A DNA stretch of 64,000 nt from Macrolepiota albuminosa. Lineage: Eukaryota; Basidiomycota; Agaricomycetes; Agaricales; Agaricaceae. Under the pieces are notes generated by a model. That model ran no database searches and was not told where the DNA came from. It saw nothing but the letters and a program-made list of their open reading frames with translations. The position numbers were made by a program, and so were the translations under genes. How positions within the stretch are numbered: the stretch's first letter is position 1; every line of letters begins with the position of its first letter. This document shows, in pieces, positions 1 to 64,000 of the stretch. The stretch covers positions 310,001 to 374,000 of the forward strand of contig JAMWFC010000131.1 in the NCBI GenBank assembly GCA_027475525.1, written 5' to 3'.

Positions 1-231
1 CAGACACAGAGCCCGATCCAGGACCAGAATACACTCGGATACAGTAGCCCGGGACCTACGCTCTCCCCATCGCTAAGAGATTTCGAGTCTGCAATGCAGC
101 GCCAGATGGAGATGATACAAAGTATGTCGCAACGTATGGATATTATGGCGCTTGAACTTGGGGCGCAGCAGCGTGGGCACCAGGATGCGGATGGTGATCC
201 CCCGGATTACGAGAGTCGGGCGTCGATATAG
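1..231 (+). CDS. C-terminal end of a membrane-protein gene (left copy, cut by window edge)
   Basis: An open frame runs from base 1 to a TAG stop at 229-231 and encodes the last 76 residues of the protein that is longer at 54791-55735. The tail has an amphipathic Met/Gln-rich helix (the stretch around RQMEMIQSMSQRMDIM) and ends in PPDYESRASI. Left and right copies differ at only a few residues (for example Phe for Ile and Gln for His). The tail is read as cytoplasmic because in the right copy it follows the membrane segment. Function is unknown. The 5' part lies outside the window, so it cannot be told whether this copy is intact. Confidence 0.75.
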   Translation, partial: QTQSPIQDQNTLGYSSPGPTLSPSLRDFESAMQRQMEMIQSMSQRMDIMALELGAQQRGHQDADGDPPDYESRASI

Positions 232-476
232 GGTCTTTTTTTCGTTTCTTTCTTTTACCTACGTGTCATTTTTTTCATTATCGGTTGTTTTATTTTTTCT
301 CTTCTACTTTCGTTCTTCATTTGTTTTCGATACCCACCAGCATTCTATCTCTCTTTTTTCGTGAAAAAAAAGTTTCGTAGCCAAACAAATACAAGGCACC
401 TCTTTGTATCTGCGCCACACAATGAAAATGACCGTACTCAGGTAATTTTCTTTTACCGGGCAAGTCGGAGTAATTT
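1..476 (+). repeat. Left copy of a ~475-bp direct repeat (gene 3' end plus 3' flank)
   Basis: Bases 1-476 match 55505-55979 with few differences, covering the end of the coding region, a T-rich 3' flank and the sequence up to a shared GGAGTAATTT. After that the copies diverge at once, into unassigned DNA on the left and repeat R1 on the right. The whole transposon island therefore lies between two copies of the same gene end. Confidence 0.85.
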
Positions 477-766
477 CTGTTAGGATCCTTATCCCGAACA
501 CCTATAGATAATCACAGACTTGTTAGTCTATGTCTAGGTACCGGTAATCAGTTATCGTGACTCTTATCGAGGTAGTAAATATCTAGCTCACCCTCAGTTC
601 ATGATACAAATGACTGAGGGTGCTGTAGCACTAAGTAAGTTTCTAGTCCTCAGTCTCGGAAAGAAACTCTGTTCCACCTGTAGCACTAAGTAAGTTTCTA
701 GTCTACAGTATAGGGTAAGTAAAGAGAGTATTGAGTAATAACCAAATATAACGTACCCTCAGTCTC
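477..766. other. Unassigned flank of element A, with a short internal repeat
   Basis: No credible coding region. A ~26-bp sequence (starting TGTAGCACTAAGTAAG) occurs twice with 55-bp spacing at about 624 and 679. CAGTCTCGGAAAGAAACT near 644 resembles the sequence on the far side of element A (12485-12500), so this DNA and 12490-12800 may be two halves of one older repeat that A split. The last five bases, GTCTC (762-766), are the left target duplication of A. Confidence 0.4.
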
Positions 767-977
767 TGTAGCGTAGTCTGCTATGTGGCATTGGCCACAT
801 AGCTTTTACTTGGTTTAGTAGTCGAATATTATATTATATTTATTATAAATACCTAGCTACCTGCTGCTTATTAAGCACAGCTTATTTTGTATTCTATCTA
901 CATAGTCAATAGACCGGACTGGTCTGATTCTTTGTAGTGTGAACTGTAAGCTCTCACAAATCCATAACTCTGTAACA
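767..977 (+). repeat. 5' LTR of element A
   Basis: 211 bp, TG...CA ends. It contains a 9-bp inverted repeat (GCTATGTGG ... CCACATAGC) near its start and a TATA-like TATAAATA near 835-842 followed by an R-like region. It lacks a ~20-bp AT segment present in the 3' LTR. Confidence 0.9.
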
Positions 978-1089
978 TTTTTTTGAATCCGCCAGCTAGG
1001 ATCTATTGCCTAGCATCTGACGTCAGTCACTGAGTTTGTTGACAGAACTCTATCAGCTTCTCAAGCTTCTAATTTCAAACAGGGGATCA

Positions 1090-3600
1090 ATGAGTAATCC
1101 CATTCCTGCAGTTTCCACTGATGGTGGGTGGAATGCCCACAAGCTATGGGGAGACCCAGCGACACTCAGGATGTGCAAGCATCCAATGCAGGTCAATCAC
1201 AAACCAAGGCTCAAGATTGAGGTCGGAGCACTGACCTGCCTGAGAATGAAAGTGAGGGCTGGAGAGCTGAGAGCTTGCAACATGATGGCCAGCAACGGCC
1301 ATGGGACAAGATGCCAGGGGGATTGACTCCCCCAGTTATGCAGCTGCCAGGAGGACCTCAATGGTCCAGCCAGCTAGCTTCCAAAGGGCCCCCTGATGAG
1401 GTTAGGCAGTCGACAGGTGCCCAGGGTGCTTCAGGAGACACCGAGTCATTGGTATGGGCTGGGGGACCTATGCTCCCCAGCTGGAGTAGTGGAGCCAGGC
1501 AGGCTGCGGCGGGCTCAATGCCCACCAGGATAGCGGAAGCCCACATAGAGGAGGTACCAGAGGAGGATGCCACTCCTGAAGTAGGCAGTGCAGAAAATTG
1601 CTTCCCATGCACACCAGCAGTAGAGGAAGTCCAAGAGGTTGCAGACCTCCAGAAGGAGGTGATTGAGTTGCCTAGCAACAACGATGCTGGAGCAGAGGAG
1701 CAGCAGTTGAAAACTGCATACGCTGTGCACTTGCGGGTGTTCTGGGATTTGCACCCAGAGGTGATGAAATACGCCATCCAGGTGTGACTTGAGCAGTATG
1801 CTTCTGCACATATAGTAGCACTTAGGTGACAAGGGCATGAGGTGCCCACCGTATTCAGTACTAAATATACTGATTTAATAGTGAGAGTTCTCACTATGGA
1901 ACTCCAGATGTATCTGCAGCATAAGGCCACAAGGCAATTGGGGGTGTTGACCCCCTGGAGCCACATGTCCAAGGAATGCTCAGCACATTGTAACCAAGAC
2001 GTTGGAGTCAAGCTAGTGGAAGCACTAGCATGGGCGCAGGAAGTGCCCAAAGTAAAACTGGTGAGTACCTTTTATATTCTAGCAGGACAAGGGTGGCATG
2101 AGGAGCCCCCACATATGTGTAACCAAGACCTTAGAACAGAAATGTCAGGCCTGGATGGACATGATAGCACCGTGTTTAAAGTGGAGAGTGAGGCAGGCAT
2201 CTTTGATGCTGTGTGTGCCAATGGTGGAAACATTGAGCGACAGAGTCGCATATCAATGTATGCGCAATGGCAATCTCAGGACTAAGGGACAGTCCCTTAT
2301 TGACAATCAGCGCATTGTATTTGAGGGCACTAAGCCCATTGATGAGATGCATCATCAATTTGTGACACAGGGCCAGGAGAATCAATCTTCTCCAGAACCA
2401 GGGTGGTGCAATGATCATGATCGAGGAGACTTCCTTGATCAAGATGGCACCACCAGACATGATGCTCCTGGTAACGGCCAGGATGAAGGCCCTACTTGGG
2501 ACGTCCACTGCAGAGTAGATGAGAGAAGTCACTTCCTCAGGCCACTGATTTAGTGACTAGATCTCCAGGCCATCAGGATGCATTGTGAAGCCATGCACAA
2601 TTGCCTGCATTGAGTAGTCAATGATGCCCTGGAGGTAACCTTACGGTTACCAGATGGGGTGAAGCTGTGTAAAGCAGATAGTAGGCATATTTGTGCCTAC
2701 ACAGGCACGTCCAAGGTCAGCAACTTGGAGGACTGGGCAATGGATGTATGTACATACCTCGCCATGTGCTTATATGGAGGTGACTGTATGGAACAAGAAC
2801 AAATCTTTGTTCTGCCTGAATTCTTGGCTGGAGAGGCCATGGGGTGGTTTCGACAAGCAGTATTGCATGTCAATCAGGTCCAGTATGAGTGGACTTTCAA
2901 AGGAGTCCTCACAGGGCTGTATGATCAATTTGTGCATCCCTCAATGCTACAGGATGCAAGGTGGGACTTCCAGTCCACCAAGTACACTAAGAAGTTGGGG
3001 GTACAAGAGTTCTACAATCCCCTTAACGACCATGCTCAGAACATGGCAGTATACCTGGATGGGTATACAATGCTCAAAACATTCTTGGATGGTATCCCAG
3101 TAGACATGCACTGCTATCTTATATGTGAGGACGGGCTGTCTCCAGAGGTCAATGATGTGGAGGAGTTTGTGGTGTACGCCATTAGATACAAGCAGTCCCT
3201 TAAGACTGCTAACTACTACAAGCACCATAGTGGCCACAAAGGAGAAAGCAGGTGACTACCGCCTGCTGGGGCACCCTCATGAGGCCAGCATGTGGGGACC
3301 TTCCTAGCCAAGAAGGCTGACTTGGATCATGACTGCAACATGCAATTTGTGGTATGCAGAACTCCTGTGGCGAATCAAGAGTGAAGCTGCCCATGGCTGG
3401 AGAGGGCGCTGGATGGAGAATGCTCTAAGCCAAGACTGGAAGCCAAGCCAGCCAACCCACCTGGTCAGATGGGTACTTGTTTTGCATGCGGCCAGCCAGG
3501 CCACTATGCTACCAATTGCCCTTCAAGGATGGGGGTCCCAAGGAAGGAGTATACACCCCAAGCCCACTTGCATGCTGCACATACTGCAGCCATGAGTGGG
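1090..3600 (+). pseudogene. gag: gag of element A (broken)
   Basis: The likely start is the ATG at 1090. Fragments continue through a Pro/Gln/Glu-rich part (1275-1787) and other frames to an open stretch at 2659-3255, which looks like a capsid-type Gag (GWFRQAV, then FYNPLNDHAQNM). A CCHC zinc knuckle follows at about 3478-3520 (CFACGQPGHYATNC, spacing CX2CX4HX4C). Gag would coat the element RNA in the cytoplasm. At least four frame changes separate the pieces. Identification rests on the knuckle and on position before the protease. Confidence 0.7.
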
Positions 3601-3879
3601 AGTGATGGAGACATCTCTGCTGAGTCTGAGGCTGAGCACCCCACAGACGACCAAGAGCCCCCAGAGGAGTCATCGGGCGCTGAGCCCAAGAGTGTGGTCA
3701 TGGAGGGGGAGGAGTACGTCACAGTAGATGTATACAATGACGCCTACAACAACAAATACTACAGTTGTGACAGCGACTTGGAGTGCTTAGTGGCAATGAC
3801 AGATTGGCCATCTTTAAATGATCACAACAAGAATAACATTGTGCAGATGAAGAAGGTAACTCTTTGTCAAGCAGAGGGC

Positions 3880-4300
3880 ACTTTGCAGCACCCTACATTG
3901 AAGTGGGCAGACAAGGAGTGTCTTATATCATATGTGGACATGAATGGCCACAAGGCATGGACCTTATGGGACTCTGGGAGTACCACTTCAAGTATTATGC
4001 CCCAGTTCACCCACATATATGGAATTTCCATACAGGAGTTAAACACACCGTTGGCATTGCAACTGGGCACTGTAGGGAGCCACACTATGGTCCAGTATGG
4101 GACAACTGTAACTGTCCAGACACCAGGCTCACATAGCTGAGAATATATGGATGTAGCAAACTTTGATCACTATGACATGATACTGGGAACACCATTTATA
4201 TGGTGTAACAAAGTCATGCTAGACTTTGAGCACTGCCAGATGCTAGTGAATGGGAAAGTGATCCCAGCAGGACAAGCTACAGCAGATGATACTGATAATT
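3880..4300 (+). pseudogene. Aspartic protease of element A (broken)
   Basis: The active-site motif appears as LWDSGSTTS near 3964-3990 in the frame that carries the knuckle. The frame stops at 4138 and resumes at 4147 with YDMILGTPFIW, the second retropepsin landmark (hydrophobic-hydrophobic-Gly). It would cut the Gag-Pol polyprotein. The stop between the two halves inactivates it. Confidence 0.7.
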
Positions 4301-5024
4301 GCCTGCGACATCATCATACTACACAGAGAAGCATAAAGATTCTCTCTGACTCGGCTGGCGCAAAGCACCAGCAGTGGAGGATGTGGATGAGGAAGTACAG
4401 GCTATGCCTGGGCTGAGCTCAGACCACAATGTGGTGATGATGAGCGAGGAGGAGTATCAAGCCTCTAAGACAAGAGATGAGCAAATACTCGCTCCTGATG
4501 TTCAAGAGGCAAAGCCTTCAGATAAGTGACAGCAAAAGGCAAAAAAGCCTGAGGACTCAGTGGATGTATGTCCACCTACGTCCTCACAAGTCATGTTAGA
4601 TGACTTGAGAGACAGCAACCAAGAGGTGGAAGCCTCATATTGTGAGGACACACAGTCCTTATGGGAGCTACCAGCTCCCCTTCCCACATACGACTGGGCA
4701 TACGACTCTTGAATGCCACAGGAGTAGAATGAGCTGGTGGCAGCTACATGTGCGCAAAATGCACACCAGTGACAGACAATTGTAACACCAGCGTATCACC
4801 AGCCAGCAGTGGACAAAGTGTCCATAGCATATTCCCTCAAATGTGAGGGGAAAAACCTTGTGGCTCACAAGGCAGTGATAGCGGATTCCCCACTAAGGCT
4901 GCACATACCCAATGACAGTGTTAATTGGGTGCTCGTACTTCGTGAGCAATATGCACAGCAGCCTCGACCACCAGCAGATATGGTGGAAGTCCTTCCCCCA
5001 GTACATCTGAAGGGGAAATAGAAG
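4301..5024 (+). other. Protease-RT linker of element A, no recognisable domain
   Basis: Short coding-like pieces, rich in acidic residues, lie in the right orientation, but no family motif is visible. This is the usual place for a variable linker between protease and RT. Confidence 0.4.
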
Positions 5025-6410
5025 GTGACAAGCCTTTGTGAGGAAGATATTCCTTGGTTGCATCAGCAATGGCAAGAAGAATTTGCTGATATGGTCAATG
5101 GGACCAAGGAGGAGCTCCCACCGTGGTGGGAAGTGAACCATGAAATCAATCTCATAGATAAGAACAAGCAATATAAGTATCACTTGCTGTGCTGCCCACG
5201 TGCACTCCAGGAGCAACTATGCAATAAAACTAATCACTATCTGAATGCTCAGTGGTGGTTGCCATGCACCACTGCTCAGGCTGCACCACTACTATGCATC
5301 CCAAAGAAGGATGGAACCCTTTGAACAGCTCTTGATGCACGTCAGCACAACAACAATACCATAAAGGATGTAACTCCTTTACTAGATCAGGAGGTGATCC
5401 AGGAAGATGTGGCTTGAGCAAAGTATTGCTCAAAGATTGATCTTACTGATGCCTACAAGCAGGTGCACATTTGCATCAAAGATGTACCCAAGACCGTGTT
5501 TGCCTTGATCATGGGCATGTTTATGGGCAACATAATGCAGATTGGGGACTGTAATGCCCCCACAACCTTTCAGAGGTTAATGACCTCTATATTTTGAGAC
5601 ATAATAGGATGCTTTATGCACATCTACTTAGATGATATATTCATCTATTCAGATTCCATGGAGGAGCATCAACAGCACCTCAATTGTACTTGAAATGGAA
5701 AGGTGTGAGCTTTATGCTCAAAGTATAGACTGCCTAGGGCATGTCATTGATGAGTGGGGTATACATCCTGATCAGGACAAGCTCAACCACATTCAGGAGT
5801 GGCGCACACTATAAAACTACAATGACATTCAATGGTTTGTTGGCCTTGTCAACTACATATCAAGCTTCTTGCCCAATGTTACTGCCTATACTGGGCCACT
5901 CATGGCCATGATGCAGAATGGGTCACTGTTCAACTGGAGGCTGCTGCACCAGCAGTGCTTTGAAATAGTCAAACAGATCTGTACGAAGACTCTGGTAATT
6001 TGACCAATCGACCCTAGACAGAATGAGCTTATTTGGCTCATTTGCAACGCATCTAAGACAGGCATCGGTGCCATGTATGGCCAGGGGAGTAGCTGGCAGG
6101 CTTGCTGGCCAGCTGGGTTCATGTTGAAGAAGTTCATGACTGCCCAGCAAAACTATGCTGTGCACGAGCTAGAGACCCTAGCTATTCTTGAGTCCCTTCT
6201 CAAGTAGGAGGATAAGCTGATGGGATACCCCATCCATATCATAACTGATCACAAGGCACTTGAGTTCTTCAAAACTCAGATGAACTTGTTGCCATGTCAG
6301 TGATGATGGATTGACTACATGTCAAGATACCAGTTTGACATCACCTATGTTAAGGGTGAACTCAATAAAGTAGCAGACTGCCTGTCTTGCTACTTTGAGA
6401 GTGATGTAGT
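5025..6410 (+). pseudogene. Reverse transcriptase-RNase H of element A (broken)
   Basis: RT landmarks in order: PLLCIPKKDG (about 5285-5320), KIDLTDAYKQVHI (about 5435), FQRLMTSIF, and the catalytic YLDD box within IYLDDIFIYSD at about 5622-5655. RNase H landmarks follow: FLPNVTAYTGPL, CNASKTGIGAMYG, HELETLAILE and ITDHKALEFFK (6240-6275), then ITYVKGELNKVADCLS (6340-6390). The frame has several TGA codons at positions where relatives have arginine (after KKDGTL, before DIIGCF, before WIDYMSRY), and Cys replaces Arg in LSCYFESD. All fit CpG deamination. It would copy element RNA into DNA; this copy is dead. Confidence 0.85.
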
Positions 6411-6616
6411 TGGGGAGGCTCATGAGCCTCACAAGTATGTGCAGGCAGATTGCCGCATAGATCCAGACGGGGAGGATCTACCTCTCCACCGGTACCAGAA
6501 GATCAGGGACCATGTCCTGGACATACGTGCAATGTGTGATGACAAACACAGGTGAAGTACTCGCCTCAGGAAGCAGCATGAGGAGCAGGACTTAGCCGCC
6601 CAGCTGCTCAAGGAGC

Positions 6617-6893
6617 ATGAATGAAGTCATGGAACCAGTGTCAGCTAGGAAACCTGAGTGCCTCAATCAACCCTTTACTCTGGCTGAAATGCTAGAAGGC
6701 AAATCACCTTTGTCCCAGCCACCTAGTCTGGGCAACAACGACTTCCATATGGAAGTGGTGTGGGAGTATGGACATGACTCCCTCTTCGTTGAGATCATCA
6801 CCAATCCTAACAATCACCCTCTGTTCAGGCAGGGGCCTGACAGACTGATCACAATGGAGAACTGTCAAGGAGTGGCTGGTTTGCCTTCCCCAT
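6617..6893 (+). other. Element A segment between RNase H and integrase
   Basis: An open stretch with no domain recognised. It contains NPNNHPLFRQGPDRLITME, resembling the variable linker before the H2C2 zinc finger in gypsy pol. It has one frame change before the integrase begins near 6890. Confidence 0.4.
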
Positions 6894-7437
6894 ATGCAAA
6901 CTATTGTAATGTGGGTACTGGACCAGGCCCATGCCCTAGTGGGGCACTTTGGTGCCGCACAGATGTTGGAATACATCTGTAGGTGGTATTGGTGTCCACA
7001 CATGGCCCAGGAGGTTACCAAGTTTTGTGCATCATGCACAGCATGTCAGAGAGCAAAGCTGCCCCCTGGATCTCTTGCTGGGAAGCTGCACCAGCTACCC
7101 ATGCCGGTAAAGCCTTGGGACTCCATTGAAATTGATTTTGTAGGTCTCTTTCCTGAGTCTAGAGGATTTGACTACCTCTGGGTGGTGATATGTCGCATGA
7201 CAAGCATGGTGCACCTTATACCAGTGTGCACAATGCTGATGGCTAAGGAGCTGTCATGGATCTACTTTAGGGAGATTGTTAGGCTGCATGGGCTGCCTAG
7301 TACCATTGTAAGTGACCATGACTCAAAATCCACATCACAATGGTGGAGGAAACTCCACAAGCTGTTAGGAGCTAGACTCCTCATGTTGACTTCATTTCAT
7401 CTTCAAATGGTGATGATGCTCAAAAGTAGATCAGTAG
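6894..7437 (+). pseudogene. Integrase core of element A (truncated)
   Basis: The zinc-binding H2C2 domain is visible (HALVGHFGAAQM ... CASCTACQRAK), followed by the DDE core: first Asp in IEIDFVGLFPESRGFDYLW, second Asp in STIVSDHDS. The conserved segment with the third acidic residue is garbled (SFHLQMVMM in place of the usual HPQTDG type sequence) and the frame ends at 7458. Sequence then becomes unrelated until about 8300, so integrase is split by an unexplained stretch. It would insert the cDNA into chromatin. Confidence 0.8.
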
Positions 7438-7439
7438 CA

Positions 7440-8290
7440 GATACGGTTTACAGCTACTGACCTGTATAAAAATGCGTTGGGCATGCTAAGATTGAGGGAG
7501 TCCCAGGCAGTTCCCAGAGAACAAGTCAGACAAAGAGTTAAACGGCAGGACTTGGTGGAAGTTGGTAACGATAGTTGGCAAGGAAATGTGGTAAGGAAGT
7601 TGTGCCAATGACAAAGTGCGCCTAAAAAGGTAGGAGGATGAACATGGTTAAATGCGGCAAAGAGACTTGGGAAGGAAACTAGAAGCTTAGCGACAACTAA
7701 GCTGCATGATGCCTGCCACAAGTGCTAGGCGCATAGGTTCCATAAGCGTAACTGTGGCAAGCAGGCTAAGAATGTCCAGACAATTGGCGACTATGTACTT
7801 GGTCAGCTCAAGAGAAATCTGAACCGTAGAGTGAACTGAGGGGTGTAAAGTGGGGTACTCTGTTCTGTTCTAACTAATGACAATGGTAAATATTTATAGT
7901 GAAGATGAGTTCACCATCACTAAGCGGTTAAGTGTCGCCAAGGAGCGGCGAACTGAAAAGAATGTCAGTAGTTGCCATGTATTAAACTAAATACTAAGAA
8001 GTTAATGAGAATGCTGTCTGTTCAAATAATGAGAAGGCACTAGGCGATGCCAGGCACCAAGGTGAAATGCCAAGCTGTCAGTCATGAGGAAATACCATCA
8101 TTCTAACTTGTAAGCACTGCCGCTGGCTAGTGAGACCATGTGCTGCCTGAATGATGCCATCTGTCAACGCTTGCCGATGGCATGTTGCCTGCTGTCACTT
8201 GTCATTCCTGCTGCCATTGGCGCTATCACTGATTGGGTATGTCGCTTGTTGTGTGTGGCCATTGGGAATGGCTTAAAATGGATAAAACAC
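7440..8290. other. Unidentified ~850-bp stretch inside integrase of element A
   Basis: It interrupts the pol reading between the integrase core and the integrase C-terminus. It begins near a small hairpin (TCAGTAGC ... GCTACTGA, about 7430-7460) followed by a TATAAAAATG box. It keeps more CpG than the flanking pol sequence. No LTR ends, terminal inverted repeats or target duplication were found by eye, and no convincing protein motif. Confidence 0.4.
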
Positions 8291-8299
8291 ATGCACCAA

Positions 8300-8860
8300 G
8301 TTCAGAACAAGTGCAGCAAGATTTCTGGAGCTGATGCTGAGCCTGCCATTGATGCGCCTAGCCTGTGTGGGGTCCCAGATCTGCCAATCTCAGTAGGAGC
8401 AGTTGGTCTACCTGTCAACGCATAACCTGAGGCTTCCCAAGGGACAGGCAAGTAAACTTTGCCCAAAATGGGTAGGCCCATACTGCATGCTAAATGCAGA
8501 GCCAAGCACCTCCAACTATGTGCTGGAGCTGCCGCAGGCATTACAGGAATGACAAATCATTCCAAAGTTTCCTGTGTCACTGTTGCGACTATATAGCGCG
8601 TCCAACAATGTGTTGTTTCCTAACAGGGTGACTCTGAGCCCCTATGACTTTGGGGCATGAGACAATGATGAGCAGTTTGTTGAGTGCATCATAGGGCACC
8701 AGTGGACTGAGCGGAATATGCTCAAGTTTGAGGTATGATGGTCTCTCAGGGACACAACATGGGAGCCATACTCCCATTGCTCCAAGCTGGCGGCACTTGA
8801 CCATTATTTGGAGTTGAAGGGTGTAAAGCGCCCACATCAGTTAGGTAAGTGCATTGGTGC
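8300..8860 (+). pseudogene. Integrase C-terminus and chromodomain of element A (broken)
   Basis: Read across frames, the segment shows LVYLSTHNLRLPKG (8400-8445) and KWVGPYCMLNAEPSTSNYVL, the typical GPY/F-type integrase tail. About 150 bp later it shows a chromodomain-like sequence (FVECIIGHQ, then WSLRDTTWEPYSH and LAALDHYLEL, 8675-8820). A chromodomain would target integration to histone-marked chromatin. Stops include TGA in place of Arg (FEV*WSLRD). Confidence 0.7.
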
Positions 8861-8966
8861 TTAATATGATTGGCAGTGCCAATTGCAGCTTGGCTGAGTT
8901 GGTCAGCAACTGTGGCTGAGACACACTTTCAAATTCAAAATTTCTTTTTTTCCCTTTCTTCCCTCA

Positions 8967-11900
8967 ACCATGGACAACATGCCTGTGGACAGCAGTGAGC
9001 AGCAGCAGTATTAGCAGCAGTTTGAGATTGCGCCATCAGTCTTACCATTGGCTGAAGGGGGGGGGCAGATGGCTCCTCCACTGACCCAAAATGTGCCCCA
9101 GTAGGGACAATTGCAACAGGCTGTGGGATTTCCACAGCAGCAGCCAGTGATCAGTGGCTATCCACCACAACAACTCATGCAGGGCAACTTTATGCCCCAG
9201 AATGCACCTGTGGGTGGTTTTCTGCCTCGTCAGATGGCACAGGGCACTTATGCGCCACATCACACTGAGGGCCAATCTCAACAGGCCCAGTATGGGGGGC
9301 TATTTAGCCTCCAAGCAATGTCAGGATGGAGGCAGCTTGCCTCCATACTGGCAACAGGGCCAATGGGGGCACATCCTTTGCCCCAGTTTATGGCTCTAGC
9401 ACACTACCCTGACATGGCTGGTGTGCCAGCAATGATGCCATACTCCCTGGCTTAGATAGGAGCTTGGGGCACAATGCCCCGGTAGGGTGCCTCGTATGAG
9501 GTGCCCACCAAGGAAGGAAAATCGACCTCCCAGGCAGCAACAATGCCAGCCAACAGTCCAGAGGGATGTAGATCATCCCTCCTGCCGGCAAAGACAGCCA
9601 GTGAGAGCACAAAAGCTCTCAATACAGAACAAAGCAGCAAGTCTCCAGCCGATGTGCTGACAGAGCCTGGCCAGGCTCCCCTTGTTACAGTGGCTGGAGA
9701 TGCCGCACCAACCCAAGCCCAGCTCAGAAGAAGAGTCGCATCCTCAATGCAACAAAGGAAAAGCATAGGCTGTCAAGCCCAGTCTCAACCAAGACTTAGT
9801 CCTGGCTACTCTCCTTCAATGCCTGGGGGACAATGGGTATGATGTACCCGCAGACTTGTCGTTCCTCTGCAAGATGGAGGCTGTCATCCTCATCAGTCAG
9901 ATGATGGACAATATGGATCACATGCATGCTCAGCACAAGTTTGATCTCCTTGCCCTATCAGCCACTCGTAAGTGGCAGACTACACCCCCAAGTTGGGACA
10001 CCAACTCTAGCAAAAGAGCATGTTGGCAAGGAGTGGAGGACATGCCCTCCTGCTTGACTCAGTTGAGTGTTGCCATTCCTGGCCAGGAGGCCGGTCTGGG
10101 ACAGGACATCCTCCCCTATAATGATGTCCCTGCTCCAGCCACCCCCTGGCTGATTCAGCACCTTGCTAGTGGTGCATCTGAGGTCACGTCTTCACAGCTA
10201 TTATCCATGGTATCTACCATGCACTCTGGGGAGCAGAGTTTCCAGGGCATCAGTACATGCCCCACTGAGGCTAAAACCTTGCAACCCCAAAAGGATCATC
10301 AGGGTAAGAACCCAGAAGGGCATGCATATGTTAACGTGCACTTCTCTGAGGATGCCCTGAAAGGGGCCCCAAGGGCTAACATCCCCTTTTTACCCGCCAT
10401 ATTGGTAGAGGGCCCTCCAGCCCAATACCTCCAGTGTATGTGGGCAATGGACCCACATTTGGAGAACACTGTGCCAGAGAGGCTGCTGTCTCTGCCCTCT
10501 GATGACAAATGGCATGAGAAGCCTGAAGAGGCTTATATGAAATCCCCAGTGCCACACAAGACTGCAGCACAACAGTAATCAACAGGCCAAGATGGACTGT
10601 TGGGTGCAAGATAGTGCCAAATGAGGAGCCGCCCTCCTCAAAGATGAGACGGGGCACATCTCTGATGCGCTTGGCATTGTAATCTATTGTGATCACACTA
10701 TTGAATGTCAGAACTAAATGAATACAAAATAAGCTGCTTAATAAGCAGCAAGTAGCTAGGTATTTATAATTATAAAACTATTATTATATTATAATAAATA
10801 TCTTCAGCACGGAGTTGTCTCTCCAATTTTACTGGTTACCAGTGACCAACACTGTCTTTGTCAGGCAAGAAGCCTGTGCAGCCAGGGCCTTTGAGGCCAA
10901 CAAAGAGAGCAATGCTGTGCATACACCCCACAACAGTAAGGTGTACCAAGTTGCACCTCGCAGGTTTCCTTGCAGCCCTCAAGAGCTCCACAGGCTCCAT
11001 GCACTGGTGAACAACCAGTTTATGCCAATTCATCAGTGTCAGTTGGGCTACCTCCTGCTCAACGAATTCAAACAAATGACTATGAATTGTCATCCCACAG
11101 CTCGAGACAGAGTAATGTCTCAATTACTTGATGAGGTCCCATACAAGACCATTGCAGTGCCTTTTGTGAGTTCAGAGGAGCGGGAGAAAGTCCCATGGAT
11201 GATTGCTCCTTTGTGGATTTACTGCTGCAAGGAAAGTGGGAGGCTGGCCTTCGTTGGCCTGACTCCCCCTGACTCAAAGCAACCTTTTGCTTTGGACTAC
11301 CTGGGCTCATATGCCCTTCTCTATGGGCATTCTAGGACATCCAACATGTGGACTGTGCCATGCACATTCATTGGCACAGCCTCTTTGGATTTGTGCTTGT
11401 ACACGCTATCTGCATGAGCTGCCCATCCAAGTCCACAGTGCACAAGCACCTGGCTTATGTCTTTGCATGGCCAGGCCTCTATAAAGAGGCCATCGCTGAA
11501 TATGAGGTGGCTATGGGGCAATTCTTTGTGCTCCTTTCCACTGAGGACCTGAACTTTGAGGCTCAGGCTGTGAACATCCTGGAAGCATCAGCTTCTGTCT
11601 TCACCACTTTGGACGTGTTACGCATCCTTCTTCACAATCAAATTCCAGTCAGCTGGGCTGACCATGCATACACTTATGGGGTCACCTACTTGGCCCACAT
11701 CTTCTTCAGCAACAACCAGCTCTACAATGAGGCAGCTGCCATCGATGACAAGAGGCTGCAACACCTCGATCACTATGGGACACCTCAGTCCCTTGCTCAG
11801 TAGGATGGGTAGTGTGAGGCCACCATTGGCGATTGCCAACATCTGATGCTCCAGCAGCAGGAGAGTTGTTGTGCATTCAACAAAGCATTTACCAAGAGGA

Positions 11901-12208
11901 TGTATCTCCTCATTGGGCAAGACATTCATGCCCAAGAAATCTGAATGTGCCAGTACCCATCTGACAATGAGGATCTACCTGATCCCCAACTACCTACTCT
12001 GGGGCCAACTTTTGACCCCACCATTATGCTATCCCTGCTATGGGACTATGACAATTCTCTGCCTCTGGCAGGGCCATCAGGCACTTCCTATGAGCCTGCA
12101 CCTGAGGATGAACTCCTCAACTACAATATGGACAACACAACTGCTGATCCATTTCAGGAGCCCAGAGACTCTCCAATTGCCCCTGTCCCTGACTTACCAA
12201 TGGCCTGA
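8967..12208 (+). pseudogene. Extra reading frame downstream of pol in element A, function unknown
   Basis: The start is probably ATG 8970 (MDNMPVDSSEQQQ). An N-terminal part is Gln/Pro/Gly-rich (VGFPQQQPVISGYPPQQLMQ; 9111-9455). A Ser/Ala-rich part follows (9501-9842), then 9856-10578, 10815-11417 and 11348-11803. The last pieces look globular (LHRLHALVNNQFMPIHQCQLGYLLLNEF; EAIAEYEVAMGQFFVLLSTEDL). An acidic end runs at 11945-12208 (EDELLNYNMDNTTADPF). Together they would make a protein of roughly 900-1,000 residues. No family was recognised. It lies in sense orientation between integrase and the 3' LTR, so it is an accessory gene of the element, now broken by frameshifts, stops and an inverted LTR fragment at 10717-10801. 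A captured cellular gene is possible. Confidence 0.55.
10717..10801 (-). repeat. Inverted 85-bp copy of the LTR promoter region inside the accessory frame of A
   Basis: The reverse complement of these 85 bases equals 12323-12407 of the 3' LTR with no difference seen, including the TATA-like box and the R-like region. It includes the AT segment missing from the 5' LTR, so its source was a 3'-LTR-like sequence. It separates two open pieces of the accessory gene. Confidence 0.85.
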
Positions 12209-12253
12209 CCATCATGGTGCTTTGAGACCATAGTTTTGTCTGATTGGGGGGTA

Positions 12254-12484
12254 TGTAGCATAGTCTGCTATGTGGTGTTGGCCACATAGCTTTTACTTAG
12301 TTTAGTAGTCAAATATTATATTATATTTATTATAATATAATAATAGTTTTATAATTATAAATACCTAGCTACTTGCTGCTTATTAAGCAGCTTATTTTGT
12401 ATTCATTCTACATAGTCAATAGACCGGACTGGTCTGATTCTTAGTGTGAACTGTAAGCTCTCACAAATCTGTAACTCCATAACA
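12254..12484 (+). repeat. 3' LTR of element A
   Basis: 231 bp, same ends and internal motifs as the 5' LTR. It is preceded by a G-rich polypurine tract (ATTGGGGGGTA). Many of its differences from the 5' LTR are CG to CA or TG changes. It is followed by target duplication GTCTC. Confidence 0.9.
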
Positions 12485-12489
12485 GTCTC

Positions 12490-13422
12490 AGAAAGAAACT
12501 GAGGGGCTGGGGATGTAAACACATGCCACATAGGTAGTCGGTGGCTGAGGAAACTGTATAGTATGATTGGGCTCAATCGTACCAGAGAAGTAAAAATAAG
12601 AAAAATAAAATAAAGTAATAAGAAAAAATGAAAAGACCATTTAGTAACCAGGAGGTGGTAATTTAGCTGGAAGTAAGAAATACACTGCTGTCACAGCAAG
12701 GGTCTGTAATCAATTAACTATAGTATTGGTTAATTAGATAGGTAGTTGGGGTAGATGTGAATGTAACATACCCTCAGATGTTACACAATTGTAGAGACAA
12801 CTGAGGAAAAAAAAATTTATGTGTATAATAAAATATATGTAGCAAAAATAAGGTTTGTGACAAAGTGTCACAAATACCTTGAAGTGGTGGCGCACCAATT
12901 ATAATATAACTGAAGAGAAAAAAAAGCATAATGAGAAAAATAGAATAAAGTGGCATGCTATGTTTCAACAGAGTTTATTTCAACAGGTGCTTCTTGTATC
13001 ATACTCTGTATATATATATTTTTGTGTGACAATGAGAAGGATGAAACAAAGCAAATGTGAAATGATTTTGGCCATGGGGAAAGTACAGTGTGATATCTGT
13101 GATATCTTAACAATTTCTGTTACAGGTACCAGGCTGCATTGACACCTAAAATACTAATATGTACAAATACCTTCATGCATACTCATAGTCAGATATATTG
13201 TATTCTTCTTTACACTCAATACACTTATTGTTTTATCCTAGCACTGGCCAAGTCAAGCCAGCACCAGCCCTGTGTGGCCTCTCATATCCTTTGACTGGGC
13301 CCCTCCAAGCATCCCTTCGATGGTGGCTGCACTCACATGCACTCATATTACATCCACACCTCAGTTCTCATTTGTGTGCTTGCACTCACCTTTTCTGACC
13401 TTGGCGATGACCCATGCAACAA
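12490..13422. other. AT-rich sequence without a recognisable gene
   Basis: Only short, low-complexity open frames. It contains A-rich runs (12590-12640, 12800-12960). From 13198 there is a more balanced stretch with small frames of no known family. It may be the remainder of an older repeat split by element A. Confidence 0.4.
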
Positions 13423-13745
13423 TTTTGAGAGGGCTGCTATGCCTGTCTCAACTCCAATGCATGTATATAACAGTATGTAGTACAATTTGTCTTTCACTGC
13501 CTACCCACTAATTTACTAACAGTTTGAGTGAAATGATTGGCAGTGAATAGAATATAAGTCCATTTTTTGTTAAAAAAAAAGCATGAATAATATTATACTA
13601 TTATCATTATTATTAAGGCTGAGGTCATTCATTTACATCAAAGGTGACATTGTGTCTTCAACCTTATTATTACTCATATCTTTAGTATAACAATGTATAT
13701 ATATATTGATTTGATTTTGTCTGAAGTTATCATTCAATCTCCTTG
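13423..13745. repeat. Repeat R1, copy 1
   Basis: It matches 55977-56287 over ~320 bp at roughly 85-90 percent by eye. Both start TTTTGAGAGGGC and end TATCATTCAATC. Inside are a TATATAA box and an inverted repeat (TTATTATTAAGGTTGA-type arm facing TCAACCTTATTATTA) enclosing ~40 bp. No coding capacity. It could be a small non-autonomous element or a solo LTR. Confidence 0.7.
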
Positions 13746-13789
13746 TTGCGATCCTGACACAAGGCACCATAAGTGTGATGGCCACCTGC

Positions 13790-14302
13790 TGTCAGGGGAC
13801 TCCTCATCTCTTCTGTCTTTCACTTCTTTTTTCTTCATTCTCTCTTTATTCATTTTCTTACTTTCTTTGTCATTCTTTTACCTTGCTGCTTTTATTCTTT
13901 CAACACTATCTATTAGTACTACTTTCAGCTTTTGAGGTGCTCTGGTTCTTTAGCTATCATTCAGACAAGTATGGCCCCTTCAACACTGCATACAGGCTGC
14001 TTACATAAGCTGGAGTTTGCCAGAGTTTGTCCCTTGTTTGTGTGATTGTTGGTGTTGTCAATTTTTGAGTTTTTCAAGATTTTGTTGTTCTGTACAGTTG
14101 TTTTCCATGCTTCAGAGGCCTCAGAAGCATCCAACTTAGCATAGGGAATCTCTAAACTCATTTTCTTTGGATCTTCCTGGGCCAGGTAAGTAGTTATTAT
14201 AAAACTATTAGTATATACTCTAATATACTTTGTATCTCTCTCTGCCAGTTGTATGACTGAGCCATAGCATCCAGAGGTTGCTCTTATACTTGCATTTTTC
14301 AA
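13790..14302 (-). repeat. Repeat R2, copy 1 (minus-strand coding end)
   Basis: It begins TGTCAGGGGACT, and its mirror copy is 14700-15192 on the other strand. On the minus strand it encodes a short peptide with the R2 signature (GSVIQLAERDTKYIRVYTN ... SEASEAWKTTVQ). The two arms face each other, so 13790-15192 is an imperfect inverted repeat of ~500-bp arms around a ~400-bp centre. Confidence 0.65.
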
Positions 14303-14319
14303 AGAGTATCATGCTCTAC

Positions 14320-14927
14320 TTTTAATACTCCTCTAGCTGTCCCCCTGGCTTGGGATCTTTCTCTTATCAACAGTAAAGTCTCTCATTATGAATATGCTCT
14401 GGAGCTCCCCAACTCTCTTATTGCACATGTCATTGGACATTAGGAGCTAGGCTTTAAACAAACCCATGACCTGTTTGGCTCTTGGCTGGCCACCTTCTTG
14501 GTTGGTTTGGCTGGTGGTGAAGGCTTACATTTTGTCCTATCTAAGGCACTGACTAGCAGATCAGTGAAGTCCTTGTGGTCTTTAGAAAGCACATTGCTAA
14601 GAAGCATATGCACACACTATGGAAGCTGCAATCTGCCAATGCTGCACTGGCCCCCTCCAAAGAACCTGCATTGTCTACTCCAAAACCCTCTACTCAGTCT
14701 GCACTGTAAAGGCAACCTCTGGAGGCTATGGCTCAGTCACACAGCCGGCAGAAGGAGATCCAAAGTGTATTAGAGTATATACTAACAATATCATAATAAC
14801 TACTCACCTAGCAGAGGGAGATCCAAAGAGAACAAGTCTAGGGATTTTCTATGCCAGGTTGAATGCTTATGAGGCCTCTGAAGCATGGAAAACAACTGTA
14901 CAATACAACAAAACCTTAAAAACTTGA
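14320..14927 (+). pseudogene. Decayed gag-like gene of family R2, possible KH domain
   Basis: In the + frame from about 14335 one reads PLAWDLSLINSK, then ALELPNSLIAHVIGH, a stop, and ELGFKQTHDLFGSWLATF. The spacing resembles a KH RNA-binding domain (hydrophobic, IGxxG loop, then an SG-type turn). The gene then continues in another frame to 14927 (VTQPAEGDPKCIRVYTN ... ASEAWKTTVQYNKT). A nucleic-acid-binding Gag of a retroelement is the simplest idea. The KH call is weak because one loop residue is a stop and the match is by eye. Confidence 0.35.
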
Positions 14928-15192
14928 AAATTGCCTAAATAAACAACTGTACAAACAAGACAGGAAAACTCCGGACTTTGGAGGTCAGAAAGGCAAACTC
15001 TGGCTTATGACACTTGTCTGAATGATAGCTAAAAAACCAGAGCACCTCAAGGGCTGAGATTAGCACTAACAGATAGTGTTGAAAGAATAGAAACAGTAAA
15101 ATGAGAGAATGACAGAAGAAATCAAAAAACAAATAAAAGGAGAGTGAAGGAATAAGGAGTAAAAGAAAGAAGAAATGAGAAGTCCCCTGACA
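14700..15192 (+). repeat. Repeat R2, copy 2
   Basis: Inverted relative to 13790-14302 (about 80 percent alike by eye), ending GTCCCCTGACA. It holds the C-terminal part of the R2 coding frame followed by an AT-rich tail. Its end lies two bases from the copia target duplication GCTAT, so copia inserted at the edge of this copy. Confidence 0.65.
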
Positions 15193-15198
15193 GGCTAT

Positions 15199-15470
15199 TG
15201 TTAGACATATGTCCTAGAGATTCAGTTGTACTATGTGGTCATGTGTTTAGAACTTACAGAGGCACGATTGTGACTCAGTTGCTATCTTCCACAAAGACAG
15301 TTGACTGAGGATGTGAGTGTTACAACTATTACATTTTGTATTTGTTCTCTAATTACTTGTCTACAAGTAGTTGTTGACTTGTCTTGTAGATATGAATCAA
15401 CGAGTTGCTATCTTCTACAAAGATAGTTTACTGAGGATTTGTCAACTTGTCTCATAGTTCTAGTGCAATA
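15199..15470 (+). repeat. 5' LTR of copia
   Basis: 272 bp. It contains an internal pair of similar ~35-bp blocks (GTTGCTATCTTCCACAAAG and GTTGCTATCTTCTACAAAG). It ends where the primer site begins. Confidence 0.9.
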
Positions 15471-15485
15471 GGTTATGGGCTTCCC
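15471..15485 (+). promoter_or_regulatory. Primer binding site complementary to the anticodon region of tRNA-iMet
   Basis: GGTTATGGGC directly follows the LTR. Its complement, GCCCATAACC, is the anticodon loop region of initiator tRNA-Met. Drosophila copia is known to prime from an initiator tRNA half-molecule through the same kind of site. This also fixes the LTR boundary at 15470. Confidence 0.75.
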
Positions 15486-15624
15486 TTTCTAAGAGTTGCT
15501 AGTTTACTGAGTTTACAAGAAGCAATCTTCTTTCATATTCTTCTCCAAATTCTTCCTGGTTGTTTTCCACTTCCTTGGCCATCTCCAGCCAGATTTTGTC
15601 TGTGTCTTTATTTAGGTTGACACA

Positions 15625-15665
15625 ATGTCCGATCCTTTTTCTCACCAAGCTCCATCTGGTTCTCC
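15625..15665 (+). pseudogene. gag: Start of copia gag, interrupted
   Basis: ATG 15625 opens MSDPFSHQAPSGS and is then cut by R2-like sequence starting TGTCAGGAGACT at 15666. This is a likely N-terminus of the copia polyprotein because it lies ~150 bp after the primer site. The rest of the N-terminal region is too scrambled to follow. Confidence 0.4.
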
Positions 15666-15998
15666 TGTCAGGAGACTCCTCCTCAATCCCTCTTTTCTGC
15701 CTCTTTTTCTGGTCACAATTTCCCTTTCCAGAGCTTCAGAGAACTCTGGAGCATTTTTCATGCCCCCAGAGTTCTCCAGGCCTCCTGGAGCTAGCCATTG
15801 GATACTGTATAGTCACTCCCATGCCTTCCACCCCCCATACTGATGTGCCACACCAGCAAAGGAATCTTCAGACTTGTTCTCTTTGGATTTTCCTCTGCCA
15901 GATGATTAGCTATTGATTGTATTATTTCTACTTTCTCTAATACACTTTGGATTTCCCTCTGCCAGTTGTGTAATTAGCTGCAACCCCTGGAGGTCGCC
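15666..15998 (-). repeat. Repeat R2, copy 3 (fragment)
   Basis: It starts TGTCAGGAGACTCCTC as in copies 1 and 2. It rejoins the family at GACTTGTTCTCTTTGGAT near 15873 and follows it through CTCTGCCAGTTGTGT to about 15998. The middle part is diverged or deleted. Confidence 0.5.
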
Positions 15999-16302
15999 CT
16001 TAGATCTCCTGGCCCTGCACCAGGGGAATCTAATTGTTGGTCAACTCCTTTGGGTAATCCACTCCAATCTGCACCTTTTCATTGTGATTTTCCTCCACAT
16101 TTGCTCCACATGCTTCCTGGCTCTGCTGATACACTAGTTTCTCATCCCCATTTTTGTCTATCCAAACATCCTCATTTAAATTGCCCACATATATCTTCAT
16201 TTCTCTCTTATTCTTTTGTCTCTCCCTCTCATAATACACCAACTCCAGCTCCTCCTTCATCACACATTCCTTTATTGCATACATTGCATGTACCTATGCC
16301 TG

Positions 16303-17548
16303 TGTCAGGTTCTGCTGATTTGGGGGCTTTCTGGGAAAGCAATCACCCTTACAATGTGGACTTGACCTACATGTACTCGGGTGTCTGGAACTCCGGAGCT
16401 GGACTCCGGGGCTCAAGATGTGAGCAGGGGGGTCTTCCAGGAAGAAGGACTTGATCCGGGGGTTTTGGGGGTTGGCGGTTGTGGGTTGTGAAGGGGTTGA
16501 GTCCAGAACCGGGGGTTCTAAGACGAGACCAGGTTAGTAAACTTTAAGTTGCAAAGTGCATACCAAACTCAGAGCATGTGGTTGTTCAAGCGTGCCAGTC
16601 AAAAGCATGCCAGTCAGCACGTACCAGTCAGACAGAGGGCACGCAAAAAATCAGGTTAATATCAAGACTAGCAAATACAACAGGGAACTACACTATAAGT
16701 ACTATGGGGCTGGGTCTGGGTCTCTGGGTTCTGGGGTGTCTGGGATAAGTTCTGGGAGGCATTGAGTAGCAGGAAGGTGTCACGACCCCTCCCAGGACAC
16801 CCCTGGAGCCACATCTGGGGCCCCTCCGCCAACCCCACGACACAAACCCTGCCATCAGGACCACCTCCACTGCCATCATGCACATCAAGCCCTGCCATTA
16901 TGCCACACCCCCTGACAGCCCTGCCACATGAATCCCGGAACTACCTACCAGCACATGCCAATCACTGGATCATGCCAACTACCCTGGCTGTCATGCATCA
17001 TGCCACCCTTCCACACCAATTGATTGCGTGCCCTGCATGCACGATCCTTGATATATCATTTCCCCACTTCCGCTGCTGCCCATTAAATCCCGGAACCACC
17101 CCAGACATCCTGGGACCCCTCAGGAACCCAGGGAAACCTCCACCGGTATTTAAGAGTAGCTACCCACTTGTCATACAATAGTCTTGATATTACATTTGAT
17201 TGCTTGTGTGCCCTTTGATTGACTGGTATGCACTGACTGGTACGCTTGGCTGGCACGCTTTGACTAGCATGCTCAATTTGTTTGTGTGCTCTTAGGATTG
17301 GTACGCACTTTGCAACTTAAACTTTACTAACCGGGTCTCATTCTAGAACCTCACTTGACTCCACCCCTCTAATTCTTTCGACTTTATCTGACCCCCAGAC
17401 TAAGTTCCTTACCCTGGGAATCCCCCTGTTTGCATCTTGAACCCCAGAGCTCAGTCCAGAGTTCCAGACACCTGAGTATACATAAATCAAGTCCACCTCA
17501 TAAGGGCGTTGCTTTTCCAGAAAGCCCCTGATTCAGCAGAACCTGACA
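16303..17548. mobile_element. Two facing LTRs of the C/D/E family inside copia gag
   Basis: 16303-16777 is the first ~475 bp of a C/D-type LTR in reverse orientation (starts TGTCAGGTTCTGCTGA). It is joined directly to a full forward LTR at 16778-17548 (starts TGTCACGACCCC, ends GAACCTGACA, 771 bp). The outer ends form a perfect-looking inverted terminus, but no matching target duplication was found (GCCTG on the left, CATCT on the right). A forward solo LTR inserted into an older reverse one, followed by deletion, would explain it. CpG sites are partly decayed. Confidence 0.7.
16778..17548 (+). repeat. Forward solo-like LTR of the C/D family
   Basis: 771 bp with complete TGTCA...TGACA ends. 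It contains the AGTCTTGATATTA block (about 17181-17193) that is used as the self-priming donor in elements C and D. Confidence 0.75.
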
Positions 17549-17911
17549 CATCTCCTGTCCCAATTTGTTCTTTTTCCTTATTCACAGCTTCCATCTGTTT
17601 TTCTTCCCATTCCATCTCCTGTTCCATTTGTTCTTCCTTTGCCTCAGCACTCTTCCTCTCCTGTTGCTCCTTCTCATTTTTCCTTTTTCTCACCTTGGTA
17701 TCCTTATTCATATTATTTTCTCCATTTTCCCTCTTTTTCTCATTCTTTTTCTTTTCTGCCTTCTCAGCCACCTCTATCCCAGTCTGTTTCTCCCACTGTT
17801 TCTGCCCCTGCTCATTCCTAGTCAGAACCGATCTCTGATCCCAAACTTCTTCTTTCCACAATATCCCATTTTAATTCTTCTGTGGGTTGAGGCCTTTGAA
17901 TCAACTCTGTC
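17549..17911 (+). other. Pyrimidine-rich copia gag leader
   Basis: Very T/C-rich sequence before the main gag frame. Forward frames give Ser/Phe/Leu-rich peptides; the minus frame gives a highly charged Lys/Glu coiled-coil-like peptide (17487-17861). Base composition alone can produce both, so neither is called as a gene. It is probably the degraded N-terminal third of copia gag. Confidence 0.35.
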
Positions 17912-18904
17912 ATGGCCTTACTTAATTATATGGGCCTCAATGGTCACGTTTGTCCTGTGCCTCCCCCAGACTCCCCTTATGATCCCACTTGCAAGGTTGT
18001 TGAAGCTCTGGCTCCTTCTCCACACCTTTTTCAGACTGATTCTTGGGCTTATAAGATTTTCTGGAAGAATGACAATATATGCTCTTATATCATCACTGGC
18101 AAATTGTCAGCTGAAATCTTTAATTCTCTTTTCCCCACTTGTGGTGGTCTTCACAATTTTCTGGTCCAAATGGCATGTAATTTTTTGGATTTTCTTTGGA
18201 AGTGTTTTAGTGTGGGGAGTGCTGCATCAGCTCAGCATGTCAAGGATTTTGTCTTTAACCTTCATTGTGCTCCCAATGGTATTCCCTCCTATATCCAGGC
18301 TTGGCATATTGCTGTGAATCAGCTTTCTTGGATGCCATGGGATTTTACTTCTTATGAAAAGATTCAGAAGTTTATGGATGGAATTCCCAACCATTGTGCT
18401 TTTACATTTCTTTGTAAAGAAGTTTGCCACTCTTGGGATAACAACTCAAATGGCTCTTTTGATTTTTATGCCCTTACAGAAACAATTCTGGAAACCAACA
18501 TTGATGTTCATCATCATCTTATGGCTCCTGGCCCTCATCAGCAGAAATCAATTGCTACTCAACATTTGTTGCATGCTAAATCGCCCCCTGCTACTACTTC
18601 CAATACTCCTTCATCACTCCCACCTTCAGTATCTAGTGCTTTCATCCAGCATTGTATCAACATCACTGATACTCATAAGGATTCTTCCACTTGTCCTCAA
18701 GCTCATGTGGCCTTGTTGGATTCACCCTCTGGAGATGTTTCTACACCTGTTCTGACTGTTGCTACCAACATTGATAACTCTCCACTGCCTGTAGCATCTG
18801 CAGATGAGACCAATGACAATGTTTTTTTCATTTTCCAGACTTACCAATTTGTCAGTTCAACTGATCCTGTTGTTTTTGTCTCCATTACATCTAGCAAATT
18901 GTAG
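17912..18904 (+). pseudogene. gag: gag of the copia element
   Basis: An open frame of 330 residues starts ATG 17912 (MALLNYMGLNGHVCP). It holds a capsid-like part (SWAYKIFWKNDNICSYIITGK; then FMDGIPNHCAFTFLCKEV around residues 150-180) and a Ser/Thr/Pro-rich C-terminal half. No zinc knuckle is visible. Gag would package the element RNA. It ends at a TAG, and the next domain is in another frame, so the polyprotein is broken. Confidence 0.7.
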
Positions 18905-19272
18905 CAGACTTAACACTATTGCTCACGGAGAAGTTTGTTTCAGTATCATAATTGATGGCAAACTGGTTGTGCTCATTCTTTCTGACTGTCTACACACTTC
19001 TGATGTTTCCATAAATCTTCTTTCTGTGGGCTCCATGACTGAGCATCATTTTGCACTCTGTTTTGAAAAAGAGGTTACAACTATTTATTTTTCTGGATCT
19101 TCACAACTCCAAGGAAAATCATTGCAAGCCACAGTCTTGAATTGTCCCTCTTTTTTACATTGCAACTTCATTCTTCCTAACATGGTGGGTCATGTCTTGT
19201 TCCTGGCCATTGATTCCTCATCCTTGCACTTTCTCAAAATCATGGCTATGCTGAGTTTATAGCATTGCCAAT
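18905..19272 (+). pseudogene. Copia protease / pre-integrase region, cut by element B
   Basis: In the frame of 18804-19262 one reads VCFSIIIDGK, LHTSDVSINLLSVGSMTEHHF and ATVLNCPS. This is the copia pattern around the GAG-pre-integrase segment (a leader ending NLLSVG). The protease active-site motif is not recognisable. The frame is interrupted at 19272 by the LTR of B; CCAAT (19268-19272) is the target duplication. Confidence 0.6.
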
Positions 19273-19511
19273 TGTAGGATGTTGTCCTCACTAAAAGAGA
19301 AAAGTAACGAACACAGCCAGACAATAGAACCCCACTATATTGTCCTAGCGGTAAGCGACGTATGTACGTAGAGAGCAAGAGAAAACATGAGAGAGAGATA
19401 ATGAGAGTCTGGATCCAAGAGCGTTCCCCAAATCCTGATCACAGATGTAAAGTATGTAGAAGTAACGTCATGGATGTAAGTAATTAGGTGGTCGTAATCT
19501 TAGGGATTACA
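19273..19511 (-). repeat. 3' LTR of element B
   Basis: 239 bp, TGTAGG...GATTACA as written on the + strand. It is followed by the purine-rich tract of B read on the minus strand (GGATGGGGAGGAG). Confidence 0.9.
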
Positions 19512-19659
19512 CTCCTCCCCATCCAAAAAAAATTATTGGTGCAGTAAGAAAATGAAATGATACGGAAAGATGTTAGTACACAAAAAAACTGCTCACACAG
19601 GTGCGTCAAAAACTCCTTGGAAAAAGCTACCGGTGGCAGGGACATAGTGAAAAAGAACC

Positions 19660-20083
19660 GACATCAGGTAGATCCTCTTCCTTCCCCTGCCAACCACATG
19701 TCGAGAGCTTGATTGTTTGAAAGTTCCTGTCCCAATTTCCATTTGTCGTGTTCTGGTCCATAACCTCAGAAACAAACGAGATACTGCCATCCCCAACCCT
19801 GTTTCTGCGCATCAACAATTTTGTCCACATAGTGTTCTTTGAGTCCAGTATCTGGCGCAAATACTGGGCCTGGTTCCTCAAACTCACACGACGGGAACAA
19901 GGTGGCGTCATTCTCATTGAAAAACAAGAGTTTCGAAGTGTGATATTTCCCGTAGGCTTCAGGGGCATTTGGGCAGAACACAGTGACATTGGAAGAGTCT
20001 GCATCTACCTCAGTGACTACAAATGGACCGTTGTACCTAGGCATCAATTTTGCTGCTTGTTTGTGACCATGCTGCTTGAACAC
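19660..20083 (-). pseudogene. Integrase tail and chromodomain of element B
   Basis: KLMPRYNGPFVVTEV (GPF motif) and YGKYHTSKLLFF lead to a chromodomain read as HYVDKIVDAQKQGWGWQYLVCF, a TGA, then GYGPEHDKWKLGQELSNNQALDMW. The stop lies exactly where chromodomains have the Arg or Lys of the (K/R)WKGY-type turn. Confidence 0.75.
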
Positions 20084-20086
20084 GCA

Positions 20087-21364
20087 TCATATATTTTTAG
20101 TGCACACAAGCACTCTGTCACCCACTCGAAAGTCACAGTCATCATTGCGTGAGTTATTTGCTTGTGCAGCTTGTTGTACCTTCGCCTGTATCATATTGTC
20201 TTGTGCGGTCGCAGTATCTAACGCCAATCTTTCCATGACCTTTCTTGCAACCTCCTCCTCCGGAATCAAATTCTCTGTTGTAGGCAATAACGGTGGTATT
20301 AGCCGTGGACTTCTACCCATACGCAATTGGAACAGTGAAAAACCCGTGGACTTGTTCACGGTATTCATAATATCAAAGCGAACATGATGTAAGGCTCGAA
20401 CCCATCCCTTTTGGCTGCGATCAACATGGAAATGCAATGCCTGGATCACTGTCTTGTTTGAGTGTTCACTTGAACCATCGGTCTGCGGATGGTAAGCCAT
20501 CGACATCTTTATCTTTACCCCAATCAACCTTGTTAAGTGTTTCCAGAACCGCGATACAAAAAGATGGTCTTGATCACACACAATATCAGACAGCAAACCG
20601 TTCTCACAGTACCAGTGTTTGAAAAACAATTCGGCTAACTGTGGAGCTGTTAAGTCTGTCCATGTGGAGATGATATGGATGTCTGAGTGTAGTCGGTCTG
20701 TCATAGTCAAAATGCAATTATATCCTTCATCTTCAGGCAGAGGTCCCACAAAATCCATTGCTACCGATTCTCCTCTCCCATCCGGGACAGGCAAGGGGTG
20801 CAAAGGTCCCATGGGCCTAGAAGATGGAGACTTGTACCGTTGACACTCGTGGCATGCAGGTATGTAACCAAATTCTAGATCTTGCCTCATCTGAGGCCAG
20901 TAATACGCCCAGCGCAACACTTCATGAGCCTTTTCGAAACCAAAATGTCCAAGGGCATCGTGGGCCCAGCAAAAGATCTTCTCATGAATGTCCCCCACAT
21001 GCGGAACAAGAAGACAGGAGCCACAAAACCACAGGCCATCCCAATTTACCAGAGATCTCATTCCCCTTGACGCTGACATCAATTTTTGACACCACAGATC
21101 TAAGGCATATCCGTTTTTCAATTGCTGCATGAAATTGTTGTCGATTTCTATCGATGAGTGGGGCAATGTGGCACAGATGGAGACCTTGTTCTCTTTAACG
21201 TGTGCCAGTGCAGACGCTGCTCCAAATGGTGAAACTGTTGTAACAGGAAATATCGCACCAATGCAGTCTGAAATAATGTCATCATCGTGCATTGTTTTGA
21301 CCAAGGCATGTGTGTTGCTGATAGCCTTATCTGAGTCAGGAACTTTATACAGGAGTTGCAACAA
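20087..21364 (-). pseudogene. Integrase of element B
   Basis: An open frame of 425 residues. The zinc domain is HDALGHFGFEKAHEVL ... ACHECQRYK. The DDE core has the first Asp in SVAMDFVGPLPED, the second in LSDIVCDQDHLFVS, and Glu in the TDGSSEHSNKT segment. The C-terminal tail includes FRVGDRVLVCTKN. It would insert the element cDNA. The frame ends at a TGA that in its context (KNI*CVFKQH) probably replaced CGA. This is the longest intact piece of B. Confidence 0.88.
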
Positions 21365-22041
21365 TGCATCCGCAACTGAATTATCCTACCCTTGGACATA
21401 AACCATCTTACAATTGAATTGTGACAAAAATTCCATCCAACGTGCTTGTCACCTTGATAAATCACGCTGATTTTGAAAATTCAACAGCGTCTTATGGTCT
21501 GTGAAGATTACAAACTTTGTTCCAAAAAGATCAGCATGCCACTTTTTCAATGTGTGGACAATGGCTAAAAGCTCCTTTTCATGAACAGGATAGTTAAGTT
21601 CTGCACCCTTAAAAGTTTGACTCTTGAAGGCAACAGGTCACGCCATTTCCCATGATTTGCCAAATGACAACACACCACCAGACCGAAAGTCACTCGCATC
21701 TGTAGTTGCGAATATCGTTTTTGATGTATCATTATGGTCAATTGTAACAAGACAATCGCGCCCAACAACTAGCTGTTTTATAGCATCAAATGCATGTTGA
21801 TGTTTTGTGGTCCATGGTGGAAACTCAAGATCACACTCCTGAGTGGTCAATTTATGTAACACTCCTGTATGTTCTGCCAGTTTAGGCAAAAAAATCACAA
21901 TGTATCTCACCAAACCCAAGAAAGATTTAACATCTTTAGCCGATTTTGGTGTTGGCCATGCCAAAATGCGATCGACTTTTTTACAGTCAGCTTCAATACC
22001 ATTTGCCGAAATATGATGACCCAAGAAATCGATACTTGTCT
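21365..22041 (-). pseudogene. RT connection and RNase H of element B
   Basis: It continues the RT frame after element C: IDFLGHHISANGIEADCKKVDRI, SFLGLVRYIVIFLPKLAEHT, then RNase H with FATTDASDFRSGGVLSFG, ELNYPVHEKELLAIVHTLKKW, FVIFTDHKTLLNF and QARWMEFLSQF. TGA codons stand in for Arg after WEMA and in SR*QARW; a TAG stands in VQG*DNSVADAL. Confidence 0.85.
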
Positions 22042-22046
22042 GATAC

Positions 22047-22799
22047 TGTCACGACCCCTCCCCACCGGGCACACCCCGGGACACCCCCGGAACACCATCC
22101 GGGACCCTCCCTCCGACCCCACAGGACACACCCTGCCATCACGACCGCTGACACCGCCATCATGCGCATCAAGGACCACCATCAGCCGCCATCAGCCCCA
22201 ATCAACGATCGGTTCACATGACTCGTTCCCGGCCATCACACATCACGCATCATGACTCCCCCCACGTCAATTGATCACGCACCCCACACGCGCGATCCCA
22301 GTATACAGTCCCTGCCCGCTACTAAATGACCCCCGGAACCCATCACAGACACCCCGGAATCCCGAGACCCGGTCCCGTAGTACTTATAGTGTAGTTCCTT
22401 GTTGTATTCGCTAGTCTTGATATTACATACACTGTTACTTTGCATTTCTCGGATTGTTGCGTGCCCTCTATTTGACTGGTACGCATTGACTGGCACGCTT
22501 GACTGGCACGCTTGGATATTCGCGTGCTCTAAGACTGGTACGCACTTCACGACTTTAACTTACTAACTTGGTCTCGTCTTAGAACCTCCGGTTCACGACT
22601 CGACCCCCACCCGAACTCCCTCATCACCCACCACCCAAAACCCCCGGACTAAGTCCCCTCTCCCGGGATTTCCCTGTCCACATCTTGAACCCCGGAGTCC
22701 TAGCCCCGGAGTTCCAGACACCTGAGTATCCGTGGGTCAAGTCCGCATTGTAAGGGCGATTGCTTTCCTGGAAAGCCCCCAACTCAGCGGAACCTGACA
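22047..22799 (+). repeat. 5' LTR of element C
   Basis: 753 bp, TGTCACGACC...GAACCTGACA. It carries several TGACTGGTACGC or TGACTGGCACGC motifs (22475-22540), a TATA-like TTATAG at 22384-22389 and the presumed transcript start block AGTCTTGATATTA at 22413-22425. Confidence 0.93.
22384..22425 (+). promoter_or_regulatory. Putative LTR core promoter and transcript 5' end of element C
   Basis: TTATAG (22384-22389) lies about 28 bases before AGTCTTGATATTA (22413-22425), the distance expected from TATA box to start site. The block is complementary to the primer site at 22800-22812, which suggests that transcription begins at or just before 22413. Confidence 0.55.
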
Positions 22800-22812
22800 T
22801 AATATCAAGACT
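22800..22812 (+). promoter_or_regulatory. Self-priming site of element C
   Basis: TAATATCAAGACT directly follows the LTR and is the exact reverse complement of 22413-22425 in the LTR. No TGG-type tRNA complement is present. In the Tf1/sushi group the 5' end of the mRNA is known to fold back on such a site and prime reverse transcription. Confidence 0.75.
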
Positions 22813-23136
22813 CCCTCCTTACACTGTTCTTGATGGCTACGTATACTCACACTTACTACCCCACCGGGTACCAGACCGACCCTTACGGACGCCCAGTACC
22901 CGACCACTACTCCGCGCAGACCCCCCGCCCCGTCTACCCACCTCTCCCGTACGAACCTCCATATCTCCGCCGCCACTGGGCCCCCGACCCGTCCCTCTAC
23001 GACCTGGGGCCCTCAGCCAGCTGGGCCCCTCTGCCCAACTTAGCCATGGCACGACCCGTGGAGGTCCCCTCGTACCGGAGCATCCCCGGGGGCCTGCCGG
23101 AGACCCCACCTGTACCCAGTGGACCTCGCCCGATTC

Positions 23137-23290
23137 CCCCCAGCGAGGGCCCCTTTGCACCTACCCCCTACTACGGTTATCAGCGCCCCGTCCCCCAACC
23201 CCGAGAACCCTGACCCCCAGCGAGGGCCCCTTTGCACCTACCCCCTACTACGGTTATCAGCGCCCCGTCCCCCAACCCCGAGAACCCTGA
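23137..23290. repeat. 77-bp tandem duplication (gag of C)
   Basis: Units 23137-23213 and 23214-23290 are identical and directly adjacent. D has one unit at the same place. Confidence 0.95.
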
Positions 23291-24074
23291 GGACCCCCCT
23301 ACCCCGACTACCCCCCTCGTCATTACCCAGCTGCCGCTCCACCCGCTCAAACCCCTCCCTCGCCAATGGGACGACGACGCCTTGAGGAGTATGAACGGCA
23401 ACGGGATGAGGTACTCCGCTCCCTCAGGATCTCACCGGAGGACTTCGCGCAACGGACAAGGACACTGCTAGTGGAATTCGGACACGACGACTTCGAGGGC
23501 ACTCCGGAGGAATGGGCTCACTGCCTGGTCAAATTTGGGGATTGCCTCACGCGAGGAGAACTCCCGGAGCAAACCATGGTAAAGTATAGGCACAATACGA
23601 TTCTCCGGAAAGAATTACAGCAACTGCTCGATGAAGTCCACGCGTCCCCCTCCCCTCGGCCCCTCAACGACCCTGCGGACCCAGGGCGCTCAATTCACAT
23701 TCAACGGGAACCCCCGGAACCGGCCCCAGCAGTCCCGGCAGCCCCCACGGTCCCCACTCCAGAGCAACGACAACGGGAAGAACGGCAGAACGCCTCAGCC
23801 ATATTACGGTCCCTCAACCCGACTGGAGGCCTTTTCGACCAAGCCGCTGCCCGCACGGTAGGCTTGTCAACTCGTCGCAGGGCTAATTCCGTTCCTAGTA
23901 CCTTCGAGATCTGGGGGCAGCCCCAGAGACCCCTGGAACCCCTCCCGCGAATGGACAACACCTGACCTCCGCTCCCGGTGAACCCCGGTAGAGCCCGGGC
24001 GGACACCCCTAGTACGGACGACACGCTATGCTACATTGACAAGCTCACGTGCAACAACAACAAACAATGTCCCG

Positions 24075-24228
24075 CGCCCGCGCCCGCCCCGGCACCAGCA
24101 CCGCCCCCCACGTCCGCCCCGGCCCCTCCGGAACGCAACTTCCGCTGCGATCGCCCGCGCCCGCCCCGGCACCAGCACCGCCCCCCACGTCCGCCCCGGC
24201 CCCTCCGGAACCCAACTTCCGTCGCGAC
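24075..24228. repeat. 77-bp tandem duplication (gag of C, imperfect)
   Basis: Period 77. The first 60 bases of the two units agree; the last part has a few mismatches. D has one unit. Confidence 0.85.
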
Positions 24229-25578
24229 CCGCCACCCCACTTCGACCTACGAAACCCCCCGCAACCCCTGATGCAAGCACGACCCTCCCAGGCTGAACGA
24301 CCCCCGCACCATCCGGCACCCGACCCAGCACCCAGCCCCCCTCCAATCGATCCGACACCACCGAACCCTCCCCGACCGCCTCCGCCACCCCCAGCCGAAC
24401 CTCAAGGACGACCCCCAGGCCCTCCACCTCCACCGCCCCCTGCGTGGAGACCTGGGCCTCCTCCTGGCAGGAACGAGCCCCCCTGGGACAACGGGCCTCC
24501 CGGGCGTGGACCCCCAGGTGAGTCACCCGGAGGAGGTCCTCCGGGCGGGTGGGGCCCCGCCCTTGGTGCTTTTCCTCCTCAAGGAGGGGGGGGTAATCAT
24601 TACTACTACTATTACAATGCTGGCCCCCCTCCCCGCAATGCTGCCGGACCGGACAACGCTCACGACACCCTCGCCCGTGAAGGACGATTGGACATCTAAA
24701 AGCCCGACGCTTTCACGGGCCGGGACCCCCGAAAATGGCGTACCTTCCTCACTCAGTGTCTCAATACATTTCAGGCAAAGCCGCTCACGTTTCAGGTTGA
24801 CAGCTCCCGGGTGGCCTTTGCCACGTCGTACCTCCAGGGGATCGCCTTCAATCACTACACGGCCCTCATCCAGTTCGACCCCAACAACCTGGCGCTCGCT
24901 CGCTGGCAAGCCTTCGTCAACGAGTTCTCCGGGAAATTCGGGATATACAACACCATGGCCGAGGCCGAGGACAACCTCTTCAACCTCCGGATGCGCTCTG
25001 AAGAACGTTTCACCACCTTCATCGTACGTATTGAAAAGGAAGCTTACGAGACAGGTTGGAATTACAGCGCCCTCCGGTACGCCCTCTGCCGCGCCCTCCC
25101 ACAACGTATCAAGGACGTCCTCCGACTCGCCCCGAAACAACCCTCCTACAACGGATACAAGGCCCTCGTCATGCAGATCGACCAACGCTACTGGGAAGAC
25201 CGCAGCGAGTATTCGAATTCCCGACCCCCCTGGAACCCTAGAGGAGGACCCCCTTGGCCCTCCGGCGAAGCCCCCAACCCCCAAGGTCGGAACCCCGGTC
25301 CCCCCGCGTTCCCTGGCGGCCGACCCCCGGTGAGTCGCGGCCCGCCCAATGCTAACCCCGGCAGCGGCGCCCGCCCCCAGGCCCAACTCAACGCCGCCGT
25401 GGCCGCCCACGACCCGGGCGACGTGCCAAGCCCCGAGGAACCCCCGGAAGACCCCGAAGACTTCGACTTCGACGACGAACGGGACGAAGAGGCCCTCCGG
25501 GCCAACCGGCTTCAAAAGAAGGGACGACCCTGGATCGAAGTCCCGACGGATGTGCAGGAACGACGGAGAAGGGAGGGT

Positions 25579-25733
25579 GTCTGCATACTCTGTGGTGAGA
25601 AAGACCATTTCATCTCCGAGTGCCCCAAATGACAGGTCATGGGACGTGCCACCTGGTCTGCATACTCTGTGGTGAGAAAGACCATTTCATCTCCGAGTGC
25701 CCCAAATGACAGGTCATGGGACGTGCCACCTGG
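25579..25733. repeat. 77-bp tandem duplication (zinc knuckle of C)
   Basis: Period 77; repeats the CCHC knuckle codons. Single in D. Confidence 0.95.
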
Positions 25734-25779
25734 ACCTTTGAAGGGGAGGACGCCACCTACGAGTATTCGGAAAATGACC

Positions 25780-25795
25780 CGGCGATTTAGACCCG
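25780..25795 (+). other. Probable gag/pol -1 frameshift window of element C
   Basis: The gag frame ends GCG ATT TAG. The protease frame is the -1 frame (GGC GAT TTA GAC), which itself is open only after a TGA a few codons upstream. A switch must therefore occur within about 12 bases. No classic X-XXY-YYZ heptamer was recognised. D has the same arrangement. Confidence 0.45.
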
Positions 25796-26290
25796 GAAGA
25801 CGCCCTAAATCGCGGAATCGACCCCGACGTCTTCTCCGCCCCGGTCTCACATCTTCGCTCTACGACACTCATACAGGACACCCTCACGGCTTATCTACCC
25901 TCCCACTCTTCGCACTCCCTCCTCCTCAAAACCCGCCTCACCTCCTCCGGAACTCCCCTCAACACCCTCGTCGACAGTGGCGCCACTGACAACTTCATCG
26001 ATGAAGCATGGTCTACCTCCGCCCTGGAACCCGCCCAGCGGCTCCCGGTCCCGGTACGGCTCTGCCTCTTTGACGGAGACGTCTCTACGGCGGGGGACAT
26101 CACTCACTTTGTGCGTATGCCCGTTACTTTCGCCAACAGACAGACTCACACCCTCCGGATGTTGATAACCAAACTCCACCCTTCCGCACCCCTGGTCCTA
26201 GGACTCCCGTGGCTCCGAGACACCAATCCCCGCATCGATTGGCGACATCTTACCCTTCGCCTGACCGGGACCCGACGCCCGACGACCAGC
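25796..26290 (+). pseudogene. First retropepsin domain of element C
   Basis: In the -1 frame after gag: NTLVDSGATDNFIDEAW (active-site DSGA, about 25965-26010), a flap-like middle part, then APLVLGLPWLRDTNPRIDW (26186-26242), the hydrophobic-hydrophobic-Gly landmark. It is a complete single retropepsin lobe of about 105 residues. It is followed by a second lobe at 26420 on, which is unusual. Confidence 0.8.
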
Positions 26291-26419
26291 AACTCCCCTT
26301 CGACATCCCCTACTCCCCTGACCCTACCCCGAAGGACGGGCCCCCACCACCCCCCGGACTCCAGTCTCGTTCATCCCGATCCTTCGTCATCAATGCCAGG
26401 TTGGACAGCGCCCCATGAC

Positions 26420-26860
26420 CGGTATCAGCCCTCATCGACAGCGGAGCCACCGGAGTTTTCATCAGCGACGCTCTCGACCTCCTCCACAACTCCCTCGACC
26501 AACCCCTCCACCTGCAGCGCCTCGACGGCACCCCCTCCTCCTCCAGCCCCATCCAGAGGTCTCACTCGGGGCGCATGACCCTTGACAACGACTACCAGTT
26601 CACCTCCGACTTCCTGGTCACGCGACTTCACGAATCGACCCCAATGGTGCTGGGACTACCCTGGCTGCGCGACACAAACTCCGACATCGATTGGAGAACG
26701 CTCACCATGACCTTCCCGGGACCCGAAGACCACCCCTCGACCGCCGTGCATCTCTGGGCCCTAGGGAACGACCCGACAACTGACACCCCCGGGACGACTG
26801 CTGCGCCCCCCACGCCTGCACTACCCACGCCCGTCCGAGACCGCAAGGCCCCCGATTGAC
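26420..26860 (+). pseudogene. Second retropepsin domain of element C
   Basis: SALIDSGATGVFISDAL (26427-26477), then an insertion, then TPMVLGLPWLRDTNSDIDW (26637-26693). The end motif is nearly identical to that of the first domain, so the pair arose by duplication. Each lobe has its own DSGA. Upstream (26415) a CGA-type codon has become TGA. The Pro-rich tail ends at a TGA near 26858. Confidence 0.8.
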
Positions 26861-27270
26861 CCCCAAACATTCCTCGGAACAAGTACAAGGGGCCAAACTA
26901 CCCCTGCCGGTCTCAGACACGCGTCACACCCGCTCCGGCTGATGCTTCCGCGACCCCGATCGACCCGAGCGCACTCGACATTAGGATCATCGGGGCCGCC
27001 CCCTTCGCCCGCCTCATGAGGGATGGGACTCCCATGTTTCAGCTACACACCTCGCCCTCTCTCCCGGAAGAACACCTATGAGGGGACGCTATCCCTCCGG
27101 AACAGAAAACCAAGGAGCAAATCCTCCGAGAAGTAGTTCCCCTGGAAAATCACGAGTTCGCTGACGTATTCTCCGAAGGAGACGCCAAGGAGATCCCCCC
27201 TCATCGCCCCTATGATCACACCATCGACCTCGAGGAAGGAGCCACCCCCCCTTTTGGCAAGGTCTACAAC
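26861..27270 (+). pseudogene. Protease-RT linker of element C
   Basis: RNKYKGPNYPCRSQTRVTP, IIGAAPFARLMRDGTP, EEQILREVVP, EFADVFSEGDAKEIPPHRPYDHTIDLEEGATPPFGKVYN. The last part is the standard gypsy lead-in to RT. A TGA replaces Arg at EEHL*GDAI. Confidence 0.75.
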
Positions 27271-28180
27271 ATGTCGGAGGTCGAACTCCGGGCTCTCAAG
27301 GACTACCTCGACGAGATGCTCGGTAAGGGATTCATCCGACCCTCCGCCTCCGCCGCCAGAGCCCCGGTTCTATTCGCCAAGAAGAAGGACGGCTCGCTCC
27401 GACTCTGTGTCGACTACTGGGGACTCAATAAGATCACCAAGAAGAACCGCTACCCGCTCCCGCTCATTGGCGATCTGGTCGATCGACTTCGCAGTGCCAA
27501 GGTCTACACGAAAATCGACCTCTGCTCCGGTTACAACAACGTCCGCATCGCCCCGGGACACGAGTGGAAAACCGCGTTCCGCACGCGGTATGGTCTGTTT
27601 GAGTACCTTGTGATGCCTTTCGGAATGACTAACTCCCCCACCACGTTCCAATACTTCATGAACGACATCTTCCATGACATGAGCAACGTCTTCGTGATCG
27701 TCTACCTGGACGACATCCTCATCTATTCCGACTCGCCGGAGGATCACCAGAAGCATGTCCGGCAAGTCCTCGAACGCCTCCGGGAGCACAACCTCCACGC
27801 CAAGCCCGAGAAGTGTTCATTCCATACGGAAGAGGTTGAGTATCTTGGCGTCATCGTATCCCCGAACGGCGTTTGCATGGACCCCCACAAGGTCGAGGCC
27901 ATCGTCAACTGGCCGCAGCCCCGGAACGTCAAGGAAGTACAGTCCTTCCTGGGTTTTGCTAACTTCTACCAGAGGTTTATAGACAACTACTCCGGGATCA
28001 CGAAACCCCTCAACCGGCTCACGCATAAGGACATCGCCTGGAACTGGGACAGTAAGTGCCAGAGCGTCTTTAACCTGCTCAAGGAGGCTTTCACAGTTGC
28101 CCCAAGGACATCGCCTGGAACTGGGACAGTAAGTGCCAGAGCGTCTTTAACCTGCTCAAGGAGGCTTTCACAGTTGCCCC
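27271..28180 (+). pseudogene. Reverse transcriptase of element C
   Basis: MSEVELRALKDYLDEML starts the conserved frame, followed by APVLFAKKKDGSLRLCVDY, YLVMPFGMTNSPTTFQYFMND, the catalytic IVYLDDILIYSD (about 27700-27735) and EVQSFLGFANFYQRFI. Compared with D there are Arg to Trp (VDYWGLNK) and Arg to Cys (IDLCSGYNN) changes, both from CpG codons. A 77-bp tandem duplication (28027-28180) shifts the frame. Confidence 0.88.
28027..28180. repeat. 77-bp tandem duplication (RT of C)
   Basis: Units start AAGGACATCGCC at 28027 and 28104. Single in D. Confidence 0.95.
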
Positions 28181-28702
28181 AGTACTCCGGCACTACGACC
28201 CGGCCCTCCCGATCATCCTGGAATGTGACGCGTCCGACTACGCCATCGCCGGGATCCTCTCACAGATGGAGCCTGACGGTGGGGAGCCCCGGCCAGTCGC
28301 TTTCTACACCCGGTCCATGATCGACGCCGAGCTCAACTACGACATTTACGACAAGGAACTCCTCGCCATCGTCGAAGCCTTCAAGCAATGGCGGGCCTAC
28401 CTCGAGGGAGCCCGGCACCGGATCCAGGTCTATTCGGATCATAATAACCTGCAGTACTTCACCACGACCAAGCAACTCAGTCGACGACAGGCCCGATGGT
28501 CCGAGATCCTCTCGGAATACGACTTCACAATCCAGTACCGCCCAGGACGACTTGGCGCCAAGCCTGATGCCCTCACCCGTCGACCGGACGTCTACCCCAA
28601 GAAGTCATTTGAGGCGGAACGCAATGCGTTCAATCATCGCGTGGTGATCCCTCCCGAACATCTGAATGCCGTACTGATCTTAAACAACGAAGGAACCCTG
28701 AA
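28181..28702 (+). pseudogene. RNase H of element C (cut by a solo LTR)
   Basis: ILECDASDYAIAGILSQMEPDGG, ELNYDIYDKELLAIVEAFKQWR, VYSDHNNLQYF and LGAKPDALTRRPDVY give the RNase H domain and the start of the integrase linker. Coding sequence breaks at 28702, inside a segment that is continuous in D, and resumes at 28939. Confidence 0.88.
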
Positions 28703-28938
28703 TGTAACAAAGTTACAGAGATTGTGAGAGCTTAGGTTCACACTGCACAGAATCAGACCAGTCCGGTCTATTGACTATGTAGTATCAACACAAAAATAAG
28801 CTGCTTTGTAAGCAGCTGGTAAACTAATTTATATAATAATGTAAATTAATATTATATTATAATAAATATAATATAATAGTATCTACTGTAAGGTAAGTAA
28901 AGCTATGTGGACAACGCCACATAGCGGACTACGCTACA
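28703..28938 (-). mobile_element. Solo LTR of element A family inside element C
   Basis: 236 bp whose reverse complement starts TGTAGCG and ends TGTTACA, with the GCTATGTGG-type inverted repeat and the AGACCGGACTGGTCT block of the A LTRs. Flanked by CTGAA at 28698-28702 and 28939-28943. The empty site is seen in D near 41010, where the coding sequence is uninterrupted. Confidence 0.93.
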
Positions 28939-29786
28939 CTGAACCAGATCCGTCGCACTCCCCGAGACAAGTACTTCACCGATCACGACCCCTGAAACTC
29001 TTCTGACGGAACCGACCGGGACCCCGCCTTCTCCTTGTCTCCCGACAAAAAACTCCTCCTCCAGGATGGCCGCATCTACGTCCCGGATCACGCCCGACTC
29101 CGCTACGATGTCCTCCGTCAACACCACGATCACAAGCTCCGGGGACACCCTGGGATATGTAAGACTCTCCAGCTGATCTCCCGGACTTACTTTTGGCCAG
29201 GGTTGAAGAAGGACGTGACCCGCTACATTCGATCATGTGAACCCTGCCTCCGGGCCAAGGTCCCCCGACACCAACCATACGGACTCCTGAAACCCCTGCC
29301 AGTCGGACGACGCCCCTGGTCCTCCATATCCCTGGACCACATCGTCGAACTCCCGGAATCTGAAGGGTTCGATGCCATTCTCGTCGTCGTGTGTAGGCTA
29401 ACCAAACAGGGCATCTTCCTACCCTGCCACACCACGGACACCGCCCCGGACTTCGCCTGGCTGTTCCTCGAGCACGTTTTCGCCAAACATGGACTCCCGG
29501 ACGACATCGTCTCTGACCGTGGCCCTCTCTTCGTGTCCAAGTTTTGGACTTCCCTGTGTAAGGCACTTGAAGTAAAGACTAACCTCTCTACCGCCTACCA
29601 CCCCAAAACCGACAGCCAAACCGAAAGGGTCAACCAGTCTCTCAAGCAGTACCTCCGACTGTACGTCAACTACTTGCAGGACAACTGGCGCGCCGAGCTC
29701 CCCCTGGCCGAGTTTACCTACAACAACACGCCGCACTCTGCCACCGGGGTATCCCCCTTCTTTGCCAACAAGGGATACCACCCTTG
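28939..29786 (+). pseudogene. Integrase of element C
   Basis: The zinc domain reads HHDHKLRGHPGICKTL ... YIRSCEPCLRAK. The core has Asp in ISLDHIVELPESEGFD, Asp in DDIVSDRGPLFVSKF and Glu in SQTERVNQSL, so the DDE triad is present. Trp in FAWLFLEH and Ser in KTDSQTE are CpG-type changes from the D sequence. It ends at TGA 29785-29787 after GYHP, in place of an Arg codon; D has the same stop. Confidence 0.88.
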
Positions 29787-30481
29787 ACTGACACTCTTGC
29801 TCCGGGACATCCCGTCGCACGCCGCCCATGAGGTCGCCCAGGATCTCCAATCCCTTCACGAGTTTCTCCGGGAAGAGATCGACACCGCGAACTGGGCCTA
29901 CGTGAAGAGGTCGCCCAGGATCTCCAATCCCTTCACGAGTTTCTCCGGGAAGAGATCGACACCGCGAACTGGGCCTACGTGAAGCACGCCGACCGGAAAT
30001 AGGAAGACACCCCCGACTGGACCCCCGGGGAAAAGGTATGGCTAGATCGACGACACCTCCGCACCCGCCGGCCCTCCCCAAAACTCGATTACAAGCGTCT
30101 CGGCCCGTTTAAAATATTGAAGAAGGTCTCATCTCATGCCTACAAGATCGAGCTCCCCCGGGACTAAAAGGTCTGCACCCGGTATTCCACGTCCGCCTCC
30201 TGGAACGACACCCCCCGGATCCTTTCCCCGAACGGCGCCCCGAGCCCCCTCCCCCGGTCGAGGTCGAGGACGAGTACCACTACGAAGTTGAAGACATCCT
30301 CGACTCCCGGAACATTCGTGGACGACCCCACTTCCTCGTACGGTGGAAGGGATACGGCCCGGAAGACGACACCTGGGAACCGCGTCGAAACCTCGAAGGC
30401 GCCCTCGACAAACTCCGGAACTTCCAACAACGGCACCCGGGAGACGACCTTCCCGGGCGCAGGACTCACAGACGGCAGTAG
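29787..30481 (+). pseudogene. Integrase tail and chromodomain of element C
   Basis: [18 protein letters not shown] (duplicated by the 77-bp repeat 29830-29983), [27 protein letters not shown] (GPF motif), then after a 1-base deletion near 30160 the chromodomain [41 protein letters not shown] (30268-30410) and a basic end at TAG 30479. The chromodomain would steer integration to marked chromatin. Confidence 0.85.
29830..29983. repeat. 77-bp tandem duplication (integrase tail of C)
   Basis: Units start GAGGTCGCCC at 29830 and 29907. Single in D. Confidence 0.95.
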
Positions 30482-30846
30482 TGGGCGTAACCCCCGCCTC
30501 TGGGCTCAGTAGGGATTCAACTCCCATGTATACTTTCTGCTTTCCCTTTCTAGATCTTACTCTCTTTTAGTACTTTCCCATAGTAGTGTCCCGGATTCTG
30601 GGCAAGGTACTCTTTCTCATTTCCCTGCCGCCTTACTTACACCATTTTGAGTACGATGACCGAGTATATACATTTTGCTACAAGTACAATATTTCACAAG
30701 CCTATAGACGAGCCAAGACGAGAACCAACGAAATTACCGACCCTATACATTTTGCTACAAGTACAATATTTCACAAGCCTATAGACGAGCCAAGACGAGA
30801 ACCAACGAAATTACCGACCCTCGCTCCCTCCCTCCCCGGGCCAGCC
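30482..30846 (+). other. Spacer between pol and the antisense gene of element C
   Basis: No coding sequence recognised. It contains a 77-bp tandem duplication (30667-30820). The 3' ends of pol (+) and of the antisense gene (-) converge here, so it may hold both transcript ends. Confidence 0.5.
30667..30820. repeat. 77-bp tandem duplication (spacer of C)
   Basis: Units start TATACATTTTGC at 30667 and 30744. Confidence 0.95.
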
Positions 30847-32520
30847 TCAAAACCCCTCCCCCATCCCCTCCGGATCGTGCTCCCGCAATACTTCCTCGGC
30901 CAACTGTTCCCAGGACGGGAGCGACTCACCCTCGTCCAGAACTCTCTCGAACCAGGAGCTGGGGGCGGGCACGTTCCTCCGCCGGTGTGCCGACACCACC
31001 CGCCCCAGCAGGTCAAGGCCCCGTTCTACCCCAGGAGTCGTCACCTCAGGGCGCTGCCCCTCCTGCAGCGCCGCGAGTGCCGCGGCCGCCCCGTCCAAGA
31101 GTAGGTGGTGCTCTCGGGCCCAGCCTGGAAATGTCAGTGGGGAATCGAACCCGAGGATAGGAGGACTCACTTAACGAGGCCATACAGGCCACCACCACGT
31201 CCCGGCGTAGGGCCTCCGCCAACCCCTCACCCCCTGGAAGTCCCACTCCCTGCCCGAGCCTCGCCCTCAGAGCCTCTAACTCGGCCTCCGCTTCCCCCCG
31301 GGCGACCCTAGCCTCCTCCAGGCCCTGGGCCATCGCCTCCCGACCCTCCTCCAGATCCCGCCCAGCCACCGCCTCCTCCCTCGCCCCCTCCCCGTGGCCC
31401 CCCTGCTCCGGCTCCTGCAGGGCCCCAACTTCGCCAGCCTGGAGTCCCCTGGACAGGGGGGAGAATGTTGCTGGGGACAGGCGCGGGGGTGAAACCGGAG
31501 GTGGGGTCTCCAGGGGCAAGCGCGCCCTCTTGGAGGGCCCCGGGGAAGGGCTAGGCGACGCCCGCCGCTTCCCCTTGTCTGGGCGCCCCTCAGGTTGCTC
31601 CCGCCCTGGGGCACCGGACCGGGTCACCCGGCACGTGATTAAGACCACGGGCCGGCCCCGGCCGCCCACCTGGACGAACCCCCGCCCTCCTGCCCCACCC
31701 CCAGGGGCCTTCCCCGGCGCCTCCTCCTGAACCCCCGCCGCCCCCGCGACCCAATCCCTCTCCTCCACCCCCATCCTCCGGGTAATCCCTCCCAACGGCC
31801 AACCCTGCTCCCGTGAAACGCAATATGCCCTCCAAAGGGCCGAAACGGAACATCGCTCATGATTGAGGCGACAGGCCTCACACACGGAAGTGTCGCACCA
31901 GGACAAGGCAGACGGGACCTCGAACGAGCACGTCACCAAACGACGCGCGCAGTGGAGACACTAGGACAGATTAGCTGCGGGACCAGAGGTATGAAGTCAC
32001 TTACCAGCCCGTTGCTAATACACCAGGCATGGGGAGGCAGGCCCCGGGGCCTCACCAACGCCCCCTCAAAGGCCTCCTGTGTCGCGCTGGCCCACTCAAC
32101 GCGCTGGGCCTCCGGGACCTCGGAAATGGCCCCCACCGCCATCCCGGAGCGACGGAAACGAGGGGCGACCAGCCTGGGGCGAGGAGGGGGAGGGGGACGG
32201 GGGGGATGCACGGTCATCCACGCAAAAGTGGGCGTGGGACGACTGGCACCTGAAGAACCCCTGGGACCTGCACCAGGGACAGGCTCCGGGAGCCGGCTGG
32301 GACCCGCCTCCGGGGCAGTAATGTTGTGTTGTTCTGAAAAGGGAAGGTCAGTAGCGACAAACGGGCGGCGCGGGAAGCACTCACGTTGTTGCGCAAGAGC
32401 CGCCACGCGCTCCTGGTCCAGGCGCGCTCAGTATCGCACGTCCCAGGCCTCCCGGGCCATGAGGGGCGCGACCTCATTAGTTTGGGGGGGCGTTGGGGAA
32501 TGGGTCGGCATACGCGACAT
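30847..32520 (-). CDS. Antisense spliced accessory gene of element C (paired-cysteine protein)
   Basis: Minus-strand gene between pol and the 3' LTR. Exons 32520-32385, 32333-32005, 31960-31171 and 31124-30847; introns of 51, 44 and 46 bp begin GTGAGT or GTAAGT and end CAG or TAG. Start ATG reads MSRMPTHSPTPP. Exon 2 is Pro-rich. The exon 2/3 join gives CLHCARRLVTC then VCEACRLNHERC, spacing CX2CX6C-X15-CX2CX6C, close to a fungal Zn2Cys6 cluster but with a longer loop. A basic Ser/Pro region (GKRRASPSPSPGPSKRARL, possibly nuclear-localising), a heptad-like Glu/Ala helix and a conserved C-terminal domain (REHHLLLDGAAAALAALQEG) follow. A TGA in exon 1 (DVRY*ARL) and one at the end stand for Arg codons. 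Function is unknown; a nuclear regulator of the element is an inference. Confidence 0.7.
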
Positions 32521-32649
32521 GTTTGGACTTGACAGTAAAAATTTTTTTTCGATACGTGGCGAGTCAGGTGCCGGGTCCCACGGTTGAACCCCGGTCCGAA
32601 CCACTGGCTACGCGCGCCTCGGAGGGTCTCGGCACTGAGGGGGGGGTGA
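32521..32649 (+). promoter_or_regulatory. Polypurine tract and antisense-gene leader of element C
   Basis: GAGGGGGGGGTGATG directly precedes the 3' LTR and is the plus-strand primer tract. On the other strand the same ~130 bp is the leader of the antisense gene, so its promoter must lie here or in the 3' LTR reading inward. Confidence 0.55.
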
Positions 32650-33479
32650 TGTCACGACCCCTCCCCTCCGGGCCCACCCTGGGACACCCCCGGAACACCA
32701 TCCGGGACCCTCCCTCCGACCCCACAGGACACGCCCCGCCATCACGACCACCGACACCGCCATCATGCGCATTAAGGACCGCCATCAGCCGCCATCAGCC
32801 CCAATAAATGATTGGATCACGCAACTCGTTCCCGGCCATCACACATCACGCATCACGACTCCCCCCACGTCAATTGATCGCGTGCCCCACACACGCGATC
32901 CCGGTATACAGTCTCTGCCCGCTACTCAATAACCCCCGGAACCCATCACAGACACCCCGGAATCCCGAGACCCGGTCCCGTAGTACTTATAGTGTAGTTC
33001 CTTGTTGTATTCGCTAGTCTTGATATTACATACACTGTTACTTTGCATTTCTCGGATTGTTGCGTGCCCTCTATTTGACTGGTACGCATTGACTGGCACG
33101 CTTGACTGGCATGCTTGGATATTCGCGTGCTCTAAGACTGGTACGCACTTCTTGACTGGTACGCATTGACTGGCACGCTTGACTGGCATGCTTGGATATT
33201 CGCGTGCTCTAAGACTGGTACGCACTTCACGACTTTAACTTACTAACTTGGTCTCGTCTTAGAACCTCCGGTTCACGACTCGACCCCCACCCGAACTCCC
33301 TCGTCACCCACCACCCAAAACCCCCGGACTAAGTCCCCTCTCCCGGAATTTCCCTGTCCACGTCTTGAACCCTGGAGTCCTAGCCCCGGAGTTCTAGACA
33401 CCCGAGTATCCGTGGATCAAGTCCACATTGTAAGGGCGATTGCTTTCCCGGAAAGCCCCCGACTCAGTGGAACCTGACA
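32650..33479 (+). repeat. 3' LTR of element C
   Basis: 830 bp, nearly identical to the 5' LTR apart from a 77-bp tandem duplication at 33075-33228. Without it the length is 753 bp, equal to the 5' LTR. It is followed by GATAC. Confidence 0.93.
33075..33228. repeat. 77-bp tandem duplication (3' LTR of C)
   Basis: Units start TTGACTGGTACGC at 33075 and 33152. Absent from the 5' LTR. Confidence 0.95.
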
Positions 33480-33484
33480 GATAC

Positions 33485-34344
33485 AAGTGTGACTTTTTTA
33501 AGTTCACAAACATTCGCGCAGCCCTCAGTGCCTCTAAAATCTTTTGTACGTTTTCATGATGTTCTTTGAGCGTTTCTGACCATATCACAATGTCGTCAAG
33601 GTAAACATGACAAATCACTCCAATATACTTTTGCAATGCTTCTGTAACTCTCCGCTGTTGAATTGCCGGTGCATTGCATAATCCCATAGGCATTACTAAC
33701 CATTCATACAGTCCATAAGAAGTAGACACTGCAGTCAAATGAACGTGGTCTGGGTGCATCGGTGTTTGAAAGAAGGCATTTGTCAAATCCAAAACCACAA
33801 ATATCTTTCCTTTCACACAATCATGCAATATATCCTCAATCCGCGGGATCAGATGATTATCAGGAATTGTTGCTGCATTTAAATCTTGATAATCATTCAC
33901 CCATCTCGGCAGCGCCAGAGGGTCTGCTTTAGGAATAAGGAAGGCAGGCGAGGCAAAAGAGGAACAGGAAGGACAAATACGACCTGCTTCTAAATGATCT
34001 TCTATTAAAGTCTTCCATGCTTCTTTGTATTTCTGAGGACATTGATATGATCGTGTCTTTATGCAGTGGTCTGCATTCTTAAGATGAATTTCTGCCAAGA
34101 CGTCTCTTGGCAAGTCTCAAGCATTTACTGTTGGTTCAAACACATCTTTAAACTGTTCTTTCATTTTTAAATCAAACATCGACAACGTTTGTTGTGTAGC
34201 CAACTGTTCAATCTGTTTACGCACTGCAGCAACTGCATTAACTTCAGCGACCTTTTCAAAAAGACCTAAATGTTCCATCCGTTCTAACCTCATTGTACAA
34301 ACAAATTTCAATTCTTTTGCAAGCTCCTTTTGATGATGCAGCAT
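33485..34344 (-). pseudogene. Reverse transcriptase of element B, 5' part (cut by C)
   Basis: FKDVFEPTVNA, a TGA, then DVLAEIHLKNADHCIKTRSY, SSFASPAFLIPKAD, RWVNDYQDLNAATIPDNHLIPRI, KIFVVLDLTNAFFQTPMHP, YGLYEWLVMPMGLCNAPA and the catalytic CHVYLDDIVIWSE. It breaks at KKSHLY, where element C begins (GATAC target duplication at 33480-33484 and 22042-22046), and resumes at 22041. The YLDD box is intact. Confidence 0.88.
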
Positions 34345-34359
34345 GTCATTAAATCTTTT

Positions 34360-34986
34360 TCACATAGGCACAAAAGCTCGCAAAGAGTCTTTTCTTCTAA
34401 GCACCGGGTTCAAGAGGTCATAGTTACACGACTTGTCTATAGCAGACCGATTGTCTACATCAATGACAATTTTATTTACCTTTAAAAAAGGCAAGCCAAG
34501 TATTACAGGAGAACACAAATTTGACGCTATGACAGCATGTACAGTATGCGAAGTCCAAGTTTGATCAACCAAAGTAACCAATAATTTACAGTATTCTGAC
34601 AATGTAGTAGCCACTCTTTCTTTTGCACTTGAAATTGCCACATCCACTGAAAACGGATTCTTTAAGCAACGACAGCGAAGCCCTAAATGGTCGACTAATC
34701 CTGCATCAATCAAGACAATGTGAGAACCATCATCTAACAGCATTGGCACTTTGAGTGGAAATTCCACATTCGGACCAGCAATCATGCCTGTCCAAACCAA
34801 ATGAGGAACAGTAAGAGGAATGTTACTTACATCTGAGTCAGTGTCGGAATGCACCGATTCAATATGTGCCACTCCAGCAGGCAACTGTGGCAATACCGCA
34901 GCAACAGTAACAGATGAAGGGGCAGCAGTGACAGGCGCAATGGCAGCAACAGGTCTCGACGCACAAGCTCCTAAGGCTTTTGCCAC
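34360..34986 (-). pseudogene. Aspartic protease of element B
   Basis: Same frame as gag. FPLKVPMLLDDGSHIVLIDAGLVDHLGL holds the active-site loop, with DDGS where retropepsins have DSG or DTG. SPVILGLPFLKVNKIVIDV gives the second landmark. The changed Ser probably inactivates it. It ends at a TGA that continues in frame into the RT part. Confidence 0.7.
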
Positions 34987-34992
34987 ATTGAC

Positions 34993-36049
34993 TCATGCCT
35001 GAGTAAGCGGTTGGTATTTGGCCGGGTCTGGGAATGGCTCGGTGCAATTACTGGTTCGACAAGACACAAAAGGGCGATGGCAACAAAAACAACCACTATT
35101 TTCACGTAACAGACGCTTCTCGTTGTCCGTTAATGGAGGAAGTCTTCCTTTACTACTGGATGAGCTTCCTTGTGTCGCCAATGCATTCGATCGATTTGTG
35201 TTGGTAAGAGGCTTTTTTGCCTGACGGTATACTTCATCTGCAATTTCCCTTGCTCGTTTTTCTGTTTGGCAACACATTTCATTAATGAGACGGATACTAT
35301 TCAACCATGCATGAAAGTCAGTTGTGGCATCTAATTGGCACTCAAAATAAATGATGGATAAGGCGGAATCCAATTTAGCTTCAATTTGCGTTTGTAATTT
35401 GTTGAGTTCAAAATGGGAAGGAGTGCCGAGCAAGAGAGAATTTTGTTTCTGAATGTAAGATGCGAAATCCCAAAAGATCTGCTTTCTATGATTGAAATTA
35501 GCTGAAAGAATTTAAATATGAACTTTTGGCTCCCAGTCGTGCGGAAGATATTTCGATCGGATCTCCTTTATAAACTCCTCAAAGGACAGTTTGACAATAC
35601 GGTCTCGTTGGCCTGAAATCCAATCGCGCATACAATGGTCTCTGATGCTGACCAACACACGATGGACTTGGTCGTCTTCCTCTATTTTTTTTGTGTCGAA
35701 AAAATTGCGGCAGGCAGTCTCATAATCTTTAGCAGTTTCAGGGCTCAGATCACCCTCAGTCAAAATGGGCGGCTTAGTGTACTAATCCTCTATGGTGGCC
35801 TGTTTAGGCCCAGTGTCTGTCGTGGTGTTCATAACACAGGGAGTTGGGGATGGTGATGAAGAGCCGTCATATACGAGTCTGCAAAGAAGTGGGAATTGGG
35901 ATATTCTCCGATACATCTGAATTCACCGCCTCACCCATAGTCAATGGTATAGAAGTCAATGGTGACAACAACTCTATTTGTTTCCGCATTATGCTACGAG
36001 TCATCAAAGGAATCAAAGTCAAAGGTGTGTGAGGCAGCATGATATACAA
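34993..36049 (-). pseudogene. gag: gag of element B
   Basis: Minus-strand start near 36049. One frameshift occurs near 35870, then a nearly continuous frame: GDLSPETAKDYETACRNFFDTK, DWISGQRDRIVKLSFEEFIKE, LDATTDFHAWLNSIRLINEM. It ends in a Cys-rich segment (GCFCCHRPFV) that may be a damaged zinc knuckle, because the usual His position is not right. Stops at 35774, 35512 and 34993 lie in the same frame, which continues into the protease. Confidence 0.7.
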
Positions 36050-36230
36050 TTATGACGTGGCACCTCCAAATAGGGCGATGCACACAATATATGCGTAAAA
36101 AAATGAGTGATAGTCCACAGAGACTCTTGACACCAGTTTCCACAGGAGTGGAATCTAATCTTCCAAAAGACTGTTGTCCTAGTGCTGCTACCCAGAGAGC
36201 CAATAGCAAGAGTCAATATTGTCAAAAAAG
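35510..36230 (-). other. Element B leader (includes gag start)
   Basis: Immediately inside the right LTR the minus strand reads CTTTTTTGACAATATTGAC. Neither a TGG-type tRNA primer site nor an LTR complement was recognised. The leader passes into gag near 36049. Confidence 0.35.
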
Positions 36231-36453
36231 TGTAGGACGTTGTCCTCACTAAAAGAGAAAAGTAACGAACACAGCCAGACGATAGAACCCCGCTATATTG
36301 TCCTAGCGGTAAGCGACGTATGTACATAGAGAGCAAGAGAAAACATGAGAGAGAGATAATGAGAGTCCAGATCCAAGAGTGTTCCCCGAATCCTGATCAC
36401 AGATGTAAAGTATGTAGAAGTAACGTCACGGATGTAAGTAATTAGGTGGTTGT
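36231..36453 (-). repeat. 5' LTR of element B, main part
   Basis: 223 bp, very similar to 19273-19495. It is interrupted by element D; the remaining 16 bp are at 47769-47784. Confidence 0.92.
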
Positions 36454-37318
36454 TGTCAGGTTCCGCTGAATCGGGGGCTTTCCGGGAAAGCGACACCCTT
36501 ACGATGCGGACTTGATCTACGGATACTCGGGTGCCTGGAACTCCGGGGCTAGGACTCCGGGGTTCAAGGCGAGGACAGGGGTAATCCCGGGAGAGGGGAC
36601 TAGATTCCGGGGGTTTTGGATGAGAGTGGCTGGGAATTGGAGGGGGTCGAGTCGTGAACCGGAGGTTCTAAGACGAGACCAAGTTAGTAAGTTAAGAGTC
36701 GCGAAGTGCGTACCAAAGCTTAAAGCACGCGAATACTAAGGCGTGCCAGTCGAAGCGTACCAAACAAGGCGTACCAGTCAAGCAGAGGGCACGCAATATC
36801 CAAAGTAACAGTTATGCAATATCAAGACTAGCGAATACAGCGGAGAACTACACTATAAGTACTACGGCTCGTGTCTCGGGATTCCGGGGTGTCTGGGATG
36901 AGTTCCAGGGGTCATTGAGTAGCGGCCAGGGACTGTATACTGGGATCGCGCGTGTGGGGACGCGCGATCAATTGGCGTGGAGGGAGTCGTGATGCGTGAT
37001 GGCCGGATGCGAGCCGCGTGATCCGATCGTTGATGGCGGTGGATCCCGGGGTCCGTGATGCAGGGGTTCCGGGGAGGGCTGGCTGATGGCGATCGTTGAT
37101 GGCTGATGGCGGTCCTTGATGCGTGTGATGGCGGCGTCGGCAGCTGTGGGGCGGGGTGCGCTGTGGGAGTTGACGGAAGAGGTTCCCGGGCGGGGCTCTG
37201 TGTGATGGCGGCGTCGGCAGCTGTGGGGCGGGGTGCGCTGTGGGAGTTGACGGAAGAGGTTCCCGGGCGGGGCTCTGGGGGTGTCCCGGGGCGGTTCCGG
37301 GGGGGAGGGGTCGTGACA
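36454..37318 (-). repeat. 3' LTR of element D
   Basis: 865 bp including a 77-bp duplication at 37123-37276, or 788 bp without it. Strongly similar to the 5' LTR. Confidence 0.92.
37123..37276. repeat. 77-bp tandem duplication (3' LTR of D)
   Basis: Units start GTGTGATGGCGGC at 37123 and 37200. Absent from the 5' LTR. Confidence 0.95.
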
Positions 37319-37444
37319 TCACCCCCCCCTCAGCGCCGAGACCCTCCGAGGCGCGCGTAGCCGGAGGTTCGGGCCGGGTCCGAGCGTGGGAACCGGCGCC
37401 TACCCTGCCATGTAACGAAAAAAATTTTACCATCAAACTCAACT
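37319..37444 (-). promoter_or_regulatory. Polypurine tract and antisense-gene leader of element D
   Basis: On the minus strand TGAGGGGGGGGTGATG precedes the 3' LTR. On the plus strand the same ~125 bp leads to ATG 37445 of the antisense gene and contains an A/T run (AACGAAAAAAATTTTACC). Confidence 0.55.
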
Positions 37445-39271
37445 ATGTCGCGAACACCGACGCATTCGCCAACGCCCCCAGACACGAATGAGGTCGCGCC
37501 CCTTATGGCATGGGGAGCCTGGGACTCGCGATACCGGGCTCGCCTTGACCGGGAGCGCGTGGCGGAGCTCATCCGGCAACGTGAGTGCTTTTCGCGTCGT
37601 CCGTCTGTCTCAACTGACCTTCCCAATCCAGAACAACTCAACAATCCGATCCCGGAGGCGGGTCCTAGCCGGCAACCGGAGCCTGCCCCCGACGCGGGTC
37701 CCAGCGTCCCTTCCGAGTCCCGTCAGGGTTGTACCGCACCCACGTTTGCGCGGATGACCGTCCGCCCTCCCCGTCTCCAGCCCCCTCCCCGCCCGAGATT
37801 GCCTGCCCCTCGTTTTCGTCGCTCCCGGATGGCGATAGGGACCGTGGCAGAGGTCCCGGAGGGTCAATGTGTCGCGTGGGCGGGCGCCACGCAGGAGCTG
37901 TTCGAGGAGGCCCTGGAGAGGCCCCGGGGACTGCCTACTCACGCGTGGTGCGTGAGTAACGGACCGGTCAGGAGCTGTTCGAGGAGGCCCTGGAGAGGCC
38001 CCGGGGACTGCCTACTCACGCGTGGTGCGTGAGTAACGGACCGGTGAGTTGTGCTCTACCTATGATCCCTGTTGCTGACTTCGGTGCAGTGCTTGCACTG
38101 CGCCCGCCGGGGGGTGCTTTGCGCCTTCGAAGTTCCGAGCCCCTCGTCCCGCCGGGACACGGCCGTGTGCGAGGCTTGCCGCCTCAATCACAAGCGCTGT
38201 TCCGTGTCGGCGCTGTGGAGGGCGTGTTCTGTCGCCCAGGAGCAGGGATGGCCATTGGCGGGGATCACCCGGAGGATGGGTGTGGAGGAGAGGGATTGGG
38301 TGGCGGAGCCGGTAGGCAAGGGGGGGGTGCCCGCGGCGTCCGCGGAAGTGTCCAGCGGGGGTTCGGGGGGTCAGGGGGCCAGGTCGGGGGGCCAGGGGGC
38401 CATCCGGGTGGGGGGCCGGGGCCGGCCCGTGGTCCTCATCACCTGTCGGGTGACCTGGTCCGGCGCCCAGGGGCGGGAGGGGCGGGGGCGCCCTGATAAG
38501 GGCAAGCAGCGGGCGTCGCCTAGCCCCTCCCCGGGGCCTTCCAAGAGGGCGCGCTTGCCTTCTGGGACCCCTTTCCCAGTTTCCCCCCCGCGTCTTTCCC
38601 CGGCAGCGTTCTCGCCTTTGTCGGGGCAGCCCTTGGGGGCGGAGGTGGTGGCCCCTCACGAGCGCCCGGGGGAGTTTGAAGAGGGTGGGGAGGAGGCCGT
38701 CGCGCGTCGGGAGTCCGAGGCGGGCCGGGAGACGCTTTGATTGTTGAAGGAGGCTCGGGTAGCTCGGGAGGAGGTGGAGGCGGAGCTGGAGGCGTTGAGG
38801 GCGAGGTTGGGGCAGGGGGTGGGGATCCCGGAGCGGACCCCCTCGGGACAGGAGCTGGTGGAGGGTCTTCGTCGCGATGTGGTGGTCTCGCGTATGGTGT
38901 CCTTGAGTGAGTCCACTGCTGCTCGCCTACTTTCTTCTGCTGACGTCTTCAGGCTGGGCCCGGGAGCACCGTTTGCTCCTGGACAGGGCTGCCGCGGCCC
39001 TTGCTGCGCTACAGGAGGGGCAACGCCCGGAGCTGACGACCCCCGGGGTGGAGCGTGGCCTCGACCTCCTGGGGCGGCTGGTGGTTGCTCACCGGCGAAG
39101 GAACGTGCCCGCCCCGGGCTCCTGGTTCGAACACGTGTTGGACGAGGGCGAGCCTCTTCCATCGTGGGAAGCGCTGGCCAAGGAGGTCTGGCGGGAGCGC
39201 GGTCCGGAGGGGGTAGGGGAGGGCTTCCGGGGCTGGCCGCAGGGAGGGGGTAGTGAGGGGGGCTCCGGTTA
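37445..39271 (+). CDS. Antisense spliced accessory gene of element D (paired-cysteine protein)
   Basis: Plus-strand gene inside the minus-strand element. Exons 37445-37580, 37632-38043, 38090-38906, 38953-39271; introns of 51, 46 and 46 bp, each GTGAGT...CAG with a CTGAC branch-like motif. Start ATG follows CATCAAACTCAACT, which is also conserved in E. Exon 1 reads MSRTPTHSPTPPDTNEVAPLM. The exon 2/3 join gives CLHCARRGVLC and VCEACRLNHKRC (CX2CX6C-X15-CX2CX6C). Next come a WALR-type helix, GGRGRPVVLITCRVTWSG, a basic Ser/Pro stretch, a coiled-coil-like EEVEAELEALRARLGQG and the C-terminal RLLLDRAAAALAALQEGQ domain. One 77-bp duplication (37892-38045) and a TGA at 38738 (RETL*LLKEA) interrupt it. 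Function is unknown; it resembles no Gag or Pol part. Confidence 0.72.
37892..38045. repeat. 77-bp tandem duplication (antisense gene of D)
   Basis: Units start CAGGAGCTGTTCG at 37892 and 37969, ending at the exon 2 donor. Single in C. Confidence 0.95.
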
Positions 39272-39272
39272 G

Positions 39273-39546
39273 GGTGTGGTGTTTTTGGTGCTTTCTTGTC
39301 GTCTTCGTACGCCCGTTTCGCTAACCTGTGTAATAATGTATTTGTAGAAAATGTACATACTTGGTTTCACGTAGTAATAGTGGTGTAAGTAAAGTGGCGG
39401 GGTAGCTGGGAAGAGTACCTTGCCCATAATCCGGGGCGCTACTGTAAAAAAGGAAAACTAGAAGGGATTAAGATCTAGAAAGGAAAAACAGAAAGTATAT
39501 GCGGGAGTTGAATCCCTGATGAGTCCAGAGGCAGGGGTTACACCCA
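39273..39546. other. Spacer between pol and the antisense gene of element D
   Basis: No coding sequence seen. Pol (-) and the antisense gene (+) converge here, as in C. It holds AT-rich stretches suitable for transcript ends (TAATAATGTATTTGTAG near 39330) but no canonical signal is claimed. Confidence 0.45.
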
Positions 39547-40164
39547 CTACTGCCGTCTGTGAGTCCTGCGCCCCGGAGGGTCGTTTCCCGGGTGCTGTTG
39601 TTGGAAGTCCCGGAGTTTGTCGAGGGCGCCTTTGAGGTTTTTGCGTGGTTCCCAAGTGTCGTCTTCCAGGCCGTATCCCTTCCACCGTACGAGGAAGTGG
39701 GGTCGTCCACGAATGTTCCGGGAGTCGAGGATGTCTTCGACCTCGTAGTGGTACTCGTCCTCGACCTCGACCGGGGGAGGGGGTTCGGGTCGTCGTCCAG
39801 GGAAGGGATCCGGGGGGTGTCGCTCCAGGAGGCGGACGTGGAAAACCGGGTGCAGTCCTTTTAGTCCCGGGGGAAGTTCGATCTTGTAGGCGTGGGATGA
39901 GACCTTCTTCAATATTTTGAACGGGCCGAGACGCTTGTGATCGAGTTTTGGGGAGGGCCGGTGGGTGCAGAGGTGTCGTCGATCTAACCATACCTTTGTC
40001 CCGGGGGTCCAGTCGGGGGTGTCTTCCCGTTTCCGGTCGGCGTGTTTCACGTAGGCCCGGTTCGCGGTGTCGATCTCTTCCCGGAGAAACTCGTGAAGAG
40101 ACTGGAGATCCCGGGCGACCTCGTGGGCGGCGTGTGACGGGATGTCCCGGAGCGAGAGCGTCAG
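39547..40164 (-). CDS. Integrase tail and chromodomain of element D
   Basis: Same frame as the RT-integrase frame, separated only by one [52 protein letters not shown] (GPF motif), [17 protein letters not shown], then the chromodomain [15 protein letters not shown] ... [17 protein letters not shown] (39760-39620), ending in a basic RRTHRRQ and TAG. Confidence 0.88.
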
Positions 40165-42363
40165 TCAAGGATGGTACCCCTTGTTGGCAAAGAAGGGCGA
40201 TACCCCGGTGGCAGAGTGCAGCGTGTTGTTGTAGATGAACTCGGCCAGGGGGAGCTCGGCGCGCCAGTCATCCTGCAAGTAGTTGACGTACAGCCAGAGG
40301 TACTGCTCGAGGGACTGGTTGACCCTCTTGGTTTGGCCGTCGGTTTTGGGGTGGTAGGCGGTAGAGAGGTTAGTCTTTACTTCAAGTGCCTTACACAGGG
40401 AAGTCCAAAACTTGGACACGAAGAGGGGGCCACGGTCGGAGACGATGTCGTCTGGGAGTCCATGTTTGGCAAAGACGTGCTCGAGAAACAGTCGGGCAAA
40501 GTCCGGGGCAGTGTCCGTGGTGTGGCAGGGTAGGAAGATGCCCTGTTTGGTTAGCCTGCACACAACGACGAGAATGGCATCGAACCCTTCAGACTCCGGG
40601 AGTTCGACGATGTGGTCCAGGGATATGGAGGACCAGGGGCGTCGTCCGACTGGCAGGGGTTTCAGGAGTCCGTATGGTCGGTGTCGGGGGACCTTGGCCC
40701 GGAGGCAGGGTTCACATGATCGAATGTAGCGGGTCACGTCCTTCTTCAACCCTGGCCAAAAGTAAGTCCGGGAGATCAGCTGGAGGGTCTTACGTATCCC
40801 AGGGTGTCCCCGGAGCTTGTGATCGTGGTGTTGACGGAGGACATCATAGCGGAGTCGGGCGTGATCCGGGACGTAGATGCGGCCGTCCCGGAGGAGGAGT
40901 TTTTCGTCGGGGGACAAGGAGAAGGCAGGGTCCCGGTCGGTCTCGTTGGAAGAGTTTCGGGGGTCGTGATCGGTGAAGTACTTGTCTCGGGGAGCATGGC
41001 GGATCTGGTTCAGGGTTCCTTCGTCGTTTAAGATCAGTATGGCATTCAGATGTTCAGGAGGGATCACCACGCAATGATTGAACGCATTGCGTTCCGCCTC
41101 GAATGACTTCTTGGGGTAGACGTCCGGTCGGCGGGTAAGGGCATCGGGCTTAGCTCCCAGTCGTCCCGGGCGGTACTGGATCGTGAAATCGTACTCCGAG
41201 AGGATCTCGGACCACCGGGCCTGCCGTCGACTCAGTTGCTTGGTAGTGGTGAAGTACTGCAGGTTGTTATGATCTGAGTAGACCTGAATCCGGTGCCGGG
41301 CTCCCTCGAGGTAGGCTCGCCATTGTTTGAAGGCTTCGACGATGGCGAGGAGCTCCTTGTCGTAGATGTCGTAATTGAGCTCGGCGTCGATCATGGACCG
41401 GGTGTAGAAGGCGACTGGCCGGGGCTCCCCGCCATCAGGTTCCATCTGCAAGAGAATCCCGGCGATGGCGTAGTCGGAGGCGTCGCATTCTAGGATAATT
41501 GGGAGGGCCGGGTCGTAGTGCCAGAGGACGGGGGCAGCTGTGAAAGCCTCCTTGAGCAGGTTAAAGACGCTCTGGCACTTACTGTCCCAGTTCCAGGCGA
41601 CGTCCTTGCGCGTGAGCCGGTTGAGAGGTTTTGTGATACCGGAGTAGTTATCTATGAACCTCCGGTAGAAATTAGCGAAACCCAGGAAAGATTGTACTTC
41701 CTTGACGTTCCGGGGTTGCGGCCAGTTGACGATGGCCTCGACCTTGTGGGGATCCATGCGGACGCCATTCGGGGATACTATGACGCCAAGATACTCAACC
41801 TCTTCGGTATGGAATGAACACTTCTCGGGCTTGGCGTGGAGGTTGTGTTCCCGGAGGCGTTCGAGGACCTGCCGGACGTGCTTCTGGTGATCCTCCGGCG
41901 AGTCGGAGTAGATGAGTATGTCGTCCAGGTAGACTATCACGAAGACGTCGCTCATGTCGTGGAAGATGTCGTTCATGAAGTATTGGAACGTGGCGGGGGA
42001 GTTAGTCATTCCGAAAGGCATTACAAGGTACTCAAACAGACCATACCGCGTGTGGAACGCGGTTTTCCACTCATGTCCCGGGGCGATGCGGACGTTGTTG
42101 TAACCGGAGCGGAGGTCAATCTTTGTATAAACCTTGGCACTGCGGAGTCGATCGACCAGATCGCCAATGAGTGGGAGCGGGTAGTGGTTCTTCTTGGTGA
42201 TCTTATTGAGTCCCCGGTAGTCGACACAGAGTCGGAGCGAGCCGTCCTTCTTCTTGGTGAATAGAACCGGGGCTCCGGCGGCGGAGGCGGAGGGTCGGAT
42301 GAATCCCTTACCGAGCATTTCGTCGAGGTAGTCCTTGAGAGCCCGGAGTTCGACCTCCGACAT
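40165..42363 (-). CDS. RT, RNase H and integrase of element D
   Basis: One open frame of 732 residues from MSEVELRALKDYLDE. RT: VLFTKKKDGSLRLCVDYRGLNK (residues 33-54) and catalytic YLDD at 145-148. RNase H: LECDASDYAIAGIL, ELNYDIYDKELLAI, VYSDHNNLQYF. Integrase: HHDHKLRGHPGIRKTL ... CEPCLRAK, Asp in SLDHIVELPES and Asp in IVSDRGPLFVS. The third catalytic residue is lost: GQTKRVNQ where C and the family have GQTERVNQ (a CG to CA change). It ends at a TGA in place of Arg, after which the same frame continues to 39547. It copies and inserts element DNA; this copy should be unable to integrate by itself. Confidence 0.92.
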   Translation of the reverse strand: MSEVELRALKDYLDEMLGKGFIRPSASAAGAPVLFTKKKDGSLRLCVDYRGLNKITKKNHYPLPLIGDLVDRLRSAKVYTKIDLRSGYNNVRIAPGHEWKTAFHTRYGLFEYLVMPFGMTNSPATFQYFMNDIFHDMSDVFVIVYLDDILIYSDSPEDHQKHVRQVLERLREHNLHAKPEKCSFHTEEVEYLGVIVSPNGVRMDPHKVEAIVNWPQPRNVKEVQSFLGFANFYRRFIDNYSGITKPLNRLTRKDVAWNWDSKCQSVFNLLKEAFTAAPVLWHYDPALPIILECDASDYAIAGILLQMEPDGGEPRPVAFYTRSMIDAELNYDIYDKELLAIVEAFKQWRAYLEGARHRIQVYSDHNNLQYFTTTKQLSRRQARWSEILSEYDFTIQYRPGRLGAKPDALTRRPDVYPKKSFEAERNAFNHCVVIPPEHLNAILILNDEGTLNQIRHAPRDKYFTDHDPRNSSNETDRDPAFSLSPDEKLLLRDGRIYVPDHARLRYDVLRQHHDHKLRGHPGIRKTLQLISRTYFWPGLKKDVTRYIRSCEPCLRAKVPRHRPYGLLKPLPVGRRPWSSISLDHIVELPESEGFDAILVVVCRLTKQGIFLPCHTTDTAPDFARLFLEHVFAKHGLPDDIVSDRGPLFVSKFWTSLCKALEVKTNLSTAYHPKTDGQTKRVNQSLEQYLWLYVNYLQDDWRAELPLAEFIYNNTLHSATGVSPFFANKGYHP

Positions 42364-42514
42364 GTTGTAGACCTTGCCAAAAGGGGGGGTGGCTCCTTCC
42401 TCGAGGTCGATGGTGTGATCATAGGGGCGGTGAGGGGCATGTTGTAGACCTTGCCAAAAGGGGGGGTGGCTCCTTCCTCGAGGTCGATGGTGTGATCATA
42501 GGGGCGGTGAGGGG
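42361..42514. repeat. 77-bp tandem duplication (RT start of D)
   Basis: Units start CATGTTGTAGACC at 42361 and 42438. Single in C. Confidence 0.95.
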
Positions 42515-42959
42515 AATCTCCTTGGCGTCTCCTTCAGAGAATACGTCAGCGAACTCGTGATACTCCGGGGGAACTACTTCTCGGAGGATTTGCTCCTCGG
42601 TTTTCTGTTCCGGGGGAATAGCGTCCCCTCGTAGGTGTTCTTCCGGGAGAGAAGGCGAGGTGTGCAGCTGAAACGTGGGAGTTCCATCCCTCATGAGGCG
42701 GGCAAAGGGGGCGGCCCCAATGATCCTAATGTTGAGTGCGCCCGGGTCGATCGGTGTTGCGGAATCATCGGCCGGAGCGGGTGTGACACGTGTCTGAGAC
42801 CGGCAGGGGTAGTTCGGCCCCTTGTACTTGTTCCGAGGAATGTTTGGGGGTCGATCGGGGGCCTTGCGGTCTCGGATGGGCGGGGGTGGTGCATGCGTGG
42901 GGGGCGCGGCAGTCGTCCCGGGGGTGTCGGGCGTCGGGTCGCTTCCTAGAGCCCGGAGG
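42364..42959 (-). pseudogene. Protease-RT linker of element D
   Basis: RDRKAPDRPPNIPRNKYKG, IIGAAPFARLMRDGTPTF, EEQILREVVPPEYHEFADVF. A 1-base deletion in a C run near 42515 and the 77-bp duplication 42361-42514 separate it from the RT frame. Counting both back puts the protease and RT frames in register. Confidence 0.75.
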
Positions 42960-43400
42960 TGCACGGCGGTCGAGGGGTGGTCTTCGGGTCCCGGGAAGGT
43001 CATGGTGAGCGTCCTCCAGTCGATGTCGGGGTTCGTGTCGCGCAGCCAGGGTAGTCCCAGCACCATCGGGGTCGATTCGTGAAGTCGCGTGACCAGGAAG
43101 TCGGAAGTGAACTCGTAGTTGTTGTCCAGGGTCACGCGTCCCGAGTGAGACCTTTGGATGGGGCCGGAGGAGGAGGGGGTGCCGTCGAGGCGTTGCAGGC
43201 GGAGGGGCTGGTCGAGGGAGTCGTGGGGGAGGTCGAGAGGCCGGAGGAGGAGGGGGTGCCGTCGAGGCGTTGCAGGCGGAGGGGCTGGTCGAGGGAGTCG
43301 TGGGGGAGGTCGAGAGCGCCGCTGATGAATACTCCGGTGGCTCCGCTGTCGATGAGGGCCGAGACTGGTCCTGGGGCGCCGTCCAGCCTGGCATTGATGA
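42960..43400 (-). pseudogene. Second retropepsin domain of element D
   Basis: SALIDSGATGVFISGALDL (about 43360-43310), then FTSDFLVTRLHESTPMVLGLPWLRD with TNPDIDW (about 43110-43015). A 77-bp duplication at 43162-43315 falls inside and shifts the frame. Confidence 0.8.
43162..43315. repeat. 77-bp tandem duplication (second protease of D)
   Basis: Units start GGCCGGAGGAGG at 43162 and 43239. Single in C. Confidence 0.95.
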
Positions 43401-43529
43401 TGAAGGATCGGGAGGAACGGGACTGGAGCCCGGGGGGTGGTGGAGGCCCGTCCTTCGGGGCAGGGTTGGGGGAGTGGGGGATGTCGAAGGGGAGTTGCTG
43501 GTCGTCGGGGGTCGGGTCCTGGGTCAGGC

Positions 43530-43990
43530 GAAGGGTGAGGTGTCGCCAATCGATGTGGGGGTTAGTGTCCCGGAGCCACGGGAGTCCTAGGACCAGGGGT
43601 GCGGAAGGGTGGAGTTTGGTTATCAACATCCGGAGAGTGTGGGTCTGTCCGTTGGCGAAGGTAACGGGCATACGCACAAAATGAGTGATGTCCCCCGCCG
43701 TTGAAGAGGCAGAGTCGTACCGGGACCGGGAGTCGCTGGGCAGGTTCCGGGGCGAGGGTAGACCATGCTTCGTCGATGAAGTTGTCGGTGGCGCCGCTGT
43801 CGACGAGGGTGTTGAGGGGAGTTCCGGAGGGGGTGAGGCGGGTTTTGAGGAGGAGGGAGTGCGAAGAGTGGGAGGGTAGGTAAGCCGTGAGGGTGTCCTG
43901 TATGAGCGTCGTAGAGCAAAGATGTGAGACCGGGGCGGAGAAGACGTCGGGGTCGATTCCGCGATTTAGGGCGTCTTCCGGGTCTAAATC
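43530..43990 (-). pseudogene. First retropepsin domain of element D
   Basis: It begins in the -1 frame at the gag stop (DLDPEDALNRGID). DSGATDNFIDEAWS lies at about 43807-43765, and LVLGLPWLRDTNPHIDW at about 43600-43550. Same arrangement as C, so the tandem protease is a family trait and not a one-copy accident. Confidence 0.8.
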
Positions 43991-45218
43991 GCCGGGTCAT
44001 TTTCCGAATACTCGTAGGTGGCGTCCTCCCCTTCGAAGGTCCAGGTGGCACGTCCCATGACCTGTCGTTTGGGGCACTCGGAGATGAAATGATCTTTCTC
44101 ACCACAGAGTATGCAGACACCCTCCCTTCTCCGTCGTTCCTGCACATCCGTCGGGACTTCGATCCAGGGTCGTCCCTTCTTTTGAAGCCGGTTGGCTCGG
44201 AGGGCCTCTTCGTCCCGCTCGTCGTCGAAGTCAAAGTCTTCGGGGTCTTCCGGGGGTTCCTCGGGGCTTGGCACGTCGCCCGGGTCGTGGGCGGCCACGG
44301 CGGCGTTAAGTTGGGCCTGGGGGCGGGCGCCGCTGCCGGAGTTAGCATTGGGCGGGCCGCGACTCACCGGGGGTCGGCCGCCAGGGAACACGGGGGGACC
44401 GGGGTTTTGACCTTGGGGGTTGGGAGCTTTGCCAGAGGGCCAAGGGGGTCCTCCTCTAGGGTTCCAGGGGGGTCGGGAATTCGAATACTCGCTGCGGTCT
44501 TCCCAGTAGCGTTGGTCGATCTGCATGACGAGGGCCTTGTATCTGTCGTAGGAGGGTTGTTTCGGGGCGAGTCGGAGGACGTCCTTGATGCGTTGTGGCA
44601 GGGCGCGGCGGAGGGCGTACCGGAGGGCGCTGTAGTTCCAACCTGTTTCGTAAGCTTCCTTCTCAAAACGTACGATAAAGGTGGTGAAACGTTCTTCCGA
44701 GCGCATCCGGAGATTGAAGAGGTTGTCCTCGGCCTCGGCCACGGTGTCGTATATCCCGAATTTCCCGGAGAACTCGTCGACGAAGGCTTGCCAGCGAGCG
44801 AGTGCTGGGTTGTTGGGGTCGAACTGGATGAGGGCCGTGTAGTGGTCGAAGGCGATCCCCTGGAGGTACGACGCGGCAAAGGCCACCCGGGAGCTGTCAA
44901 CCTGAAACGTGAGCGGCTTTGCCTGGAATGTATTGAGACACTGAGTGAGGAAGGTACGCCATTTTCAGGGGTCCCGGCCCGTGAAAGCGTCGGGCTTTTG
45001 GATGTCCAGTCGTCCTTCGCGGGCGAGGGCGTCGCGAGCGTCGTCCGGTCCGGCAGCGTTACGGGGAGGGGGGCCAGCATTGTAATAATAGTAGTAATGA
45101 TTACCCCCTCCTCCTTGAGGAGGGAAAGCACCAAGGGCGGGACCCCACCCGCCGGGAGGTCCTCCTCCGGGTGGCTCACCTGGGGGTCCACGCCCGGGGG
45201 GTCCGTTGTCCCAAGGGG

Positions 45219-45372
45219 GTTCGTTCCTGCCAGGAGGGGGCCCGGGTCTCCACGCAGGGAGTGGCGGAGGTGGAGGGCCTGGGGGTCGTCCTCGAGTTCG
45301 TTCCTGCCAGGAGGGGGCCCGGGTCTCCACGCAGGGAGTGGCGGAGGTGGAGGGCCTGGGGGTCGTCCTCGA
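45219..45372. repeat. 77-bp tandem duplication (gag linker of D, first)
   Basis: Units start GTTCGTTCCTGCC at 45219 and 45296. Confidence 0.95.
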
Positions 45373-45403
45373 AGTTCAGCTGGGGGTGGCGGAGGCGGTC
45401 GGG

Positions 45404-45557
45404 GAGGGTTCGGCGGTGTCGGGTCGGGCGGAGGGGGGTTAGGTGCTGGGTCGGGTGCCGGGTTGCGCGGGGGACGTTCAGAGGGTTCGGCGGTGTTGGG
45501 TCGGGCGGAGGGGGGTTAGGTGCTGGGTCGGGTGCCGGGTTGCGCGGGGGACGTTCA
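45404..45557. repeat. 77-bp tandem duplication (gag linker of D, second)
   Basis: Period 77 from 45404 and 45481, with one C/T difference between units. Confidence 0.9.
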
Positions 45558-46872
45558 ATCCGGGAGGGTTGGGCTTGCATCGGGGGTCGCGGGGGGTTTT
45601 GTAGGTCGAAGTGGGGTGGCGGGTCGCGGCGGAAGTTGCGTTCCGGAGGGACCGGGGCTGACGTAGGGGGCGGTACCGGGACGGGCGCGGGACGTGGTTC
45701 GTTGTTGCCACGCGTAAGCTCGTCGATGTAGCACAGCGTGTCGTCCGTGCTAGGGGTGTCCGCGCGGGGTCTGCCAGGGTTCGCTGGGGCCGGAGGTCGG
45801 GCGTTGTCTGTTCGCGGAAGGGGTTCCAGGGGTCTTTGGGGTTGTCTCCAGGTCTCGAAGGTACTAGGGACGGAGTTAGCCCTGCGGCGAGTTGACAAGC
45901 CTACCGTGCGGGCCGCGGGCTGATCGAAGAGGCCTCCAGCCAGGTTGAGGGACCGTAATATGGCTGAGGCGTTCTGCCGTTCTTCCCGTTGTCGTTGCTC
46001 CGGAGTGGGGACCGTGGGGGCTGCCGGGGCTGCTGGGACCGGTTCCGGGGGTTCCCGTCGAATGTGAATCGAGCGACCTGGGTCCGCGGGGTCGTTGATG
46101 GGCCGAGGGGAGGGGGACGCGTGGACTTCGTCGAGCAGTTGCTGTAATTCTTCCCGGAGGATCGTATTGCGCCTATACTTTACCATGGTTTGCTCCGGGA
46201 GTTCTCCTCGCGTGAGGCGATCCCCGAATTCGACCAGGCAGTGAGCCCATTCCTCCGGAGTGCCTTCGAAGTCGTCGTGTCCAAATTCCACGAGCAGCGT
46301 CCTGGTCCGTTGCGCGAAGTCCTCTGGTGAGATCCTGAGGGAGCGGAGTACCTCGTCCCGTTGCCGTTCATACTCCTCGAGGCGTCGTCGTCCCATTGGC
46401 GAGGGAGGGGTTCGAGCGGGTGGGGCGGCGGCCGGGTAATGACGAAGGGGGTAGTCGGGGTAGGGGGGTCCTCGGGGTTCTCGGGGTTGGGGGACGGGGC
46501 GCTGGTAACCGTAGTAGGGGGTGGGTGCAAAGGGGCCCTCGCTGGGGGGAATCGGGCGAGGTCCACTGGGTACAGGTGGGGTCTCCGGCAGGCCCCCGGG
46601 GATGCTCCGGTACGAGGGGACCTCCACGGGTCGCGCCATGGCTAAATTGGGCGGAGGGGCCCAGCTGGCTGAGGGCCCCAGGTCGTAGAGGGACGGGTCG
46701 GGGGCCCAGTGGCGGTGGAGGTATGGAGGTTCGTACGGGAGAGGTGGGTAGACGGGGCGGGGGGTCTGCGCGGAGTAGTGGTCGGGTACCGGGCGTCCGT
46801 AAGGGTCGGTCTGGTACCCCGTGGGGTAGTAGGTGTGAGTATACGTAGCCATCAAGAACGGTGTAAGGAAAG

Positions 46873-46885
46873 AGTCTTGATATTA
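46873..46885 (-). promoter_or_regulatory. Self-priming site of element D
   Basis: On the minus strand TAATATCAAGACT follows the 5' LTR directly and pairs with the LTR block at 47250-47261 over 12 bases, as in C. Confidence 0.75.
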
Positions 46886-47763
46886 TGTCAGGTTCCGCTG
46901 AATCGGGGGCTTTCCAGGAAAGCGACGCCCTTACGATGCGGACTTGATCTACAGATACTCGGGTGCCTGGAACTCCGGGGCTAGGACTCCGGGGTTCAAG
47001 GCGAGGACAGGGGTAATCCCGGGAGAGGGGACTAGATTCCGGGGGTTTTGGATGAGAGTGGCTGGGAATTGGAGGGGGTCGAGTCGTGAACCGGAGGTTC
47101 TAAGACGAGACCAAGTTAGTAAGTTAAGAGTCGCGAAGTGCATACCAAAGCTTAGAGCACGCGAATACTAAGGCGTGCCAGTCGAAGCGTACCAAACAAG
47201 GCGTACCAGTCAAGCAGAGGGCACGCAATATCCAAAGTAACAGTTATGCAATATCAAGACTAGCGAATACAGCGGAGAACTACACTATAAGTACTACGGC
47301 TCGTGTCTCGGGATTCCGGGGTGTCTGGGATGAGTTCCAGGGGTCATTGAGTAGCGGCCAGGGACTGTATACCGGGATCGCGCGTGTGGGGACGCGCGAT
47401 CAATTGGCACGGAGGGAGTCGTGATGCGTGGGGCGTGATGCGTGATGGCCGGATGCGAGCCGCGTGATCCGCGCGATCAATTGGCACGGAGGGAGTCGTG
47501 ATGCGTGGGGCGTGATGCGTGATGGCCGGATGCGAGCCGCGTGATCCAATCGTTGATGGCGGTGGATCCCGGGGTCCGTGATGCAGGGGTCCCGGGGGGG
47601 CTGGCTGATGGCGATCGTTGATGGCTGATGGCGGTCCTTGATGCATGTGATGGCGGCGTCGGCAGCTGTGGGGCGGGGTGCGCTGTGGGAGTTGACGGAA
47701 GAGGTTCCCGGGCGGGGCTCTGGGGGTGTCCCGGGGCGGTTCCGGGGGGGAGGGGTCGTGACA
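46886..47763 (-). repeat. 5' LTR of element D
   Basis: 878 bp, including a 77-bp tandem duplication at 47393-47546 and a 13-bp expansion (GTGGGGCGTGATGC) not seen in the 3' LTR. The self-priming donor AATATCAAGACT (+ strand) is at 47250-47261. Confidence 0.92.
47393..47546. repeat. 77-bp tandem duplication (5' LTR of D)
   Basis: Units start CGCGCGATCAATT at 47393 and 47470. Absent from the 3' LTR. Confidence 0.95.
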
Positions 47764-47784
47764 GTTGTAATCTTAGGGATTACA
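47764..47784 (-). repeat. 5' LTR of element B, remainder after D
   Basis: The duplicated GTTGT (47764-47768), then AATCTTAGGGATTACA, completes the LTR of B before CCAAT. Confidence 0.9.
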
Positions 47785-48621
47785 CCAATTGGGCCATTCT
47801 GCTCAGAAGACTACTTGGTTAGTTTTGACCAAGAATTGAACATCTGGGGTTGATATTAAGGGTCTATTTCTTGATGAACATTGTATTCTGTGCATAATTA
47901 GCAAACAACCTGCTTGACTTTATGACAGCTTTAATCACCATGCATCTCATGTTTGCAAACTTTTGCACATGGATTCTTGTGGTCCTTTTCCAATGCAATT
48001 TTCAAATGGCAAAACTACATATTTTCACTCTATACTTGATGATCATTCAAATTATGGCAGTACTGCTCTGCTTTTAAAGAAGGATCAAGCCTTCAAAGAC
48101 TTTAGAGATTTTCAGGCTTGATTGGAACTTAAATCAAACAATAAGGTTCTATCTGTTTGTTGCAATGGGGCTAAGAAGTTTATCAAGGATAAATTGAAAG
48201 ATCATCTGGACAAGAGAGGTATTTCTTTACAGTTGACGGTGGCATATGCACATCAACAGAATGGAAAAGCAGAGCAGTACATTTGGATACTGGATGATAC
48301 TGCCCAAACACTCATGGCTGAGGCTGGTCTACCTATCTCCTTCTTGAATGATGCAGTGTTGACAGCTCAATATCTGAGGAATCACATTCCAACTTTCACA
48401 TTACTGGACCTTGTTACTCCATACAAAATTATTGAAGGCCACAAACCTGACCTCTCTCATCTCAGAGTATGGAGTTGCCAATGTTTTGTTCTTTTTTCCA
48501 AAGAAACATGTTTAAAAAGTCATACCAGAGATTTTGAAGCAGTGTTTGTTGGTTATGAGAAGGGTAAACTAGTATGGTGTGTTTGGGACATGAACAGTCT
48601 TCTTCTGGGATGTCATGTTTA
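47785..48621 (+). pseudogene. Copia integrase (3' of the element B insertion)
   Basis: Sequence resumes after the second CCAAT (47785-47789). HHASHVCKLLHMDSCGPFP supplies the start of the core with the first Asp. The second catalytic region reads CCNGAKKF where copia elements have an Asp-containing RSD-type motif, so that Asp is lost. NGKAEQYIW keeps the Glu. RVWSCQCFVLF and FVGYEKG follow. TGA codons stand for Arg at least twice (QPA*LYD, FQA*LEL). It is inactive. Confidence 0.8.
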
Positions 48622-49285
48622 ACAAGAACGTCTGTGGCAAGTTACAATCCAAAGTGTTACAACCCACCCCCAAAACTATACCAATGACACCTTCATCTAT
48701 CCCACAGCTCTCTATATCAATTGTACAGACTCCTTCATTATTATCTTTCCTGTTTGAAACACCTCCCAGCATAGCATCCTCTCCATCATTGAATGTATCT
48801 ACATTAAATTTGAGCCTATCAACTTGTCCTCATTGCAAGATTATAATAACTGATGTGGAACAAGCATTTTTTGATGATACACACAAGATAAATGAACGTC
48901 TTATTAAACTCTGTGCAGATCATCAAGCTCGATTGTTACCTCATCAAGGACTCTCTGCTATACTGGATCTTAATACCTTTTACAACACTATGAAATTTTT
49001 GGCCTTGTCATTGGATGTCATGTCCCTCAAAATCCCAGCTATTAACAATTATAAGGCTTATGCAGCTCATGGCCTCAACATCCCTAAATTTAAGAATACA
49101 AAACCCATCAATCTCAATAAAGCACTAAAAAACTATTATGAAGCTATACATTGTCTAGATGCTGACATCTGGCACACAGCTATGGAGCATGAAACCAACA
49201 GTCTTTGTCAACAACAAGTCTTTGTTTCAGCTGATCTATCTATTAGTCATAAGGCAATCAAGAGTTTGATGGGTGTCTGCTCATA
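48622..49285 (+). pseudogene. Copia integrase-RT linker
   Basis: An open stretch in the element's orientation, rich in Ser/Thr/Pro, with LPHQGLSAILD and YEAIHCLDADIWHTAMEHE. The latter is the classic lead-in to copia RT (WxxAMxxE). Confidence 0.6.
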
Positions 49286-50253
49286 AACTTAATCCTGATG
49301 GTTCAATCATTTGAGGATGAGAAAAAGCATGACTAGTAGCTCAGAGTTTTAGCCAGCAACCAGAAGATTATGGGACAACATATGCACCTGTGGCCAAAAT
49401 GACAAGCATTCAGATCACATTGGCATATGCTGCCATGTACGATTTGGAGCTATTCACATTTGATGTTGCAACCACTTTTCTAAATGCACTGTTATCACAA
49501 GAGATCTATTGCAAACAAATACCTGGTTTCCCAGATAAGGATCTGAAGAAAGTAAACAGAGTCTTACATGCTCTTTATAGGCTTAAACAAGTTTTGCATG
49601 AATAGTGCAAAGTTATTCAGGAGGAACTTAAATCATATTGTCTCACTCAATGCAGAGTCAATCACACTGTTGTTTTTGGTCATTTCTCCACACCACCTGA
49701 TGTTTCCATTCCACCACCATTTGATGGACAGGACCTATTCATTATTATTTGCATTCATGTTGACAATGGTTTGAATGCCACAAACTCAAAACTTCTATAC
49801 AACTGGATTATCCAAAAAATGCGACAATGTTTTGAGGTCAAGGACTCTGGTGCAATGGATTTCTATCTTGGCATTTGTATAGATTGGGATAGATCACAAA
49901 GGAAGTTGTGGTTGTCTCAAATGGGCTATGTTCTTGACCTCCTCATAATGTATCACCTATTAGATGCTACACCATTATCTCTCCCCATTGCAGGACAAAT
50001 TGAAGACTTACCTGACCCCCCTCCAAATGCTTTACCTGAAATTGCTGAGAACAATATAAAATTTCATTATCAATGTCTTGTCAGCTTGATTTTATATTTT
50101 AGTCTGTGTACTCAACCAGATTTAGCTTTCATGGCTATGTCCCTAGGACAATACAACTCAAATCCATCCAGGAAACATTTGCTGGCTGCAAAAAGGGTCC
50201 TCCAATATCTATCTGGCACATGGAATTATGCAATCAAATACAATTTTTTATGA
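49286..50253 (+). pseudogene. Copia reverse transcriptase
   Basis: Landmarks in order: TYAPVAKMTSIQITLAYAA, LELFTFDVATTFLNALL, EIYCKQIPGFP, ALYRLKQVLHE, then the catalytic box as IHVDNGLNATNS (about 49755-49790), FEVKDSGAMDFYLGI, LILYFSLCTQPDLAFMA and HLLAAKRVLQYLSGT. The usual YVDD has become HVDN. The last change is a CG to CA change on the coding strand (GACGAT to GACAAT), so the active site is lost by a CpG-type mutation. Several stops confirm decay. Confidence 0.88.
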
Positions 50254-50776
50254 CCTCCTTCTGATCAACCAGTCAAAATGATTTTACCAGCTGATTTTGG
50301 TGTGGTAGATGCAGATTGGGCTTCAGATTCCACAAATTGTCAAAGTGTTTCTGGCTATGCATTTTTCATATATTCCAGCTTAGTCTCATGGTCATTGGTC
50401 AAGCAATGAATGGTAGCTCTCTTTTCTATGGAAGCTGAATACATGTCCATTACACATGCCATGCAAGAAGCTCTCACAATTAGATATTTTCTGACTATCC
50501 TTGATCTTCCTATTCCTCACTCTTTTCCAATATTCTGTGACAATAAGAGTGCTCTTGATATTGCAAATTCTAATTCTACAGGCACACAATCAAAACACAT
50601 TGACATTAGATGTCACTTTATATGACAACATCTCTGCACTGGCACCTTCACTTCATTGTGGATTCTAACTTTGGAAATGATCATGGACATCCTCACAAAG
50701 CCACTGAGAATGGATTCACACTACAAATTCATGAAAGCTCTGGGCATCATCTCACTGCCCTGATTTGACTATGACT
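50254..50776 (+). pseudogene. Copia RNase H
   Basis: ADFGVVDADWASDSTNCQSVSGYAFF, SMEAEYMSITHAMQEAL and FCDNKSALDIANSNS give the copia RNase H pattern with its acidic residues. The end of the polyprotein is DILTKPLRMDSHYKFMKALGI, as usual for copia. A TGA (HFI*QHL) lies where Arg is expected. A purine-rich tract (ACTGATGGGGTTG) precedes the 3' LTR. Confidence 0.85.
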
Positions 50777-50821
50777 ATAAGGTTAAAATTTTTTGTAACC
50801 ACTCCATCACTGATGGGGTTG

Positions 50822-51102
50822 TGTTAGATGTATGTCCTAGAGATTCAGTTGTACTATGTGGTCACATGTTTGGAACTTACAGAGGTGCAATTGTGACTCA
50901 ACATCCTCAGTTGCTATCTTTTACAAAGACAGTTTACTGAGGATGTGAGTGTTATAACTATTACATTTTGTATTTGTTCTCTAATTACCTGTCTACAAGT
51001 AGTTGTCGACTTGTCTTGTAGGTATGAATCAATGAGTTTCTATCTTCCACAAAGACAGTTTACTGAGGATTTGTCAACTTGTCTCATAGTTCTAGTGTAA
51101 TA
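50822..51102 (+). repeat. 3' LTR of copia
   Basis: 281 bp, matching the 5' LTR with scattered substitutions and a short insertion (CATCCTCA). It is followed by GCTAT at 51103-51107. Confidence 0.9.
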
Positions 51103-51107
51103 GCTAT

Positions 51108-53040
51108 GGGCCCTTGGATAGGTCTTAACCTATTTCTTCCACCACTTTGGGCCTATTACCCACTAAAACCCCACCTTGGGCAGCTTTGTTGTAATCTCTG
51201 ATCATGCTTACATCAATGACCCCCATGTTCTTCCATGTCTCCATAACCAATTTAATGGATAGTGAAATCTTCCCCAGTTTGCAGTTTGTTAGTTTAAAGT
51301 CAATTTCAGCTTCCTTTAGTATTGCCGCATTCTATCCGTTGGCAACTGGTGCAATGGATAAATTGTCCTTAAAAGTTTAAAATTGCATTGTGCCATCTCA
51401 AAACAAAATCTCTACAGTAAGCACACAATGGAAAGGTTGCGTTGGCCCCTCACTCACTATTTTATGCCAGTATTCTTTTAGTGTACTTTTACTCATAAAT
51501 TCGTCAACCCTCCCTACTCACCCTGTATAATAGTGTAGCTACCTGTCGCATTTTGCCTTGCTCTCTCACTTTTATTGGGTCTCACCATGAGCTTCGCTTG
51601 CCATTATAGCCACCTCGCATATATTATCATATTCTTTAATATTGGCTTGCTCTGTATATTAGCGGTGAGACCCACTCCAGAGCCACCCAGTAAGCCAAGC
51701 TCACTTTTCACTTCAGATATTTTGACCTCAGTATATTTTGAGTTGTTATCCCACTTCAGTGTCAAAATATCAAAGTAAGTATGCAAAAGGAAGGTTGCGT
51801 CGACTCCTCTGCTCACAGTGGCACTATCAAACTCTCCAACTGCAGAGGCTGCCAGACAATGGTGCCATGCCAGGGATGGCTTCAAGTTCCTTTTGTGAGA
51901 TATCCAATATGTGGAGTAGGCTGCCAGATGATGTCAATGCATAGGCCTCCAAAAAGGCTCCTTACCTCTGGAATCTGCCTTTACACTGAGCAATCCCTTG
52001 TTTGCTCTCACCGCCATGTCCAGAATAGCCCTCCTTGTTGCCAATCCTCTCCTTGTCTTTGGCAACTACCACATTGTCTTCAATGACTTTCTTTGTGCCT
52101 CAGCCCCAGCACACAGCTTCGAACTCGTTCCTTACAATGTCATGCATAAGATGGAATACCCGTCTGATGACCAGCTCAGAATGTTTGATGCGCTCATGTA
52201 CACCAGCTCAGGTGTGCGATCTCTGTGCCAATGCCCTTCAACTGACACCATGCAGCATCCAACACATTTGACGATGTCAAATGGATAAACACACTTGTCG
52301 CATTCACTGCCCACATCATCCACAAGCATCCCACATTGAAGCTTATCAGTGCATCCTCCTTTGTTCCTCAAACCTATTCCCACTACTTTAGTAGTGGGTT
52401 TATGGTCTGCAAACAACTTCCGCTGTCTTACTATTCATCACGTGCTGTCATGGGCTTTTTTGACTCAGTCCAGTTTGGCTCTGGTTCCTTTAAATTAATA
52501 TTTCCCCCCTCCTTTTTTTTCCCATCTCCTTTTTCGTTCAGGTTTCCATGCCTTCAGGCACCTGTTTTGTTTGGTTTTGTTCTAGATCACTGGAAGTCCA
52601 ATTCCCCCTTTTCCTTCCTATTCCTGTTTCATCTGTATTCTTTCAACTTTTGTGTCTGTTTGTTTTGTTTTCTCTTTCTTTGGCCATCATATTCCTCTGA
52701 CTGCAAGATTTTTGTATTCATGTTCAACCCTGCTTTCTCCTTTTGTTCTGGCCACCATGAGTGTCATACTGGATTCCTCCAGAGTTCCTGTGGTTTTTGA
52801 TCTGTTTGTTTGCCAGAGCACTGTCCCAGCCTTCATTTTTGGTTCTTTGCAGTCTTCTTCATCTACCAATGTTCTCCCTATCCTGCTTGTGACATCTGTT
52901 GGTGCCTGAACCATGAGTTAACAATTTATACACAGTTTGTAAAACCTAATTAACACACGCAACAGCAAAGAGGGCCTGGAATTTTGCATCATACTGTACA
53001 ATTATTTCAGACATCCACGGTTTAATTCTTCAGCATTTAA
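51108..53040. other. Flank right of copia, no gene recognised
   Basis: Short plus-strand frames (51781-52086, 51998-52288, 52336-52800) show no family motif. 52500-52700 is T/C-rich. It could be a degraded gene or an old repeat. Confidence 0.4.
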
Positions 53041-53046
53041 ATCTTT

Positions 53047-53292
53047 GTGATCTGGCGACTTTGCTGGCTGAAAACTCACACAATATTGCGATGCAAAGTT
53101 CGTCAGCATGTGGCTCATATGATGGCCATGATATTTTCTTCCTTGGGTTTCAACGTTGCAGACATCTTAACCGCTTTGGAAGACGTTGGGGGCGTTGTAT
53201 TTGGTTCCCTCGTTTTATCATTACTAAATGCCTGTCACATCAACCCCCAAAGCCTCGATGTCATTGTGCCTCGAGTCGAACGGTGGATTTGA
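53047..53292 (+). pseudogene. Gene fragment of a fungal-specific protein
   Basis: Read as NVADILTALEDVGGVVFGSLVLSLL with LDVIVPRVERW. This loosely resembles uncharacterised mushroom proteins with a GGVISGS-type motif followed by a DIYVP-type strand, seen in nucleotidyltransferase-like folds. The likeness is from memory and weak. No start or full domain is present. Confidence 0.3.
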
Positions 53293-53504
53293 AGAATTTG
53301 TTGATTTGCAGTTGAATAGCATGCAGGGTTGATAGTGGACAAACGTTTTGTTTATTAAGTGCAATCGCAATGAATTGTTTTTCTAAAGAACAAGAAAAAT
53401 TGATGCATTCTAACAGCTTAATCTCAATGATTATGGGCCTCGCAAAAGTAGCGGGCGATGCGGCCGCAGGGCGTGCCCTTGGAACATTATCTAACCCCCA
53501 CAAG

Positions 53505-54022
53505 GCATCTGTTTTGGCCACCAAATCATATCACGTGCACTTGGTGGCTCTTGCGTCCGCAACATGTGGGAAGTCGGCCCGACCCCGCTCAATCTCACTC
53601 CACTCGGAAAATCCCTCTTTGGGGTCGACACTCTGGTTTCTCTTCCATTCATCTCCTCTGCCTCCCTGACCCACAACAGACGATCCAACAAATGCACCGC
53701 GACCACGTCCCCGCCCTCCCGCCTACCGTCCAACTCCTCGCCTCAACGCCCATAGCGCCCATCCAAGGCTTTGTCAGCTTCTTCCCTTCCTCGTCTGATA
53801 CCCTCCCAAACGTCCGCATCTTCACGGTCCAAGGCCACCCCGAATTCACAGAGCCCATCGTCTCGCACCTCGTCCCTCTGCGCGCGCAATCTGGCATCCA
53901 TACCCCCCGACATCGCGTCCGACTACGACACGAGACGAGACTGGCCAAACGACGGTGCAAGTGTGCTGGGCAAGGCCATTTGGCGTGTTCTCGGCGTGGG
54001 GGCACAAGTTGATTGGAGCTAA
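53505..54022 (+). pseudogene. Class I glutamine amidotransferase, partial and frameshifted
   Basis: The frame reads GICFGHQIISRALGGSCVRN, with the catalytic cysteine of the GxCxGHQ nucleophile elbow at 53510-53512. Then MWEVGPTPLNLTPLGKSLFG, a 44-bp intron (53636-53679, GTTTCT...ACAACAG), IQQMHRDHVPALPP and FTVQGHPEFTEPIVSHL, which supplies the His and Glu of the triad (about 53835-53845). After SGI one extra base (near 53903) moves the rest (PPDIASDYDTRRDWPNDGA, ending AQVDWS and a TAG) to another frame. It would hydrolyse glutamine or a gamma-glutamyl substrate in the cytosol. The N-terminal third is missing: a stop lies just upstream and no earlier exon was found. Confidence 0.8.
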
Positions 54023-54790
54023 TATACCAACTCATGCTGATTATATCACAATCTTTGTAGATCAATCAATGGGACGTTTTTGTCGCACTCAACAATCCCA
54101 ACGTTGTTCTCCATCTTCCATCCTGACGAAGAACACTCATTAATCAGCGTCTTTCCCCAACCCCATCACACCTCCACGACTAATGTCCTACGTCCTATCT
54201 GATCCTTCTCCTACTCTCACAAAAACCATGGAGACATCCTACGCCTCATCCGAGCACTCACATGCGCAACCGCAATCCCAAGCTTCCATCTTTCACAATA
54301 ATACATCAGTGCAACTCATCAGGGAGATCCGACCATCGAGGTCTTGAGCTCATTGTGCACCTTGTCAGAAGTTCTTCAAAGAGCTTAGCCTTGATCGCGG
54401 TAGCCATTGCGACTATCATTTGGTGGCTTATATATACTGCAAGAGCTTTTGTTGGACTTTTTGTGTCTCGTGTTTCATACCCGCCACGTTCGCTTGTTGT
54501 ACATCGACGCTTGCTTTTTTCACTCGCTTCTCCAACTAGTTCTTCCGCTCGAGCAATTTCTTCATCTTCCATTGTCACTATGTCCCGAACTGCAAACTCT
54601 CGCACTTCAACCCAAAGCTCAAAAATTAGCCTGGTATTAAACCACCCTATAGGCCCCGTAGTCTTCCCGACAACCAAGATTTCCAACATCCACACAGAAT
54701 CATCATCATCCACGTCAAACCACGGACTTACCCTCCAGTATAGCCACGCTAACAACTTCTCAAACACACATTGGCAATCCGACTACGACC
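54023..54790 (+). other. Possible 5' exons of the membrane-protein gene
   Basis: ATG 54183 opens MSYVLSDPSPTLTKTMETSY and another frame (54262-54801) has a hydrophobic run (LALIAVAIATIIWWLIY). A Ser/Thr-rich frame runs from about 54660 directly into 54791. Splice sites joining them were not resolved. Confidence 0.35.
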
Positions 54791-55735
54791 ATGTCCATTG
54801 AGAATGGAACTCCAACCGTATCCACTGACAAAGGAACTCCAAACGTATCCAATGACAGTGGAAGTCCAAACATATTCAATGACAATGGAACTCCAAACAT
54901 ATCCAATGACAATGGAAATCCAAACATACCCAATGACAATGGAACTCCAAACATATCCAATGCCGATGAAAATCCAAACATATCCAACACTGGCAATGGA
55001 ATTACGAGCATATCCACTGACAATGGAACCACGGCCGTCGCCATCAGGTCCACTTCCGTTATGAATACCCCTTCTGATTTAACGACTACTTCCACTACTT
55101 CCACTACCTCCATTATGAATATCCCACCCAATTCAACGACTACTTCAGTTTCTTCAACAGGTTCCCAAGATCCGACCCAGTCATCAGCAACCGCCGGAAA
55201 ATCACCAGCTCCTATCATCGGCGGCGTGATAGGTAGTATAATTTTCGTGGCCTTAAGCGTCCTCACAGCAGTCATGGTAATCAAACGCCGCCGTGTGCGA
55301 AAACAAGATGGACCAGTCCCAACGGCCAACCCGCTCCTTGACGACCCTCACGTCACAAAGCTTGCAGCCTATAGTGAGCATCAAATTCTTTTTTACAATA
55401 GCTTTAACATGCTGATTCTAGACATAGGCCTCTCCGAAAAAGGGCCACGTCCATTTCACAATTACGAAGAAGTTCCTTCTGCTGATGGCAGCTCGAGCGA
55501 GATTCAGACACATAGCCTTATCCAAGATCAGAATACACTCGGATACAGTAGTCCGGGACCTACGCTCTCCCCGTCGCTGAGGGACATCGAGTCTGCCATG
55601 CATCGCCAGATGGAGATGATACAAACTATGTCGCAACGTATGGATATTATGGCGCTTGAACTTGGGGCGCAGCAGCGTGGGCACCAGGATGCGGATGGTG
55701 ATCCCCCGGATTACGAGAGTCGGGCGTCGATATAG
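54791..55735 (+). CDS. Single-pass membrane protein with Asn/Gly/Thr repeats (right, fuller copy)
   Basis: Frame of 314 residues. Residues 1-80 are about six imperfect repeats of NGTPNISNDNG type; 80-135 are Ser/Thr-rich. A membrane segment follows at about 139-163 (PIIGGVIGSIIFVALSVLTAVMV), then a basic stop-transfer KRRRVRK. The cytoplasmic part includes a Met/Gln amphipathic helix and ends PPDYESRASI. Ser/Thr-rich outside, IIGGVIG-type membrane helix and basic turn are common in Agaricomycete surface proteins of unknown role. The open frame continues upstream to about 54660, so ATG 54791 may be internal and a signal peptide may lie on an earlier exon. Confidence 0.7.
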   Translation: MSIENGTPTVSTDKGTPNVSNDSGSPNIFNDNGTPNISNDNGNPNIPNDNGTPNISNADENPNISNTGNGITSISTDNGTTAVAIRSTSVMNTPSDLTTTSTTSTTSIMNIPPNSTTTSVSSTGSQDPTQSSATAGKSPAPIIGGVIGSIIFVALSVLTAVMVIKRRRVRKQDGPVPTANPLLDDPHVTKLAAYSEHQILFYNSFNMLILDIGLSEKGPRPFHNYEEVPSADGSSSEIQTHSLIQDQNTLGYSSPGPTLSPSLRDIESAMHRQMEMIQTMSQRMDIMALELGAQQRGHQDADGDPPDYESRASI

Positions 55736-55979
55736 GGTCTTTTTTCGTTTCTTTCTTTTACCTACGTGTCATTTTTTTCATTATTGGTTGTTTTATTTTT
55801 TCTCTTCTACTTTCGTTCTTCATTTGTTTTCGATACCCACCAGCATTCTATCTCTCTTTTTTCGTGAAAAAAAAGTTTCGTAGCCAAACAAATACAAGGC
55901 ACCTCTTTGTATCTGCGCCACACAATGAAAATGACCGTACTAAGGTGATTTTCTTTTACCGGACAAGTCGGAGTAATTT
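55505..55979 (+). repeat. Right copy of the ~475-bp direct repeat
   Basis: Matches 1-476 (see there). Covers the last ~230 coding bases and the 3' flank, ending GGAGTAATTT where R1 begins. Confidence 0.85.
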
Positions 55980-56287
55980 TGAGAGGGCCGCTATGCCTGT
56001 CTCAACTCCAATGCATGTATATAATAGTATATGGTACAATTTATCTTTCACCACCTAGCCACTAATTCACTAACAGTTTGAGTCGAATGATTGGGGTGGC
56101 AAGTCCAATTTTTTTTTTAAAAAAAGCATGAATAATATTATATTATTATTATTATTAAGGTTGAGGTCATTCATTTACATCAAATGTGACATTGTGTGTC
56201 TTCAACCTTATTATTATTCATATCTTTAGCATAAATTATATATATGTTTATTTGACTTTGTCTGAAGTTATCATTCAATCCCCTGCC
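55977..56287. repeat. Repeat R1, copy 2
   Basis: Matches 13423-13745 from TTTTGAGAGGGC to TATCATTCAATC. The internal inverted repeat (TTATTAAGGTTGA facing TCAACCTTATTATTATT, about 56150-56218) is conserved. Confidence 0.7.
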
Positions 56288-57140
56288 ATGGCATGAATAT
56301 TAATGAGGTTTTTTCTGATATAGTATTGTAATGCTTTTGAGGACCATCATCCTGTAGCTTGTATGAGGCATGGGGCTACCCCTAATTCCACTAGGAAAGT
56401 AACTCCCTCCACCCACATGGACTGGCCTGCTATTGATGCTGGAAAGAGCTGCTTCAAATGGTTCATGAAAAACAATTAAGTTGGTTGCTCTCCAGCATTT
56501 GTTAACCAGAGCTCTCTTCTCAATAGAAACTTGAAAGTTTGGCTGTACAAGTACAAGATGAAATATTTGTGTGGGTCAGCCTGGTGGTTGAACTTTAGAA
56601 CAATGACTTTGTTGCCTTTGAAATAAGCATCTGGCTCATTGTTGATATTCTGTGGCTGTGTATTCTACAACACATTATAGAGTTCTGCTATGGTGTAATG
56701 GACTCTGCTGGACACATATCATACAACACAAAGTGAGAGCTCCACAACAATATATGACACATATCTTTGTGATGCCCTACTCTATCTTTGATGTCAACTC
56801 CTGCATGGCCAACAGCATGCTCAGAGGTGAATTCAATTCCTCTTGAGATTAAGCTGCTTGACTATAGTTGTGAACACAAAATCATCAAGTGACTCTGAGT
56901 CTAGTAAGGCCTGCACTTTCTGTCCATTCATACTAGCTGTTACATTTATAGGGTCAGTATTAATCTAAATGGGTTTCTAGATTTTGCAGTGTTTCTCTCC
57001 ACATTGCATTGAGTTCCTTCTGATTTTTCTTTCCACAGAGACATCACATTCAATTCCAAATTTGCCACTGCTTTCAAAGTGTTAAGGCAGCTTCTCAGTC
57101 TTGTAACCAGGTCAATGATTACATAATTTTAGCCTGGTCT
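56288..57140 (-). pseudogene. Relic of gypsy gag-protease
   Basis: On the minus strand near 57000-56840 one reads INVTASMNGQKVQALLDSESLDDFVFTTIVKQLNL, a retropepsin active-site region with Glu for Gly in DSG. The remainder is too decayed to assign. Its protease differs from the one at 59180, so at least two old gypsy copies overlap here. Confidence 0.5.
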
Positions 57141-57740
57141 CTAGCAGGCCTGCTCCACTCTGTTCAGAGAGATGAGCCTGTTAGACTTGGGTAGACAGCT
57201 GATTTCATCAAAAAGTTATTATATTGGGACATTTGGTACTGCAAGCCTCATGTATTTTTCTTTTAGTATTTATCAGTCTTTACTAAAGTTTGCTTTCAAA
57301 TATATAGAATTTTACATAAACAAAACACCACTCTCTCAACAATCTGCTTTCAGAGATCTGGTAGCTTGGAAATCTAAACATGCCTCTGGAAGGTGAGAAG
57401 ACCATTTTTTAAGGACCACTCATCAGTGCAGACTTCACTCCACCTCTCTCTCAAGCATTCAAGGCCAGAGCAGCCTTGGCTACCAGATCTTCCTGAGTGC
57501 CCTCTCAGTTACCTCAACAAATGTCTTGAAGAATGCTTACTTCTTCTTCCTGGCCAACCACACCCTCTAGAGCATAGATAGCAAAGAGCTCTGGCTTCAG
57601 AAGTACAATATTATTGTTATTACTAGCTCCTGAACTATGGTTAGCTCACCTGAAAAGTGCATCTGGCTTGCCCATGCTCTATCCAGATTTGTGATATAGC
57701 AAGAAATCAAAGTTGGCCAGGTACAAGGACCATTGAGCCT
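57141..57740 (-). pseudogene. Relic of gypsy integrase N-terminus
   Basis: On the minus strand around 57490-57330: DLVAKAALALNA, then a frame with SLKNGLLTFQRHV and SKLPDL. This is the segment before the H2C2 zinc finger in gypsy pol. Frames are heavily broken. Confidence 0.45.
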
Positions 57741-57741
57741 G

Positions 57742-58290
57742 TCAGCAGTTGAGCTTCTTGGCCGTCTGATAGTACTCTAAATTCTTGTTATCAGTCCACA
57801 CCTTGGACTTATGCCTGGCACCTTCAAGAAAATGTTGCCACTCCTCAAATGACCAAATGATAGCTAGCATCTTCTTGTCATGGATCTTATAATTGTGCTC
57901 CATGGCATTGAGACTCTTAAAGTAGAATGTCACAAGATGCCACCTACTATCCTCCTTTAACTGCTGAGAGAGGATGGCTCTAGTAGCAAAATCTGAACTA
58001 TCAACCTCAACACAGAAGGGAGAGTTGTCATCTGGGAATAGAAGAACAGACTGTGAAGTAACTGCCTGTTTGAGGGCATCAAAGGCTGCCTGTTGTGCCA
58101 CATTCTAGTGCTACAGGGTGTCTTTAGTGGTGAGATTGAAGAGGGGCTAGGCATGATGTGAGAAATCCTGAATAAACCTCTAGTAGAAGTTGGTAAAGCC
58201 CAGGAAGGCCTGAACCTCCTTGCTCTTGGGATCTGGCCACTCAGCCACACTAGCCACTTTGACTGGGTCCATCTCTGGTCATTCCATGGG
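57742..58290 (-). pseudogene. Gypsy RNase H and RT connection relic
   Basis: The minus strand reads [15 protein letters not shown] text (about 58200), then AAFDALKQAVTSQSVLLFPDDN, CVEVDSSDFATRAILSQQL, MEHNYKIHDKKMLAIIWSFEEWQHFLEGARH and VWTDNKNLEYYQTAKKL. These are the RNase H landmarks of a gypsy element. It sits downstream of the RT N-terminus with the RT core missing. Confidence 0.75.
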
Positions 58291-58296
58291 AAATGA

Positions 58297-58615
58297 TCAG
58301 TCCAAGGTATTCAACCTTAGTCTGCTCAAATTCACACTCTCAATTCTTCTGCAAGAAGGCATTGAGCTCATTATGCTCTCTGGGAGAAAGGGGATAGACC
58401 TTGCAGTTAGAGTGCTCAGCATTGGGTGTAAGCTCAATAGCATGGTCCCAATGCTTGCACTCTGGCAGGAAGTTGAACAAAGTCTTAGAGAAAACATCTT
58501 CAAAGTTCTGCAGGTGATGAGAAACTGCATCCCAAAACAACTTAGGAGCAGAGTTAGCAGCAAATGCCTGAGCTAGCTGCTGGAAAGTAGTTTGGCTAGC
58601 TCTAATCTCTGCCAC
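58297..58615 (-). pseudogene. Gypsy RT N-terminal relic with deleted catalytic core
   Basis: FEDVFSKTLFNFLPECKHWDHAIELTPNAE and YPLSPREHNELNAFLQKN are the lead-in to RT. The next recognisable residues are EYLGLIIS, which normally lie ~170 residues later, so the palm with YxDD is deleted in one step. Confidence 0.7.
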
Positions 58616-58939
58616 TGTTGGGGGAGGCTATAAAGTAGTTGCATAAATACTATCACCTGTTTCAATAGCCTCATCAAGAGATTCTGTGTCAGGAGCACAC
58701 ACAAACTCACCCTCACATCCATCTCCCATCTGGGCTTCACTCACTACACCTCAAATATCCTGATAGAGGGCCTCTATATAAGGGAATGCCAAGGAGGGAG
58801 GATCCAGTAGGTCAAGATTTGCAAATGAGAGATGTCCAACTTAGCAAGCACATATAGTGGCATGCTCATGGACTAATGCTCTATGCTCATCTCTAACTTC
58901 CTTAGCACAGGTAAAGCACCATCAAGGGCAGCAGCTCAT

Positions 58940-59240
58940 ACTCACTTTACCTTTGGCCTAGTCAATCTGAGAATTGTAGTCACACAGCCAAGAGAATCCA
59001 AGTATCATGTCCTGCTTTCCTAGGCTGGTGACTGCAAAGACAGCATGGCTCAGAATGAGTCTGTGTAATGAAGAACTAAATCTATCACAGACAGGAATGG
59101 GGTGAGAGAGAGCCCAGGTAGTTAATTGGTGCCAAGGAAGAGTCCAGTAGCACCACTGTCCAAAAGAGCTACAATGCTCCAAATCTGCTGGGTGTCAGTT
59201 GCCTCAATCTCCACATTTACATGCAGTGAGTTAGGAGAAG
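58940..59240 (-). pseudogene. Gypsy protease relic
   Basis: Near 59165-59130 the minus strand reads SIVALLDSGATGLFLGTN, an intact DSGA active-site loop. A second frame has GKQDMILGFSWL with the hydrophobic-Gly landmark. It belongs to the same relic as the RT pieces at 57742-58615. Confidence 0.65.
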
Positions 59241-59314
59241 GAGTGGAGGCAACAATATAGCAACAAGGGAGGCATTGTTCTCAAGCTGGGACATATGGGC
59301 ATTGAGCAGGAGGA

Positions 59315-59575
59315 TGTCAGGGGACTCTTCATTCCTTCATTCTCTCTCTATTCATTCTCTTATTTCTGCTGTCATTCTTTTACTTTACTGCTTCTACTCT
59401 TTCAACACTATCTATTGGTACTATTCTCAGCCCTTGAGATTTCTGCTGTCATTCTTTTACTTTACTGCTTCTACTCTTTCAACACTATCTATTGGTACTA
59501 TTCTCAGCCCTTGAGATGCTCTGGTTCTTTAGCTATTGTTATCCTGACTAGGAAAGTCAGCTACTTAGTGGTCAC
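59315..59575 (-). repeat. Repeat R2, copy 4 (fragment with 77-bp duplication)
   Basis: Starts TGTCAGGGGACTC like the other R2 ends and follows them to GATGCTCTGGTTCTTTAGCTAT. Confidence 0.65.
59362..59515. repeat. 77-bp tandem duplication (R2 fragment)
   Basis: Units start ATTTCTGCTGTC at 59362 and 59439. Other R2 copies have one unit. Confidence 0.95.
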
Positions 59576-59684
59576 ATGATCATCAACATAGACTTGCATT
59601 GGTGCATCACACAACCTCAGTTGTTCTCCATCATCTTGATGAACACTGAGGTTGTGAGTTCTTAGTTTTTCTCTTCCTTAATTC
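59576..59684. other. Short unassigned gap before element E
   Basis: About 110 bp without recognised features. Confidence 0.4.
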
Positions 59685-60442
59685 TGTCAGGTTCTGCTGA
59701 GTTGGGGCTTTTCCAGAAAGCAATGCCTTTACAAGGCAGACTTGATCTACATGTACTCAGGTGTCTGGAACTCTGGACCATGCTCTGGGGTTCAAGATGC
59801 ACAAACAAAGGATTCCCAGGGTTGGGGACTTAGTCCAGGGATCAGGAGAAGTCAAAGGGGTTATGAGGTTAAGGTTGAGTTGAGAACCAGGGGTTCTAAG
59901 ATGAGACTGGGGTTAGTAAACTTAAGTTGCAAAGTCTATACCAATCTAAAGAGCATGCATGTCAGTCAATGCATGCCAGTCAGGGTTTGCCAGTCAATGT
60001 GTGCCAGTCAATGTGTACCAGTCAATCAAAGGGCACACAAAAAATCAGTGTAATATCAAGACTAAAGTAAAACAAGGTGACTACCAACTATAAGTACTGC
60101 AGAGGCTGTTTTGGGGGTTTGGGAAGTGTTCTGGGATGTCTAAGATGGTTCCCAAGAGTGAATGAGCAGCAGTGGGCAGAGGGGGGACTGTATACCAGGG
60201 ATCACACATGCAGAGCACACAATCAATTGGCATGAAGGAGATGTTGTGATGCATGAGAGTGATTAGCATGATCTGATTGTTGATTGTGGGATGATGGCTG
60301 TGCTAGTGGGTAGTTCTGGGGTCTGTGATGCAGGGCTGTCAGGAGGCATGCATGATGGTGGGGTTGATGCATGTGATGGCAGGAGTTGTGTTGTGGGGTT
60401 GGTGAGGGGGTCCTGGGGTGGTCCCAGATGGGGGTCATGACA
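59685..60442 (-). repeat. 3' LTR of element E
   Basis: 758 bp, TGTCAGGTTCTGCTGA...GGGTCATGACA as written on the + strand. It keeps TAATATCAAGACT (about 60051-60063), the block behind self-priming in C and D. Confidence 0.85.
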
Positions 60443-60575
60443 TCACCCCCCTCTCAGCACTGAGACCCTCTGAGGCACACATTGTTGGTGGTCTGGACTG
60501 GGGGTCCAAGTGTGGGAGCTGGAGTTCTACCTACTAAAATGTGTAGCAAAAAAAAATTTACCATCAAACTCAACT

Positions 60576-60716
60576 ATGTCACGCACACCGACTCATTCCC
60601 CAATGCCTCCTCCTACTAACAAAGTCACACTCCTGATTGTGTGAGAGGCCTGGGATGCTAGATACTAGTGCTAGCTTGACCATGAGCGCATGGTGGTGCT
60701 CACTCAGCAACATGAG
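60576..60716 (+). pseudogene. Antisense accessory gene of E, exon 1 (decayed)
   Basis: ATG 60576 after the conserved ACCATCAAACTCAACT leader. It reads MSRTPTHSPMPPPTNK like C and D, then stops at TGA/TAG codons where Arg stood. The donor site has changed from GTGAGT to ATGAGT. Confidence 0.7.
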
Positions 60717-60742
60717 TGCACCCATGCTATTTTGCTTGGCAT

Positions 60743-61365
60743 TGTTAGGTTCTGCTGATGATGGGGGCTTCCAATGGCAAGCAGGTCCTTACTAGGCAGA
60801 CTTGAAGTCTACAGAGTATTTCCAGGCAATGGAGGGGCGAGTTCCAGAGTTTTGGGTGAGGCACGAGGGTGCTCTGGAGAGTACACAAAGTGCTGGAGTT
60901 TGAGGAAGGGGTGGAGCAGGATTCCAGGCTAAGTCTGGAATATGGCAAAGGAGGGAACAGAGCCGGTTAAGGCAAAGAGACAATCAGGAGTGATCAGGGA
61001 AAGAGACTAAGACTGTGAGACTGAGGCTGAGACTGGAAGATGGAGAGAAGATTGAAGAGAGACTTAGTGGGCTAGGAGACTTGAGAGAGTAAGAAAATAG
61101 ATTGGGCAAGTAATATGAGATAGACAGAGGAGTATAGAGGCAGAAGTTATAGCAACATCAAGACTACCATGATGGGCTACTGGCTACAAGTTAAATATCT
61201 GCATTGGATAAGCTCCAGATCAACCAAGTGAGGTCTGGGGTTGCATCCCATATGGTTAGTCCTGTGCAGTGTTGTCATGATTGGATAAGCTCCAGATCAA
61301 CCAAGTGAGGTCTGGGGTTGCATCCCATATGGTTAGTCCTGTGCAGTGTTGTCATGACCCCCCGA
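60743..61365 (-). repeat. LTR of a sister family within intron 1 of E
   Basis: Starts TGTTAGGTTCTGCTGA and contains ACATCAAGACTA, so it is related to but distinct from the C/D LTR. It includes the 61203-61356 duplication and ends near GTTGTCATGA. No target duplication was found. Confidence 0.5.
61203..61356. repeat. 77-bp tandem duplication (LTR relic in E)
   Basis: Units start ATTGGATAAGCTCC at 61203 and 61280. Confidence 0.95.
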
Positions 61366-62103
61366 TGTCACGACCCCCCCAGGACACCCCTGGAACCCCA
61401 TCCAGAACCCTCTCTCCGACCCCACAAATGCACCCTGCCATCACGACTACCAACACCACCATCAAAAGCCGCCATCACCCGGCACCCCAGCAACCCACAT
61501 CACAGACCCTGGGATCACCGCCATCAAACCATGATCAATGATCGGATCACACTACCTGCTTCTGGGCCATCACACATCACACATCATGACTCCCTCCGTG
61601 CCCCACATGTGCAATCCCAGTATACAGTTCCCCCCCACTACTCAATGCCTCCCAGAACTTATCCCAGACACCCTGGAATCCCGGAGACCCAGACCCAGCC
61701 CCATAGTACTTATAGTGTAGTTCCCCATTGTATTTGCTAGTCTTGATATTAACTTGAATTGTTGTGTGCCCTTTGCTTGATTGGTACATGCTGACTGGCA
61801 CACTTTGACTGGCATGCTTGAATAACCGCATGCTCTAAGTTTGGTATGCACTTTGCGACTTACACTTTATTAACCCAGTCTCGTCTTAGAACCCCCAGTT
61901 CTCGACTCGACCCCTACCCGGCTCACAGCCTCTAAACCTAAAACCTCCGGATCAAGTCCCCTTCCCCAGGAGAACCCCCTGTCTGCATCTTGAACCCCAG
62001 AGTACTAGCTCTAGAGTTCCAGACATCCAAGTATCCATAGATCAAGTCCGCCTCGTAAGGGCGTTGCTTTCCTGGAAAGCCCCCAACTCAGCAGAACCTG
62101 ACA
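61366..62103 (+). repeat. C/D-type solo LTR within intron 1 of E
   Basis: 738 bp, TGTCACGACCCC...GAACCTGACA, less CpG-depleted than the surrounding E sequence and so younger. With 60743-61365 it forms a second facing LTR pair like 16303-17548. Confidence 0.75.
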
Positions 62104-62354
62104 AGTGTATTGCTCAGGTGTGAGGCCTGTGCAGCGTATAGTCCAGGTATGGGTGTGGTGTTTCCTGGGCTGATTGGGATGGTGTCAGGAAGTTTAACAA
62201 TGGGGCAGTGGTGTCAGGGGCTGAGGGGTCTTAGCACATGGGGAATCAGTGTGGGTAGGGTGTCCAGAGTGGGCTCAGAGCTCTGGGTGAGGTGTCTGGT
62301 TGGGTTGGGTAGGGTGCCGGTCATGACAGGCATGATTGACTTCTTTTTTTCAGA

Positions 62355-64000
62355 ACAACAAAGTGCTCCTGCCCTAGAGGCAGGTCCCAGTTGCCTCTTG
62401 GAGCCTGCCCCCAAGGCAGGCCTGAGTGGCCTTCTGGAGCTGGTCCCTGAACCTGTTCCTGAGGCAGGTTCCAGCTGTCCTGCACCCACCTTTGCACAGA
62501 TGACTGTCCACCCTCCTCAAACCCACCCTGCACCCCAACCTCACCTTGTTGCCCCTCATTTTTGATGATACAGGATGGCCCTGGGGACCATCTTGGTGGT
62601 CTCAGACAATCTGCGCATTCTGTGGGCAGATGTGATGCAGGAAATGTTTGAGCAGGCCCTGAAGAGGCCCTGGAGGCTGCCCACCTACAAATGGTGTATC
62701 AGCAATGGACCAGTAAGTGATCTTGTACCTCTGGGTTGCTGCTGATGTCAGCCCCAGTGCATGCATTGTGTCTGCTGGGTGGTACCATGTCTTTTTGAGG
62801 CCCTGGGCCCTTTGTCCCAGAAGAATTTGTCTGTATACAAAGTGTGCTGCCTCAACCATGAGCAGTATTCCGTGTCAGCCTTGTGGAAGACGCACTGCAT
62901 ATTATGGGAGCAGGAGTGGCCACTGGAGGGAATGACCTGGAGAATGGGGATGGAGGAGAGGGATTGGGTTGTGGAGCTGGAGGGGGGGCATTTGGAGGAG
63001 TCCAGGGAGTCCCAAACTGGAGGTGCATTGATCAGTGGGGTCCCAGCAGCAGTGCCTGTGGGGGGATCCAGGGGAGGCTTGGAGGGAGAGGGAGTTCTTA
63101 GGGTGGAGGATCAGGGTCAGCCCATGGTCCTGGTCATGTGCCAGGCAACTCAGGCTGGGACAAGCAGTGGGGCTTGTGATGGGCATCCAGACAAGAGGAA
63201 GCAGCAGGCATCACCCAGCCCTTCTCCCAGGCCTTCAAAAAGGGCATGCCTACCCCCAGCCTCCCTTCTGTGCCTATCTCCAGCAGTGTTTTCCCTGTTG
63301 TCAGGATGATCACTGGGTGTTGATGTGGAGGCCTTACAGGAGTGGCTGCAGAGGGCTGATTGTGAGAGAGGGGAGCTTGCTGACCAGCACCAGGTAATGG
63401 CAGGGCACCTCCAAGAGGTCCAGGCATCCTTGGCATGCAGCAAGGAGGGGGCAAGGCAGGAGGTGGCAGCCTGGAGGTGGGTGGAGGAGAACAGGAGGGC
63501 AGTACTCCAGGAGTTGGAGGCAGCATGGGTTGCCTGGGGGGTGCTGGAGGAAGAGCAGGATGCACTGTGGGTCTGGTTGGAGCAGGGGACAGGACATCTG
63601 GAATAGGCCCCCCCAAGTCAGGGGTTACTGGCAGCCTTGTTGCAGGACATTGTGGTTGCCTGGATGCCTTGTACTGACATCCTCAAGTTGGGCCTGAGAG
63701 CACTGACTGCTCCTGAACAGGGTGGCTGCAGCGCTCATGTTGCTGCAGGAAGGGCAGCATTCCAAGTTGACAATCCCTGGGATGGAACAGGGCCTCAACT
63801 TGCTAGGGAGGGTGGTGGCAGCACATCAGCAGAGGAATGTCCCTGCCCCAGGGATGTGGTTCAAGTGAGTATTGGACAAGGGCAAGCTGCTCCTGTCCTG
63901 GGATCAATTGGTGGAAAAAGCGTCATGAGAGCATGCCCCAGGAGAGGTGGAGGAGGAGGGGCCTCAGGGCTGGCTGGCTGGACCTGGGGAGCAGGAGAGA
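62355..64000 (+). pseudogene. Antisense accessory gene of E, exons 2-4 (decayed)
   Basis: The acceptor TTTTTTTCAG ends at 62354; exon 2 carries APTFAQMTVHPP and the KWCISNGP end. A GTAAGT donor (62713) and CCCCAG acceptor (about 62757) bound a 45-bp intron 2. Exon 3 starts CMHCVCWVVPC, so two cysteines of the first cluster remain while Arg codons became Cys and Trp. Next come GQPMVLVMCQATQAG, a basic Ser/Pro stretch and, after intron 3 near 63680, the C-terminal domain. Gene structure survives better than sequence. Confidence 0.75.

Follow-up and report, generated by a model that had tools for sequence, protein, structure and literature searches.

Boty-like elements of Botrytis cinerea reportedly carry an antisense gene, brtn, a description attributed to Zhao et al. 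in 2011. In the fungal element Boty this gene is placed between pol and the 3' LTR (PMC7264820 and the accessible part of PMC8365987), and antisense additional open reading frames have been described in plant Ty3/gypsy elements, namely gene23 of maize Grande and those of rice RIRE2, Silene Retand and PvRetro13 (PMC7264820). The function of antisense accessory genes of LTR retrotransposons is not known (PMC7264820). According to the accessible part of PMC3185765, APH-2 of HTLV-2 lacks the bZIP consensus and yet inhibits LTR activation.

We analyzed a gene that reads against Ty3/gypsy elements in a 64,000-nucleotide stretch of the Macrolepiota albuminosa genome (the window, meaning the whole of this stretch). 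A preliminary description had suggested that a spliced antisense gene of this kind was new to fungal chromoviruses. This stands in part: a fungal antisense gene was already known in Boty (brtn, PMC7264820), but the multi-intron, cysteine-cluster form in a chromovirus may be new. Among the titles and abstract openings searched, with subscription papers mostly outside reach, no fungal chromovirus was found to carry a cysteine-cluster gene that is antisense and spliced. As far as this search shows, what is new is the occurrence in a chromovirus of a cysteine-cluster gene with three introns, together with the weight of the evidence for selection and an island of diversity between copies.

The antisense gene and its host elements

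Elements C (plus strand, 22047-33479) and D (minus strand, 36454-47763) are both complete Ty3/gypsy insertions, and the matching target-site duplications, GATAC for C and GTTGT for D, indicate that the two ends of each insertion belong together. In both, the antisense gene sits between pol and the 3' LTR on the strand opposite to the element (Table 1). LTRs, a primer-binding site, a polypurine tract and a 5-bp target-site duplication, as expected of a chromovirus, are all present. Reverse transcriptase, RNase H and integrase follow one another in this order in the pol of D, where the integrase zinc-binding domain scores above its cut-off and the rve core below it (28.3 versus 32.6 bits). A chromodomain (PF00385, E 3.7e-15) was found at the C terminus of the integrase in the pol end of a related copy, L031, in agreement with the earlier assignment to the chromoviruses, and a Tf2-1-like SH3 domain lies alongside the chromodomain in the pol end of a related copy; the window's open reading frame at 39458-40168 gave no domain match in the chromodomain check.

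The 13 nucleotides following the 5' LTR of C (22800-22812) are complementary to 13 nucleotides within the LTR (22413), and the corresponding complementarity in D spans 12 nucleotides. We take this to be self-priming of the Tf1 type, which would also mark the start of the RNA. On this complementarity, the chromovirus family that carries the antisense gene is probably self-primed.

In D, four exons are separated by introns of 51, 46 and 46 bp, all GT...AG, and the antisense gene proposed in the preliminary description is confirmed as real; likewise, the motif predicted from the joined exons, CX2CX6C-X15-CX2CX6C, is found at the start of exon 3. The ATG lies 126 nt outside the LTR. The D copy is interrupted by an in-frame TGA in exon 3 (38738-38740) and by an exact 77-bp tandem duplication that breaks the frame in exon 2. 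The gene had also been claimed for C and E; both carry it, but the second intron of C is 44 bp long (51, 44 and 46 bp for the three introns). The C copy contains two in-frame TGA codons, at codon 31 and near the end. The E copy is the same gene in CpG-decayed form, with the first donor changed from GT to AT, about 1.6 kb of other sequence in intron 1, partly an LTR of the C/D type, and the cysteine region at 62758-62985. With C, D and E all damaged, no intact gene is present in the window.

Several other features of the window were noted. Element E is strongly depleted in CpG, as expected of methylation decay. The LTR in its insert is solo-like, with a blastn match at 61597-62104 and a start near 61366 by reading. 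The pol of C contains an insertion of about 237 bp (28702-28938) between the RNase H and integrase frames, a short nested repeat with 81-83% relatedness to 825-979 and 12254-12476. A 27-bp tandem repeat at 54769-55029, for which six overlapping 81-nt copies are listed, lies in open frames (54262-55735, plus strand) and looks like a repeated 9-residue unit.

Fourteen exact tandem duplications were found in the window, all with a period of 77, and the same rule yielded none with any other period between 20 and 399. Because unrelated sequences share this one length, the duplications are probably k-mer joins of the assembly, and since all 14 have the same period, a real duplication breaking the D gene was rejected in favor of a join. 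Such joins artificially lengthen LTRs (in C, 830 versus 753 bp) and break frames. The C gene lies wholly between two of them; in D, exons 3-4 and pol are contained in one stretch as far as the join at 42361, so that the linkage of gene and pol in D involves no join.

Table 1. Positions of the antisense-gene copies, their host elements and the 77-bp duplications in the window.
Feature	Positions	Strand	Remarks
C 5' LTR	22047..22799	+	753 bp; preceded by TSD GATAC; complement of PBS at 22413
C antisense gene, exon 4	30847..31124	-	Ends at in-frame TGA short of usual end
C antisense gene, exon 3	31171..31960	-	Cysteine motif
C antisense gene, exon 2	32005..32333	-	
C antisense gene, exon 1	32385..32520	-	ATG 32520; in-frame TGA at codon 31
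C 3' LTR	32650..33479	+	830 bp including 77-bp join; TSD GATAC behind
D 3' LTR	36454..37318	-	865 bp; TSD GTTGT
D polypurine tract and leader, 3' LTR to ATG	37319..37444	+	Low divergence between copies; candidate antisense promoter/5' UTR
D antisense gene, exon 1	37445..37580	+	ATG 37445, ATG in 32/33 aligned copies
D antisense gene, exon 2	37632..38043	+	Most of 77-bp duplicated join inside
D exact 77-bp tandem duplication in exon 2	37892..38045	.	Read as assembly join
D antisense gene, exon 3	38090..38906	+	Cysteine motif, AT-hook-like RGRP, basic clusters, charged helix-like stretch
D antisense gene, exon 4, to stop	38953..39272	+	Conserved; model helical, low confidence
D pol: RT, RNase H, integrase	40165..42363	-	RVT_1 2.3e-43, RT_RNaseH 3.9e-35, Integrase_H2C2 2.8e-22
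D 5' LTR	46886..47763	-	878 bp; TSD GTTGT
E decayed antisense-gene copy	60576..64000	+	Broken in intron 1 (about 60740-62350; insert region 60712-62350); runs off window
77-bp duplications	23137, 25579, 28027, 29830, 30667, 33075, 37123		
77-bp duplications, continued	37892, 42361, 43162, 45219, 47393, 59362, 61203		

Selection on the four-exon frame and its occurrence in the genome

Judged by comparison of its copies, the antisense frame is a selected protein gene. Across 33 aligned copies, GT is kept at 29, 33 and 31 donors and AG at 32, 32 and 31 acceptors of introns 1-3, and all six canonical splice dinucleotides are retained in 35 of 46 copies of the same genome. A branch-like site, CTRAY, occurs in each intron of 19 low-decay copies, counted without a chance control. 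Because the introns are antisense to the genomic RNA and are not spliced from the sense RNA, the gene is kept whole through each transposition, in support of the preliminary description; only an antisense transcript could give rise to the protein.

Differences at codon positions 1, 2 and 3 amounted to 0.178, 0.170 and 0.334, with 0.373 in introns, and outside CpG-type contexts to 0.138, 0.125 and 0.256, with 0.320 in introns. NG86 dN/dS had a median of 0.25 over 15 pairs from six copies and 0.26 over 527 pairs, and the pooled value for ten copies, some of them not intact, was 0.23. A ratio near 1 had been named as evidence against the gene; the range found, 0.23-0.26, indicates purifying selection. 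The lowest windows (0.09-0.15) cover the N terminus, the cysteine stretch and parts of exon 4, and the highest (0.5) the start of the charged stretch and a glycine-rich stretch. In 13 copies compared with L031, 85 of 99 exon indels shorter than 60 nt were multiples of three, versus 14 of 139 in introns and 3' UTR.

By a loose rule, 10 of 46 copies are open from end to end; two of these read beyond the aligned stop, leaving eight with 520-548 residues. Among 19 copies, the gene frame is clearly the most open in exon 2 (3 versus at least 15 stops) and exon 3 (17 versus at least 38). In exon 1 the sense frame is nearly open too (3 stops versus 1 in the gene frame), and in exon 4 one sense-strand frame has 3 stops versus 12 in the gene frame.

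The 100.1-Mb assembly (129 contigs) is fungal, as shown by 37 matches to Fungal_trans, a domain that had no match in 14 control genomes. It was searched with three queries. The cysteine-region query gave at least 264 matches, with the best 150 of 1,179 candidates scored and C itself not among the 150 rows listed; the best 150 of 3,807 candidates were retained for the integrase and the best 150 of 779 for exon 4. Among the best 150 of the 3,807 integrase candidates, 47 had a cysteine-region match listed less than 6 kb away, 68 an exon-4 match and 86 either. Among the matches listed, the gene lay on the strand opposite to the integrase in all 47 cysteine-region pairs and all 68 exon-4 pairs, at 1.54-2.15 kb for the cysteine region in 46 of 47 pairs and at 0.87-1.19 kb for exon 4 in 67 of 68. 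Conversely, an integrase was listed near 47 of 125 merged cysteine-region loci and 68 of 150 exon-4 rows, again among the matches listed.

Fourteen integrase loci from the best 150 of 3,807 candidates were read directly: six chosen because no cysteine-region match was listed for them and eight picked randomly among the other 142 rows, and these eight, as it turned out, had no listed cysteine-region match either. The gene was present in all 14, damaged in L035, which lacks part of exons 2-3, and in L040, which lacks the start. Its absence from other copies of the family, which the preliminary description would have counted against it, was thus not encountered in these loci, which are top-scoring integrase rows and not the whole family. 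Since loci without a listed match carry the gene, absence from the list does not mean absence of the gene. LTR sequence aligned beside the gene in 36 of 38 copies.

An island of divergence within the elements

Similarity between C and D falls from 85-98% in gag-pol (mostly 92-98%) through about 83-90% in the LTRs to 68-81% in the gene, and their dS is 0.85 in the gene, 0.14 in the integrase and 0.20 in the reverse transcriptase. Among ten copies, six of which had been chosen for having no listed match, a choice favoring divergence, the mean difference outside the gene was 0.077-0.109 in the LTR, 0.093 in the leader and 0.052 at the pol end; inside, exons differed by 0.17-0.26, the 3' UTR by 0.345 and introns by 0.39-0.57. 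Transversions in these copies ranged over 0.069-0.239 in the gene versus 0.008-0.031 outside. Eight copies drawn at random were therefore read as well. Over all eight, LTR (0.217 and 0.264), leader (0.242) and exons (0.219-0.288) were similarly divergent and only the pol end was low (0.086), which is due to L040, unrelated to the others before exon 3 (identity to L031 0.39-0.48). The seven random copies without L040 gave 0.115 for the LTR, 0.119 for the leader and 0.081 for the pol end, versus 0.156-0.546 inside, with transversions of 0.042-0.295 inside versus 0.011-0.032 outside. One edge of the island lies close to the start codon and the other shortly beyond the pol stop, and exon 1 is its least raised part. 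CpG decay alone was rejected as an explanation of the island because transversions are raised too.

Pairwise distances agree within the gene (r 0.68 for exons 1-2 versus 3, 0.81 for 3 versus 4 and 0.42 for 1-2 versus 4). Between gene and pol end they are uncorrelated (r 0.02-0.10, not significant, 25 copies), and between gene and LTR the correlation is weak (r 0.12-0.31, 36 copies), reaching p 0.02 only for exons 1-2. Agreement within the gene and not with pol points to a reassorting cassette whose lineages are older than the backbone. Some genes are mosaics relative to L031: L044 is 97% identical in exon 2 and 74% in exon 4, and L015 and L022 are about 93% and then 77% identical. By their pattern of identity, these mosaics arose by recombination within the gene.

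Old gene lineages are in excess, which suggests that variety is selected for, as might happen if copies restrain others that carry a like gene, and the higher variation of the gene than of neighboring parts suggests that copies control themselves or compete through it. A recent sweep or gene conversion may instead have made LTR and pol uniform and left older variation standing in the gene, with no selection for its variety. We consider this plausible at somewhat less than an even chance: the absence of correlation between gene and pol-end distances fits separate histories of backbone and gene, but the edges of the island are sharper than a chance sweep would give, and introns and 3' UTR diverge even more than exons. 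Backbone sweep and selection for variety both fit the data; the edges of the island favor selection for variety.

A more specific version of selection for variety is distinctly doubtful, namely that the gene is a self-recognition cassette, whose old lineages would persist through rare-type advantage, each of them chiefly restraining copies whose gene is similar, while recombination homogenizes LTR and pol. Like genes would perhaps pair through the fast-changing charged stretch. If true, such self-recognition would amount to a system of immunity groups among retrotransposon copies in one genome, with a logic like that of phage repressor immunity.

Candidate role of the protein and known systems

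The cysteine motif reads CLHC-X6-C-X15-CEAC-X6-C. All six cysteines are present in 22 of 23 aligned rows, and the decayed E lacks two. Translations of other copies contain RGRP, which we label AT-hook-like, and two stretches, KGKRR and KRAR, which we regard as basic clusters. The Zn(II)2Cys6 spacing is CX2CX6CX5-12CX2CX6-8C, and with a central loop of X15 the gene departs from it. Pfam Zn_clus (PF00172) was the commonest match, in 18 of 23 rows at E up to 10, although the best value, 0.0095, was below the cut-off and the first row scored 16.2 bits versus a cut-off of 21; the 62 Zn_clus places in the genome are all more than 2.5 kb away from any listed gene copy. On all three counts, the label "zinc-cluster-like" of the preliminary description is weak. 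Fungal Zn(II)2Cys6 proteins of the Gal4 type share the two CX2CX6C halves with this gene, which has a loop of 15 residues and scores below the family cut-off. Conserved CGG pairs in LTR and leader, considered as Zn2Cys6 sites, were set aside, as the one conserved place was uninformative.

Heptad periodicity in the charged stretch was not significant (p 0.064), and the predicted models were poor (pLDDT 52.7 and 57.3), with no fold that backs DNA binding. The spliced C protein with X at its stops (7,990 candidates scored) and region 100-228, each used as a query against 5.8 billion proteins, gave one match, P0001. P0001 reads through the introns, and it was rejected as an independent relative because its cysteine region is identical to that of L029, a copy in the genome studied here. 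Exon 4 of L031 had no match among the 5.8 billion proteins, the gene had none in collections of viral and prokaryote contigs (viral_contigs and genome_contigs, which are not fungal sequence), and searches of the PDB, and of Pfam with the whole protein, gave nothing useful.

We propose, with about an even chance of being right, that the antisense gene is an accessory gene of this chromovirus family encoding a putative nuclear regulator of the element's own transcription or copy number. Antisense transcription would start from a promoter in U3 of the 3' LTR, in the leader of about 130 nt beside the ATG, or in both; U3 adjoins leader and gene and would fire both ways. The transcript, once spliced, would yield a nuclear protein of about 520-550 residues that may bind DNA or chromatin through the cysteine cluster, the RGRP motif and the basic clusters, may pair through a charged coiled coil, and would regulate transcription or copy number of the element, as HBZ does in HTLV-1. 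One observation speaks against a protein that selects its DNA target by gene type: the cysteine region and U3 would then be expected to co-vary, but the former belongs to the more constrained stretches and the latter differs rather little from copy to copy. A nuclear regulator is the best guess by analogy with HBZ (accessible part of PMC3185765) and Grande gene23 (PMC7264820).

Other roles are less probable. The protein might serve the transposition cycle directly, in nuclear import, target choice or integration and not in transcription, as suggested by the basic clusters, by the conservation of the N-terminal, cysteine and exon-4 parts, and by the naming of such roles for plant aORF-3R proteins (PMC7264820). 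However, the chromodomain integrase already offers targeting, and a factor shared in trans would need no island of diversity, which makes this rather unlikely. Its introns and four exons also resemble a cellular gene, and it could be a host gene captured as cargo, recently or kept by benefit to the host, with no role in the element; this is improbable given its presence in all 14 integrase loci read, the LTR sequence beside it in nearly all copies aligned and the distance of the genomic Zn_clus places from listed copies. No lone host paralogue was noticed either, in searches so saturated with copies that one could be hidden. It is more improbable still that the antisense RNA itself acts, through double-stranded RNA, small RNAs or transcriptional interference, with the protein incidental. 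Antisense RNAs of retroelements may feed silencing (PMC7264820), but a dN/dS of about 0.25, indels in threes and the retention of splice sites and six cysteines point to selection on the protein. The probability of chance open frames in GC-rich DNA, or of an assembly artefact, is close to nil: although the window copies are interrupted, the assembly contains 77-bp joins and several frames are open in GC-rich DNA, most of all in exon 4, the data on splice sites, indels, codon positions and linkage refute this reading.

Because one genome offers many copies, both open and decayed, along with introns that mark the strand and measurable selection, the function of the putative regulator is directly testable, and the divergence island hints at conflict between copies. 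The locus also carries a warning: a spliced gene model like this one, met in a fungal genome, may belong to a transposon and not to the host.

Self-primed chromoviruses of the Tf1 type resemble the elements described here in the chromodomain, the Tf2-1-like SH3 domain and an LTR segment complementary to the primer-binding site. We know of no antisense gene in Tf1. HBZ of HTLV-1 and APH-2 of HTLV-2 are spliced antisense genes started from the 3' LTR side and encoding nuclear regulatory proteins, as far as the accessible part of PMC3185765 describes them; in the gene analyzed here, the splice signals are conserved. HBZ differs in belonging to a retrovirus of people, in its protein and in a start codon inside the LTR, whereas here the ATG lies outside and the protein has paired cysteines. 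Closer in position are the plant antisense open reading frames reviewed in PMC7264820, among which Grande gene23 is equipped with a promoter of its own and gives a nuclear product. Compared by description, the gene has the position and strand of an aORF-3R, antisense between pol and the 3' LTR, and, like the plant frames, it is present in most copies and conserved, as seen in the loci read and in dN/dS; neither a multi-intron antisense gene nor a cysteine cluster or diversity island is described in the review. Boty brtn, again compared by description, shares with the gene both its setting in a fungal LTR retrotransposon and its antisense position between pol and the 3' LTR.
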